Source: Linyphia triangularis (Eukaryota; Arthropoda; Arachnida; Araneae; Linyphiidae). Taken from it: 64,000 bases of DNA. Below are positions 1-64,000 of this stretch, piece after piece. The notes under the pieces were generated by a model, which was not told where the DNA came from, made no database searches, and worked only from the letters and a program-made list of their open reading frames with translations. The stretch covers positions 7,819,796 through 7,883,795 of the forward strand of contig OZ021730.1 of assembly GCA_963978545.1 (NCBI GenBank), in the 5' to 3' direction. Positions within the stretch are counted from its first letter, which is position 1, and each line of letters begins with the position of its first letter. The translations under genes and the position numbers were made by a program.

Positions 1-2438
1 AACTGGGAATTTGCCATGAACAGGAACTAAATAAGGTACAGTTTTTTTTGGTGGCTAAAGAAAATTAACTTTTGCCTAAAAAGTAGGACGTTTAAACCTT
101 AAATACACTGTTCCTTGTAGGGCTGGTTGGTTCCATTACAAAAAGTACTTGTATCTTAAAGCTATCCTTCTCGTAGAATAATATTCAATTTGTATTCACA
201 GAAATTATTTTTTACTCATCATAGTGAATATGTATTTAAACATAGCATAATTTCTTGCTTGCATTTTTTAACATTCACGTTTGAATTGCTTTTATATTAT
301 TCAATTAAACTCCATTGTAACTTTTTGATGAAATTTTTTTTCTTATCTTATTTTGCAAATGAATGCTTAATGTTCCACAAATGTAAACACCATTTTCTTA
401 CAATTTCAATGTTTTTTTTAAAACGACCTAGGTCATATTTTGAGAATCTCAAGGGTGTCGAGCAGCTTGAGTCTTAACATTGCAGTAAGAATAGGACAGC
501 AATTTTTACAGGATGTTAGCCGAGTTTTAACTTGGCAAGAGACGAAATTTGCTTTGCATTCTGATTCCATATATATGGCTATCTGATAGTGATTGATTAA
601 AGTTGCTTTTGTGCCAGTAAAGCTCAAACCAACCAACTTTAGCATACACCCAACTACTTTAGTCCTTCTATCATTGCCATGCAAATGGAATGATGTGTTA
701 CTCGACTTCAAATGGGCCATTCCAGATGCACACACCAACATCTTTTGTTAGGCGAAACTGCTCCAGTATGCCATCTCCGTCAACAACCTCTAAGCATTAC
801 TCATGTTTTTGTCGTTTTTTTTAACACCTCATCACCTATTTTATTGAGTCACCCACCACACATCCATCGCTTTTTCTCTTTTTAAATTGCACAGGTTTTT
901 TATCCAAGCTGTATTTTTTTTTTTTAACTGGTTGATTTTGTTTTACTGTTATTTTTAGCTTCATGAACAGTCTTTCATTCATTTTATCAAATCATATGCA
1001 TGGATTCTACTGTTTTCACTTCTGTACATATTTTACTCTGTTACTTCTTTTATAACTTATAGATTTTTTACTAGTATAGACTTGTACCAGTAAAATCAAA
1101 TAAACCAAACCTGATAGTGTTGGAAATGGGCATGTTCATGATGATATCCTCTCTCATAAACTGCATCAAAACTGCTCCATTATTACTGCTGAATTCATAG
1201 CCTCTTGGCCTTGCAATATATTTTAAAACAAGTGTATTTCTAATGGGTTATTTATGCAGATTTCAAGAGCTATTTGGAAGCACGATACCACCCACTGGTG
1301 ATACAAGTTCTCCTTTCATTGGCCAGCTGCAATATAACCTTTCCAAACAGGATTGCACTTGAAGTGGCAAAGGTTTTTTAAACTTAAGCAAAAAAGTCTG
1401 CTTGCTGAAAATTGTTACAAATTCTTCTGGGCATCGTGATACATGTGTCGCTCTGAGCATGTATTTTTTTTATAGTGCCATCAGGTCGTGAATGTTGTCA
1501 TTAATGTCAGTTTAGAAAACATTGCATTTTCGACGATAGCTGGATTCTCCACTTCATTTTTATATTTTAGCTCAATACGGATAGACTATTATGAGTTGCC
1601 TAGAAATGTTTTTCATTTCATTCACTTCGTATTAATTGGAGACAAGCAAGTAGTTCAGGAATTCAAATCCTGTGTCTTTGATTTCTTGTTTCTTATCAAT
1701 GACTCACTGGCAATATATTATAATTGTTTCATCTACTGAATCAAAACAAAGCGAGAAATAGTCCTCGAGGCTGGCTATACGTGTTTTTGACGGGTTCAAA
1801 ATTGTCTCTGAGGAGTTTCCAGGCTATTTTCCCATATTGTGTTAATGTAAAGCAATGTCTGGTATTTTCTTATCTTGAAAAATAGTGGTATACGCCTGCT
1901 GTTTTCTCCAACAAAAATCTCTTGTCATGTTCTGTCGCATCTTTCTTCAGTTCCTTTTAATGAATTGCCAGCACTTTCTTTCCATCAATGGTACGTTCAT
2001 GTCCAGCTTCCATGAACCATAATGGAAGTCGGATAGTTTCAAGAATGTAAAGTTGTTATCTTGTGCCATGTTTGATCGTCACTTTTGCGATCTTCAGAAA
2101 AATTGTTTGGACTCTATGTCAGAAATGAAAGTCAAGGGTTAGTAAGGCCCATAACCTTATCTTATTAAAATTCAAGTTCTTATTAAACACAGTAACTGAC
2201 ACAGAGCCATTCTATTTTTAAATAAACTTTATCAAAACATCACGAAACACACAACACACACCTTCTACTACGGAAGCTAACAAAGCATCCAAAATATTTT
2301 AAATTGAAACTAAAAGCAGAAATGCAAATTAAAAGTAGAAAAAAGATTGTTACAGTTCATTAGATCCGCTATTTGCTTTAAAAGCATAATGCAATAGCAT
2401 CTTGTTCAGTGACCGAAATCTCTTGTTGACGCACAACA
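1..2438. other. AT-rich stretch without recognisable gene
   Basis: I see no ORF with a recognisable protein family on either strand. The longest open frame (433-741, minus, about 100 codons) has no motif I know. Homopolymer T runs and short AT-rich stretches dominate. The sequence fits intron, intergenic DNA or very old transposon remains. Confidence 0.5.
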
Positions 2439-2567
2439 TGTTGTAGCCCTTGTAACCAAAAGGATCCTCAAGGTAAAGACGGGTTACTCAGCTTTTATAC
2501 TGCTGAATTTGTTGTAAGCTAATTTATTGATGTGAACGTGCAACGCCATCTGTTGACTGCTACTACA
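2439..2567. repeat. Short LTR-like repeat, copy 1
   Basis: This block begins TGTTGTAGCCC and ends GCTACTACA. Its core, running from ACCAAAAGGATCCTC to CAACGCCATCTGTTG, recurs at 2809-2948. Ends of the TG...CA kind and a pair of direct copies about 370 bp apart suggest a degraded small LTR or TRIM-like element. No primer-binding site or coding sequence lies between the copies. Confidence 0.4.
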
Positions 2568-2808
2568 TTACTCTTCCTCCAGAATTTTATCAGAGATGGA
2601 ATTCGATAAACGTTACCACCAGTTAATAGTTGCCATTGCGTGATCGGGAGCCTTATTAAGTTAACCGATATTTTTTTGTATTTATTTATTATTTTTTTTG
2701 CTTGTGGCGACATATTTTTTCGCAATTAGCAAGTATACTGTTAATTGTGTACCATCCATAGAGGAATTAGTTTTTTGCGTGTTCATTTCATTGTTTGCTG
2801 GTCACCAA

Positions 2809-2948
2809 TGTAGCCCTTCATAACCCATGTCTACCAAAAGGATCCTCGAGGTAAAGACAGATTACTCGGCTTTTATACTGTTGAATTTATTATAAACTGA
2901 TTTATTGGTAGGAAAGTGCAACGCCATCTGTTGCCGGCTGCTACAACA
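2809..2948. repeat. Short LTR-like repeat, copy 2
   Basis: This is the second direct copy of the repeat at 2439-2567. It begins TGTAGCCCTT and ends GCTACAACA. The start and end are mutually inverted (TGTTGTAGC in copy 1, GCTACAACA here), as in LTR termini. The copies differ at many positions, so the pair is old. Confidence 0.4.
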
Positions 2949-3164
2949 TGCTTTATGCACATTATATATGTCCTTGCAAATGTTATGCTTTTTACTGCGT
3001 AATCAATACAAGTATAAGGGATAACTGTGAATGCAAAATGTTGCAGTTAATGAAATTTATTTTGCATTGACATTCAGCATTCAAATTTATATTTTATGTT
3101 ATCAGATATTGTTTGCTACTTTTAGTAACAACATAGGTCACTCCTTTCTATATCTCCAAGAATG

Positions 3165-3510
3165 AATAGGCAGCAAAGAGCTTCATATTTTTATACAAAA
3201 TTCAGAAATAGTTGGCTAGTATGCCAAAAGTGTTCTCGACCACTTGCCTGGCTCGAGATAATCTATAATTAAATGTTCTCCTATCATTCGCAGTTTTTTT
3301 GGTTACACGGCTTCATGAAGTCAGTTCGAAGGACAAATGCTTCATCGCCCACAAATGCGTATGATAGTTCACACAATAAGCTACCATTTGACTCAGCTTG
3401 ATGAATGGGCAAAGTTTTCGATAAAAAATTGTTGTAGAATAGTGTTTTTTAAATAGTCTCATGTGGAGGTCGTTGCGTCCATCAGTAGAGATGCCAGCCC
3501 AGATCAATTA
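3165..3510 (-). pseudogene. Harbinger (HARBI1/ALP1-like) transposase fragment
   Basis: Reading the minus strand in shifting frames gives two hallmarks of the DDE_Tnp_4 nuclease. The first is FVGDEAFVLRTDFMKPC at about 3300-3360. The second is RRTFNYRLSRARQVVEN followed by TFGILANYF at about 3190-3280. An upstream stretch reading FYNNFLSKTLPI also fits the family. These are C-terminal parts of the transposase fold that carry catalytic acidic residues. Several frameshifts and stops interrupt the frame, so it is a dead fragment. The N-terminal half is not visible here. A second Harbinger fragment lies at 56808 but cannot be tied to this one. Confidence 0.7.
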
Positions 3511-4365
3511 GTACCCCACTGCCAAATCTGACCCTTCCTTGCACGAACGCAGGATTGTTTCTTGTAAATATTCTATTCTAATATTCTTGTTCTAATTTTA
3601 AGTAGGTTTCTATAGAGCCACAGACGGACAGACAGCTTGTTTTATTATTATAGATTAAAATATATATTTAATCCACAGCTATAACAAGCAGAAAAAAAAC
3701 CCACATTATTCAACATTTAATGCACCTTTAAGTTGTGGACAGAAATCATAAATATTGATTCCCCCTCGGGGGCTCACATCTTGTGAGTACAGGCTTGGCG
3801 AACCCAAGGTACCCCAGTTGTGCCTACCATTTTCTTTCCTTTTTTGTTATGCCCAACCGTATGTACTGTTTTGGTACTTTTTTTATTTTGTTCATTCTTT
3901 CAATTCCATATATTGTCTTACGTTCTCGTTTTGGTATTTTTTTACTTATATTTCTGGGTTTGGTTTATATTTCTTATACTTTTGGATTTATTTATATGAT
4001 TTTTTTTTGTTGGATTATACCAACCCACGTGTTTGCCGTGTGTGGCGTCCCGTAAGGGGTAGAATGGGATCCTGGGGTTACCTTGCGCAGGATTCACATG
4101 GTTGGGTCCTCGCATGCGTGCCCTTTGGCCCAGGATTCACTGTAGACGGGTGGCAGAAGGTAGCCCCCTTCTGTCAATCGGCTGGTAGTGTAAATTCCAT
4201 CTTCACTACCTAGGGTTAGCATTGCGGTTAGTGTTGCCCTGCGGATCTACAACCCGAAGCCGTAATGCTATATCTCGATGTTATCCCTGAGACCCTAAGG
4301 GTCTCCCCTTGTTGGGCTCTGCGGTGGGTGGGGACGCATCGAGACGAACAAATACAAACTTCAAT

Positions 4366-5270
4366 ATGGCAACTTTTTCTTCTACAGGCATTGGTGAAGC
4401 CTCAAATCACCAAAAAACATCCCATACCAAACGTCCATCTGATGCAAAAATTGAAAATAAACAAACTAAGAAACTTTCTATCACCTTACCGACCTTTTAT
4501 ATAATACAATCGACCGATCCATCATTTAAATCAAAATCTCCTTTCTTTATCCAGAAGGCCTTGCAAAGTGCAATAGGTGACCCTAAATCCACCAAACGCT
4601 TACGTTTCGGCGATCTACTAATTCAAGCAGCTAATCCCCTACAGTCTCATCCCTACACAACCTTAAAACGCTTGCAACTTTATCCGTAACAACAATGCCT
4701 CACAAGACTTTAAACAACAGCTAAGGAGTAATATCAGAATTCGACTTACAAAATGTAGATGAGGACGAACTCTTCTCTGAGCTCTGGAGCCAGGGCGTGA
4801 TTCGTGCTCATCGCATTACAATAAAAAAACAGAACAATATCATAAAAACCAAACATATCATCTTAACGTTTAATACACCTGTTTTACCTACAAACATTAA
4901 AGCTGGTTACCTGAACTGCCCTGTACGCTATTATATTCCGAATCCGTTGCGCTGCTTTAAGTGCCAACGGTTCGGGCACTCCAGGAACGCGTGCAATCGG
5001 CCAGACACTTGTGGTAACTGTGGAAAAGCAGACCACGCTGATCGGGATTGCAGCGCAGATTCCCATTACATTAATTGCGATGGCGCCCACTCTGCGTATT
5101 CCCGATCAGGCCCTGTATGGCTGCGTGAAAAGAAAATCCAAGAAGTTAAATCCACAAGTAACGTGTCTTACGCCGAGGCAAATGCAATGGTACCAGCATT
5201 ACCATCTAAAACAGGTCAAAAAACTTACTCCGCTGCAGTTCAACCACCGAAGCCTTTAAACAGCATTTAG
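4366..5270 (+). pseudogene. LINE A ORF1 (Gag-like zinc-knuckle protein), broken
   Basis: The frame probably starts at ATG 4366, by alignment with ORF1 of LINE C. The N-terminal part is open to 4689. It then needs a frame change and reopens at about 4797. The second part contains CCHC knuckles CFKCQRFGHSRNAC and CGNCGKADHADRDC. A third knuckle is degraded: its first and last cysteines are replaced (YINCDGAH...SGP). ORF1 proteins of I-group LINEs bind the element RNA and form the RNP. The frame breaks and lost knuckle residues mark it as non-functional. Confidence 0.8.
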
Positions 5271-5373
5271 TATCCAAACCAATATCTCGTATCCTTGCCA
5301 AATCCAAATCTCCAGTACATCGAAATCCAATGCTTCAACCACAACCAAACCCAATAGAATAACAACTGCAATA

Positions 5374-5608
5374 TTTATAATTCAATTATCCTGTCTCGTA
5401 TTGACTACGGATGCGTTGCGTTATGGTTCAGCAGGAGCATCTCTTCTGCGCAGATTGGATACCGTCCACCATACTGCTGCCCGTATTTGTTTAGGTGCAT
5501 TTCTCACCTCACCCATTGAGAGTCTGTTAACAGAGTGTTGTCAACTCCCACTTGACCTTAGGCGTAAAATTTAAGCGCTAACTACTACTGTAGAATAAAA
5601 TCTGATCC
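5374..5608 (+). pseudogene. LINE A ORF2 fragment (after the RT core)
   Basis: Translation in shifting frames gives LSRIDYGCVA and later PIESLLTECC, matching the region just after the RT core of LINE B ORF2. It joins ORF1 sequence directly at the motif AACTGCAATATTTATAATTC (about 5360-5379). The hAT element enters at 5617, and the same reading resumes after 8723. Confidence 0.75.
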
Positions 5609-5616
5609 TTCTCATC

Positions 5617-8600
5617 CAGTGGCGGCTAGTGAGCAGTGAAAGTGAGGGGGCCCGATACCAAAAAATTATATATATATATGCTTGCTTACAACAACAAATA
5701 AGGTTTTTAAAATAATTGAAATAAAAAAATTAAGTCATGAGTAATGCTACTAATATTTCAGTCAATGATATTTTAATTATTAATTCATGCAAAATAATTT
5801 TGATTTTTGTATAATAGAGTTAATAAAATATTACAAAACCTTTGAAAGTGCAATATTTACAAGTTTACAAACAAAATAAAATTGAAGGCATTGTTATATT
5901 GACCAGTTCAATAGTTTTAAATTGAACTACTTGATATTCTTTGAATATAATGATCTATATGTCGTATATTTTTTTTGGCACAAGAGCTAAGGGAGAGTTA
6001 TACTTCAACGGAATATCCTTCAATCAAAATTTGGACTCTAATATATTAGTTCTTCTATCGAGGAAAGAACGTTTTTCAAGAAATCTTTTAAGAGAAAATG
6101 CACAGCATATGTATTTTAAACTTGAAGAAATCCTGAAAATCTGCAGAGGAACTCAACAATCGAAACCAAGATATCAGTCACAATTATTGATGTGTCTACT
6201 CGCTTTGAAAACAAATTACAGAGCACACGGCTTGACTCGATTGCTTCGGGTGTCAATCAGTTCGGATATAGCAGTCGTTAAAAATACAAGGTTTTGACCA
6301 TGATTCTTAATACTTTGAAAAGAAGTTAAAAAGTATGGAACTAACTTTAAACTTTTAATTTCGAATATCCTGTATGATATCTTTTCCAATGCTGTACACC
6401 TACTTATTTATTACAGAATTTTTTTCTAAAATTAGATCATCTTCTCTTTTATTTGTAATACCCAGTAAAAGGATAAATGTAGTTTCTGCCCAATTCTAGC
6501 CAAACCACTTATTTTGATTTGATAAGGAAATATTTTGCTGTCGTTATAGAAATTCATCTATTGATTGTACCGGAGAGTTACGTTAATAATTGTATACTAT
6601 ATTGTTATGAATTTTTCCTCTAAGGCAATGATGGCACAGTTTTTAAGATAAAAACTACTATTTATTCACTTCAGAAAACTCACAGAATTTATTCAAAGGC
6701 AACAGTGTTATCACTCTTAAGCTTCAACACAAGCTTCAACAAAAAACCAACTTCGAATACAGCGATTATACAAGCTCACTCTAATAAGTAAACAAAGCGA
6801 ACAGCTTTCATCGAACTCCGAAGTCAATCTGAAAACTTTCCCGATCTGCAGTCTTATTTATACTTGTCGCGAGAGAACATTCCCGAAATTTCCAGCCAAT
6901 TCGTCGGAAAAGAAACATCTCGAAATTTCTCGATTGCTTTAGGTGTTACACCTTTTTCTAACCTGTATAATCGCTGTTAATAAATGAAATAAGATACAAT
7001 AAATTACAATAGAATTTTAAAATAATACGTCACTATTTAAACTATATACAGACAATTTGTGCAACAATATCAAATATCATTGGGAGAGGTAAGACAAATC
7101 AACACTTCTGATCATTTGAACGAAATTTAAATACTCAGTTATTTTTCAAAACAAAAAGTAAATATCTGAACAAAAACCAATTGTAGACTCTTACATTTTA
7201 CTAAATAAAGAGTAAAATAAAAAAAAAAAAAAAAAAAAAAAAAAAACTTACCGTGGTTATTTATTGGTGTAAATTCTTTCGCAGTCGTACAAGTTGAAGA
7301 CACTAAAGATAAACGCCTGATCCCTGACTTTAAAGTAAGAAAAATAAGAATTGACCATTTCCATGCAGATCCCCAGGACCTGAAGGGGTATTAGTAATAT
7401 GATACTCATACCCATGGTATGACGAAAAAACTAAGGAAAAAACAGGATGTCACGTGAAAGGGAAGGAATGGCCCTCGCCACATTATAGAATTTTCTGTCG
7501 TATCTCTTTGCTCTTTAAGATGCAAATTCAAGGTCGACCGAAGTAAGGAGACATTTTGTTCCCCCAAGCACAGTCTGGGTAAACTAACATCTTTTGAAGA
7601 GGGCAAGAAGATTATCCTCATATAGTCATTCTAATAGCGTTAGGCTGTTAGAGTTTTAATAGGAATTATGGGTTCTTACAATATTCTGTAGAATTGCAAT
7701 CGTACTATAGTACGATTATTTAAAGTTTTTTTTCTTTCTTTTTTTTTTCTTCTTTTTTTTTTAGTTATGGTTTAAGCTTTTATTTTTGTAATTTATTTAC
7801 GTACGTGATTTTTTTATAGCAAATAAATTTTAAGGGGTATCCGCACACTAATACTGTATAACAAATTGGCTTCTAATCAAGAGGAAGATTGAACAATAAT
7901 ATCTGATGCAAAAATTTGGCTCACTCTTTCGTCATACATCCGACCAGGATTGTAGAAAAATGTGCCTAGTCGGTTAGAGCTACATTGGAAATTACTTTCA
8001 GAGGAACAATTTCAGTTTTTAGAAACAACAAGGATTCTTCTTTTGAGTGAGATCTTCTCTCTTTCCACAAGACAGACCGACAATCAAGGAGAGACCGTCC
8101 TAGTTTTTGTGCGAAATAAGTTAGTTACTTTCATTCAACTTATTTTTTCAAACGGTCACAGATGAGCATAAAAAATATCTTAGTTGGGCATTTCAAATTC
8201 ATTCCTTCAGCAGCGAATTAGTCTTACATCATTAAACTTTATGAGCCTAGTAATAAAATAAAAAATATCGATGCGTAACATTCATATTGGGTCTCTGATC
8301 TAATGAGATTAACTTTTATTTCGGCCGGGGATCTCCTTATCATATAGATCAGAAGACAGTGCCAAAACACGAAACTCAGGAATTTTGTAATTTGAGAACC
8401 ACACAAGGGGCTTGCAGGATATTGCAGGTGGCGAAAGTCAGTCTCTCACCCCCGCCCCTTCGTCTTTTTTCCAGCAAGTTTCTTCTACGGGCAAAGGAAA
8501 AGAAGCTCAATCAGGCGACTTAAATATTCATTCATAAGGAAATTTATTAGTTGAGTGAAAATGGTCAGTTTCAAGATTAAAACTTCAGATAAATCAGTAT

Positions 8601-8715
8601 ATTAACTAGTAACTAATAAAAAATTAAAAAAAAAAAAAAAAAAATTGTGGGGGGAACCGACCAAAAAAGTGAGGGGGCCCGGGCCCCCCCTGGCCCCCTG
8701 CACCAGCCGCCACTG
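5617..8715. mobile_element. Non-autonomous hAT-like DNA transposon (3.1 kb)
   Basis: The ends are inverted repeats: CAGTGGCGGCTAGTG on the left and CACCAGCCGCCACTG on the right, a 14 of 15 match. An 8-bp direct repeat TTCTCATC flanks the element at 5609-5616 and 8716-8723. An 8-bp duplication with CAGTGGCG termini is typical of hAT (Tip100-like) transposons. A subterminal block AGTGAGGGGGCCCG occurs near both ends in the same orientation. I recognise no transposase inside. The interior is AT-rich, has an A-run of about 29 at 7218, and carries a solo LTR at 6603-7066. It interrupts LINE A, so it is younger than LINE A. Confidence 0.88.
6603..7066 (-). mobile_element. Solo LTR of the Gypsy-type family
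   Basis: It begins TGTTATGAATTTTTCC and ends AATTTGTGCAACA on the plus strand, which is the reverse complement of the LTRs at 11718, 15438 and 45839. A 4-bp direct repeat ATAT flanks it at 6599-6602 and 7067-7070. It is 464 bp, close to the 466 bp of the LTR at 45839. No internal sequence adjoins it, so it is the product of LTR-LTR recombination. It sits inside the hAT element. Confidence 0.88.
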
Positions 8716-8723
8716 TTCTCATC

Positions 8724-9493
8724 CTTTACGGAATTTGAGTCTTGACGCATATCTTGGTAGGCTATATAATGCACGTCCATCTAGCATTCGCCCATTTTCT
8801 GAAAGAGCTCAATCTGTTCTGTCGGATGCAGCTCTAAGTGACCTAGATATCCAGCTGGCTAATTCTCAGATATTTCCTCCATGGGATATTCCATCATTTC
8901 AGTTTTTAAATCCATTTGCGATGCATTACAAAGCAGACACTGCCCCAGAAATTTTGCAGAAGATCTTTTGTTTACACCGATCTCAGTATAGTGATTATCA
9001 TGCAGTCTATACTGATGGATTCAAAGCAGGTGAACGTGTTGGCTGTTGTGTTGTGTCTGACACTTCCACAGTTAGCTTCACGCTTCATAAATCCTGCTCG
9101 GTTTTTACTTCTGAGATGGTGGCAATCTTTTGTGCTCTGCTACATATTTCATTTTGCTCCCATCGTAAGTTTTGTGTATACAGCGATAGCTTAAGTGCTT
9201 TAACAAGCCTGGAGCACTTTAGACGACCAAACGGTATAGTGGTTAGCGTGCTAGCTTCTAGACCGCGAGGTTGCGGGTTCGAGTCCCGTGTTTGGCATGG
9301 GTGTTTGTAAATGTATGTCGGCTTGTCTAATGGCGAATGTTTCGGCACATTATAGTCCTCGTGTTGCTGACGACGCCAGATAATCTGAATACAACCTGAA
9401 GCACTTTAATAACATATGTCATCCAATAGCTCCTGACATATGTTCTCTGTTACACAAACTTGAGAGGAAAGGTTTTGTTATTTTATTTTGCTG
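8724..9493 (+). pseudogene. LINE A ORF2 C-terminal part (RNase H)
   Basis: Open reading shows LSLDAYLGRLYNARPSSI, then FPPWDIPSFQFLNPFAM and the start of an RNase H domain (AVYTDGFKAGERVGC), all close to LINE B ORF2. The RNase H motif TDGS has become TDGF, a change beside a catalytic Asp. A SINE splits the domain at 9222. The reading continues to KLERKGFVILFCW before the LINE F tail. The C-terminal zinc knuckle is missing. Confidence 0.8.
9222..9397 (+). mobile_element. tRNA-derived SINE, copy 1
   Basis: The head reads CCAAACGGTATAGTGGTTAG and contains a perfect B box GGTTCGAGTCC. The tail includes the LINE-like region GGCACATTATAGTCC...GACGCC and ends ACAACCT. Direct repeats AGCACTTTA flank it (9213-9221 and 9400-9408). 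It interrupts the RNase H of LINE A. Confidence 0.92.
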
Positions 9494-9642
9494 GGTTGGT
9501 TGGTTGGTTAGAGTTTAACTGCGCAAGGGCAACACGTGGGCCATACTGCGCCAAACAATCGTCAATCAGTTTTAAAATATTTTAAAAGTGAATATCAATT
9601 AATATTTAAAAGATTGAAAAAATCCAAAATAACACGAAGTAT

Positions 9643-10969
9643 TTAAATAAGGTGATAAAATCCAATGTCATGTAAAAATTTAAAAAGATTTCTGTGAGGT
9701 GGTGAACATAATATAGATGAAAGTGAAGGATGGTTGGCATTAAAATGCCGCTGTCTGAAGGTATTAAAACACGGACATTCGTTCAAAACATGAAAAACTG
9801 AAAAAATAACCCCACAGGTATTACATGTGGGGGCATCTTCTGCCAGCAGAAGATGCACATGGGTAAAACGAGTGTGACCAATTCTAAGGCGTGTCAGGAG
9901 CACTTCCCTTTTCCGAGATTGCTGAATGGGCGCGAATCTTGAAATTGAGGGCTGAAACGAACGCAGCTTGTTATCTGTCTGTGCATCCCACATGGCCTGC
10001 CAAGTGAGAGACAGAGCAGTGTCACAAGCTTTATTTGCGTCGTCAGGGCAGAGCCAAGTGCTCCTAGGTCCACTTGCTGATCGTGCGATGGAATCTGCGC
10101 GTTCATTACCCATGATCCCCACATGACCTGAGATCCAACAAAAAAGGATTTTAAAATGTCTGTCTAAAAGTGTGATATGAAGTTTTAAAATTTCTAAGAT
10201 AAAAGGATGGGTCTGGTTCAGTGGATTACTTAATGCATCTAAACAGCTCTTGGAATCTGTGTAAATAATCCACTGACCATGGCCTTGCTTTAAAATAAAT
10301 TGCAAGGCCAATAGAATAGTCAGAGACTCAGCTGTAAAGACAGAGCTGCTATGGTGCAGTTCTTGGGACATGATGGTACTGTCATGAACTGCAGCAGCTC
10401 CGACATGCCCCTGGCTTTTCGACCCATCCGTATATATGGACTTAAAATTAGAGAAATAATGTCTATGATAATAAAATATACTTGTAAAAGCAACTTCTGG
10501 TGTAGAACTTTTTTTAAAATTTGTAAAAAATATTAAGAACAATGATTTGATGATGGTGCCAGGGTGGAATGAAAAATGAGATAGGGCGAACCTTAAAATC
10601 GTCAATGTTGTGAGATGAAAGAATGGAACGAATTCTCAATGCAAAAGATGGAATGCATGATGGGCGTGCGTTAAAAAGTCGATGATGAAGAGGATTAAAA
10701 ATATGCTTTAAAAGAGGATGAGAAGGATGACTTTTTACATTAAAATAGAATTTTAAAGAAAGTTTCTCCCGTCTCTGACCCAGAGATGCTTCCAGACAAA
10801 GCACGTATAAACTTTGCACCGGTGCTGTACTAAATGCTCCTGATGCGATCCTGAGACCTGAATGGTGAACAGGATCCAGGAGCATTAGAGCCGATTTTCT
10901 GGCTGAACCGTACACCACCGAGCCGTAGTCAAGTATGGAACGGACCAGGCACCTGTATATCTTTAACAT
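9643..10969 (-). pseudogene. LINE F ORF2 C-terminal half: RNase H and zinc knuckle
   Basis: Two overlapping frames encode this part. The first, from 10969, starts MLKIYRCLVRSILDYGS and covers the post-RT region. The second, from 10605, covers RNase H (SIYTDGSKSQGHVGAAAVHD, later TDSKSCLDAL and GNERADSIA) and a C-terminal knuckle CNTCGVIFSVFHVLNEC. The change of frame falls in A/T runs near 10507-10535. RNase H removes RNA from the cDNA hybrid in I-group LINEs. Catalytic acids of the three RNase H motifs are kept, but the frameshift and truncation make it inactive. Confidence 0.85.
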
Positions 10970-11045
10970 GGAGGTTGTGTCAGCTCCCCAGGAAGTGTTA
11001 GAGAGAACTTTCAGGAGATTCAGGACTTTATTGCACTTCAGTTTT

Positions 11046-11515
11046 CACATACGCATCGGTATATTCAACGCTTGACGGGAAGGTGAAATAGTGCGTGTGC
11101 TCAATATTCTCTCGTAAAACCTTCAATGTCCACTCCATTAGGACAACATCTCCTCGCCGCTGCCTCAAATCCATATATCGCAGGCGAATGGAGTTTAGTA
11201 ACTTCACGTACTGATCAACATCGCCCCTATCCTCCGCTATCTCCGCCATCACGTTTTCATGTGCCCGTGATGTCACGAAATCGACGTTCGCTACACATAG
11301 CTGACTGATTTTCCGGTGTTCCACAACTCGGGTGGGCAGGCTCGTCGTACCAAGTGATGGGCCGTGCCAGTGCTCTGCCAGCTCCTGTCGAAACCAGTCG
11401 TACTGGTGGGATATCTGTAATGGTTCCAGGACGTGTGGGTAACGCACATAATCGTCGCGACATAAGTAACCGCGCACATTCTCCAGAGGTGCAGGATGTC
11501 TCAAGTCCATCTGCT
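11046..11515 (-). pseudogene. Capsid-like ORF, N-terminal piece (left partial unit)
   Basis: This piece duplicates the first ~156 codons of the virus-like ORF at 12279-15230 (offset 3720 bp). It ends abruptly where the unit is cut by the LINE F junction at 11045. One substitution (11375 versus 15095) separates it from the inner copy. No promoter is visible. It is only a remnant. Confidence 0.75.
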
Positions 11516-11717
11516 CCAGGGAGGACTTCAATTATGATTCCTAAAGGCCAGTTTATGCGCTTGGAATCAGTCTCAAGAAGAACCACATCTCCAATACTCA
11601 ACGATTCTTTCCGGCTGTGACCCTTTTGTACCAACATTGCTAAATATTCGTTACGAAATCTCATTCTTAAATCATGCCGTAATTCTCCAGCTTGGGAATG
11701 CCTTAAGAAAGGGGAAA
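11516..11717 (-). pseudogene. Pao DUF5641 stub (left partial unit)
   Basis: On the minus strand this encodes FRNEYLAMLVQKG, LSIGDVVLLETD and WPLGIIIEVLPGADG. That is the signature of DUF5641, the C-terminal domain of Pao integrases. It begins at the LTR edge and stops at GADG, where the capsid-like sequence starts in another frame. It is a near-identical copy of 15236-15437. Confidence 0.75.
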
Positions 11718-12150
11718 TGTTGCACAAATTGTCTGTATATATTGTAATTTATTTTTATCCAATTTTATTTAGTAATTAATAGCGATTATACAAGTTAGAA
11801 AAAGGCGGCAACACCTGAAGTAATCGAGACGTTTCAAGAAATTTCTTTCCGATGAATTGGCTGGAAATTTCGAGAATGTCTCACGCGCTTGTTTATAAAA
11901 AGACTGGAGAACGGGAAAGTTTTGAGATGTACTTCGGATTTCGTTGAAAGCTGATTGCTTTGTTGACCTATTGGAGTGCGCTTGTATAATCGCTGAATTC
12001 GAAGTTATTTTTGTTGAAGCTTGTGTTGAAGCTTGAGAGTAGTTAAACTGTTGCCTGTGAGTAGATTTTGTGAGTTTTCTGAAGAGAGAATAAATACTTT
12101 TAAACCGTGAAAACTGTGACATCATTGCCTCAGTGGAAAAATTCATAACA
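11718..12150 (+). mobile_element. Gypsy-type LTR, array copy 1 (433 bp)
   Basis: It starts TGTTGCACAAATTG and ends AAATTCATAACA. A purine-rich tract AAGAAAGGGGAAA (11705-11717) precedes it and a primer-binding site follows, which fixes the plus orientation. It matches the LTRs at 45839-46304 and 6603-7066 but lacks about 33 bp after TGTCTGTATAT. It differs from array copy 2 at 11836 and 12061 only. Confidence 0.9.
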
Positions 12151-12151
12151 G

Positions 12152-12169
12152 TGGTGTCAGAAGTGGGAT
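12152..12169 (+). promoter_or_regulatory. Primer-binding site after array LTR 1
   Basis: TGGTGTCAGAAGTGGGAT lies one base after the LTR end. Its complement ends in CCA and resembles the 3' end of arthropod tRNA-Leu (CCCACTTCTGACA plus CCA), so a tRNA-Leu primer is likely. An identical site follows LTR 2 at 15872-15889. Confidence 0.75.
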
Positions 12170-12181
12170 AAGTTGCAAAGA

Positions 12182-12243
12182 CTGGAGGAAAATGTCCTCC
12201 AGTGCGTCACACACCGTAGTTCCGGGCATTCATCAATGCCCGG
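12182..12243 (+). promoter_or_regulatory. Two perfect hairpins just after the primer-binding site (copy 1)
   Basis: CTGGAGGA-AAATG-TCCTCCAG (12182-12202) is a stem of 8 bp with a 5-nt loop. CCGGGCATT-CATC-AATGCCCGG (12222-12243) is a stem of 9 bp with a 4-nt loop. The same pair occurs at 15902-15963. Their place after the primer-binding site suits a packaging or dimerisation signal, but they could derive from the viral sequence. No function is shown. Confidence 0.55.
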
Positions 12244-12278
12244 AGCATGCGCATCTCGTACAAGACCCCCGGACCCGT

Positions 12279-15230
12279 CTACACGAGTGATAATTGCACG
12301 TCCGGCTTATATAGCGGCGTCTGGTTGTATACGACAACGTGCGATCTTAATCCAAAGGGACGGGCTGTAATCCCCGCCAACACCTGACTGCCAACGTCCA
12401 CTTGCACCTGCGCGCTCCAGTTCATTACAACGGCTGGAAAAAATTGATCCAAGCGAGTAACAATGCCTTGAGTACGCTCAAGCGCCACATTGACATCACT
12501 TGCGAACACAAAGGCATCTCTCACCCCTAACATAGGCAGCACGGGCTTTACACAATGCCCAGGGTCGCGTCCACCCCTCATAATCTGACTGTTACACACA
12601 CGAACAGTGACAAGTGCCACTTCCGGGACATTCTTTAGTCGCCCAACACACCCCTGCTCCCCCTTAAACTCGTTGGTGACATTCCCAATGGGGAGAACTG
12701 AATGACTATAGATATACCGCGCTCTAGGGAAGCAAACAGTACCCACTTGCATCGCTACCGCCTGCTCAATAAACTCAATAATCTCCGTGTTTCATGCGCA
12801 AGGTCGTTCCACAATATACGTGAGAAACTCCACGGAACACCGAAACTCGCGTCTTGCGATTGCCAACAATTCGCATGGATCTCTCGCGAACGTTTCGACC
12901 CGCTGCTCACGCATTTCAGCCGCCGCATCCCAATACTGATAGACAAGATAAATCACGTACAATTCCTGTGTCTGGTCACGAACTTCACTATGCACAACAT
13001 TGGCACGTGGAGCCATGTACACGCTAACGGGCGAAATTCGATGCGTCGCCTGGAAGGTCAATCCTCGCAAAAATCGCATACTGTACACCATTCCTCGTCC
13101 AATCCTGATCATACCATGCCGGTCCCCAAAGAACGCATCGCACAGCAAGTGAAAGTTGCTCTCAACCGATCTTCTGATGTAATTGCGATTTTGTCCACCC
13201 ATTACATTGAACGCCTGATCCTGCGTCACCGTTCCATACTCTAATTGGAAAACACGAGGATCAGCGTGCAACGTCCTGAACTCGACCTCATCTAAACAAC
13301 GCAATTCGTCGCAACCATTGGGAGCAATCCCAAACGCGTGCATCAGCGCGACCGTGGGCTTCGTATTCAACGTACCCCGCGACAAGGCTCTCACGATAAA
13401 TTCCCGCAAAACAGGTCGCAAAATCAGTGTACCAGTACTAATCCCCGCAATGATCCCAAATACCTCCATCATCTGCCGCCCAATACACAAACTCTTTTCG
13501 TATTCTAGAACACACGCCTCAGCATTATTCGAATTCCAAAGCTCAGTGTAAAACTGGAGGTCCACTCGCTGCTCTACATCCCGCTGCCCCGCTCTATAGA
13601 CACAACCGTGAGCCACTAAACGACTAAACGCCGTAATGCCCTGCTGTGGTGTTAATGGCGCAATTCCCTGATGGCCGGGGAACGTCGCTCGTGATGGATA
13701 CATGTAAGGCGCTGTAATGTCGTTCAAATTCGCAAGGAACTCAGGATTCTCACGCACACCATACATAGTCCGCCACAACACGCCAGGATCCCCGCAATCA
13801 AACCATAGCTCGGGATGAAGTACCGCCAGACGATAAATAGCGCAGTACGTGCTGTGGAAAAACTGCGAGAAGCCAACAATATATCGAGACATAATTGCCA
13901 GAGTGTGCGCTACCGCCTCTCGCGTGGACGCATTCTGTAACCTATCGCCGCCCGCATAGAACACGTTCTGATATCGCCCCCCCAAATCACGCACCCCAGC
14001 AAGCTCCTGCTGTAGGGGAGTCCACTCACCACCATCTCCTGATCTAGGCATATAAATTTGTCCAGGTATTCGCGCCCGGCGTCCACGTACACGATATCCA
14101 GGGTTCGGAATATCAATTTCCTCTGAAACATCGTGCAAACAGAAGAACTCCCAAAAACTACATAACAACTGCCAATGCAACTGAGGAATACCGCGTGGTA
14201 CCTCACCTGGGGGCTGCAGCACAACGAACTGTTCTATCGCGCAGCTCCGTCTTGAACTGGTAGACTCCTCCCACGTATGAATTCGTTCCCCATCGTGTGT
14301 TAATCCATACCCATCACGTGCCACCCACGCGTTGTACTCCCGTTCGAAAAATGTGCAGAAGAAGTCCATCAGCAAACACGCCTTAACGTGCTTGTTATAT
14401 GCGTAGAGATTCGGCGACATGGCTAACGATACCTTAATGCCCATCGCGAATAATACCGCCTTAATCGTATTTGGACTGCCGAACTGCATCCGTACGGCGA
14501 ACACATCAGTGAATGGTGCGAGCATATCCTGCACAATCGTATGCGCAAGTGTCTCTTTCGTGAATGGCGCAAAACACCGCATCCACGTCGCCAAGATGGT
14601 TCCAAGATTCTCATTTCCTCTCTGCATTGCATCCAAGGGTGCCGAAAAACCGTTTAAACAGTGAGCAGGGGTGATCAAATCAACATACCCCATTCTGGAT
14701 GTCACATTATCGAGCAAATGGCGATATACCAAAAACCTCAAATCCGATGAGATTAGAAACGCAGTCACATACGCATCGGTATATTCAACGCTTGACGGGA
14801 AGGTGAAATAGTGCGTGTGCTCAATATTCTCTCGTAAAACCTTCAATGTCCACTCCATTAGGACAACATCTCCTCGCCGCTGCCTCAAATCCATATATCG
14901 CAGGCGAATGGAGTTTAGTAACTTCACGTACTGATCAACATCGCCCCTATCCTCCGCTATCTCCGCCATCACGTTTTCATGTGCCCGTGATGTCACGAAA
15001 TCGACGTTCGCTACACATAGCTGACTGATTTTCCGGTGTTCCACAACTCGGGTGGGCAGGCTCGTCGTACCAAGTGATGGGCCGTGCCAGTGCTTTGCCA
15101 GCTCCTGTCGAAACCAGTCGTACTGGTGGGATATCTGTAATGGTTCCAGGACGTGTGGGTAACGCACATAATCGTCGCGACATAAGTAACCGCGCACATT
15201 CTCCAGAGGTGCAGGATGTCTCAAGTCCAT
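12279..15230 (-). pseudogene. Toti-like dsRNA virus capsid ORF (endogenous viral element), inner copy
   Basis: This long frame covers about 983 codons from the first ATG (15230) to the TAG at 12279-12281. One in-frame TGA at 12792-12794 divides it into about 812 and 170 codons. The right partial copy has Leu there (C at 12793 versus A at 16513), so the stop is a later change in this copy. The protein has no transmembrane segment, signal peptide, protease, polymerase or zinc motif. Its length and globular composition suit a capsid of toti-like (artivirus or Giardia-virus-like) dsRNA viruses, which is my best guess and not verified. It lies antisense inside an LTR element, between the DUF5641 stub and the primer-binding site. 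No intron is visible. It could instead belong to an unknown family. Preservation of nearly the whole frame implies recent capture or selection. Confidence 0.5.
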
Positions 15231-15235
15231 CTGCT

Positions 15236-15437
15236 CCAGGGAGGACTTCAATTATGATTCCTAAAGGCCAGTTTATGCGCTTGGAATCAGTCTCAAGAAG
15301 AACCACATCTCCAATACTCAACGATTCTTTCCGGCTGTGACCCTTTTGTACCAACATTGCTAAATATTCGTTACGAAATCTCATTCTTAAATCATGCCGT
15401 AATTCTCCAGCTTGGGAATGCCTTAAGAAGGGGGAAA
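15236..15437 (-). pseudogene. Pao DUF5641 stub (inner unit)
   Basis: It encodes the C-terminal Pao integrase domain: FRNEYLAMLVQKG at about residue 25 of the frame, LSIGDVVLLETD, then WPLGIIIEVLPGADG. In Pao elements this domain follows the integrase core and binds DNA or chromatin. Here only about 60 codons remain. They start right at the Gypsy polypurine tract and join the capsid-like ORF near 15230-15236 in a different frame. It is antisense to the LTRs. This makes it the trace of a third element in the chimera. Confidence 0.75.
15425..15437 (+). promoter_or_regulatory. Polypurine tract before array LTR 2
   Basis: AAGAAGGGGGAAA directly precedes TGTTGCAC. The same purine tract precedes the Gypsy LTR at 45839 (45826-45838). 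A variant, AAGAAAGGGGAAA, precedes LTR 1. The tract primes plus-strand DNA synthesis in LTR elements. Confidence 0.75.
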
Positions 15438-15870
15438 TGTTGCACAAATTGTCTGTATATATTGTAATTTATTTTTATCCAATTTTATTTAGTAATTAAT
15501 AGCGATTATACAAGTTAGAAAAAGGCGGCAACACCTGAAGTAATCGAGACGTTTCGAGAAATTTCTTTCCGATGAATTGGCTGGAAATTTCGAGAATGTC
15601 TCACGCGCTTGTTTATAAAAAGACTGGAGAACGGGAAAGTTTTGAGATGTACTTCGGATTTCGTTGAAAGCTGATTGCTTTGTTGACCTATTGGAGTGCG
15701 CTTGTATAATCGCTGAATTCGAAGTTATTTTTGTTGAAGCTTGTGTTGAAGCTTGAGAGTAGTTAAACTGTTGCCTGTGAATAGATTTTGTGAGTTTTCT
15801 GAAGAGAGAATAAATACTTTTAAACCGTGAAAACTGTGACATCATTGCCTCAGTGGAAAAATTCATAACA
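15438..15870 (+). mobile_element. Gypsy-type LTR, array copy 2 (433 bp)
   Basis: It starts TGTTGCAC and ends CATAACA. It is identical to LTR 1 except at 15556 and 15781. It carries the same 33-bp deletion relative to other family members. With LTR 1 it bounds a provirus-like unit of 4153 bp (11718-15870). Confidence 0.9.
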
Positions 15871-15871
15871 G

Positions 15872-15963
15872 TGGTGTCAGAAGTGGGATAAGTTGCAAAG
15901 ACTGGAGGAAAATGTCCTCCAGTGCGTCACACACCGTAGTTCCGGGCATTCATCAATGCCCGG
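15872..15963 (+). promoter_or_regulatory. Primer-binding site and twin hairpins, copy 2
   Basis: TGGTGTCAGAAGTGGGAT is at 15872-15889. The hairpins CTGGAGGA/TCCTCCAG (15902-15922) and CCGGGCATT/AATGCCCGG (15942-15963) follow. They are identical to the set after LTR 1. Confidence 0.65.
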
Positions 15964-15998
15964 AGCATGCGCATCTCGTACAAGACCCCCGGACCCGT

Positions 15999-17469
15999 CT
16001 ACACGAGTGATAATTGCACGTCCGGCTTATATAGCGGCGTCTGGTTGTATACGACAACGTGCGATCTTAATCCAAAGGGACGGGCTGTAATCCCCGCCAA
16101 CACCTGACTGCCAACGTCCACTTGCACCTGCGCGCTCCCGTTCATTACAACGGCTGGAAAAAATTGATCCAAGCGAGTAACAATGCCTTGAGTACGCTCA
16201 AGCGCCACATTGACATCACTTGCGAACACAAAGGCATCTCTCACCCCTAACATAGGCAGCACGGGCTTTACACAATGCCCAGGGTCGCGTCCACCCCTCA
16301 TAATCTGACTGTTACACACACGAACAGTGACAAGTGCCACTTCCGGGACATTCTTTAGTCGCCCAACACACCCCTGCTCCCCCTTAAACTCGTTGGTGAC
16401 ATTCCCAATGGGGAGAACTGAATGACTATAGATATACCGCGCTCTAGGGAAGCAAACAGTACCCACTTGCATCGCTACCGCCTGCTCAATAAACTCAATA
16501 ATCTCCGTGTTTAATGCGCAAGGTCGTTCCACAATATACGTGAGAAACTCCACGGAACACCGAAACTCGCGTCTTGCGATTGCCAACAATTCGCATGGAT
16601 CTCTCGCGAACGTTTCGACCCGCTGCTCACGCATTTCAGCCGCCGCATCCCAATACTGATAGACAAGATAAATCACGTACAATTCCTGTGTCTGGTCACG
16701 AACTTCACTATGCACAACATTGGCACGTGGAGCCATGTACACGCTAACGGGCGAAATTCGATGCGTCGCCTGGAAGGTCAATCCTCGCAAAAATCGCATA
16801 CTGTACACCATTCCTCGTCCAATCCTGATCATACCATGCCGGTCCCCAAAGAACGCATCGCACAGCAAGTGAAAGTTGCTCTCAACCGATCTTCTGATGT
16901 AATTGCGATTTTGTCCACCCATTACATTGAACGCCTGATCCTGCGTCACCGTTCCATACTCTAATTGGAAAACACGAGGATCAGCGTGCAACGTCCTGAA
17001 CTCGACCTCATCTAAACAACGCAATTCGTCGCAACCATTGGGAGCAATCCCAAACGCGTGCATCAGCGCGACCGTGGGCTTCGTATTCAACGTACCCCGC
17101 GACAAGGCTCTCACGATAAATTCCCGCAAAACAGGTCGCAAAATCAGTGTACCAGTACTAATCCCCGCAATGATCCCAAATACCTCCATCATCTGCCGCC
17201 CAATACACAAACTCTTTTCGTATTCTAGAACACACGCCTCAGCATTATTCGAATTCCAAAGCTCAGTGTAAAACTGGAGGTCCACTCGCTGCTCTACATC
17301 CCGCTGCCCCGCTCTATAGACACAACCGTGAGCCACTAAACGACTAAACGCCGTAATGCCCTGCTGTGGTGTTAATGGCGCAATTCCCTGATGGCCGGGG
17401 AACGTCGCTCGTGATGGATACATGTAAGGCGCTGTAATGTCGTTCAAATTCGCAAGGAACTCAGGATTC
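15999..17469 (-). pseudogene. Capsid-like ORF, C-terminal piece (right partial unit)
   Basis: This holds the last ~490 codons of the virus-like ORF with no stop before the terminal TAG at 15999-16001. It keeps a Leu codon at 16512-16514 where the inner copy has TGA. The frame continues about 19 codons into foreign flanking sequence (to 17528). The unit ends at 17469 in the motif TCAGGATTC, where it diverges from 13749. It preserves the ancestral state of the C-terminus. Confidence 0.55.
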
Positions 17470-17975
17470 ACAGTTCTTTGCATGAAAATTTGACAGCCTA
17501 AGCTAGTTTTATCAGCTGTTGTTTGCAAAAATTGTTATTTAGATAATTCACTAGTTATATGCTTCAGATTTTTCAGAAAACCTGATGTTTTTGTTGGTGG
17601 TCTGTTTATCAACTCCTCCAGTGTATTGTTATAAATATTTTACTTTTTCTTCCTTTAAACTTAAAATATCATATCAGATTTTTATGATAAGCAGTTTTAT
17701 CTGGAAACTCTTCATTTTATTTTTCCTAAGTTTTCAGATCTGGGTTGCTGAGAAACCTAATAATTAGCTTCTATTCTCAAGTAACTCTGATTTTGACATT
17801 CAATGCAGCAAATGCTTAAATATCTACATTCCTAGGCATGCCCGAATTTTAAAATAAGTATTTTAATGCATATATATTTCGCGAAATCCCCGAGTATTGT
17901 TTAAAATGCGTTTTACGCAAAAAAAATTTGAATTTTTGTTTTCAGCTTTTTGATTTTTTACCAAACTCATACCTG
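17470..17975. other. AT-rich filler between array and LINE F
   Basis: This 506-bp stretch has no match elsewhere in the window. No ORF is recognisable. It is inside the GTTTT-flanked insertion, so it moved with the array or arose by repair. Confidence 0.5.
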
Positions 17976-18265
17976 GTTTTAGATGTTTGATATGAGGCAG
18001 GAAAGTGAGCTTAGAGTCAAATATTATACCGAGAAATTTAGACTCGGGAACAATGGGTATTTGAGCACCATTTAGATAAATCCCTGGGTCATGGTGAAGC
18101 TCACGTTTCCTGCAGAAGTGCATGGCTACGGTTTTTTTAGCAGAAAAAGTAAACCCATTCCTTATTAGCCCAGTCCGTGATTCTCCTGATAGCCAGCTGA
18201 AGCTGTCTCTCTATGAGTGACATATTCGTTGAGGCGCAAGATAGTTGAAAATTGTCAACAAACAA
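17976..18265 (-). pseudogene. LINE F ORF2 fragment (RT thumb side)
   Basis: The minus strand encodes HFCRKRELHHDPGIYLNG, IPIVPESKFLGIIFDSKL and FLPHIKHL, which match LINE C ORF2 just after the RT catalytic motif. Upstream the frame reaches MSLIERQLQLAIR before homology ends. Alignment with LINE C shows that it directly continues the sequence ending at 11045. Confidence 0.85.
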
Positions 18266-18275
18266 CGACCCTGAT

Positions 18276-18789
18276 ACAGGCCAATAAAGGAAGGAAAAAG
18301 TAATCATGATAAATTCTTATATGTTCACTACATTTACGAAAAAAACCTGATTTTTCCTTTGACTACCAAATAGTTTTGATGGTACCAGACAAAAACGTGA
18401 TTCATTTAATTCAGACGGCAGCCAACTGTTAGCAAATTAGTATTTGCTTGTTGCGATTCTTATCAATATTCTAATTAAAACTGCTGCATATATTTATCTC
18501 CTGTTGGGTGCCTGCTACTTACCAATAATTTTTTATCACTTTGTTCTAAATCATAAACAAAACATTGTGTTCATCACAAAGAGTTAAAATGCACAATAAA
18601 AGCCATAAATACCGCCTAGCTTATGTTTGATGAAAGTTTTACTATTTTTTTTTTTGAGTCATTCATTCTCAAAACCTGCTGTAACTTGTGATTTAGAGGG
18701 ACCAAAGGTATTCCTCTGTTATCATCGGAAAAGTTAATAAATGTTTTAATGCATTTTAGTATCGGTATAATCCAAAGATTCCAGTAAAT
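18276..18789. other. AT-rich stretch, nothing recognised
   Basis: No coding or RNA feature is evident. Short A/T runs occur. Confidence 0.45.
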
Positions 18790-18803
18790 CCAATACAATT
18801 ACC

Positions 18804-18977
18804 GGCCGACCAAACGGTATAGTGGTTAGCGTGCTAGCTTCTAGACCACGAGGTTGCGGGTTCGAGTCCCGTGTTAGGCATGGGTGTTTGTAAATGTATG
18901 TTGGCTTGTCTAATGGCGAATGATTCGGCGCAATATAGCCCTCGTGTTGCTGACGGCGCCAGATAATCTGAAAACAA
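18804..18977 (+). mobile_element. tRNA-derived SINE, copy 2
   Basis: The tRNA-like head GGCCGACCAAACGG..., B box GGTTCGAGTCC and tail GACGGCGCCAGATAATC are all present. A perfect 14-bp duplication CCAATACAATTACC flanks it (18790-18803 and 18978-18991). The copy is complete. Confidence 0.95.
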
Positions 18978-19409
18978 CCAATACAATTACCATTGTGTAT
19001 TTTGCTGACATTAGTACAAATGCTAAAATATGTAGTTTTCAATATGATTTAAATTAAATTTCTTACATTTTTCATATTTGTAATTTGTATCTTTTTTTAG
19101 GTGCTGTGTGCCCTGCATTTTTATGGCTCGGGTACTTATCAAAGGTACACTGCTAACGATAGATTTCTGGGCCTGAGCCCAGGCCAAAGATACTATAATA
19201 ACACTTCGGATTAAAGATGGCAAGCTTCCATAGAGATAATATAAAATAGTTGAGAGCACATGACATCATTGCAGGGTTTCTACATTGGCAAGCTTATCGC
19301 TCTTTTTGGTTTCACTTGGCAATTACATTTTATGGTTTCCCAGAAATCTTTTATCCAAAAAAAAGAACAAATCTGCCTAGCTAATTAAACTTTCACTTAA
19401 AAAATTTAA

Positions 19410-19594
19410 GCCGACCAAACGGTATAGTGGTTAGCGTGCTAGCTTCTGGACCGCGAGGTTGCGGGTTCGAGTCCAGTGTTAGGCATGCGTGTTTGTAAAT
19501 GTATGTTGGCTTGTCTAATGACGAATGTTTCGGCGCATTATAGCCCTCGTGATGCTGACGGCTCCAGATAATCTGAAAACAACCAACCAATCAA
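19410..19594 (+). mobile_element. tRNA-derived SINE, copy 3
   Basis: This is a complete copy from GCCGACCAAACGG to AACCAACCAATC. The B box is intact but one following base differs (TCCAGTG instead of TCCCGTG). No clear flanking duplication is seen. Confidence 0.9.
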
Positions 19595-19962
19595 TCTTGT
19601 AATGAAATACGAATCCTAATATTACATTTGGGTTTTTTTACAGCATATTCCAGCATTGGTGAACTTTTAGTAAGAAATATGAACATCAAGAATTGACAAA
19701 GTAATTGAAACACATTCTAGAAGAAAATGATTTCGATAAAGTTTCCATGCATTCTTCGAAGTAGTACATTAGGAAACTAAAAAATATCCAGTTATTGAGT
19801 GCAATTTAAAAATGACTTGCAACTGCAAAAATCAATATCATTTAGCATGTACTAGTTTAGAAGAATTTACTAACAGTTGGCAATAATCATTTAGCTTTAT
19901 TAATTCATCAAATAAAAAACCGTAAAGGTAATTGAGATTGGCGTCAAATTTCAAAAAATTAT
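19595..19962. other. AT-rich stretch, nothing recognised
   Basis: No ORF, RNA or repeat unit could be assigned between two SINEs. Confidence 0.4.
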
Positions 19963-19976
19963 AATAAACACATAAT

Positions 19977-20139
19977 GGTTGTTTTCAGATTATCTGGCGC
20001 CGTCAGCAACACGAGGGCTATAATGCGCCGAAACATTCGTCATTATACAAGCCAACATACATTTACAAACACCCATGCCAAACACGGGACTCGAACCCGC
20101 AACCTCGCGGTCTAGAAGCCAGCACGCTAACCACTATAC
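19977..20139 (-). mobile_element. tRNA-derived SINE, copy 4 (head-truncated)
   Basis: Minus orientation, lacking about the first 14 bases of the head (it stops at CACTATAC). A 14-bp duplication AATAAACACATAAT flanks it (19963-19976 and 20140-20153). Confidence 0.93.
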
Positions 20140-20153
20140 AATAAACACATAAT

Positions 20154-21340
20154 AATTTAGTGCATTTATACAACTAACAAATGATAAACATTCTTTCAAG
20201 CGATGGCAAAGTAAGTAAAAAAGAGAAGTTCACGAAGAAAAAAAAAACTATTTTTAACATTAAAACTGACCTGCGGAATGATACGAAAAAATAAAAACAT
20301 ACGATTAAGAACACTAACCACCAAGTTTTATTACACTGCAAAAAGTGTCCTGTTAAAATTCTTTAACGAAAATATTATAATCTTCAGAACATTACCGAAA
20401 TTTATTGTGCACAAAAGCGAAAATTTTTAACAAACTGGAATAAATAATATGTTACTTTGCAAAGTAGAATCCTCCATTTGTTCTGCTATTTAAATCTCCC
20501 ACGAATGCGACGAAATAAATCTGATGTTCTTGTTTGTTTAAAAAGCACGATCGCCAAAATAAGAATAAAGCTCTGCGCATGTCTGGAAATAGGAGCAATT
20601 TGGCGAAAGTTTTGTCTCAACTTGGAAAATCCGCGATATTTCAGCACATTCAGCGAGATATTCAGCAAGAAGGCAAGCAATCGGCGAAGCTTGCCTTCTT
20701 ATAGTTTTAAGTTCTTTGGCCAGGCTTCTTTCAGCCATTGCATCTTTCAGGTGTCAGAGGCCATATGCAGGGCCATGTTTCCCAGATGGGTGAGATACCC
20801 TACTGATCAGGGTTGCCAGATAAAAATGGTGAAATAATGCCAAATCGAGTTAAAAAAAAAGGGGGTCAAATTATGACGTCATCATAAACTAGTGACGCCA
20901 CCTGTTGATTAAAATTTTAACTAAACCCTTCAATGTACTTTTAATTATTTATTGTATTATTGTTTCAATTATTAAATCAATTATCATGGATTTTCCAGTA
21001 TTTTTTTTAATTAATACTATCAAATCCTAGAATTTTATTAAATAGTGATAACATCGCAAATCAATCATAGGCTACAAATTTGTATTGAACAGTCAATTCT
21101 ATCTTGTACAAAAACAAAATGGTATTTGGAAACAGTTTCATTACTTTTCATAGCGAATACTCCGTTGTATGTATGTGTAGTGAGAGGCATCTTCATTTAA
21201 AAAATACAAAATAAAAATACACCAAGATGAAAATGCACAATTTCTAAAGTTTATTGTGTAAAAGTGAACATGATTTGCATTTGGAAAAATCTCACAAGAA
21301 AACTGAGGCATGTGAAAATATAATATAAAAAAAAAAAATT
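20154..21340. other. AT-rich stretch with an unassigned ORF
   Basis: Frames of 126 codons (20457-20837, plus) and 66 codons (minus) overlap in a less AT-rich patch that I cannot match to any family. No splice signals convinced me. The rest is AT-rich. Confidence 0.35.
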
Positions 21341-21359
21341 CAAGATAACGTTTTTTGGA

Positions 21360-22395
21360 ATCAAATAAACAAATTGCGGTTTAACAATTTTCATAGGGAA
21401 ACAAGACATCTTATTATAAATACATTCATGGAAGTTGCAAAGAAAAACTACCTTATCTTCCAAAAAAAAAAAAAAATAAAAAAAAAAAAAAAAAAAAAAA
21501 TTATTTTTAACACTATACTTCATTAAAACGATATTTGATAACAAGCAAAACAAATAACAATAACTAGAAAAATGCATTGTAATTAGATTAGCAACATATA
21601 AGTAAGCCAAAAATGTAAGGAAGTGAAATATTATTTTTTAATGTAAATATGTAAGCCAGTTTTTTTTTTAAAGAATTTTTTTTTAATTACCTTTAAATCA
21701 GTAAACCTTTTATAATGTTAACCAATAATATTATTCATAATGTTCTATAATGTTATTCAGTAAACAAAGTGTAAATGTTAAAAAGTTACTTCATTTATAA
21801 ATCAGAAACCATAAACCATAATTTAAGAGAATCATCATTTCTCAGTTGAAAAGAAATTAAGTCCTATTTGGACCAAAACTTCATTGATAATAAATAAATA
21901 AATTCATAAATAGATTCATGTACATTTTATGGTAAACAAGACATCTCTTCATGGACAATAAATTTATTAGAGCAACAAAATTTAAGAAAATCATTTCTCA
22001 ACTAAAACAAAAAATAAGTCCTAATTGGACCAAAACTTCATTCATAGCAAATAAATTTGTGTACCATTTATTGTAAACAAGACATCTCATAGTTAATACA
22101 TCCATGATAATGGCAAAAAAACATACTTATCAACCAAAATAAACTATTAAAAATTATTTCATTTTCAAAAGATACTTCATTCAAAATCAGAAACCATAAA
22201 TGGTATATTGGTTAGCTTGTTAGCTTCTAGACCGCGAGGTTGCGGGTTCAAGTCCCGTGTTAGGCATGGGTGTTTGTAAATGTATGTTGGCTTGTCTAAT
22301 GACGAATGTTTCGGCGCATTATAGCCCTCGTGTTGCTGACGGCGCCAGATAATCTGAAAACAGAAATCATATACAATAAATTTATCAGAGCAACA

Positions 22396-22427
<32 letters not shown>

Positions 22428-22880
22428 CCTCAATTCAAAAGAAATAATCCCTAATTGGACCAAAACTACATTGATTGGTGATAGCAAATAAATTTGTATA
22501 CATTTTATGGTAAAAAAGACATATCATAGTTAATACATTCATGGTAATTGCAAAAAAAAAAAAAAAACTTATCAACCAAAAGAGGAACAATTAAAAATTA
22601 TTTTATTTTCAACAGATACTTCATTCAAACGACATTTGATAAAAAAAAAAAAAAAATAACTTTAATTAGAAAAATGCATTGCCAATATAGTAACATATAA
22701 ATAATGTTCAAAAGCTACTTCATATATAATTCTCGAATCTTAATTAAAAACCTAAACAATACATTCATCAGGAAAACATAATTTATGAAAATCATTTCTC
22801 AAATAAAAAAAAAATAATAAGTTATATAAAACTAGACCAAAACTTCCAAGTTCAAAAATCAAAAATAAATGTTTACAATA
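21360..22880. repeat. Irregular direct-repeat array, AT-rich
   Basis: The motif AAACAAGACATCT or a close variant recurs at about 21403, 21937, 22077 and 22513. It is often followed by AATACATTCATGG and an A run. A second motif, GGACCAAAACTTCATT, recurs near 21870, 22027 and 22457, with a weaker copy near 22840. Spacing is irregular, and one SINE accounts for part of the variation. Long A runs (21467-21500, 22400-22427) are scattered among the units. It looks like a decayed tandem duplication. Confidence 0.6.
22200..22361 (+). mobile_element. tRNA-derived SINE, copy 5 (head-truncated)
   Basis: Begins at TGGTATATTGG, so about 15 bases of the head are missing. The B box is GGTTCAAGTCC (one change). 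The tail ends ATAATCTGAAAAC. Imperfect duplications AGAAACCATA and AGAAATCATA flank it. It sits inside the irregular repeat array. Confidence 0.85.
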
Positions 22881-22958
22881 GAAAACCAAAAGGAAAATTA
22901 CAATAATTCTAAAAGATTATCATCCTCCGTTGGCACTAAATTTGCATACTGTTGAATA

Positions 22959-23135
22959 GTTGGTTGTATTCAGATTATCTGGCGCCGTCAGCAACACGAG
23001 AGCTATAAGGCGCCGAAACATTCGTCATTAGACAAGCCAACATACATTTAAAAACACCCATGCCAACACGGGACTCGAACCCGCAACCTCGCGGTCTAAA
23101 AGCTAGCACGCTAACCACTATACCGTTTGGTCGGC
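22959..23135 (-). mobile_element. tRNA-derived SINE, copy 6
   Basis: This is a complete minus-strand copy, from the AACC tail at 22959 to the head at 23135. The 14-bp duplication CATACTGTTGAATA is perfect (22945-22958 and 23136-23149). Confidence 0.95.
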
Positions 23136-23216
23136 CATACTGTTGAATAATTTCAGCATTTCTGCTGTTGGCTTAAAATTATTACAACAGATTCCCTTGT
23201 TGCGGAAATAGCTATG

Positions 23217-23287
23217 GTTGGTTGTATTCAGATTATCTGGCGCCGTCAGCAACACGAGGGCTATAATGCGCCGAAACATTTCGTCAT
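23217..23287 (-). mobile_element. tRNA-derived SINE, copy 7 (only the last 71 bp)
   Basis: Only the 3' region is present, ending at AACATTTCGTCAT, so the whole tRNA-like head is missing. The duplication GGAAATAGCTATG flanks it (23204-23216 and 23288-23300). It is inserted in the C-terminal coding sequence of the decayed hAT gene. The copy shows that a fragment with just the shared tail could be integrated. Confidence 0.9.
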
Positions 23288-23299
23288 GGAAATAGCTAT

Positions 23300-25108
23300 G
23301 GATTCTGAGAATAGATTTTAACATTTTCAGAGAAAGATTGTTTCGCACTTTGGTTTTCACCAGACATAGTTGGGAAAAAACCCTCTCAACTTCTGCGTTG
23401 GGGCATACACAAACAATTCAATGCATACCCAGCAAGTTCTTTGTATGGCTTATTTTTTGTAGCATCTGTATATTGAAGAATTCCACCCCAGAATATAACT
23501 GAATTGTCAGAGGGAAAATTTTCCTTGAAAACGTCTTCCACTTTCCAGAGGTGCATTACTATTTTCCTATATTGAGATTCAATGTCATTTATATTTACCA
23601 TTAAATGTTTCATGGGTAATTCTGAAAAGTTTAATCTCTCTACCCGAGACAATACAGTCTTGGGATGTAGACCACTCATCCCCCAATAAACATCCTTATT
23701 TGCTGGTAGGCGCTTTTCAACTCCTTTCAATAACATTAAAAGACAGTCGCGGCATCTGTTTAGCAGGGTAGTTATTTCTTCAGAATTGGGATTTTTTTCT
23801 CTATATTTTTGGACTTCACTAGAGAAATGGAAGCCGAAATCCACCTTTTCCATCGTTAAAAGGGATCCATCAGAGTTTTGTATTCGACCTTTTAAAGATT
23901 TGTAATGGATGTCAAGTTCCTTTAACAAAGCTTCCGGCTCAGCATTTTTTGACTGAAAGAGTGCATTTATTTTCTCGAATTCCTGAACAATAGGACATAC
24001 GAATGTAAAATACAGAAAATTAATGTTATCATGCAACATTTCAGATATAGTCTTTGCCTTATAACGCCCTCCTTGAGACTTATTTGCACTTTCGAAGTCA
24101 AAGTTTTTAACTCCAGTCAATTTATTAAGATGTTATACATAACAATCCCTTTAACCAGCCAACGGGTTTCAGACGATTTTTGAAATGGCAGCGGTAATCC
24201 ACATCGTTCCTCCTCGTTATTGATAATGTCAAACAACCTCTTAAAATTCCCTTTTTTCCGCGGATTTCTTAAACCAAGATGGAATTTCGGTTAATAAATA
24301 TCCCAGATTGGAAGGGCAAAATTTCAAACTATTTTTTAACGTATAGTGCTAAACTGTGGCATATGCATTGCATTTTTATGCAATTTGGGGACTGCTGTTG
24401 GATTCTTGACTAAACAGAGTTATTCTTACCAGTCATGTTGCTGGCCCCATCTGTGCCGAAACCTATACAATCCTTTAAGTTTAAGATCAAATTTTTCAAG
24501 GATAGTTAACATGGCATTAAATAAGGCATGGCCAGTCGTTTCTTTGACTGAAACTAGGCCTAAAAATTCATATTTTATACATTTGTCCGTCTCATTATTA
24601 TAAACAATGCATAGGCAAACTTTCTTTTCTGACGAAATGTCTGTTGTTTCATCCATAATTAATGAAAAATGTTTTCCCTCAAACTCTTTCTTTAATTCAT
24701 CTTCTATAGCAGGGGCAATGACTTCGCTTATGAGTTTGGAACATTTTGTACTGTGTAGCTGTATGTTTTCTAAAATACTACCCTTCCTGTTGGTTTTTAT
24801 TGTCTCTCCAATATGATCAACTGAGGATATGGCACAATGCAAGAAATTGAAGCCGCCAGTTGCAGTTCGGCACTTTTCAAAGCATCATTCTCCAATGGCT
24901 TTATGAAAAACGAAGTTAGTGTTTGGTTACTGCCTACAGCTCCTTCGTTCTTCTTTTGACCACTACTTTTGCAGTGCTGCATGATGATGCTTTTTTTTGC
25001 AGCGGAGATGCTTTTTGCATAATTTGCAGTATGCACCTTCTCTACCGCCATTCCGCAACCAAGGAAACTATCTCCATTCAGGTACATACTAAGATTTATT
25101 TTTTGCAC
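23300..25108 (-). pseudogene. hAT transposase (BED/ZBED-like), decayed
   Basis: The fragments follow the hAT order along the minus strand. A BED-like zinc-finger region lies near 25050-24930. Next comes FSLIMDETTDISSEKKV near 24650, then a region with HSLALYVKK, FEILPSNLGYLLTEIPSW and TRWLVKGIVMYNIL (24430-24130). A 244-codon open stretch (24120-23386) and the C-terminal dimerisation motif NAEVERVFSQL (near 23390-23360) follow. Frameshifts occur near 24440, 24120 and 23400, and one stop interrupts YVKK. The enzyme cuts and joins DNA in hAT transposition. Two SINEs lie at or beyond its 3' end. It is in line with, and just downstream of, the Myb/SANT-like exons, but looks like an independent insertion. 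Confidence 0.8.
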
Positions 25109-25339
25109 TTGTATTGTTGAAATATATTTTTAAACTATTGCTTTATACTTACTAACACCAACTGCTTATACAAGACAGGAAGTTTAGGGTTGAATGGGTT
25201 ATTTTTTAAAGAAATGGGTTATTTTTAAATAGTGTAAGCAATTCATCTTGCACTCTGCATTTCTTTTCCAAATGTTTTTTTTTATTTCAATCAATTCCAT
25301 CTCTGGTGCATGTTTTTGCTCCATTAACTTTATTTTTTA

Positions 25340-25453
25340 CTATGCTTCCTCTGCAATCGCAACTGCAGCTGTTGATGGAGCTGTTAGCCTTTTGGTTTTC
25401 TTTCGAAAGAGCTCCAAAGTTGAGGGTATGCTTTTTGGAGCTGTTTCGGCTTC
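25340..25453 (-). CDS. Myb/SANT-like gene, predicted exon 3
   Basis: The acceptor TTTTATGTATGTTTCAG ends at 25454, and the exon opens EAETAPKSIPSTLEL in phase 0, matching the phase left by exon 2. A TAG stop lies at 25340-25342 with a TAA right behind it. Beyond the stops the same frame continues with a coiled-coil-like stretch (MEQKHAPEMELIEIKKN). Related Myb/SANT-like proteins often end in a basic or acidic coiled coil, so the stops may have truncated the gene. The alternative is that 25453-25340 is the true C-terminus. Confidence 0.5.
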   Translation of the reverse strand, partial: EAETAPKSIPSTLELFRKKTKRLTAPSTAAVAIAEEA

Positions 25454-25744
25454 CTGAAACATACATAAAAAAAAAACTGAATACAATACACTGAATACAT
25501 TAAATAATCAAGGGTAACTAAAAAAGAAAATTTTGCTAAGATAACCAATTGATATATTACGAAAATTCAGTAAAGCCACAAAATTCAGAATAAAAAGTTC
25601 TCTGACAGATTTTTAAAAAATTTCTTGATTATAGGGCAAACTTTTTTCACATTTTCCCCAATTTATCCAGATGTACACACACTTTAATCAATTTAGAACA
25701 TGCACACTAAAGAGGTAATAAGCAATTTTTTTATAAATAGTTTA

Positions 25745-25932
25745 AAGCTCTGGCTCCGCATGCCAAAAGTGCCGGGTTCGAATCCCGGATCAGGCATGGA
25801 TGTCCCTTGTGGTTAGAAATCCACGTTACGCTGTAGGCCCCAGCCTGATTAGCCTTTGCTGTGCATAAAAATAGGTCGTTGAGCGTATAAACCATTCAAC
25901 TGAACCACAACACCACACACTTGGAACCTCTG
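25745..25932 (+). mobile_element. Second tRNA-related SINE family, partial
   Basis: A tRNA-like block GCCGGGTTCGAATCCCGG with a perfect B box (GGTTCGAATCC) is followed by GATCAGGCATGGATGTCCC and about 130 bp of unrelated body (GTTAGAAATCCACGTTACG...). No A box is clear. It differs from the main SINE family in both body and tail. It lies in intron 2 of the Myb/SANT-like gene. Confidence 0.6.
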
Positions 25933-25946
25933 GCATGCGAGGCCAG

Positions 25947-26077
25947 TTTGGTTGTATTCAGATTATCTGGCGCCGTCAGCAACACGAGGGCTATAATGCG
26001 CCGAAACATTCGTCATTAGACAAGCCAACATACATTTACAAACACCCATGCCTACGCGGGACTCGAACCCGCAACCT
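25947..26077 (-). mobile_element. tRNA-derived SINE, copy 8 (head-truncated)
   Basis: The minus-strand tail and body run through the B box (GGACTCGAACCC on the plus strand) and stop before the rest of the head. A 14-bp duplication GCATGCGAGGCCAG flanks it (25933-25946 and 26078-26091). It has split another tRNA-like sequence. Confidence 0.92.
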
Positions 26078-26091
26078 GCATGCGAGGCCAG

Positions 26092-26135
26092 AACACTAAC
26101 CTTACAGCCATTAGGTGATCACGAATGAGAGGGGA
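26092..26135 (-). mobile_element. tRNA-like head split by SINE copy 8
   Basis: Minus-strand reading gives GATCACCTAATGGCTGTAAGG, then GTTAGTGTTCTGGCC. Across the SINE it continues TCGCATGCCAGAGGTTCC, like a tRNA-derived head with a degenerate B box. It faces the plus-strand element at 25745 head-to-head. Identity is weak. Confidence 0.4.
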
Positions 26136-26139
26136 AAAC

Positions 26140-27420
26140 GTAGTGAATGAAAGTCTAGTTACTCTATGCGAGAGCCACACTATATAATTATTATATATGT
26201 ACCAACATCAATTGCTAAACATACTCTTGTGGAATCCAGAAAATCTTCTCGCGAGTCTAATGCGAAATCCATGTTGTTGGTATCATCAATCTATAAACCA
26301 GACATTGAATTATTGGAAATAAAAAAAAATTTAAAATCAGAAGATTCTAGCTGCAAAGGAAAAATGGAGATTTCCTAACAGCCACAAAAGTTATCTGCTC
26401 ATGGCCAATAACAAAATGAGGATCAAAAACCGGAAATATATCTTTGTACTTTCCAACTAAATATTACGTGAGTAAATGTTACAAATATACTACTTGACCA
26501 TTTCTTTGAGAAGAAACTTATGCATTATTTGGCTAAAAGAAAAATTAACCTTTTTGGTGGAGGAGAGTTTATAACAATGTCTACATCCAATGCAAATCCA
26601 AAATAAGAGTCGTTTAAGTACCATTTATGTGTTTCATAATAATAATAATGGCTAACTTGATTTATTACAAATATTTTACAATGCAAGATATTTAAAATAC
26701 GTATGATGAAATCAAAATCATAACCCAAGTACTTCATGTTGCTCATGTAATATTTAATTTCGGATTATTTTTACATAAAAAATCGTTAAACACAAAATTA
26801 TATTGTATAATGTAGGTAAAAAAATTTCAATGTAAACAATAGCAATATCGTTCCAAGTTTGCACTGAACTTTGTTTTGCCAAAAAACATAAGCGAGATGT
26901 ATGGTAAAAGTAATGAAGCATTTATTAGAAGTGAATCGGATATCATTGTCATTTTTTGCCTATTGTTTTAAAAAATTTGTGTTGGTACATTATCTAAAAA
27001 TTATTATTCTTGGAAATTTTCAAAAAAGAAACAGCACGATAATTTAAATGCATTAATACACAATGAAGCGAAACATAAAAAGAGACGAGTGTTTGTAAAA
27101 AATAAGGCTTAATTGCATTTGACGATCACTATAAATTGAAAAAGCAAGGATGGCAACTGCTTCCCAAACATCAGATGAAAAATGATAGCTAAGTTTTTTT
27201 TAGTAAAAGTTGAGTTGGGTAGATGGTGTCGATATTATAATGGTGCAAGCACACAACCGCTATGCCTAAACACAGTCACAATATCTACAGACTACATGGT
27301 CAAACTGGGAATTGTTACTTTTATTTAAAAGTATATTTTTCTACAAACTTCTTATCTCAATTATTTGTATTAAATAATTTTAATTAATTTCATTACATTT
27401 CAACTTAAAATATACAACAT
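26140..27420. other. Intron-like AT-rich sequence
   Basis: This is part of predicted intron 2 of the Myb/SANT-like gene. I see no recognisable ORF or repeat. Confidence 0.4.
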
Positions 27421-27422
27421 AC

Positions 27423-27472
27423 CATTTGGCTGTAGTCCACTTCATCAGGAACAATAACTTCGGTTTCATCAC
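27423..27472 (-). CDS. Myb/SANT-like gene, predicted exon 2 (50 bp)
   Basis: A pyrimidine-rich acceptor TTTTTCTCGCAG precedes 27472, and a donor GTATGT follows 27423. The 50 bases translate in the phase left by exon 1 to RDETEVIVPDEVDYSQM (17 codons, including the split Arg codon). An exon with consensus sites at both ends and matching phases with both neighbours is unlikely by chance. The acidic stretch resembles linkers after Myb/SANT domains. Confidence 0.6.
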
Positions 27473-28615
27473 CTGCGAGAAAAATAAGTTATATTTAAGG
27501 TGGTAAATGGTATACTTGTAAGTTTAAACGAAGCTAATATACAATACACATTTTCTGTTATAGATTTGTCAATCGGCAGTTATTCAGGCAACAATTTCTT
27601 CACTGTTTGAGCAAATGACTTCAAAACTTGATCCGAAATACCTTAATTAAGTTTCAGAGTGCATGAGGTTAGTAAGCGTTAAATTACTGATGACGAGAGG
27701 GAGGGAAGTATGAGGTGGCATGGTACTTTTCTGTTAGCTGGATATTAAAAACCGCCAAATTGCAGCTGTAACTCAACCAAATTCAAATCTTTTAAAAGGT
27801 TTATCGTCTATAGCAAATGTATAACCGTTGACATTTATAGCAATATAACATCACTTTATTTTTTAAAAAATAAATGTCTTTACCGACAAACCGCATAAAT
27901 GTCTTGGCGACAACTGTGCCGACTCTTCAATCTAGACGTACCCAGGTAACTTGGGCATCCAGCTAACGGAGAAGTACAAGAGGCATGATCAATCAAGAAA
28001 TGTCTAATGGTTCTTTTACCTCTATCAATTTCGATTATGGATAATATCACAGGAGAAATAGCCGCATACTTCTTTTGTTACTTCAAGGGGATTTGCATCT
28101 CAAATGGGTCGCCAAACGTCTCGTTAAACAATGAGGGACTCTTGAGTCACAATTTCAAGTCTTGTGAATTTCTTTTTGAAATCAAAAATTGCAGCACACA
28201 GCTATTTGGAATCAATTGCATTTTTTCCTTGTGTAAAAGGAAATGTCAGCAAAATTTGGGCAGCTAAAACATAGTGTTCAACAATTCTACGTTACATTTT
28301 ACTGCAAGTAGCAAAAATTTTCGAAAATCGAAATTTTTGAGTATCTTTCGCTTCAAAATCATCTGTTATGCAAAAAGGTTACTTTTCCACGTGCACTTTG
28401 GAGAGGTGAAAGCACTGATTAATATACAAAAATAAAAACAAATTGGTGTTAACTAGCAAAGAAGAAATACAGACGACTATAAATGGTTTGGCTAAACATA
28501 AAAGTACACACAAGAGTTTCATGGAATCTTGAGTAAGACTTGGCACAGTATAATCACAATACCGTGACAAGTTTTACTAAGCAAAAAAATCAAACAATAT
28601 GAAATTAATACTTAC

Positions 28616-28997
28616 GATGTTCAGCAAGCAGCAATTCTGTCGGCATTGCGTCGCTGTCGTAAGGCGTTGTTAAAGGACAGTGATAGTCCCCATCTCCGCC
28701 AAACGATCTTTAAAGCCACATGGCGATACTGCTATTGAAGAGCAATTGCCGGTGGTTCGCCATTTTTGGCGGACATTAGCCATCTTACCACCGGCAATTC
28801 TTTTACTAGTTTTAAACCATTCTTTGATCTGCTTTGCAGACCGTTTGGTGGAAATGTTGATAGACGAATTAAAGGCCTCACTCACAGCGACGTAGGCCGC
28901 TTGCTTCTGAGCCACCGAAGTTCTGTTTGTTTCCTTACATTCAATAATATAATTTTTTTCTTTTATTAGTTCTAAGAGAAGATTTTTTTCATACGGC
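28616..28997 (-). CDS. Myb/SANT-like DNA-binding domain gene, predicted exon 1
   Basis: The frame opens FSPYEKNLLLELIKEKNYII and continues through AAYVAVSEAFNSS and STKRSAKQIKEWFKTSKRIA. That is the three-helix Myb/SANT-like (Myb_DNA-bind_5) pattern found in arthropod transposon-derived or regulatory DNA-binding proteins. No ATG lies in front; an upstream TAA allows only a non-ATG start or an earlier exon. Near 28690 the domain frame runs into a TAA, while the neighbouring frame is open through PLTTPYDSDAMPTELLLAEH to a consensus donor GTAAGT at 28615-28610. A one-base indel therefore probably breaks the exon. Exons 2 and 3 follow in phase across introns of about 1.1 and 2.0 kb. Confidence 0.6.
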
Positions 28998-29005
28998 GAA
29001 AACAA

Positions 29006-29479
29006 ACTTCGCTTTTATTGGAGATTAATGCGGTATTCATGGTTGAAATTTCAAGCATGTGATTTAACAGCACAAAGTAATATAAACAGAGCAGGGTTGT
29101 CTGGGAAATGTCCCGACACTTATTTTCAACCAATAGCAAGCTGTCTTTCACCTTTGGGTCAAACGAAGGGTGAGGAACACTGGTTTGACAAACACAGGTC
29201 TCAAAAAGCTATGTGAATACCACTTTCTTAACACTGGGGTGAAAGGTCTTGCCCCAGTGCTTATCAACCCAGGGTTTCGGCGCGAGGGTAAGGATTTTCG
29301 TGAATACGGCCGTAAGATTTATTGAAAAATGACAACCCCACCGGGTTTGAAGGGGATGTAATTTGAGTACAATACAGCGAGGCGTAGGGGGTGACAGAAA
29401 TGTAAGCAAGTGCTTTCTCGCCCTCCCACATTCAGTTCAGAGTTAGTTTCCTTTTGACGTTGTTAGTTTGTCCCTTTTC
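29006..29479. other. Spacer between two divergent gene-like regions
   Basis: There is no recognised ORF. This may hold promoter or terminal sequence of the transposon-like gene to the right. Less AT-rich patches such as GTTTCGGCGCGAGGG occur. Confidence 0.35.
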
Positions 29480-31640
29480 TTTCTCTAAACTATGGCGAGC
29501 AGTTTGAGGAGTAGTAGTGGAAGCATTTATTTAATTGGCAAAGTTAATCATCAGATAACAGGAAGCAAGTTGCCATCAAACCAACAGGTTTTATCAATCT
29601 TGTTTTACCACATACGAGAGGTGAACTTGACTATCGGTGAAAGTGCAAAATTAGTCGCACAGGAGTGCCTTATATTTTGGGCGAAAGCTAGAATTCCTAC
29701 AAGAGCTTTACACCATTGTGAAAAGAAAATTATAGGACTGCATTCAGAGTGGCGCAATTTTCAAAAGAATTCCCATTGATTGACAGATGCTTCCAGAGAA
29801 CGAGAACAGAAGTTTACTCAGAATTAAAATTAACTATTTGATGTTGCTCATGCAAATGCCTTAGAAATTATTAAAATAAACGAGGATAAGCGTTTTTTAA
29901 TAGAACAACGAAAACCAGGATGTCTTGGTGGAGTAGATAGAAATTTGGCGGAAAAAGAGGAAAGATCTAGAGTTAGAAATGCGAAAGAGGAGGAAAGACA
30001 AGTCAAAATCTCCACAGATCCAAATAATCCTCAAGTCATGGAAATTACGGATGCTTCTTCTAGCGATTCAAGTAATACTAGTATTCCTAACATCATACAC
30101 AACCCAGAAATAGAAAACTTACAAAAGAATGTGTGTAAAAAAGGAAGGAAGAGTATTATGACTCCAAAACTAGTCGCTGCTCTCGACAGATGCCAACTGA
30201 GTCGGAGAGATTCTGTATTTGTCTCGAAGCTGCAGCTGAAGCCTTGGGACACAATGTCGAGGATTTGGCTATCAGTCGCAGTTCAATTCAACGGTGTCGT
30301 GAAAAGTTAAGAAAGAAACGAGCAGAAAGGATAAAAGACCTGTTTAAAGAAAAGGATCCTAACTTTGTAACCATTCACTGGGATGGTAAGCTGCTTCCTG
30401 CCTTAAATGTAAGAGATTCTGAAACTGAAAGATTTTCAATTATTATAACTTATGAAGATCAAGAACAATTGCTTGGTGTGCCCACATTGTCAAATTCAAC
30501 TGGAGAAGAACAATCACTGGCTGTTTGGAATGCTTTACAAGATTGGGGTTTGGAAAACAAAGTACAAATACTTTGTTCTGATACCACAGCGTCTAATACG
30601 GGCCATTTTAATGGAACTGTTATTCGCTTGGAACATCTAGCTGGAAGAGAAATGCTGTATTTCCCTTGCCGTCATCACATCTATGAGTTGGTGTTACAGA
30701 GCGCGTTTAAAAATGAAATAGCTTAAGTTACAAGCAGTCCAGATATGGAAGTATTTAAAATACTGAGAACAAAATGGAAATCTATAAATAAGGAGAATTT
30801 TCAGGATGGAAAAGAATATCTACGTGAGGCTTTCTGCAACAATAAAGTGGAAGAAACGGTCACTCTGTTTAAAAGAATGTTACAAGAAAAAGAATTAAAA
30901 CATGATTATAGGGAACTCATCGAATTGAACGTTATATTTTGGGGACAAATGTAGACTATGAATTAAAAATAAGACCACCTGGAGCTTTGCATCATGCAAG
31001 GAGGATGGCAAAGGCTATTTATTACATCAAAATGTTTTTGTACCGTTTTGAATTGCTTCTCAGTCCAAGTGACGTTACTAGCATGAAGGATATTTGTTTA
31101 TTTCTAGTGAAAATATACGTAAAATCATGGATGAACATTTCAGCAGCAATAAGAGCCCCAAAGCAGAACTTGAGTTTTTTAAATCATTAAAAAAATAAAA
31201 GTAAATAAAACCATTTCTGCAAGTGCTCTGAATAAATTCAGTCGTCGGTTGGTTGTATTCAGATTATCTGGTGCCGTCAGCAACACGAGGGCTATAATGC
31301 GCTGAAACATTCGTCATTAGACAAGCCAACATACGTTTACGAACACCCATGCTTAACACGGAACTCGAACCCGCAACCTCGCGGTTTAAAAGCTAGCACG
31401 CTAACCACTATACCGTTTGGTCGGCTATATTCAGTCATCATTTGTGGTACTTGAATGAAGAATTATGTATTTTGTCACTCTTGGATGACGAGATCGACTG
31501 CGACACCAAAACAAAAATGGTAAAAAATTTGGAGCGAGAAAGCATTGGAACTGAGAGGACGTTGTTCATCCTGGTGAAGTCACTAACATCTTGGGTAAGT
31601 TTCTTTTTACACTTGCATCTTAATGCTTAAATCAGTTTAA
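29480..31640 (+). pseudogene. Decayed transposon-encoded protein, superfamily not identified
   Basis: Fragments line up in one order. An N-terminal stretch begins MASSLRSSSGSIYLIGK (29492), followed by a charged region ending EERQVKI. Next are DPNFVTIHWDGKLLPAL, then LCSDTTASNTGHFNG and PCRHHIYELVL (30190-30726). The later parts are RPPGALHHARRMAKAIY (30960-31020) and HHLWYLNEELCILSL (31434-31480). I recall similar repetitive proteins in arthropods and cnidarians, probably transposases, but cannot name the superfamily. At least four frame breaks and several stops are present. A SINE (31247-31425) splits the C-terminal coding part; its duplicated target encodes the FS(R/H)H residues. The gene is dead. 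Confidence 0.65.
31247..31425 (-). mobile_element. tRNA-derived SINE, copy 9
   Basis: Complete minus-strand copy. Imperfect duplications AATTCAGTCGTC (31235-31246) and TATTCAGTCATC (right side) flank it. It interrupts the decayed transposase-like gene. Several private substitutions suggest age. Confidence 0.92.
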
Positions 31641-32105
31641 TCTATAAGTAAACAACAACAATTTTATAAAATTAAGATGTGATCAATAAACTAAAAATCC
31701 AATTTGTTTCATTTTTATGAATTTTTTTACTTGTATCAGACATTCTTTTTTATTAACTTGATATTGCAAACATACATTTTTCTAAAATTAGATTTTTAAT
31801 TAAGTTTTTCGAAAGAGGAGAATTGTGTCAAAACCGAAAAGACTCCATTCTTAATGTAGGTTATAAAAAAATAACTTTACTACTTTAGTCATTTGCTGGG
31901 AACATTAACAACAGAAAGTAGTTTTTGTAAACATGAGAAATGTATGCTACTTTAGTTGGGGGAAAAATTGCCTTCTAGGAAATTTTGAGGACTGAAAATT
32001 TCTTACACTCTTGCCACTTAGAACTGCTAAAATTAGAAATATTCATAATAGATTAAAATATTTATAAATAATAAAAAAAAATAACCCAAAAACTTTTTCT
32101 AAAGT
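31641..32105. other. AT-rich stretch, nothing recognised
   Basis: No coding or RNA feature could be supported. Confidence 0.4.
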
Positions 32106-32225
32106 TAAAAAAACTTTAATTTATTCATTCTCTTTTTTCGAATAATTTCTAGCTTTGTTCTGCGCTGCTGAATTTCATCTAAAGTAACTTGTCTTTCGAG
32201 AGCTGCAGCTGCTCTGCGCTCCTCG
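32106..32225 (-). CDS. Possible C-terminal coding fragment, coiled-coil-like
   Basis: Read on the minus strand from the SINE edge, a short frame encodes EERRAAAALERQVTLDEIQQ, then RRTKLEIIRKKRMNKLKFF and a stop. The heptad-like, charge-rich composition resembles the end of a coiled-coil protein. SINE copy 10 cuts off whatever came before. No family is recognised, and a chance ORF is possible. Confidence 0.3.
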
Positions 32226-32403
32226 CCAACCGAACGGTATAGTGGTTAGCGTGCTAGCCTCTAGACCGCGAGGTTGCGGGTTCGAGTCCTGTGTTACGCA
32301 TGCGTGTTTGTAAATGTATGTTGGCTTGTCTAATGACGAATGTTTTGACGCATTATAGCCCTCGTGTTGCTGACGGTGACAGATAATTTGAAAACAACCA
32401 ACC
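32226..32403 (+). mobile_element. tRNA-derived SINE, copy 10
   Basis: Complete plus-strand copy with head CCAACCGAACGG, B box GGTTCGAGTCC and tail AAAACAACCAACC. No duplication is apparent, and it abuts a LINE fragment directly. It has several private changes (CTAGCC, GTTACGC, GACGGTGACAG). Confidence 0.88.
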
Positions 32404-32571
32404 CTGGCTATTCTATTGGCCTTGCAGTTTATTTTAAAGCAAGGCCATGGTCAGTGGATTGTTTACTCAGATTCGAAGAGTTGTTTAGATGCACTAAATA
32501 ATCCACTGAACCAGACCCATCCTTTTATTTTAGAAATTTTAAAATTTCATCTCATAATTTTAAACAGAAAT
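32404..32571 (+). pseudogene. LINE RNase H fragment (C/E subfamily)
   Basis: The plus strand encodes ALQFILKQGHGQWIVYSDSK and SCLDALNNPLNQTHPFI, matching RNase H of LINEs C, E and F. It is truncated on both sides, by SINE copy 10 and by LINE 5' sequence. It lies in the opposite orientation to LINE B. Confidence 0.85.
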
Positions 32572-33084
32572 GGTAAAACAGGTATGCCACTACCAGGTTA
32601 TCCAGCACTTATACGCGAACGACTCGTCCCTGTAGAAGTCTCCACCCTTAACGAGATTCCCAGCAGACGAGCCGGACGCTTGATCCCTAGTCGCCGACGA
32701 TGTCGGACGACAAGCCGATTGATACACACGGGACCAATGTGCACCTCCCGTTTATCTGAAGCAAGGGCCAAAGTAGTGTATTGGGGAAGTATGTCGCCCC
32801 TCAACTACCAGGATCCCCCTTTCCAGAGACACGGGTCCCCACGCACGGCAAACACGTGGGTGATTTAATCCCCAAGAGAAGCTGATGGTAACTAACAGAA
32901 CGGCACAAAGCTTCTCAAGGGGAGCCCTCACCTTTGAAGAGGTAACCACAATGAGGGAAGGAAGAGAAGTCAACAATAAATACAAAACCAAAAAAGGAAG
33001 GTAGAACAGAAGGAGGGATAGATCACTGGGGCACCCTGGGGTTGTGAAGCCCGTATTTACTTAGAGAAAGGAAACCCCCTGAAT
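32572..33084 (-). mobile_element. LINE B-subfamily 5' UTR fragment
   Basis: About 510 bp closely match 39005-39520, the 5' UTR of LINE B, in the same orientation. Its 5' end lies near CCCCCTGAATGG at 33084. ORF1 and everything downstream are missing. It joins the Gypsy protease reading frame at about 33085. Confidence 0.85.
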
Positions 33085-33669
33085 GGAGGTAAGGACTGTG
33101 TAGTAGAGGCTTTAGTAGACTCAGGGGCTGACTTTTCGGTGATATCTGAGAGTCTTCGGCGTAAACTTCGGATTCCAATGTTTGCTGATCATGGAACATC
33201 TCTTCGCACAGCGAGCGGGAGTATTATCACTGCTCTAGGAAGATGTGTAGTAAGAGTCGATTTGGAGAGCATAGTGCATCCTTTTGAATTTTTGGTCTTT
33301 TCTCATTGCAGTCATGCAATAATTCTTGGCTGGAACTTTTTCAAGGCTACCGACGCAATAATCGATTGTGGACGAGAAGAAATTAAACTTGGCGAAATTT
33401 TTCCACAAGAAATTTCAAAGGCCATTTACTTGTATGCTGACCGAAACTACATCATTCCAGCCAATTGTATTCAATTAATTAGGACTAAGACGGACAGATG
33501 TACTGAAGTTGGGACATTTGTTGCGAGTAGTATGGCTAAAGTTGAGCTAAAAACAGAACTTCATATTCCAGCGTCTGTGATAGATGTGAAAGATGGACAA
33601 GGAACAGTATGGGTCACCAATTGTTCTCGGATACCAAAGCTGATTCCCTTGGGTATGTGCGTAGCTGAG
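33085..33669 (+). pseudogene. Gypsy-type aspartic protease and linker
   Basis: The open frame reads EALVDSGADFSVISESLRRK, the catalytic retropepsin motif DSGA. It continues with ITALGRCVVRVDLE and HAIILGWNFFKATDAIIDC (the second protease motif region) up to GMCVAE. It would belong to a pol polyprotein that continues at 39521 after LINE B. Gag is missing upstream. The protease processes the Gag-Pol precursor in the particle. Confidence 0.85.
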
Positions 33670-33784
33670 TTGTTTGTTTGTTTATTGAGGTTTTATGGCG
33701 CAAAGGCAACACAAGGGCCATGCTGCGCCAAAACAAAAGTTAAAAGAAAAACTATGATGAAAGATGAATTATAAATATGATGAG

Positions 33785-33965
33785 TTGGTTGGTTGTATTC
33801 AGATTATCTGGCGCCGTCAGCAACACTAGGGCTATAATACGCCGAAACATTCGTCATTAGACAAGCCAACATACATTTACAAACACCCATGCCTAACACG
33901 GGACTCGAACCCGCAACCTCGTGGTCTAGAAGCCAGCACGCTAACCACTATACCGTTTGGTCGGC
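33785..33965 (-). mobile_element. tRNA-derived SINE, copy 11
   Basis: Complete minus-strand copy in the 3' UTR of LINE B. The duplication TAAATATGATGAG flanks it on both sides (about 33772-33784 and 33966-33978). Confidence 0.95.
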
Positions 33966-34072
33966 GTAAATATGATGAGAGGTGACATAATATAATTTAA
34001 GAATGTTAAAAACACATTTCTAAAATGATGAAGATTTTAATAAAATTTTTAAAAATGGAAATGTTTAAAAAA

Positions 34073-37000
34073 CTAGATGCGATTTAAAAACCCGATTGAT
34101 CTTAAAAAAGCAAAAAGATTTGGATGGGGAGTTTCCCCTATCAAATCCTGAAGACTTAAACTGGTACTATTAAAAAACCTAAGACGATGCGTCTGAAACT
34201 TAGGACAAGAAATTAAAATATGAACTACAGTAAGATCGCAACGACAAATATCGCAAACAGGTGGATTTTCTCCCAGCAATAGATGTCGATGCGTCAATGT
34301 GTGACCAATGCGCAGACGAGTCAGTTTGACATCTGTCCGACGCATTGGATTAACTGGCCATTTAAGAAGATGATTTTTGATAAAATGAAGTTTGTTATTA
34401 ACCTGCAAATCCCATGTTTCTTGACGTAAGGATAATGAACTTGTGAATTGAAGTCTTAATATCTTGGTAGGGAACTGGCTGCTGCAGCGGAATTGAAGCC
34501 GCTTTAGCAGCAGAATCGGCCAATTCATTGCCTGAAATTCCCATGTGACTAGGTACCCAGCAGAACAAAATAGTAAATCCTTTCCTCTCAAGTGTGTGTA
34601 ACTTTGACAAAATGTCAAAGGCAAGTGGATGGCTATTGTTCTTAAATTGCTCAAGACTTGACAAGGAGCTTAAACTGTCAGTATACACACAAAATTTGCG
34701 ATTGTGGCAGAGTGAGATATGCAGCAGTGCACAAGAAATTGCTGTCATCTCAGAAGTGAAAACCGAGCAGGATTTATGAAGTGCAAAAGCGACTGTGGAT
34801 GTGTCGGACACAGTACCACAGCCAACAAGTTCACCTGCTTTGGATCCATCAGTAAATACTGCTTCATAGTCAGCATACTGAGAGCGGTGATCGTAAAAGA
34901 TTTGTTGCATAATTTCTGGGGCAGTGTCTGCCTTGCAATACATCGCAAATGGATTGAGAAAGTGGAAAGATGGAATATTCCACGGTGGAAAGGATTGAGT
35001 GGTAAATGTTTGGGTAACTACGTCACTTAGAGCTGCATCCAACAAGATGGATTTCGCTCTTTCAGAAAATGGTCGGATGTTAGATAGACGAGCATCATAT
35101 AACCTACCAAGATAGGCATCAAGTCTCAACTTACGTAAAGGGTGAAAAGGATCAGACATAATTCTACAGTAGTAGTTGGCGCTTAATTTTTTCCGTCTCA
35201 AGTCAAGTGGAAGTAGACTACACTCTGTCAACAGACTTTCAATGGGTGAAGTGCGAAATGCACCTGAACAAATACGGGCAGCAGTGTGATGGACAGTATC
35301 CAATCTTCGTAGAAGGGATACTCCTGCAGACCCATACGCAACGCATCCGTAATCAATGCGAGATAAGATAACCGAATTGTAAATACGCAGCAAAGAAGTG
35401 CGATCAGCACCCCAAGATGTATTTGAGAGTACTTTGAGGATATTAAGCGATTTATCGCACTTCTTGCGCAAGTATACAATATGTGGCAGAAAATTTAACT
35501 TGTTGTCGAAGATGACTCCCAAGTATCTTATCTGATTCACAACTGGGATGGGAGAATTGCGTATGTGGATTTCAGGGTCAGGGTGAAGACCCCTCCTCCT
35601 ACAGAAGTGGATGCAACTGCTTTTAGATGGTGACAGTTTATGGCCGTTTTGTTCACACCATTCTACAAGTCTGTTAACAGCAGTTTGTAACTGACGTTCA
35701 ATTAAGCGCATGTTTGATCCTTGGCACGAGATTTGCAAGTCATCAACATACAAAGTTCCATGAACAAAGGGTGAAAGGACATGAAGGATGTTGCTGATAT
35801 GAAGATTAAAAAGGGTGACACTTAAAACACAACCTTGAGGAACTCCCTCAGATTGGTTAAAATAATTTGAAAATGAAGCTCCAATGCAAACTCTAAAAAC
35901 ACGAGATGATAAAAAATTTTGAATAAAAAGGGGCAGATTACCCCTAAAACCAAAATTAAATAGAGTTTGCAGGATACCATATCGCCACGTATGATCATAC
36001 GCCTTCTCAATGTCGAAAAAGATTGAAACTAGATGATTCCTCTGCACAAAGGCATTACGAACATCTGTTTCTAGTTTCACGATGTTATCAAGAGTGGACC
36101 GCCCTCGTCGGAATCCACTCTGGAAAGGTGAAATACATCCATCTTTTTCCAACATGTAAGAGAGTCGGGCGTTTACAATACGTTCAAAGGTCTTACAGAG
36201 GCAGCTCGTTAATGCTATCGGTCGATAGTTCAGAGGATCCTTGGGATCCTTTCCAGGTTTCAGAATGGGGATTACAGTAGCTTCCCGCCACAAAGTAGGA
36301 AAGATGTTCTCCTTCCAGATTCTATTAAAGAGAAAAAGGATGTTAAAAAGAGAATCTGGACTTAAATGGCGAAGCATTTGGTAACTGATCCCATCTGGAC
36401 CTGGACTGGTGTTATGTGCTTTAGATAAAGCACTCTTCAATTCGTACATCTTAAGGTCACAGTTGTAGGAATATTCAATATTGCTTTTGAAATTAATTCC
36501 AGTCCGTTCAGCTCGATTCTTAGTCACAAGAAAAGCAGGACTATAAGAATCGGAACTGGATATACTTTCAAAAGTTTCACCTATAAGGTTAGCAATATCT
36601 TCAGGGGAAGAGAACACAGCAGCTCCGGTTTGAAGTATCGGACAAGAATATTCCGGATACAAACCGTTGGCTGCTCTAACCTTCTTCCACAACTTCTTGC
36701 TTGATGTTTTGGATGTAATTGTAGATACATAACTTATCCAAGAGTCCTTCTGACTCTGACGTCTAACTCTACGAGCAACTGCCTTAGCCTTTTTAAAGGC
36801 GATAAGGTTTCCTGTAGTTGGGTATCTGCGGAAGATACCCCATAGCTTCTTTTGTTTCTTGTATGCTGACTGACAGTCTGCATTCCAGTATGGTTTACAG
36901 TGCCGCAGTGTTCTAGGTGATGTCTTAGGAATGGAGGAGTCAGCAGCATTTAAAATTGCTTCAATGACATTTTGGACAGCAGTATCAACATCCTCACTGT

Positions 37001-37748
37001 CCACCATTGTTCCTGATATAACAGCCAACTCAGTAAATTTGTCCCAATTCGCCCTGTGGTATTTGTATCTAGGTAGACGGATGTTTACGTTACTAATACC
37101 GTTATGGGAAATGAGAATTGGGAAGTGATCACTGTTATGTAGATCACTTCCAACAGCAAAATTCAAGTATGGCAAAAGTATAGGGGAACAAATGGCTAAG
37201 TCTAGTGAATGGAATGTTCTAGTGGGTTCATGGAAATATGTTTTCTCCTCGTTATTCAGGAGACAGAGACACTGATCAGATAGCAACTTTTCAATCTGTC
37301 TCCCACGAGGGTTCGTATTATCACTACCCCACATAGTACTGTGTCCATTAAAGTCACCGAGCAGTAAAAATGGTGCTGGAAGTTGATCAATAAGGTCATT
37401 CAGCTCCTCTTGGCGGATGATAGCATGTGGCGGTAAGTATAGGCAACAGACTGTAAGAAGGGACTGTATATGAAGTCTCGCAGCCACAGCCTGTAGAGAT
37501 GTGCGTAGTGTGAGTACAGTGCTGGGATAATCATGAGAAATAAAGAGACATACTCCTCCAGACACTGTATTACTACGGGTAACATCTTTTCTAATGCAGC
37601 TATACCTACGGATTTTAGATATATATGAATCCTTCAAGAAGGTTTCTTGAAGGGCCAAACATGCTGGATGGTAAAGTGAAATAATGTTCTTCACATCATC
37701 CTTCCTAGACCTAAAACCGCGACAGTTCCAAGAAACAAAAGAAGCCAT
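34073..37748 (-). pseudogene. LINE B ORF2: endonuclease, reverse transcriptase, RNase H, zinc knuckle
   Basis: ATG at 37748 opens a 1116-codon frame. The APE-type endonuclease is at residues 1-230 (FVSWNCRGFRSR, LLLGDFNGHSTMWGS, SDHFPILI). RT is at about 430-710 (RPIALTSCLCKTFER, QSGFRRGRSTLD, catalytic YVDDLQIS). RNase H is at about 940-1080 (VFTDGSKAGELVGCG, TDSLSSLSSLEQF, GNELADSAAK). The frame then ends at 34398. The neighbouring frame (34654-34073) carries the missing C-terminus with the knuckle CDICRCDLTVVHILISC, so one indel near 34430-34445 splits the protein. ORF2 nicks the target and primes cDNA synthesis. All core catalytic residues that I can see are kept; only the C-terminal ~115 residues are out of frame. 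Confidence 0.92.
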
Positions 37749-38998
37749 TAATTACTTGATGCAATTTTAAAAGGTGGGTCAGGCTCTTCACTAATATCTT
37801 CGTCATCAGATGGGTGAAGGTTCACCACATCCGCCTCCCTAAATGAACGAAGGATATTAAAACGGTTAGATGGCTTCTCTCGAGAAGGTCCTCCTTTAGC
37901 TGTTTTAAGTTTTATTGCTTGTAATGCTTTAGACTTAGCTAAGGTTTTCTTCAAAATAAGCGGTTGTTTAATTACCTCCGTAGATGTTCTCTGAGGTAAT
38001 TTAACTAGACTTGAGGAAGTAGACTCTGTCTGTGTGCTTTTGCTGCTGAAAGTTTTTTTGCAAACATCAGCATAGGCGACACCAACAGAAGGGGTTCTAG
38101 CTTCAACAAGTCTTCTAGCATCAAAGTATGACAAATTTTGGTTCACTCGCACGGTCTGGATTTCCTTTTCTTTTACCCACACTGTACATTTCCGATAGTA
38201 AGATGGATGTGAGCCGTCACAATTTACACACTTTTCAGGTGCCTTGCAATTAGCACTAGCATGTCCAGTATCTGCACAACGTGCGCATGTTTCCGTTTCC
38301 CCACGACAAGCTGTTTGTGAGTGACCATATTTCTGGCACTTGAAACAGCGAAGTGGGTTCGGAACATACGGACGAACAGGGCAATTCAGATAGCCGGCTT
38401 TTACGTGCGATGGTAATGTGGGCAAATCGAAAGTGAGAATCAAATGCTTAGTAGGCATGATATTCCCTTCTCGACGTATGGTTATACGGTGGACGGCTGA
38501 AACGTGTTGCTCACGTAAGTGGTCAAGAATCTCGTCCTCCGGTGTGTAGTAAAGGTCTGATTCTGACACCACACCGCGAGATTTATTAAGGGAACCATGT
38601 ACTGTCACATTTACCGGGAGTGTTCCAAAATATTCGATCTTTAGTATTTTCTTCGCTTGTTGGACATTGCGAACTTCAACTAAAAGATCTCCAGACTTCA
38701 GTTTCTTAACTGAAGCTGTATCGCCAACAAATGATGCTAGAGTTTTTTCTATTAGAAAAGGAGATACCTTTTCGAAAGAGCCCTCCTTACGATGAACGAT
38801 GAAGAATTTTGCTGCAATGTTATTTGTAGAATTTTGTCTATGTTGCTCCCCACTAGGGGGAGAAGAAGAAGAAGATTGACTTTCCATGAAAGTAGTATTG
38901 ATTAATTCGGGCACTACAGTCCCACCCACCATGGAGTCCTCGATATCGGGGATAGTGCATACCGGCAAGCAATAAAATAAGAAAGGAAAAGAAAACAT
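37748..38998 (-). CDS. LINE B ORF1: Gag-like zinc-knuckle RNA-binding protein
   Basis: Open from ATG 38998 (417 codons); ATG 38887 (MESQSSSSSPPSGEQ) aligns better with ORF1 of the other LINEs and may be the true start. Three knuckles lie in the C-terminal half: CFKCQKYGHSQTAC, CARCADTGHASANC and CVNCDGSHPSYYRKC. The N-terminal half has a conserved KTLASFVGDTASVKKLKSGD region. The stop codon overlaps the ORF2 start as TAATG at 37750-37746, which suits termination-reinitiation. The protein should coat the LINE RNA in a cytoplasmic RNP. No lesion is visible. Confidence 0.88.
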   Translation of the reverse strand: MFSFPFLFYCLPVCTIPDIEDSMVGGTVVPELINTTFMESQSSSSSPPSGEQHRQNSTNNIAAKFFIVHRKEGSFEKVSPFLIEKTLASFVGDTASVKKLKSGDLLVEVRNVQQAKKILKIEYFGTLPVNVTVHGSLNKSRGVVSESDLYYTPEDEILDHLREQHVSAVHRITIRREGNIMPTKHLILTFDLPTLPSHVKAGYLNCPVRPYVPNPLRCFKCQKYGHSQTACRGETETCARCADTGHASANCKAPEKCVNCDGSHPSYYRKCTVWVKEKEIQTVRVNQNLSYFDARRLVEARTPSVGVAYADVCKKTFSSKSTQTESTSSSLVKLPQRTSTEVIKQPLILKKTLAKSKALQAIKLKTAKGGPSREKPSNRFNILRSFREADVVNLHPSDDEDISEEPDPPFKIASSN

Positions 38999-39520
38999 CA
39001 ACTAAACTATTGCGCACGGTATGTCACTAACAGGTTATCCAGTGCCTATACGCGACCGACTCGTCCCTGTAGAAGCCTCCACCCTTAACGAGGTTCCCAG
39101 CAGATGGGTCGGACGCTTGATCCCTAGCCGCCGACGAAGTCGGACGACCAGCCGATTGATACACACGGGACCAATGTGTACCTCCCGTTTATCTGAAGCA
39201 AGGGCCAAAGTAGTGTATTGGGACAGTATGTCGCCCCTCAACTACCAGGATCCCCCTTTCCAGGGACACGGGTCTCCACGCACGGCAAACACGTGGGTGA
39301 TTTAATTCCCAAGAGAAGCTGATGGCAACAGAGCGGCACAAAGCTTCTCAAGGGAAGCCCTCACCTCTGAAGAGGTAACCACAACGAGGGAAGGAAGAGA
39401 AGCCAAACAATAAAAACAGAACCCAAAAAAGAAGGTAAAACAGAAGGAGGGATGGATCACTGGGGCGCCCCGGGGTTGTGAAGCCCGTATTTACTTATAG
39501 AAAGTAAACCCCCTGAGGGG

Positions 39521-41094
39521 TGTGCGTAGCTGAGATTGAATAAACTCCTCTCGAGAGTTTATGTGCAGCTAGATCAAACGGGAGATGAATTCAATGTTTG
39601 TACAGAAGATGATACGGAATGTTTTAATCGTCTAATCGACTCTGACCTTAATGTTGAACAAAGGGCAGAACTGCTGAAACTCTTACAGGAATTTAGTGGC
39701 AATTTTGACTTCGGATGCAAATCACACAAGAGTTGTAAAACATAGAATCGATACGGGCAGTAACCCGCCCCTAAAACAAAAACCTTATCGTGTGTCACTC
39801 ACAGAGCGACGTATCATACAAGACGAAGTCGATAGAACGGTCGATCTTGGGATCGTGAGCCCCTCCGAGAGTCCTTGGTCTTCGCCGGTCGTTCTCGTTA
39901 AAAAGAAAAATGGAACCAGGCGGTTTTGTGTGGACTATCGCGAATTGAATAAAGTCACAAAAAAGGATGTATACCCTCTTCCCCGTATAGATGACGCACT
40001 AGACAGTCTAGCAGGGTCGAAATTTTACTCATCCATGGACATGAAGTCTGGATACTGGCAGATAGAGATGGATGAAAAAGACCGCGAAAAAAAGGCCTTC
40101 GTGACGCCCGATGGATTATACCAATTTAGCGTAATGCCTTTTCGGCTGTGCAATGCTCCAGCAACTTTTGAGCGTATGATGGATAATTTGTTGAAAGGCT
40201 TGAAATGGAACATCTGTCTATGTTATTTGGATGATGTTGTCGTATATGCCTCTACATTCCAAGAACATATTCGGCGATTACGACAAGTCTTGATGTGCTT
40301 TCGAAAAGCGGGACTCTACCTAAATCTTGATAAATGTCGATTTGGGAAAACAAAATTAAAAATATTGGGGCACTTGGTTGATGAAGATGGAATCCATCCG
40401 GACCCCGAGAAGGTCGAAGCTGTGGTGAATTTCCCTGTTCCAAAAAGTACAGTTTGTGTCAGGAGTTTCTTGGGGTTATGTTCCTATTATCGCAGGTTCA
40501 TAAGGGATTTTTCTGAAATCGCTAAGCCATTGAATGATCTGATAAAAAACTATATGAAGTTCACTTGGACGGAGGAACAAGAATTGTCCTTTTCGAATTT
40601 AAAGTCGGCTCTCACAAAACCCACCGTTCTAGGTCATTTTAGTGCGGAAATGAACACAAGAATTCATACTGACGCCAGTGGTCATGGAATCGGTGCAGTT
40701 ATCGTTCAGATACAGAACGGAGTCGAGCGACCAATCGCATATGCATCTCGTTCCTTGACGCCAGCTGAGAAGAATTACTCGACCACCGAGAGGAAATGTC
40801 TTGCTGTGGTTTGGGCCATCAATAAATTCCGACCATATCTCTTTGGGCAACAGTTTGTAGTGGTGACCGACCATCATTCGCTCTGTTGGTTGACTAACCT
40901 CAAGGATCCGTCAGGAAGACTGGCCAGATGGGCTCTGCGTTTTCAAGAATGTGATTTCGCCATCGAATATAAAAGTGGAAAGAAACACCGGGATGCTGAT
41001 TGTCTCTCTCGAAACCCTTTGCCCTACTCTGAAGAAGCTTGCCTGGACGATATTTGTTTGCGCCTGATTGGTCGAGAACAATTTATCCTCGTGG
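39521..41094 (+). pseudogene. Gypsy-type reverse transcriptase and RNase H
   Basis: After the target duplication the pol frame shifts: LNKLLSRVYVQLDQTGDE is in one frame to about 39716, and the main 473-codon frame starts before ANHTRVVKHRIDTG. The RT has PSESPWSSPVVLVKKKNGT, RRFCVDYRELNKVTKKDVYP and catalytic CYLDDVVVYA near 40220. RNase H has IHTDASGHGIGAV and VTDHHSLCWL. The frame ends where a Pao LTR begins (41095), so the integrase zinc and core domains are missing here. A stop at 39541 also interrupts the link to the protease. It is a dead pol fragment of the element whose integrase tail and LTR lie at 45425-46304. Confidence 0.9.
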
Positions 41095-41334
41095 TGTCTC
41101 CCCCTAGTGGAGAATAAGCGAGAAGAGAAGCAGAACTGAATTGAATTTGATAGGAGACACATGTCTCAAAATTGGAGCCGAGTGCTCAACTATAAATAAT
41201 TAACTTTGAAGAATTATAAATGTTTATACGTGTAAGTAAATCTGTATTATGTGTGTGCCTTGTATGTCTTTAATAAATAATAGTAAAAAATCTACAGTCC
41301 ACTACTTTAAATTAACTTAACTGAGCTCCTGACA
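41095..41334 (+). mobile_element. Pao/BEL 5' LTR (240 bp)
   Basis: The block runs from TGTCTCCCCCTAGTGG to GAGCTCCTGACA, with TG...CA ends. AATAAA-like signals lie near 41270. It is followed by a primer-binding-like sequence and the Pao gag. It interrupts the Gypsy RNase H/integrase junction. The partner 3' LTR is missing, so no duplication can be checked. Confidence 0.7.
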
Positions 41335-41354
41335 TTTTGGTCCGTGAACGATCC
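41335..41354 (+). promoter_or_regulatory. Candidate Pao primer-binding site
   Basis: TTTTGGTCCGTGAACGATCC follows the LTR end within three bases. Its complement ends in ACCA, as tRNA 3' ends do. I do not assign the tRNA. Confidence 0.5.
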
Positions 41355-41371
41355 GGAGAGAAGAGCAAACA

Positions 41372-44300
41372 ATGGCTCGATTAGTTAAATTAAATAGGCA
41401 GCAAGGCACACTGAAGTCAAAACTTACACGTCTAGAGGAGTTTTGTGCACCCTTGACATTATTATCGGCTGAAACACTTAGCAGCACAAATTCAGTAATC
41501 GAACTGAAACAAAAACTTGAAGGGCTCAAGACTACCCAAAACGAAGTGAATTCTCTTCGTGATAAATATTATGATGCTGCAAAAGATGAAGAAATAGAAG
41601 AAATTGATGCAGCACTACAAGAATTGGATATTCGTATCGAAAATAGTGAAGTAAGTCTTTTGAAACTTATTAGTTTACTAAAAAAAGATACTCCAAGTGT
41701 TGCAGTAAAGCCAGAAACTAGTGGTACTTTAGTTAGAACAAAATTGCCTGTTATTCCCCTTCCAGTATTTTCGGGAAATTATGAAGATTGGAGTAAATTT
41801 AAAACCTCCTTCACTAATCTCATTACAAATAATGCTGAGTTAGATGATATTCAGAAGTTGCATTATTTAAACGCAACTTTGGAAGGAAAGGCCAAGTCAA
41901 TTGAAACGGAGGATGATACATTCGAATCCTTATTTAATGCTCTGCAACAACGATACGAAAATCGCCGGGTAATATTAGATACCCATATTCAAAATATCTT
42001 AAGATATCCTAAGCTAAATCAAGAATCTGCGAAAGAAATGCGTGATTTTTTGGATAATTTAAAAAAGAATTTAAGAGCACTTAAAGTACTGGAATATGAT
42101 CGTGACAAATTGTCTGACATATTATTAATGAACATTTTAATTGATAAACTTGATTTGGAAACAAGAAAGATTTATGAAATGTCCATTTCATCGAATGAAG
42201 TGCAGAATTTTAATGAATTCATAACGTTTTTAGAAAAGCGAAGTAATATATTAGAAAGTATATCTCGAAATATGCCATCAATGAAACAAATAAATAAATC
42301 TAATGCTTCACATCACTCCTTAAATCGAAGCAAAAATTTAGTTATTAACTCGCCTACGCATTTCTGTGTTGCATGCAAAAAGAAGGAAACACATGGCCTC
42401 TTTGGGTGCGACGCATTTAGAAATATGAATGTTGTTGATAGATTTGAGCTCGTTAAAAGATATAAATTTTGTATTCGATGTCTGCGAAGAAACCATAAAG
42501 TAGACAGCTGCAGATCAAAATTTACTTGCCAATGTGGTTCGAAATTCCACAACACACTATTACATTCAGTGGAAAGAAATGATAAACCATTCGTTAATGA
42601 TGAGAGTTCTCAGGCGATTCCATCAGATCTTGAGGATTCTTCAAATGCTACTCAAGGCCAATCCACTCGAAGTGAAACTTCTTCGACTATGAGAAGCAGC
42701 TGTTTATTTTCCGAGAGAAAAAACGTAGTTTTACTCGCAACTGATATAATTAAAGTTAAAGATGAACGAGGAAATTACTTCAATGTTAGAGCTATTCTTG
42801 ATTCATGTTCACAGAGTAATTTTCTGACTTTTGAGTGCGCAGATCTCTTGAGAATTAAAAAAGAAAAAACATATGTACCAGTCAGTGGATTGAATGGAAT
42901 GACGGTTTCTACAATAAAGAAGAAAATTCAGACCCTCATTTCCAACCAGCAGAGTACTTATGAAAGATGTCTGCAGTTTTTGCTTGTCCCTAAAATTACG
43001 GACATATCGCCTTCCAGAGCCGTAGATGTTGCGGGTTTGATATTACCGAACATTCTATACGCTGATCCTGACTTTAATAAGCCAAAAAGGATTGATGCCC
43101 TGTTAGGCGCCGAGTGTTTTTTCGAACTTTTAAGGAATAATCAAATACGACTTAAGAACAATACAATCATTCTACAAGAGACTGTTTTTGGATACATCGT
43201 GAGTGGGTCTTTTCCAGATGATGCGAAATCTACCGTGCACTGCCATTTATCTTGTGAAGAACAATTAAGTAATTTGAACTCTAACCTCGAAAGGTTTTGG
43301 AACATTGAAGATGTTGATGATTCTGAGCGTTTTGCAAACGATGAAGAAAAAGCTTGTGAAGAACATTTTCTCTCTACTCATTACAGAAATGAAGATGGGC
43401 GTTACGTGGTCCAACTACCTATGAAAGAAGGAGTGCTGGGGTCTTCAAAAGACATTGCCGCTGTCCGACTGAACTCTCTTTGGAAACGTCTGAATAGAAA
43501 TCCCACATTAAAGAGTTTATATGTGGAATTCATGGAAGAGTATGAAAGACTTGGTCATATGAAGGAAATAATTGAAGAATCTGATCCTAGAGACTGTTAT
43601 TATATCCCACACCATGCAGTCTACAAACCAGAAAAATCTTCTACGAAATTGAGAACTGTTTTCAACGCTTCTTCCCCAAGTTCAAATGGGATCTCCCTTA
43701 ACGACTTGCTAATGTACGGAGGTGTTTTACAAGAAGATGTTTTTGATATTATGTCCAGATTCCGAACTCATAAATATGCTTTCACTGCAGATATACAGAA
43801 AATGTTTCGCCAAGTGTTAGTTGATGAGTGCCATCGTAACTTCCAACGTGTTCTCTGGAAGACAAATTCTGATAGTCCGATCAAGATCTACCAGCTGCAA
43901 ACCATCACTTATGGCATGACCAGTAGTCCATTTTTGAGTACAAGAGTCCTAAATCAATTGGCAGAAGATGAACAGTTTAATTTTCCTCTTGCGGCTGCAG
44001 CAACTTTGACTGATTACTATATTGATGACATTCTTACCGGTGGATCAACATTAGAAACAGCAATAGAACTACAAGATCAACTTGTCAATATGTTGCAGAC
44101 TTGTGGAATGACATTGCATAAATTTGTGTCTAACACTTCTTCCCTTTTAGAAAGAGTGCCAAGTGAGTGTTTAGAATATTCGTTCGACGATAGTGCTGAG
44201 ACCAAAACAGTGAAAACCTTAGGGGTTATATGGAACCCAAAAAAGGATAGTTTCACCTTTCGGGTGAGCATAGGTGAGTCTCCGCATACTAAAAGGTCAG

Positions 44301-45061
44301 TATTATCAACCATTGCTAGAATATTTGACCCATTGGGGTTATTAGGTCCTTTGATATGTAAATTAAAAATTTTTATGCAAAATTTATGGCTTTTAAAAAT
44401 TGATTGGCATGATATGTTACCTGAAAAAGACAGTATAATTTGGGATAGTATTATTTCCCAACTGTCAGTTATTGAGAATATTTGTGTTGAGAGATTTATT
44501 TTCATTGATGATATTGAATTGATAGAATTGCATGCATTTTGTGATGCTTCTAAGCTATCCTATGGATGTTGTTTATATTTAAAATGTGTTAATAAATTTA
44601 ATGATATTAAAGTAAATTTATTGTGTAGTAAGTCTCGAGTGGCTCCACTGAAAACCTTAACCATACCACGTCTTGAATTGTGTGGTGCATTGTTGTTGGC
44701 TAAATTAGTTAAGAAAACTATTACAGCTTTAAAAATTGAAATTGATAAAATTGTATTGTGGTGTGATTCCACTATTGTATTGGCATGGATTAAAACTCCC
44801 CCTAATCAATTAAAACCTTTCGTTTCTAATAGAGTTTCTCAAATTCAGAAACTCACACCAGGTTATCAGTGGTGCCATGTAACTTCTGATAATAATCCAG
44901 CAGATCTGATTTCTAGAGGTCTCAAACCTAGCGATATAGTAAACAATGATATGTGGTGGCATGGACCACAGTTTTTAAAACATGCAAATGCATTTGTCAG
45001 TAATCCAGGTAGTGAATATTGCATGGATAGTACTTACTTAAATGAGTTAAGGAAAATGTGA
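41372..45061 (+). CDS. Pao/BEL Gag-Pol polyprotein (to RNase H)
   Basis: The 1229-codon frame starts MARLVKLNRQQGTLK 37 bases after the LTR. Gag (DUF1759-like) has LPVFSGNYEDWSKFKTSF at about residue 129. A Cys/His cluster at about 332-398 includes CIRCLRRNHKVDSC. The protease near 475 reads ILDSCSQSNFLT. The RT has LRTVFNASSPSSNG and catalytic YYIDDIL near 882. RNase H starts near 1053 (AFCDASKLSYGCC) and includes RLELCGALLLAKLV. The integrase continues after a frame break at 45061. Pao elements copy their RNA in cytoplasmic particles. The protease active-site Gly is replaced by Cys (DSG to DSC). The length is normal for gag to RNase H, and the frame is uninterrupted. Confidence 0.93.
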   Translation: MARLVKLNRQQGTLKSKLTRLEEFCAPLTLLSAETLSSTNSVIELKQKLEGLKTTQNEVNSLRDKYYDAAKDEEIEEIDAALQELDIRIENSEVSLLKLISLLKKDTPSVAVKPETSGTLVRTKLPVIPLPVFSGNYEDWSKFKTSFTNLITNNAELDDIQKLHYLNATLEGKAKSIETEDDTFESLFNALQQRYENRRVILDTHIQNILRYPKLNQESAKEMRDFLDNLKKNLRALKVLEYDRDKLSDILLMNILIDKLDLETRKIYEMSISSNEVQNFNEFITFLEKRSNILESISRNMPSMKQINKSNASHHSLNRSKNLVINSPTHFCVACKKKETHGLFGCDAFRNMNVVDRFELVKRYKFCIRCLRRNHKVDSCRSKFTCQCGSKFHNTLLHSVERNDKPFVNDESSQAIPSDLEDSSNATQGQSTRSETSSTMRSSCLFSERKNVVLLATDIIKVKDERGNYFNVRAILDSCSQSNFLTFECADLLRIKKEKTYVPVSGLNGMTVSTIKKKIQTLISNQQSTYERCLQFLLVPKITDISPSRAVDVAGLILPNILYADPDFNKPKRIDALLGAECFFELLRNNQIRLKNNTIILQETVFGYIVSGSFPDDAKSTVHCHLSCEEQLSNLNSNLERFWNIEDVDDSERFANDEEKACEEHFLSTHYRNEDGRYVVQLPMKEGVLGSSKDIAAVRLNSLWKRLNRNPTLKSLYVEFMEEYERLGHMKEIIEESDPRDCYYIPHHAVYKPEKSSTKLRTVFNASSPSSNGISLNDLLMYGGVLQEDVFDIMSRFRTHKYAFTADIQKMFRQVLVDECHRNFQRVLWKTNSDSPIKIYQLQTITYGMTSSPFLSTRVLNQLAEDEQFNFPLAAAATLTDYYIDDILTGGSTLETAIELQDQLVNMLQTCGMTLHKFVSNTSSLLERVPSECLEYSFDDSAETKTVKTLGVIWNPKKDSFTFRVSIGESPHTKRSVLSTIARIFDPLGLLGPLICKLKIFMQNLWLLKIDWHDMLPEKDSIIWDSIISQLSVIENICVERFIFIDDIELIELHAFCDASKLSYGCCLYLKCVNKFNDIKVNLLCSKSRVAPLKTLTIPRLELCGALLLAKLVKKTITALKIEIDKIVLWCDSTIVLAWIKTPPNQLKPFVSNRVSQIQKLTPGYQWCHVTSDNNPADLISRGLKPSDIVNNDMWWHGPQFLKHANAFVSNPGSEYCMDSTYLNELRKM

Positions 45062-45424
45062 ATATAAATCTTGTTACAGTAATACATAACAGTGTTTTAA
45101 ATGATATAATTGAGAAAAGTAATGATTATATGAAAATTGTTCGTATACTTGCATTTGTTTTGAGATTTGTTATTAATGTCCAATCAAAGGATAATCGTAT
45201 AAGTGGTCCGCTTTCTGAAGAGGAAGTAAAAAAAGCCGCAAATTATATAATACGGCACATTCAAAGAAGTGAATATAATCTAGAAATATATGATTTAAGT
45301 AAGGGTCACCCCATTAGTAAAAATAGTAAACTTAGATCATTAAATCCATTTTTAGATTCTAATAATGTACTACGTGTTGGTGGGAGATTAGTAAATTCTG
45401 ATTTGGATTATACTAAAAAACATC
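45058..45424 (+). pseudogene. Pao integrase N-terminal fragment
   Basis: A short frame reads MNINLVTVIHNSVLND, then NYIIRHIQRSEYNLEI and NPFLDSNNVLRVGGRL, as found at the start of Pao integrases. It is in a different frame from gag-pol (ATGTGA overlap). After YTKKH the sequence switches to Gypsy integrase at about 45425. Integrase core, DUF5641 and the 3' LTR are missing. Confidence 0.85.
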
Positions 45425-45778
45425 AGACCACCGGACACCCCTTCCTCGCCTGTCCAGTATCTAGATGATCTCCAGGCGCGTTTGGAAGCCGTACATCGGT
45501 TCGCCAGAGAAAGAATCAACATCATGACAGAGCGCATGAAGGTCCGCTACGATGCCAAGGCCACGGAACGTTCATTCCAGGAAGGTGACAAGGTGTGGTT
45601 ATGGAATCCTAAACGTCGGAAAGGACTCTCCCCTAAGCTCCAGACGAACTGGGAAGGGCCGTATGTGGTCCTTAAGAAGATCAACGACGTCGTGGTGAGG
45701 ATTCAACGGACACCCTCCTGTAAACCTAGAGTTGTACATAACAATAGACTAGCCCCATATTATGGTAGAAGTGATTGA
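45425..45778 (+). pseudogene. Gypsy integrase C-terminal fragment
   Basis: The frame reads YLDDLQARLEAVHRFARER, then KATERSFQEGDKVWLWNP and LQTNWEGPYVVLKKIND. That is the C-terminal DNA-binding part of Gypsy integrases. It ends RVVHNNRLAPYYGRSD and a stop, about 60 bp before the 3' LTR. It is the tail of the element interrupted at 41094. Confidence 0.88.
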
Positions 45779-45825
45779 ATTGCCTTTCCTCTTAAGGACT
45801 TCACTGCCCGGGACGTGCAGTCTTT

Positions 45826-45838
45826 AAGAAGGGGGAAA
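45826..45838 (+). promoter_or_regulatory. Polypurine tract of the Gypsy element
   Basis: AAGAAGGGGGAAA directly precedes the LTR start TGTTGCAC. It is identical to the tract at 15425-15437. Confidence 0.75.
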
Positions 45839-46304
45839 TGTTGCACAAATTGTCTGTATATAGTGTAAATAGTGACGTATTATTTCAAAATTCTATTGTA
45901 ATTTATTTTTATCCTATTTTAGTTAGTAATTAATAGCGATTATACAAGTTAGAAAAAGGTGGCAACACCTAAAGTAATCGAGAAGTTTCGAGATATTTCG
46001 TTTCCGATAAATTGGCTGGAAATTTCGAGAATGTCTCACGCGCTTGTATATAAAGGATTGGAGAACGGGAAAGTTTTCAGATTGACTTCGGAGTTCGTTG
46101 AAAGCTGATCGCTTTATTTACCTATTGGAGTGAGCTTGTATAATCGCTGAATTCGAAGTTATTTTTGTTGAAGCTTGTGTTGAAGCTTGAGAGTAATTAA
46201 ACTGTTGCCTGTGAATAAATTTTGTGAGTTTTCTGAAGAGAGAATAAATATTTTTAAACCGTGAAAACTGTGCCATCATTGCCTCCGTGGAAAAATTCAT
46301 AACA
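45839..46304 (+). mobile_element. Gypsy 3' LTR (466 bp)
   Basis: It runs from TGTTGCACAAATTG to AAATTCATAACA. It has the 33-bp segment AGTGTAAATAGTGACG... that the array LTRs lack. It follows the polypurine tract and integrase tail, so this is the autonomous parent family of the array LTRs. No matching 5' LTR is in the window. Confidence 0.92.
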
Positions 46305-46305
46305 A

Positions 46306-46503
46306 TATTAATCATAAACTTCACACAATACACACATCCATCATCTTTCACATACACACACCAAGTTAGTCCTCGAGCTTTAGTCCGACACGAATTGCTT
46401 TTTTTTGGCCAATTGACTGCCCTCTCTTTCTCGATCGGGATTTGAACCCGTGGAGTTGGCTTGGGCAGTTCAGAAGGCCGAGTCCCTACCACCAGGCTAA
46501 CCT
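46306..46503 (-). mobile_element. Third tRNA-derived SINE family
   Basis: Minus-strand reading begins with the A box-like TTAGCCTGGTGGTAGG and then a B box GGGTTCAAATCCCG, followed by a body (GAGAGGGCAGTCAATTGG...). It abuts the Gypsy LTR. Head and body are unlike the main SINE. Confidence 0.6.
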
Positions 46504-46629
46504 GGTGGTGCTCAAATAGATCCTTTTTATTTATTTGAGTTTTCCTTTCATTTTTCTATCTTTTAAATTCGAATAAGCTGATTGGCTACTCCTTCTGGCT
46601 CATTTACATATTTTTCGAATTTTTGAAAA

Positions 46630-46712
46630 AAGGGTCACCGGCGGGATTTGATCCGTGGACAGTGGCGCAAAGTTCAATAGCAAACCAACCAAGCTATCGG
46701 GACCAACACTAT
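46630..46712 (-). other. tRNA-like sequence (pseudo-tRNA or SINE head)
   Basis: Minus-strand reading starts GGTCCCGATAGCTTGGTTGG, and a B box-like GATCAAATCCCGCC follows about 40 bp later. It ends CGGTGACC and TTTTTT, a Pol III terminator-like run. The acceptor stem is imperfect. It is probably a tRNA-derived relic and not a working tRNA gene. Confidence 0.4.
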
Positions 46713-46719
46713 ATTGTTC

Positions 46720-47528
46720 ATTTATTCTTACTTAACTCTTTTTTTGGTCTGTTGCCACTTCCACGTCTATCCCCCCCCCCCCCTTCTTTTTTTGGGGAGG
46801 AGGAGCTTTGGATTTTATGAACTGTCCAATGAGATAGCTCTTTTTGTTACCCAATTATTACCTTTTGCACTTATTTTTTATTATTATGCCGGCGCCGCAT
46901 ATCCTATACTTAACACTTGAAAAGAAACTTACTTTTTTCTATATCAGGTACAACTGATTCTATTTTTAATAATAAAAAAGATAAAACTTAACTTGCATCT
47001 TTTTGAAAAAATCCAGCACAACTGATCCAGATTTATAAAAGGAAAGAGAAAGAAAGATTATAAGAGTATTTAAAGATTTAAGATAATAGTGGATAGTAAA
47101 AAGGTCTTCGGTGGCGCCGGCGTATCTGCAAAAGAAAAAAGGTATAATTAATACAAATAATGTTATAAATTTTCTACCCAAACTTAACTGTCCCATTATT
47201 TTTTATTCTATCTTATTTAATATGTGTAAATTTTTATTTTTATGTGTTTTTATTTTTATGTAAATTTACTTTTTCATGTGTACTCATCGTCATGCTTATA
47301 TGTTCTATCTTAATTTTATTTGTTCGCGTTTTTGTGTTTTTTATAGAAAGAAGAATTGTTTTGTTTTCCCTTATTTGTCAACATGTATCATACCTTTATT
47401 ACCATAGTCACCAATGCAAAACTTACCCTGATTTTTAAATAAAGCTGCTCCGGCAGGGTCGGGGCGCTCGGGGGATCTCCTTCGGGCTGGTGGTGACACT
47501 TTCCTCCCGGCCAGGGTTTATCCCAACT
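46720..47528. other. AT-rich stretch with GC-rich patches
   Basis: No gene is recognised. A run of 13 C occurs near 46771. GC-rich GCCGGCGCCG motifs occur in opposite orientation at about 46890 and 47113. A GC-rich patch (47445-47550, GGGTCGGGGCGCTCGGGG...) truncates the hAT-like ORF to its right. Its origin is not identified. Confidence 0.35.
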
Positions 47529-48473
47529 CTAAACCCTTCGGGGTGAGTTCCCTGGCTTGGGCAGTACAAATGCATTATGAATTACATGCAAATTGCATGT
47601 TCCAACATTAATTAATCCAAAATCTCTAATTGATTTAACTTCTTTATCAAATACCTGAAATACAGCTTTGTTTACGTTTGGACCATCTGATCCTAACATA
47701 CGCAGACATTTTAAGTCTATGCCACAAGAATTTAGGATAGCCTTGATGCTTGTAGAAATATCTAATGCTGTTGCATGGCCCAACAGTTCACTCCCAATAT
47801 AACTTTCCGAGATGGAACTCTCTTTAGTGTTCCAAAACCGTATATGAACGTCTAACTGTTTTAAGTTCTGTTCATTTAGTGTTTCATCATACATAAGAGT
47901 GAAGAATGGAGAATTTTGAAGGAACTCATCTGTTATCTGCTTAAGAAAGTAAGGACCAAGTCCATGAGAAACTGTATATGACACTTTGCTGGAACACAAC
48001 TGAATTCCTTTTGGCAAGGATGAATCTGGGAACATTTGGCAGAACAAAGATTTCACTGAGTCACATGATAGAAATGAATAGTTATTCAAGGCTATGTGAA
48101 TAACGCAAAGAATTTCAGTTCGGTACAATTTATCTTCTTCAGATAGTATCCATGGCTGTTTAGACGTATCAGAGTTGCTCTGCTTCAACATATCCAAAAA
48201 GATATCTTTCGTTCCAGGCCTACTCACTAGTCGTGATTGAGAACAATCCTTTCGCGCACCATCGAGCGACTTATGTTTTGCGGTATTGGCATGTTGCATC
48301 AGTTGAGTCTTTCTACTGTTGCTAATATTTACTGTTGTTTTGCACAAAAAACAATATCCGGAAAAATCATCGCTTCCTTTAACATACCAGTCACTAATTT
48401 TGGTTATCGTTATTTGATAATAATGGTACCAGTCTCCACGAAATTTCGTCGCACGAAGCGGCATTAAGAACAA
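47529..48473 (-). pseudogene. hAT-like transposase, N-terminal two thirds
   Basis: A single 314-codon frame. A BED-like zinc finger lies at about residues 38-67 (CFLCKTTVNISN...HANTAKH). Later FFTLMYDETLNEQNLKQLDV matches the hAT motif with its catalytic Asp, and SDGPNVNKAVFQ and LINVGTCNLHVIHNAF follow. After residue ~305 the frame runs into a GC-rich unrelated patch, so the insertion domain and C-terminal dimerisation domain are missing. No internal stop is present. It could be a recent truncation or a domesticated gene with a further exon elsewhere. Confidence 0.75.
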
Positions 48474-48880
48474 TTAATATACTACAAACAGATAAGTAAT
48501 TCGAAACCGCGCGGTAAGGAAAAGCTCACATGTGGTCCCGTAGAGTTGAGTTGTAGGTAAAGAGCATATGAACACAGAAGTTTTTTCCTCCCTTCCCGAA
48601 CCGAAAGGAAACAGTCGACCAATCGGCAACGCGAGGAACAAAGCTAAAGTGGTCATGTGACCTTCACCGACGCCGAGGTGCGCTTTTCCTCATGCCACGC
48701 AGAAAGTGACGATTTCAAAAAAATATATAGGATTTATAGGACACATAGGACGTCTGCGACATCAAGTTCATCAATTAGTTGATAAGTTAAAGGCTTCTTA
48801 AAAAATATTTAGAAAAGTTTCCTAATTTGTGATCTCCACAATATCTCATGTACATAAATACTTTCATATTTATGGTTGTT
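48474..48880. other. Region upstream of the hAT-like ORF
   Basis: This lies 5' of the ORF and may hold its promoter. It is moderately GC-rich near 48500-48700. No core element stands out. Confidence 0.3.
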
Positions 48881-48988
48881 GGTTGGTTGTATTCAGATTA
48901 TCTGGCGCCGTCAACAACACGAGAGTTATAATGCGCCGAAACATTCGTCATTAGACAAGCCAACATACATTTACAAACACCCATGCCT
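48881..48988 (-). mobile_element. tRNA-derived SINE, copy 12 (head-truncated)
   Basis: The tail and body on the minus strand end at ACCCATGCCTAA, so the tRNA-like head is missing. No duplication is visible. Confidence 0.88.
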
Positions 48989-49693
48989 AAAGCCGGGCGT
49001 CCACTGGAGCGGGATAGCAAGAAAAGTGGAAAAGAGGAATTGAGGATGTTTCTGGTGGATGGAACAGGATTTTTTGCTGTAGCGTCCACTGAAGCAGGAT
49101 TTGAAGATGAACTAAAGTTAATCACCACTGCGCAAGCGCAGTACGTAAAAGATTCTTTCACATTTTAGTAGCTTCGCAGTTGTTGTTGTTATGCTTGCTT
49201 TGATAAAGTAATGTTGTTTTAGCGTTTTGCTTTTAAATCTTCGCTTTTTATAGTATACTATATTAGAATTTCTTTTGTGAATTAAATGTTATTTAGTAGT
49301 TATAATTATGTGTGTGTACCTGTTGGTTTTTACTTTGTTGAGAATTAAACTTATATTTTATTCTTCTAATTCTTATAGCAATCTTAAACATTCTGGCTGT
49401 TTTTTTTTTCTCTAAATATTCCTTGTTTATTCATAAGTGATCATTAAAAATTGATTGTTTTGTAGTCGTTAAAGTAGATTTCTCCTTTTTTACTTGCATG
49501 TTTTATAAGACTGTTTTTTTTCTTCTTCTGTTGTATAAGGAAATGTTATAGCAACTCAAGTTTTATGAATGAATAAAATTATATATACTTTTCTGTTTAA
49601 TTTCATAGAATTGTAATTTCTCTTTAAGATGGCCCATTATCAAGCTATGTTGGAGGTCATCTTTTTTTTAATCGCTTGTTAGTGCATCAGGAA
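48989..49693. other. AT-rich stretch, nothing firm
   Basis: Two related 20-bp blocks (GGCGTCCACTGGAGCGGGAT at about 48998 and AGCGTCCACTGAAGCAGGAT at about 49081) hint at a small inverted or direct repeat element, but I cannot define its ends. A 61-codon ORF there is unrecognised. Confidence 0.3.
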
Positions 49694-49852
49694 CACAGAG
49701 ACGATGGGTTGGTTGGTTCAAGTTTAACGGCGCAAGGGCAACACAAGGGCCATACTGCGCCAACCAATCGTCAATCAGTTTTTTAAAATGGGTCTAAAAA
49801 ATTTTCAGTCATTGTTTAAATTAAAAATTCGAAAATAAGAGAAACCAAATGT

Positions 49853-52800
49853 TCAAATCAAGTAATAAAATCCAATGTCATTTAAGAATTTAAAAAGATT
49901 GTTATTAGGTGAACTTAAAATGTCAAATAGTGAAGGGTGATTAGAATTAAAATATCGTAGTCTGACAGTGTTAAAACACGGACATTCATTTAAAATATGG
50001 AGAACAGAAAAAATGACTCCACAGGTATTGCATGTGGGGGCATCTTCTGCCAGCAGAAGATGCACATGGGTAAAACGTGTGTGGCCTATTCTTAAACGTG
50101 TTAAGAGCACTTCCCTTTTCCGGGATTGCTGTATGTGGGCGAATCCGGATATTAAGGGCTGAACAGAACGCAGCTTGTTTCCTGTCTGTGCATCCCACAT
50201 GGCCTGCCAAGTGAGAGCCAGAGCAGTTTCACAAGCTTTATTTGCGTCGTCAGGGCAGAGCCAAGTGCTCCTAGGTCCACTTGCTGATCGTGCAATTGAG
50301 TCAGCGCGCTCGTTACCCATGATCCCCACATGACCTGGGATCCAACAAAAAAGGATTTTAAAATGTCTGTCTAAAAGTGTGATATGAAGTTTTAAAATTT
50401 CTAAGATAAAAGGATGGGTCTGGTTCAGTGGATTACTTAGGGCATCTAAGCAACTCTTGGAATCAGTGTAAATAATCCACTGACCATGGCCTTGCTTTAA
50501 AATAAACTGCAAGGCCAATAGAATAGCCAGGGACTCAGCTGAAAAAACGGAGCTGCTATGGTGCAGTTCTCGGGACATGATGGCATCGTCATGAACTGCA
50601 GCAGCTCCTACATGCCCCTGGCTCTTTGACCCATCCGTATATATTGCCTTAAAATTGGAAAAAGTATTTCTATGATAGTAAAATAAGTTTGAAAAAATAA
50701 TGTCTGGTGTATAGGTTTTCTTAAAATTGCTAAAAATATTAAGAACGATGATTTGATGGTGATGCCAGGGTGGAATGGAGAATGAAATGGGGCGGACCCT
50801 AAAATCATCGATGTTATGAGATGAAAGGATAGATTGAATTCTTAATGCAAATGATGGAATGCATGATGGACGTGCGTTAAAAAGTCGTTGATGTAAAGGG
50901 TTAAAAATATGGTCTAAAAAGGGATGTGATGGATGACTTTTGATTTTAAAATATAACTTTAAACAAAGTTTATCCCGTCTCAGCCCCAGAGAGGCTTCCA
51001 GACAAAGCACATATAAACTTTGCACCGGTGATGTACTAAATGCTCCTGATGCGATCCTGAGACCTGAATGGTGAATAGGATCCAGGAGCATTAACGCCGA
51101 TTTTCTAGCTGATCCGTACACCACCGAGCCATAGTCAAGTATGGAACGGACAAGGCATCGGTATATCTTTAACATGGAGGTAGTGTCAGCTCCCCAGGAA
51201 GTGTTAGTTGGTTGGTTCGATTTTTCTGGCGCAAGGGCTTCACGTGGGCCATACTGCGCCCCAGGAAGTGTTAGAGAGAACTTTCAGGAGATTCAAGACT
51301 TTAAAGCACTTCAATTTAAGATGTTTAATATGTGGCAGGAAAGTGAGCTTAGAATCAAAAATTATTCCGAGAAATTTGGTCTCGGAAACAATGGGTATTT
51401 GCACACCATTTAAAAAGATTTCTGGGTCATTGTGAAGCTCACGTTTCCTGCAGAAGTGCATGGCAACGGTTTTTTCAGCTGAAAAAGTAAACCCGTTCTT
51501 ATTAGCCCAGTCTGTGACTCTCCTGATAGCCAGCTGAAGCTGTCTCTCTATGAGTGACATATTCGTTGAGGCGCATGACATCTGAAAATCGTCAACAAAC
51601 AACGTCCCTGACACTGATGATGGTAGACAGGTCAAAAGGCTGTTGACTTTGACGATAAACAGTGCGCAACTCAACACACTTCCCTGGGGGGACACCTTGT
51701 TCTTGTATGTACTCGTCAGATAAGATCGAGTTAACTCGTACTTGAAAGATTCTTCGTTTTAAAAAGTTTTCAATAAATGTTGGTAAATTTCCTCGCAGAC
51801 CTAGATCATGTAGGTCTTTGAGTATACCATATCTCTAAGTACGGTCATATGCCTTCTCCATGTCAAAGAATACCGATACCAAATGGTTCCGCTTGACAAA
51901 GGCCTCCCGTATTGATGTTTCGAGGAGGAGCAAGTTGTCAATAGTGCTTCGTCCGCGACGAAAGCCACTCTGGAACCGAGACAGACTATTATTATATTCG
52001 AGATAAAAAAGAAGACGTGCATTAACTAGTTTCTCCAGGAGTTTACAAAAACAACTAGTTAATGCAATTGGGCGATAACTTGAGGGATTCTTGGGGTCTT
52101 TACCAGGTTTTACAATTGGTATTATTAGAGCACGTTGCCAGTTGGATGGAAATGTATTCTCTTGCCAAATACGATTAAACAATTTCAATATAAGCTTGAG
52201 CTGGAGTGGCTGGAGATGTTTAAGCATAGAGTAATGTATATCATCTGGCCCAACGGCAGAATTGATGGAACCAGATAATGCTTGCATCAACTCGGCCAAA
52301 GTAAATTCAGAGTTATAATCTTCTGAAGAAGCAGAAGCGAAATTCAACTTAGTTCTCTCAGCTCGAAGCTTATATGATGCGAACGGCTCTTTATAATTGG
52401 AATTGCTCGAAACCTTGGCAAATGCATCTCCAAGAGTATCAGCAATGTCCTTAGGGTCTGAAACAACTCCCTGATGGTTCTCTAAGATGGAAATAGAGTA
52501 ATTGGGATAGCGGCCCTTGATCTTATTGACCTTGTTCCAGACCCTCCTGGAAGACGTCGAGGAAGTAATGCTGCTAACATATTTCCTCCAAGAATCCCTC
52601 TGACTTCGGCGGCGGATCTGACGCGCTTCGGCCCGTGCCCGCTTAAAATTGACTAGATTTGTCGTAGTGGGGCATCTACGAAAAATACCCCACAACTTTT
52701 TTTGTTTTTTGTGGGCAAGTCTGCAGTTTTGGTTCCACCACGGTTTAGATTGTTTCGGTAGCTTTGTTGATGATACAGGTATAGAAAGATGAGCAGCTTC

Positions 52801-53600
52801 AATAATGGCGTTGGTGACCGATTGCACAGCTACATCAATGTCGTCCTGGTCCACCATCTCGTCAGAAAGAGAAACGACTGAAGAAAACATATCCCAATCC
52901 GCCCTTTCGATGATAAATCGGGGTTGGCGGATTACAGGAGTAGGTGCACCTCCTAGATAGTTAAGGATTATTGGAAAATGATCACTATGAAAAGGATCAT
53001 TTTCCACAAAAAACGTCCAATCAGAGAAAAGAGATGGTGAACACAGGGAGAGATCGATGGTGTGGAAAGTCCTCGATGGGGCGTGGAAGTATGTATTTTG
53101 CCCATTATTAAAAATACAGAGATGTTGGTCTGATATTAATTTCTCGATTTGTCTTCCACGATTGTTGATATCTGGGCTACCCCAAAGAGGATTGTGGCCA
53201 TTAAAGTCCCCGATTATAATAAAAGGGGGCGGAAGCTGGCCACAAAGCCTGTTTAAATCTGTTTGTCTGATATTTAGATTAGGGGGGAGGTAAACGGAAC
53301 ACACAGTAATTAATTGATGGTGTATGGCGATTCTGACAGCAACAGCTTGAAGGTTGGTCGAGAGCGTCAGCGGTGTTGATGGATTGCTATTTGATGTAAA
53401 TATAGCGACACCACCGCTAGCTCTGTCGCCGCTGACATAGTCCTTCCGGAGAGGACTATATCCCCTAACAAGAGAGCTCTGAAAAGGCTTCAAGAGCGTC
53501 TCTTGCAAACAGATACAAACAGGTTTATGTTCATCAACTAAATGTTTGATGTCAACCGAATTGTGGTGGAAACCGCGACAATTCCAAGAAAGGAGACTGA
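49853..53600 (-). pseudogene. LINE C ORF2: endonuclease, RT, RNase H; three lesions
   Basis: The frame is open from the ORF1 stop through the endonuclease (IIIGDFNGHNPLWGS, SDHFPII) and first RT blocks (RPIALTSCFCKLLEK, QSGFRRGRSTIDN). No ATG precedes SLLSWNCRGF. A Trp codon became TAG at about 51833 (after KAYDRT). An extra G in the run at 51686-51691 shifts the frame at GVPQG. A 52-bp LINE fragment plus its duplication shifts it again at 51207. Segments after each lesion remain open: catalytic FVDDFQMS, RNase H (AIYTDGSKSQGHVG) and knuckle CNTCGVIFSVLHILNEC. The enzyme was complete in the source copy. Confidence 0.9.
51207..51258 (-). mobile_element. Ultra-short LINE insertion: 52 bp of 3' end only
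   Basis: The plus strand reads GTTGGTTGGTTCG, then TCTGGCGCAAGGGC and GGGCCATACTGCG. That is the reverse complement of a LINE 3' end. A 15-bp duplication CCCCAGGAAGTGTTA flanks it (51192-51206 and 51259-51273). It contains the tail and the paired GGCGC/TGCGC block and little more. Confidence 0.9.
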
Positions 53601-53603
53601 ATT

Positions 53604-54971
53604 TTAAGATTTATTAATGTCAGTCCCCCTTTCTTTCGACTTGCTCCTAGGTTGGAGATTAAAAGGAGTCTCCAACCCAGCTTCTACATCCATCTCACCG
53701 GAAGATAAACCAGAAATGGCATCTTCTTCCGATGATAAATCTGAGTTAGTATTATTTGGTTTTGCTTTTTTAGTTTTCTGTGGCAAGGGTAATTGGTTGT
53801 TTTCAAGTTCAGGTTTTTTTTGGTTTTTGGAGAGAACCTTATGTTTAAGGGCATCTCCTGGTTTGGTTACGGATTTTGTAATTGGTTTAGCTACTGCAGT
53901 GGGAGGGGATACATTTTGTTGAGTTTTAGCAGATTTTATACAGACTAGTTTAGTTTGGATTGCAGTTGTTACAGTTTTAGGGTTGGTTGTGATTGGACTA
54001 TTGGATTTCGATGTACTAGATGTTTGGAGTTGGCAAGGATATGAGAGATTGGTCTGGATACTGATGTTAGTTACAGATTTCGGCTGAACTGCAGCTGAGT
54101 AGGTCTTTTGGCCCGTTTTAGATGGTAGTTTCGGGACCTGGGCCCTTGCCTCAGCGTAGGACACACGGCTTGTGGATTTAATTTCCTGGATTTTTTTTTC
54201 ACGCAGCCATTCAGGGCATGATCGAGAAAACGCAGGATGATCGCCATCGCAATTGATGCAATGGGGATCTGCGCTGCAATCCCGATCAGCATGGTCTGCA
54301 ATTCCACATTTGGCACATGTGTCCGGCCTATTACAGGTGTTCTTAGAATGACCGAACCGTTGACACTTAAAACAGCGCAACGGATTCGGGATATATAGGC
54401 GGACGGGGCAGTTCAGATATCCGGCTTTGATATTAGGTGGTAGGAGAGGAGTATTGAATGTAAGTATGACATGTTTAGTTTTTATTATTTCATTGTTACG
54501 TTTTATTGTGATGCGATGAGCACGAACCACGCCCTGACTCGAAAGTTCAGAGACGAGCTCGTCCTCATCTACATTCTGGAGGTCTGGTTCGGAAATCACT
54601 CCTTGGCTATTGTTTAGGGTTTTGTGAGGCATTGATGTAATATTGAAAGTAGCAAGCATTTTAAGTCTATTGAGGGATTGAGATTGCAGGGGATTAGCAG
54701 CTTCAATGAGCAAGTCCCCTGATAGCAGTCGTTTTATGGATTTAGGTTCTCCTATGGCACCTTGGATAGCCTTCTGTATATAGAACGGTGATTTTGTTTT
54801 AAAAGCAGGATCAGGTGATTGTATGATGTAGAACGCAGGTAAAGTAATGGACAGATTTTTTGTTTCATTTGAGGCAAGTGGATCTGATGGACGTTTGGAT
54901 GTAGAGCTGGGGTTGGTAGTTTGTGGGTGAATTAAGGCTTCACCCGTGCCTTTAGAAGGTAAGTATTCCAT
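53604..54971 (-). CDS. LINE C ORF1: Gag-like zinc-knuckle protein
   Basis: ATG 54971 (MEYLPSKGTGEA) aligns with the LINE A start; ATG 54992 in the same frame is an alternative. A conserved N-terminal block reads YIQKAIQGAIGEPKSIKRLL. Three knuckles are present: CFKCQRFGHSKNTC, CAKCGIADHADRDC and CINCDGDHPAFSRSC. A Ser/Lys-rich tail follows. The frame is intact at about 455 codons. The stop lies a few bases before the ORF2 coding sequence, which here has no ATG. Confidence 0.87.
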   Translation of the reverse strand: MEYLPSKGTGEALIHPQTTNPSSTSKRPSDPLASNETKNLSITLPAFYIIQSPDPAFKTKSPFYIQKAIQGAIGEPKSIKRLLSGDLLIEAANPLQSQSLNRLKMLATFNITSMPHKTLNNSQGVISEPDLQNVDEDELVSELSSQGVVRAHRITIKRNNEIIKTKHVILTFNTPLLPPNIKAGYLNCPVRLYIPNPLRCFKCQRFGHSKNTCNRPDTCAKCGIADHADRDCSADPHCINCDGDHPAFSRSCPEWLREKKIQEIKSTSRVSYAEARAQVPKLPSKTGQKTYSAAVQPKSVTNISIQTNLSYPCQLQTSSTSKSNSPITTNPKTVTTAIQTKLVCIKSAKTQQNVSPPTAVAKPITKSVTKPGDALKHKVLSKNQKKPELENNQLPLPQKTKKAKPNNTNSDLSSEEDAISGLSSGEMDVEAGLETPFNLQPRSKSKERGTDINKS

Positions 54972-55618
54972 AATTAGAGATATGATGTTCATCCTGATGC
55001 GTCCCCACCCATCACAGAGCCCAACAAGGGGATACCCTTGGGGTCTCAGGGATAGCATCGAGATATAGCATTACGGCTTCGAGTTGTTGATCCGCAGGGC
55101 AACCCTAACCGCAATGCTAACCCTAGGCAGTGACGATGGAATTTGCACTACCAGCCGATTGACAGAAGGGGGCTACCTCCTGCCACCCGTCTACAGTGAA
55201 TCCTGGGCCAAAGGGCACGCATGCGAGGACCCAACCATGTGAGCCCTACGCAAGGTAACCCCAGGATCCCATTCTCCCCCTTACGGGACGCCACGCACGG
55301 CAAACACGTGGGTTGGTATAATCCAACAAAAAAACAAATAAATACAAAACAAGTAATATAAACTAAACCCATAAATATAAGTAAGATAATTAAACACAGA
55401 AATATAAGATCATAATTAAACCCAGAAATGTAACTGAAAGAACAAAACGAATAGCGTATGGCAATACATGGAAATCAAATGAAGAAACAAAACAGTACAT
55501 ACGGTAGGGCCTAACAAAAAAGGAAAGAAAAGAAAATGTTAGGCCCAGCTAGGGTACCTCGGGTTTGCCAGGCCCGTACTCACAAGATGTGAGCCCCCGA
55601 GGGGACAGAGACGATGGG

Positions 55619-56807
55619 AGAATTCCAGCTTTTTCTTTGAATTTGGTAATGAGTGTTTCCAAAACTAGTTATGATATCGTTTTAGCAGTTCATCAAATTG
55701 GAGCAGATCTCTGTTTCCCTGACAGCACGGAACATGAATTGCAGGAAATGTATCCCAGTAAGTGTAGCTGTCTGTTTAAGGTAAATAAAATAAAATTTTC
55801 AAATATCTGTTGGTGTTGACATGCAATAAATACAAAACATACAGTTTTCTGTATAAGATATCTGTTAAATTTTTTCCAATTTACACCCATGCACTAGTGC
55901 CTATTTTTTGGTAAATGATTGGTTATCCAAAAAAATCTGTTATCGAAACACTCCTAGCTCCGATCTTTCAGATAGTTAATACTGTATTAACAATATCACA
56001 CATTTTTAAAGTGGTCTTGTGGGAAAGCTATATAATTGCAAGATTACTGTATATTCATGTAATTTGCTGTAACTGAGCTAACTACATTATTATTCATAAA
56101 TTGATAATCGATTTCCTCCTCTTAAATATTACTCTGGGTACTCCTCAAAGTAAATAATAACTGATAAAAAGCAATAACTGTTAAAAGCCATTTACAATAA
56201 TAAAATTTTTTAAAATCAATCGTGGAAGGCAATCTTTTTGTATAGAAAATAAAAAGCAACCCCAGCACAATTAGCGTTTGGAAATAAGCAGCATAAATAA
56301 GAAACTGTTGTTTAAAAAAAAACAACAGGGAAATATATTTTTGTGTTTTTACTCTTAATTTTATTTGTTTAGAAGCTGCAAAAATATAATTTTTAGCAAG
56401 CTGAATTTGAATGAATTACCGATATAGGTTTTCATAATCCCAACGACTTGCAACTCATTTCTTTCGGCCTTTATGAAATTTTGAGAACAGACTAAAAGAC
56501 TCAGAAATAAAGTTTTCCTTTTGAATTTCTTTTTAAGTTGGTGGCAGTACGGAATGTAAAGTATGTGTATTACCGTAAAATGCTTTGACCCCCCCCCCCC
56601 CTCGAATTATACTTTAAGTTATAATTCGAAAGACGTGTTCTTGAGGGGAGGAGTACGCCCCTGCCTCCACTTGTACTTGCTAAACTAAATATTTATAATT
56701 TAATTTTAAAAAAAAGCCTTTCAAAACAATACAAACATGGTCCCTATTAAAATTTCATATTTCTCTCTATATTAAAAAAAATCTTGTTTACCAATGACTC
56801 TTTCATT
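55619..56807. other. AT-rich stretch, nothing recognised
   Basis: It contains a C run near 56590 and AT-rich sequence. An 84-codon ORF at 55565-55819 overlaps the LINE C edge and is unrecognised. Confidence 0.35.
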
Positions 56808-56990
56808 TAGGTATCTAGCAACTAGAGAGACCTTCAGGACCATTACCTACAGTTTCCATTTGGACGAGAACACGGCGGACCGAATTATAGAAAATGACCC
56901 TGAAGTCGTATGGCTACATCTGTAGCAATAGTTACGAGTCCACCATCTACAGAGCAGTGGAGTTCTGTCTCTGTCGGAGCATAGTGTGCT
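56808..56990 (+). pseudogene. Harbinger (HARBI1-like) transposase exon fragment
   Basis: After an acceptor-like TCTTTCATTTAG, the frame reads YLATRETFRTITYSFHLDEN and TADRIIENDPEVVW. It fits the Harbinger block that begins RYLATGxTF and ends with a Trp near the helix end. A shifted frame adds SPPSTEQWSSVSVG, like the next segment of the family. The DDE nuclease part is missing; the foldback begins at 57001. Confidence 0.65.
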
Positions 56991-57000
56991 ACCCGAAAAC

Positions 57001-58528
57001 TACACTCATGTCCATTAATTAAGGATAATTCAGTTTTTCCTTAATAACTTCTCAGTGGAGCAGCATAGACACATGAAATTCACATCAAAGAGACATCTTT
57101 ATGTAACATATCTGTAATTAAAACAACTCAATCGCAAATTGAAATGCAAAGTGTACAGTGGGGGCATATACAAAAGAATGGTGTACCATTGGTGGGCAGT
57201 TGTACAGATGCATTTACCTTAAAAATCACGCAACTCATGGAGTTGACTTTTAGTATGAGATATAATCTCCCCTGTTATCAGTGTTTATTTGGCACTGTAT
57301 TCTAATACTTAACATGAGTTTCTTGATGAATTCTAGTGGCTAAATTGCACAATCCACTTTTTGAACTGTTTGCAAGTGATGGAAAGTTCCCAATACATTA
57401 AATATTTATACAATGCATATTGTAGAAGCGTCCCACACATGTTTGACGAAATTTGGATTAGAGGACTGATCTGGCTTACTTATAGGTGCAATATTCATAT
57501 ATTTTAATCGTTTATCCAAAGCAAAAGTGGGATAAAATTCGCCTTAAGTATCAATATACACAATTTAGAAACTGATATTTCACAATTAATAACTTGTCTT
57601 GATGAAGTTAACGTAATTACAATGAAAAAGGGGAATTTAATTATCTTTTGCGCTCTTGGGGAGCTTATTAAACAAATTCAACACACTGAACCTGAAGACC
57701 AAAACTTTTTCTCACCAAATCGTTATCTTGAATTGGCATTTACCCTGAAATATCATGTTCCCACCTTTCTACAGATCCTCTGATGGCCAAAATTACTCAT
57801 GAGACTGAAAAAATTATTTTCACTACTTAGTATCTGATGTTAAAAAGATTTGGTCTTTGGGTACAATATGTTGCTCCCCAAGAGAACAAAAGATAATTAA
57901 ATTCCCCTTTTTCACTGTAATTACGTTAACTTGATCTAGACAATTCTTTAATTGTGAAATATCAGTTTCTTAATCGTGTTTATTGGTACTTATTGCACAT
58001 TTTATCCCACTTTTACTTTGTATAAATGATTGAAAAAATATGAATATATCCCCTATAAATAAGCCAGATCACTCCTCCAATCCAAATTTTATTGAACATG
58101 TGTGGGACACTTATACGATATGCATTGTGTAAAGATTTATTGTATTGGGAACTTTGCATCACTCGAAACAATTCAAAAGGTGGGACGAACAATTCAGTCA
58201 CTATAATTCATAAAGAAACTCATGTTAAGTATGAGAATATAGAGCCAAGTAAACAAAGGGGAGATCATATCTCACACTAAAAGTCAACTCCATGAGTTGC
58301 GTGATTTTTAATGTCAATGCATCTGTACAACTGCACACTAATGGTACTCCATTCTTATGCATATGCCCCACTGTGCACTTTACATTTCAATTGCGACTGA
58401 GTTGTCTTACTTATAGATATGTTACATAAAAATTTCACTTTGATGTGAATTTCATGTGTCTATGCTGCTCCACTGAGAAGTTATTAGGGAAAAACTGAAT
58501 TATCCTTAACTTATGAACATGAGTGTAT
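57001..58528. repeat. Large foldback: inverted repeat with ~700-bp arms
   Basis: The left arm (57001-57712) and right arm (57842-58528) are diverged reverse complements around a 129-bp spacer. Paired landmarks are TACACTCATG/CATGAGTGTA, GTGGAGCAGCATAGACACATG/CATGTGTCTATGCTGCTCCAC, GATTTTT pairs around TCATGGAGTTGACTTTTAGT, and AAAGATAATTAAATTCCCC near the centre. Indels and substitutions are scattered over both arms. No transposase or flanking duplication is clear. It could be a foldback transposon or a locus that transcribes a long hairpin RNA. Confidence 0.88.
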
Positions 58529-59182
58529 TTCAATTATGTAGGCAGAATTGAATAAATAAATTTTAGTTTTGATCTTGTACTTTAGTCTTTTAATATATTC
58601 AATGAGCTTGGGTATTATGAGCTTAAAAATGCTTTGTTTCACTATGCATTTTCTTTATGTAAAGATAAGTAATGTAAAATAAAATTTGGATATAAATTTG
58701 TATTCTACATAAGAAATTAAGCACATTTCAAAATTTTTTGATACATCCCTTTGTATGAAGCTTTTATAACAAGTGGTGTTCAACAAAACTGGCTTGTTAA
58801 AATACTTGTAAACAGAAACATTAAAAAAATATAGAAGAAAGATTTTTCTCAAACATTTTAAATATGATGTATAATCAACATTTTAAAAATGAAAATTTTA
58901 GATAAAATAAATCCAATATATATTTATATATTGTCCACTTGCATTGTACTTCTGTACGTAGTTACATAATGACAGTGTTATCTAATAATAACAGATTATC
59001 CAAACCTAAAATTACAATTATATGACATGAAACTTAAATTAACAGTTACTAGCAGGCTTCTCAAATAACATTGCATTCCATGGTCACACTAGAATGATTG
59101 ACAGATTTTGCATGAGATTTAATAACCCTTATAAGAAAACTTATTAATTTAGGCATAGAAGGGATCTCAAGATACATAATGA
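58529..59182. other. AT-rich stretch, nothing recognised
   Basis: No coding, RNA or repeat feature can be supported. Confidence 0.4.
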
Positions 59183-60026
59183 TTGGTTGGTTGGTTAGAG
59201 TTTAACGGCGCAAGGGAAACACATGGGCCATACTGCGCCAACCAATCGTCAATCAGTTTTAAAATATTTTAAAAGTGAATATCAATTAATATTTAAAAGA
59301 TTGAAAAAATCCAAAATAAGACGAAGTATTTAAATAAGGTGAAAATATCCAATGTCATGTAAAAATTTAAAAAGATTTCTATGAAGTGGTGAACATAAAA
59401 TTGATGAAAGTGAAGAATGGTTGGCATTAAAATGCTGCTGTCTGAAGGTATTAAAACACGGACATTCGTTCAAAACATGAAAAACTGAAAAAATAACCCC
59501 ACAGATATTACATGTGGGGGCATCTTCTGCCAGCAGAAGATGCACATGGATAAAACGAGTGTGACCAATTCTAAGGCGTGTCAGGAGCACTTCCCTTTTC
59601 CAGGACTGCTGAATGGGTGCGAATCCGGAAATTGAGGGCTGAAACGAACGCAGCTTGTTAGCTGTCTGTGCATCCCACATGGCCTGCCAAGTGAGAGACA
59701 GAGCAGTGTCATAAGCTTTATATGCGTCGTCAGGGCAGAACCAAGTGCTCCTAGATCCACTTGCTGATTGTGCGAAGGAATCTGCGCGTTCATTACCCAT
59801 GATCCCCACATGACCTGGGATCCGACAAAAAAGGATTTTAAAATGTCTGTCTAAAAGTGTGATATGAAGTCTTAAAATTTCTAAGATAAAAGGATGGGTC
59901 TGGTTCAGTGGATTACTTAGAGCATCTAAACAACTCTTGGAATCTGAGTAAATAATCCACTGACCATGGCCTTGCTTTAAAATAAATTGCAAGGCCAATA
60001 GAATATCCAGAGACTCAGCTGTAAAG
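59183..60026 (-). mobile_element. LINE E: 3' part of a C-type LINE, interrupted by LINE D
   Basis: The AACC tail (GGTTGGTTGGTTAG) and GGCGCAAGGG...TGCGCC lie at the 3' end. The ORF2 C-terminus (59330-60026) has RNase H motifs TAESLDILLALQF, YSDSKSCLDALS and GNERADSFAQ, then knuckle CNICGVIFSVFHVLNEC. The frame is open. At 60027 it is cut by the 3' tail of LINE D, and the rest of E must lie beyond the window. It closely resembles LINE F. Confidence 0.88.
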
Positions 60027-60211
60027 TTGGTTGGTTGTTTGGGATTTATTGGCGCAAGGGCAACACTTGGGCCATACTGCGCCAAACACTAGTTAAGAAT
60101 ATAAATATGTCTTTGTAAAATTTGTTAAAATTATTTAAATTTGTTTTTTAATAAAATTATTAAAAAATTCAACGTCTAAAAATGGATAATGAATTATTAG
60201 ATCACTTACAT

Positions 60212-63200
60212 CTAAATCAAATAATAAAATTTGATTTTGTATAAAAACCTAAACAAATGTTTATGAGGTGGTGAATCTAAAAGCAATGATAATGGGGGAT
60301 GGTTTTCATTAAAAAAATGATATCGTACATTGTTAAAATATGAGCAATCTGTTAAAATATGCTTTACAGTAAAAGGGACATGACAACCAGAACACGTGGG
60401 TGGATCTTCTGCCAGCAGAAGATGGACGTGGGTGAAGCGAGTGTGGCCGACACGTAAACGTGAGAGAATCACTTCTCGCTTCCTACTTGTCTGACAAAAA
60501 TCAAAACCCGAGATAAGCGGCTGTATTGCATGCAATTTGTTTAAAGTTTCTGTGTCCCATGAAGCCTGCCATGAACCATTCAGAGAGTTAGCACTTGATC
60601 TTATTGCATCTCCAATGTACAGCCAGCTCGACCTGGTACCGTCAACGGTTTTAGCAATTTTATCTGCACGCTCATTCCCAGCAATTCCCACGTGTCCTGG
60701 TATCCAACAAAATAAGATATTAAAATTTCTTTCTGTCAGAGTTTGGTGCAATTTAAAAATTTCAATGATGGTAGGATGATCTTGTTTATGAATATGAGTT
60801 AACGCTTCTAGACAGCTCATAGAATCGGTATAGATGATCCACATCTTATACTTCTGCTGAGCTATATGATGAAGAGCAAGGGAGATTGCGTAACTCTCAG
60901 CACTAAAAACTGAACAATTGGTGTGTATTGATTTTGCACATACGTGGCCATCGACCACGGCTGCGGAACCGACATGAACACCACATTTAGAGCCATCTGT
61001 AAACGCCGCCTTGAAATTGAAAAAAACATTTCGATGATGATGAAATTGTGCTACAAAGACAGTGTCTGGCGTGTCTGACTTTTTAAAATCTTTAAAAATA
61101 CTTAAAACCTTTAGTTGATGATTATTCCATGGTGAAATAGAATAAGAGAATGGACGAATACGAAAGTTTTCGATGTGATGAAGTTCTAAAATCTGTTTGA
61201 CACGTAGTGAGAAAGTAGGGATAGAGGATGGACGAGCGTTAAAGATCCTCTCATATGAAGGGTTAAAAACATTTCTGGAAAGGGGGTGATTCAAATGATT
61301 CTTAATTTTAAAATACATTTTAAAAACTAAGCCATCTCTCCTCAGTTGCAGATCCTGCTCATGGCACAACACATAAAGGCTCTTAACAGGAGATGTGCTA
61401 AAAACTCCAGAAGAAACTCTCATGCCAAGATGATGCACAGGATCCAGAATCTTCAACACAGATTTCCTTGCAGATCCATAAACGACCGAACCGTAATCGA
61501 GTCTAGAACGCACAAGGCATCTATATATTTTCAACATGGAATTTGTGTCTGCACCCCAAGAAGTGTTTGACAGAACTTTGAGTAGGTTGAGACTAGCCAT
61601 GCACTTTTTCCTGAGTTGTTTCACATGTGGCAGGAATGTGGTTGGTTGGTTGTATTCAGATTATCTGGCGCCGTCAGCAACACGAGGGCTATAATGCGCC
61701 GAAACATTCGTCATTAGACAAGCCAACATACATTTACAAACACCCATGCCAACACGGGACTCGAACCCGCAACCTTGCGGTCTAGAAGCTAGCACGCTAA
61801 CCACTATACCGTTTGGTCGGCAGGAATGTGAGTTTGGAATCGAAAGTGATTCCCAAAAAACTTGTTTCAGAAGCAACAGGGATTTCAATACCGTTTAAGA
61901 GTATTTTTGGGTGAAGGTGTAACCCACGCTTTCTGCAAAAGTGCATAGCAATAGTTTTTTGTGTCGAAAAAACAAAACCGTTTTTATTTGACCAGTCTAA
62001 AACTTTGTTTACAGCCAGCTGTAACTGTCTTTTAATAAGTGCCATATTGACTGAGGCACAGGACAACTGAAAGTCGTCTACAAACAGAGTGCCAGACACT
62101 GCAGGTGGAAGGCAGGTCATGATATCATTGATTTTAATTATAAACAATAGACAACTTAATACACTTCCTTGGGGGACGCCTTGTTCTTGGATGTACTCAT
62201 CTGAAAGGACAGAGTTGATACGTACTTGGAAGGTTCTGCACTGCAGAAAATTCTGGATGAATAACAGTAGATTCCCTCTTAGACCCAAGTTACGAAGGTC
62301 TCTGAGAATACCGTATCTCCAAGTACGATCGTATGCCTTTTCCATGTCAAAAAATATAGATACCAGGTGGTTTCTTCTGACGAAAGCTTCTCTAATTGAA
62401 GTTTCAAGTAGGAGAAGGTTATCCACGGTACTCCGGCCGGGACGGAAGCCACTTTGGAACCGGGAGAGATGGTTGTTTGATTTTAGATAAAAGAGCAAAC
62501 GTGCATTTACCATTTTTTCCAGAAGTTTGCACAAACAGCTGGTAAGTGCAATGGGTCTGTAACTAGAAGGATTCCTGGGGTCTTTTCCAGGTTTTGCTAT
62601 AGGAATCACAAGAGCTCGTTGCCATGATGATGGAAAAATGCCTTCTCGCCAAATGCGATTGAATAATTTTAAGATCAACGTAAGACTGTGGGCTGGCAGA
62701 TGTTTGAGCATACAATAGTGAATTTCATCTGGACCTGAAGCGGAGTTTTTTGTACGGGATAAAGCCCTCATTAACTCATCAACTGAAAAATCATCATTAT
62801 AATCTTCAGCACCACCAGATGAAAATTGCAGCTTAACACGCTCAGCTTTACGTCGATATGAAGCAAACGGCTCTTGGTAATTCGTGTGACTCGACACTTT
62901 GGCAAAAGATTCTGCTATTGTGTTTGCAACATCCTTCGGGTCTGAAACAATGCCTTGATCAGTATCCAAGATAGAAGTTGGATATTTAGGGTAAAGTCCT
63001 CTAATTTTATTTACCTTGTTCCAGACCCGTTGGGAAGGTGTTGATGAAGTTATGGTGCCAACATAACTTTTCCAGGAATCCTTCTGGCTTTGACGGCGGA
63101 TTTTACGCGCCTCTGCACGTGCTCGTTTGAATAAAATCAAATTTGTTACTGTGGGATATCTGCGAAAAATACCCCAGGCCTTTTTTTGTCTCTTATGGGC

Positions 63201-64000
63201 TTTTTTGCAACCGTCATTCCACCACGGCTTTGCGTGTTTGGGCAATCTGCTTGATGTAACTGGGATAGAACTGCGAGCAGCTGCCATAATAGCATTTGTG
63301 ACTAATGTTGTAGCTTCATTGATGTCGTTTTGGTCCACCATCTCGTCAGAAAATTGTGCGTTTAAAGTAAAGAGATCCCAGTCTGCAGCTTCAATTTTAA
63401 AGCGTGGTACACGAGAAGCGCAGGGTACACCACTTCCAGTATGTGTAACGCAAATAGGGAAATGGTCACTGTGGAAAGGATCATTTCCCACATGAAAAGA
63501 CCACAGGGAAAATAGAGATGGTGAAACCAAAACAAGATCAATGGAATGAAAAGTCCTCGTTGGGGCGTGGAAATAAGTTTGTTGTCCGTCGTTTAAGAGA
63601 CAAAGATTCTTGTCTTCTATCAGCTTTTCAATTTGTTTTCCACGGGTATTGACGGTGGGACTACCCCAAAGAGGACTGTGGCCATTAAAATCGCCCATTA
63701 TAAGAAATGGGGATGGAAACTGGTCGCACAACCTGTTGAGGTCTGCTTGGCGGATATTTTCATTAGGGGGTAGGTAGATAGAGCATACTGTTACGAGAGA
63801 GTTTAAAGCTACTCTAACAGCAACTGCTTGCAAAGACGTATTCAGTGGCAGTGAGGTGGATGGAGAGCTATTTGATGTGAAGATAGCTACTCCGCCACTG
63901 ACTCTATCTCCGTTTGTAAAATCTTTACGAACAGGAGTGTACCCTCTAATAAGAGAGCTTTGCGATGGTTTCAAAAGCGTCTCTTGTAAGCAAAAGCAGA
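60212..64000 (-). pseudogene. LINE D ORF2: endonuclease, RT, RNase H; broken only by a SINE
   Basis: The first frame runs from the window edge to the SINE: endonuclease (LIMGDFNGHSPLWGS, SDHFPICVTH), then RT (RPIALTSCLCKLLEK, QSGFRPGRSTVDN, FFDMEKAYDRTWRYG, GVPQGSVLSCLLF, catalytic FVDDFQLS). The second (61624-60212) has FTDGSKCGVHVGSAAV, IIYTDSMSCLEAL, GNERADKIAK and knuckle CSGCHVPFTVKHILTDC. The SINE plus its 12-bp duplication is 190 bp, exactly the shift between the two frames, so ORF2 was intact before the SINE came in. The N-terminal start is outside the window. Confidence 0.92.
61641..61818 (-). mobile_element. tRNA-derived SINE, copy 13
   Basis: Complete minus-strand copy in LINE D ORF2. 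A perfect 12-bp duplication GGCAGGAATGTG flanks it (61629-61640 and 61819-61830). Confidence 0.95.

What the first reader, a model, noticed from the sequence alone, without database searches (positions are those of the whole stretch)
11046..17469. Virus-like capsid ORF carried antisense inside a Gypsy-LTR element, in tandem
Each 3720-bp unit has an LTR, a primer-binding site and a polypurine tract of a Gypsy family that is also present as a pol-bearing copy nearby (39521-46304). Where gag-pol should be, it has a ~980-codon virus-like ORF in antisense plus a Pao integrase stub. Endogenous viral elements near LTR elements are known. An LTR element whose whole interior is replaced by antisense viral cDNA, and then amplified, would be unusual. 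It could supply antisense viral RNA from the LTR promoter, as in piRNA-based antiviral memory. That role is inference.
Basis: partly seen in the sequence, partly recalled or inferred. Interest (0 to 1): 0.92.

Follow-up and report, generated by a model that had tools for sequence, protein, structure and literature searches.

The report
Virus-like gene trapped in a retrotransposon
A recent accident of reverse transcription appears to have copied a virus-like RNA backwards into a retrotransposon, joining it exactly at the element's primer site, and the product then entered the chromosome as a partial tandem repeat, probably by way of a DNA circle.

Summary
The sequence observation largely holds. 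Two 99.8% identical 3720-bp units (1.7 in all, 11046-17469) carry the LTR, 18-nt primer-binding site and polypurine tract of a Gypsy family, with an antisense 990-codon virus-like frame and 180 bp of antisense Pao pol in place of gag-pol. New: (1) Foreign DNA begins directly after the 18-nt PBS; 27 of 27 other family loci examined continue there into the gag leader. It ends at the PPT. This marks a chimera made during reverse transcription; copying of viral RNA from its 3' end by plus-strand strong-stop DNA would explain the antisense direction. (2) A whole-genome protein search found the frame only in this array: no parent gene, no spread. (3) The array starts and ends inside the frame. With 506 bp of other host DNA it lies in a LINE with a 5-bp duplication; five testable Gypsy copies have 4-bp duplications at LTR ends. 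It probably entered as a concatemer of a one-LTR circle, through DNA repair. Virus identity is not shown: Pfam, PDB, IMG/VR and unaligned structure prediction gave nothing, and the large protein database was off. A piRNA role is untested. Virus-gypsy circles and LTR-flanked EVEs are known; this junction anatomy is a new variant.

The parts
11046..17975 (.). whole insertion into a LINE copy (6930 bp): array plus 506 bp of other host DNA
   Evidence: 13 of 13 fetched LINE copies with the site are uninterrupted (L058-L070); also LINE copy 50907-51614 in the window
11041..11045 (.). left copy of 5-bp target-site duplication GTTTT
17976..17980 (.). right copy of 5-bp target-site duplication GTTTT
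11046..17469 (.). tandem array, 1.7 units of 3720 bp
11505..11684 (-). Pao pol 3' end (DUF5641), antisense to the LTR; copy of a repeated Pao family
   Evidence: PF18701; 38 other listed matches, 79-99% identity
11685..11702 (.). 18-nt filler of unknown origin between Pao and the PPT
   Evidence: with up to 2 mismatches the 18-mer is found only in the array within the window and the loci held then
11703..11717 (+). polypurine tract of the Gypsy family (approximate limits)
11718..12150 (+). Gypsy LTR 1
12152..12169 (+). primer-binding site, 18 nt (by position and conservation; tRNA not checked)
12170..12278 (-). non-coding stretch after the virus-like frame, folds into strong hairpins; putative viral 3' end
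   Evidence: 12170-12290 folded: z -4.0, 0 of 200 shuffles as good; only the two array copies found in the genome
12279..15251 (-). virus-like frame (990 codons, first ATG at 15230), broken by one in-frame stop near 12790
   Evidence: copies found in the genome all lie in this array
15225..15404 (-). Pao stub, second copy (first-unit coordinates plus 3720)
15438..15870 (+). Gypsy LTR 2; 2 of 432 compared positions differ from LTR 1
15872..15889 (+). primer-binding site, second unit
15999..17469 (-). 3' half of the virus-like frame in the partial second unit
17470..17975 (.). other host DNA, 94% identical to C14:100814877-100815927, the only other match listed; joined to the array through 5-bp microhomology GATTC (17465-17469)
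   Evidence: one search scored 40 of 1736 candidates, so further copies may exist
9643..11045 (-). interrupted LINE (jockey-like by recall), 3' part
17976..18277 (-). interrupted LINE, 5' part (extent of the alignment)
45427..46304 (+). integrase tail, PPT and 3' LTR of the same Gypsy family elsewhere in the window

Best explanation
During reverse transcription in a Gypsy particle, the plus-strand strong-stop DNA, whose 3' end is the 18-nt copy of the primer tRNA, left its own template and went on copying a foreign, non-polyadenylated, virus-like RNA from that RNA's 3' end. That gave antisense cDNA directly after the PBS. Synthesis ran to the start of the frame, switched to a co-packaged Pao RNA (again copied into antisense), and returned to the Gypsy minus strand at the PPT, giving LTR-PBS-[antisense virus-antisense Pao]-PPT-LTR. 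This DNA became a one-LTR circle; about 1.7 tandem turns, ligated to a piece of host DNA, were sealed into a LINE by end joining and not by integrase. The LTR could transcribe antisense viral RNA. Shown: the anatomy, the junctions, the single location found, the target duplication. Inferred: virus identity, order of template switches, circle, any function.
For: Foreign DNA starts directly after the PBS, while 27 of 27 other family loci examined run into the gag leader there; the unit keeps PPT and LTR at the other end. Virus and Pao pieces are both antisense to the LTR, as expected if sense RNAs were the templates. The stretch beside the PBS is a strong hairpin region after the stop codon, with no poly(T). 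No other copy and no parent gene were found in the 1.35-Gb genome. A family copy with open gag and pol frames exists (L030; pol open to the end of the fetched stretch). The array ends lie inside the frame, with one LTR per unit. The insertion has a 5-bp duplication against 4 bp in 5 of 5 testable Gypsy copies, plus captured host DNA with a microhomology joint. Virus-Ty3/gypsy hybrids in circular DNA are documented in mosquito cells (PMC6797480, section 8 part 1 and section 9 read).
Against: No sequence match to any virus and no usable fold (models at pLDDT 34 and 30). The primer tRNA was not identified (the pattern search did not complete). The hairpin is equally present in the complementary strand, so it does not by itself prove a viral 3' end. 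The 18-nt filler before the PPT is unexplained. The 506-bp host piece is 6% diverged from its only listed match, so the direct donor was not found. The circle itself is inferred; segmental duplication plus deletions could give the same array. Genome searches score a capped candidate list, and the tool warns that a DNA miss does not show rarity.
Confidence: 0.55

Rival explanations
1. Negative-strand capture: minus-strand DNA synthesis switched onto a negative-sense viral RNA (as present in dsRNA), ran off its 5' end, and plus-strand strong-stop DNA was then joined end to end with that cDNA instead of pairing at the PBS.
For: Also gives antisense orientation and a junction at the PBS end; dsRNA viruses carry negative strands (established knowledge).
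Against: Needs an antisense Pao RNA as second template, because the Pao piece is antisense too; sense Pao RNA is the form expected in particles (established knowledge).
Confidence: 0.2
2. LTR-mediated retroposition of a host messenger RNA: the frame is a host gene copy, not a virus.
For: The process is described in animals (passages in PMC5408686 citing Tan 2016). No virus match was found here.
Against: No parent gene found: 3 of 3 genome hits are the array itself. No poly(A)/poly(T) at the captured 3' end. GC3 54% against 29-44% in three transposon frames of the window. No Pfam domain in the 819- and 511-aa pieces.
Confidence: 0.12
3. DNA-level rearrangement: a virus insertion next to a Pao fragment was placed between Gypsy LTRs by recombination or nested insertion, then duplicated in tandem by unequal exchange.
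For: The window is dense in nested elements; tandem LTR arrays can arise by exchange (recalled).
Against: Ends at the PBS end and at the PPT would be coincidences. Unequal exchange between LTRs should leave LTRs at both outer ends; here both ends lie inside the virus-like frame.
Confidence: 0.12
4. Assembly artefact joining separate loci or mis-stacking one unit.
For: Two nearly identical units are a classic trap; no reads could be examined.
Against: The flanks form one LINE with a 5-bp duplication that is uninterrupted in 13 of 13 other fetched copies; the units differ at 6 sites.
Confidence: 0.06

Closest known systems
CFAV NS2A fragment flanked by Ty3/gypsy LTR and gag in Aedes aegypti Aag2 cells, and circular SINV/CFAV-LTR hybrid DNAs (Tassetto 2019, PMC6797480; section 8 part 1, section 9 and find passages read)
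   Same: RNA-virus cDNA recombined with a Ty3/gypsy LTR element; circular hybrid DNA; chromosomal copy among transposons
   Different: The parts read state no junction at the end of the PBS and no tandem array; small RNAs were shown there, not here; virus known there, unidentified here
eBxnv-1: nodavirus RdRp inside a Bel/Pao LTR element of Bursaphelenchus xylophilus (Cotton 2016, PMC5177903; abstract and Results read)
   Same: RNA-virus gene between two LTRs with PBS and PPT
   Different: Keeps retroelement pol sequences (no gag seen) between its two LTRs, with 9 insertion fragments elsewhere; here gag-pol is fully replaced, the insert is antisense, in partial tandem, and was found at one locus
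Anakin: Pao elements with chuvirus glycoprotein (PMC7642597; abstract read)
   Same: Viral gene within LTR boundaries
   Different: Added glycoprotein gene in many Pao copies, thirteen of them complete and likely autonomous; here one locus and no gag-pol
LTR-mediated retroposition of host mRNAs (Tan 2016, not held, recalled; passages in PMC5408686 read)
   Same: Template switching puts foreign RNA between LTRs
   Different: Source is host mRNA; here no host parent was found and the insert starts directly after the PBS
LCMV-IAP recombination in mouse cells and mice (Geuking 2009, not held; described in PMC3205384, passages read)
   Same: Exogenous RNA virus joined to an LTR retrotransposon and integrated
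   Different: Experimental infection; that 2011 review knew of no endogenous copy

Membership tests
Non-retroviral endogenous viral element | sequence homology to a non-retroviral virus | tested here: inconclusive
   no match in Pfam, PDB, phages, IMG/VR; the large protein database was off
Non-retroviral endogenous viral element | no host parent gene, integrated in a chromosome | tested here: met
   (3 of 3 hits in the array); flanks
LTR-retrotransposon / RNA chimera made by template switching | foreign sequence between two LTRs with PBS and PPT kept | tested here: met
LTR-retrotransposon / RNA chimera made by template switching | junctions at points of reverse-transcription transfer | tested here: met
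   directly after the PBS in the array, gag leader in 27 of 27 other loci; PPT end with 18 nt of unexplained filler before it
Standard Ty3/gypsy integration | 4-bp duplication at LTR ends (as this family does) | tested here: not met
   5-bp duplication at non-LTR ends; 4 bp in 5 of 5 testable family copies
Integrated one-LTR circle concatemer | interior-LTR-interior-LTR order with ends inside the interior | tested here: met
   the circle itself was not observed
dsRNA virus capsid | capsid fold | tested here: inconclusive
   single-sequence models at pLDDT 34 and 30; no fold search run on them
piRNA-producing antiviral locus | small RNAs from the locus | not testable with these tools
   no small-RNA reads available

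The most novel reading that the evidence does not exclude
The locus is a germline fossil of a virus-retrotransposon DNA circle, and its PBS+1 junction shows a polarity rule: plus-strand strong-stop DNA primes copying of the 3' end of viral positive-strand RNA, so virus captured this way always lies antisense behind an LTR promoter. That would give insects a built-in way of making antisense viral transcripts from newly made circles, before any selection on orientation.
Probability: 0.2. Interest if true: 0.85.

Novelty: new variant of a known kind. Interest (0 to 1): 0.62.

Why it matters
How viral RNA becomes antisense DNA in insects is an open question in piRNA-based antiviral memory. This locus keeps the actual joints: one at the end of what would be plus-strand strong-stop DNA, one at the PPT, and a chromosomal joint that looks like DNA repair. 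It predicts a junction (LTR-PBS, then the viral 3' end in antisense) that can be looked for directly in circle sequencing of infected cells and in existing genomes. The host here was not identified, so that it is an insect is itself an assumption.

Tried and rejected
Virus identification: Pfam at E up to 10, PDB sequences at E up to 10, tblastn against phage records, and an IMG/VR pattern scan gave no relative (two chance-level PDB rows, E 0.97 and 1.5; three pattern stretches that tblastn did not confirm). AlphaFold without an alignment gave pLDDT 34 and 30; no fold search was run because such models are meaningless. Rfam at E up to 1 gave nothing for 10500-18500. ARAGORN found no tRNA gene in the window. 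Origin of the 18-nt filler: the 18-mer with up to 2 mismatches was found only in the array; a 14-mer of it had one two-mismatch match, in the Gypsy copy L030/L007, taken as chance. A tRNA match for the PBS and a search for toti/luteo-type RdRp (PF02123) in the genome did not complete. I rejected the reading that the nearby 39521-46304 stretch is one copy of the family, and the reading that the element spread in the genome. Literature: the listings of ten searches and the passages read showed no report of an EVE joined at the PBS end or as a tandem one-LTR concatemer, in an open-licence library that lacks most subscription papers; I did not open most listed papers.
Full report
Setting. The window is part of contig C10 of a 1.35-Gb genome of an unnamed organism, a eukaryote judging by its size and transposons. 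Of the frames scanned with Pfam, LINE frames lie on the minus strand at about 9.6-11, 34-39, 50-55 and 59-64 kb, and Gypsy and Pao fragments at 39-46 kb. The organism was not identified.

The array. A 3720-bp unit is repeated from 11046 to 17469, 1.7 times, with 6 differences in 2705 compared sites. Each unit has one LTR (433 bp; two differences between the two LTRs over 432 compared positions) in plus orientation with a TATA-like and a poly(A)-like motif, a PPT before it and an 18-nt PBS after it. The rest of the unit, read on the minus strand, is 180 bp of Pao pol (DUF5641; 38 other listed matches at 79-99%), a frame of 990 codons with one in-frame stop near 12790, and 109 bp of non-coding sequence with strong hairpins (12170-12290 folded: z -4.0, 0 of 200 shuffles as good). 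The frame is far longer than chance, has GC 50% against 38% for the window, and GC3 54% (819-codon piece) against 29-44% in three transposon frames.

The host element. LTR, PBS and PPT belong to a Gypsy family with gag and pol; one copy, L030, has a 471-aa gag frame and a pol frame open for 885 aa to the end of the fetched stretch. Copies with 2.45-2.71 kb between PBS and PPT are common: 14 of the 20 loci (one more at 3.97 kb; five with no PPT inside the fetched stretch). In the window, 45427-46304 matches this family closely in DNA; the RT at 39.7-41.1 kb is 46% identical in protein to that of L030 and the pol at 41.4-45.1 kb is Pao. A further, 83% similar LTR lies at 6603-7066.

The junctions. 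I examined 27 distinct loci of the family that have an LTR followed by the PBS: L003-L008, L026 (the same place as L029), and L036-L055. L030-L035 are enlarged views of the first six places and are not counted again. In 27 of 27 the gag leader starts directly after the PBS; in the array units the foreign sequence does. In four of the 27 (L052-L055) the first leader base happens to be the same letter as in the array, and the L003 alignment runs four bases further, so the joint is fixed to within a few bases and most simply placed at the PBS end. These are 26 of the 40 places listed plus one; two of the 40 are the array itself, and 12 were not fetched; itself scored 40 of 1063 candidates. At the other end Gypsy sequence resumes at TTAAGAA before the G run of the PPT, with 18 nt of unknown filler between it and Pao. 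Virus and Pao meet at GGAGCAGATGGAC, which is Pao sequence and overlaps the first ATG of the frame; because the true viral sequence upstream is unknown, microhomology there is possible, not shown.

What the junctions mean. From established knowledge of retroviral reverse transcription, plus-strand strong-stop DNA ends when 18 nt of the primer tRNA have been copied. A foreign sequence joined there was most simply made by extending that DNA on a new template. If the template was a positive-sense RNA entered at its 3' end, the product lies antisense behind the LTR, as seen; Pao, also antisense, fits as a second sense template. The absence of poly(T) beside the PBS speaks against a polyadenylated messenger. 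The hairpins fit a viral 3' end but would fold in either strand, so they are supporting evidence only. The PBS was not checked against a tRNA gene: that search did not complete.

Not a host gene, not a mobile family. The 819-aa piece searched against the whole genome gave three candidates, all scored, all in the array. A query covering the 109-bp stretch (12150-12300) also found only the two units, with the tool's warning that a DNA miss does not show rarity. So no parent gene and no spread were found in this assembly.

How it entered the chromosome. The flanks are one LINE copy, interrupted. In 13 of 13 LINE copies fetched with the site (L058-L070) the sequence is continuous, and the comparison fixes the insertion as 11046-17975 with GTTTT duplicated (5 of the 13 have GTTTT there, 8 have ATTTT; also the copy at 50907-51614). 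The last 506 bp, 17470-17975, match one other listed place, on C14, at 94%, where a 532-bp stretch with inverted-repeat-like ends interrupts it; one search scored 40 of 1736 candidates, mostly LINE, so further copies may exist. Array and host piece meet at GATTC, present in both. Five Gypsy copies with both ends readable have 4-bp duplications, four ATAT and one CTAT. Thus this insertion does not look like the work of the Gypsy integrase at LTR ends. One LTR per unit and outer ends inside the frame fit a concatemer of a one-LTR circle better than exchange between LTRs. The small divergence between units means the array is young; I give no age because no rate for this host was measured.

Function. 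From the LTR promoter the predicted RNA would be antisense to the virus-like frame (for motifs). This would suit piRNA- or siRNA-based memory, as reported for other EVEs in Aedes cells (PMC6797480; section 8 part 1, section 9 and passages read), but nothing here tests it.

Against my reading. No homology to a virus was found by any means available; the large protein database was off, IMG/VR was scanned only for close relatives, and the structure models are unusable. The circle and repair steps are inferred from the anatomy.

Comparison. Virus-Ty3/gypsy hybrids in circular DNA and a CFAV fragment flanked by gypsy LTR and gag are published (PMC6797480), as is a nodavirus RdRp inside a Pao element (PMC5177903, abstract and Results read). 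The new points are the joint at the PBS end with antisense polarity, replacement of the whole interior, and entry as a partial concatemer with microhomology and added host DNA. The listings of my paper searches showed no such case, in an open-licence library that lacks most subscription papers.

Noticed in passing
17976-18277 and 9643-11045; genome hits: Of 38 listed matches to the LINE flank other than the query itself, 30 lie on contig C10; this LINE family may be concentrated on one chromosome (only 40 of 1736 candidates were scored).
   Followed up: no
9643-11045, 34398-39001, 49853-55058, 59330-63974: The LINE coding stretches found among the frames scanned with Pfam all lie on the minus strand, as does the virus-like frame, so a plus-strand transcript would be antisense to them.
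   Followed up: no
34398-39001: LINE copy with a 1116-aa ORF2 (endonuclease, RT, RNase H) and a 417-aa upstream frame without Pfam match, apparently intact.
   Followed up: no
L031:5017-7680: A short Gypsy derivative carries one 887-aa frame that runs from gag into the integrase tail; copies of this interior length are common in the family (14 of 20 loci; their frames were not checked).
   Followed up: partly
L057 (C14:100814877-100815927): A 532-bp stretch with inverted-repeat-like ends (CCCTTTAAATCCCA / TGGGATTTAAAG) interrupts the homologue of the captured host DNA; looks like a small DNA transposon.
   Followed up: no
11718-12150 and 15438-15870: The LTRs of the array lack about 33 bp near their start that several other family LTRs have (L030-L033, L035; L034 differs less).
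   Followed up: partly
6603-7066: A second, 83% similar LTR of the Gypsy family on the minus strand.
   Followed up: no
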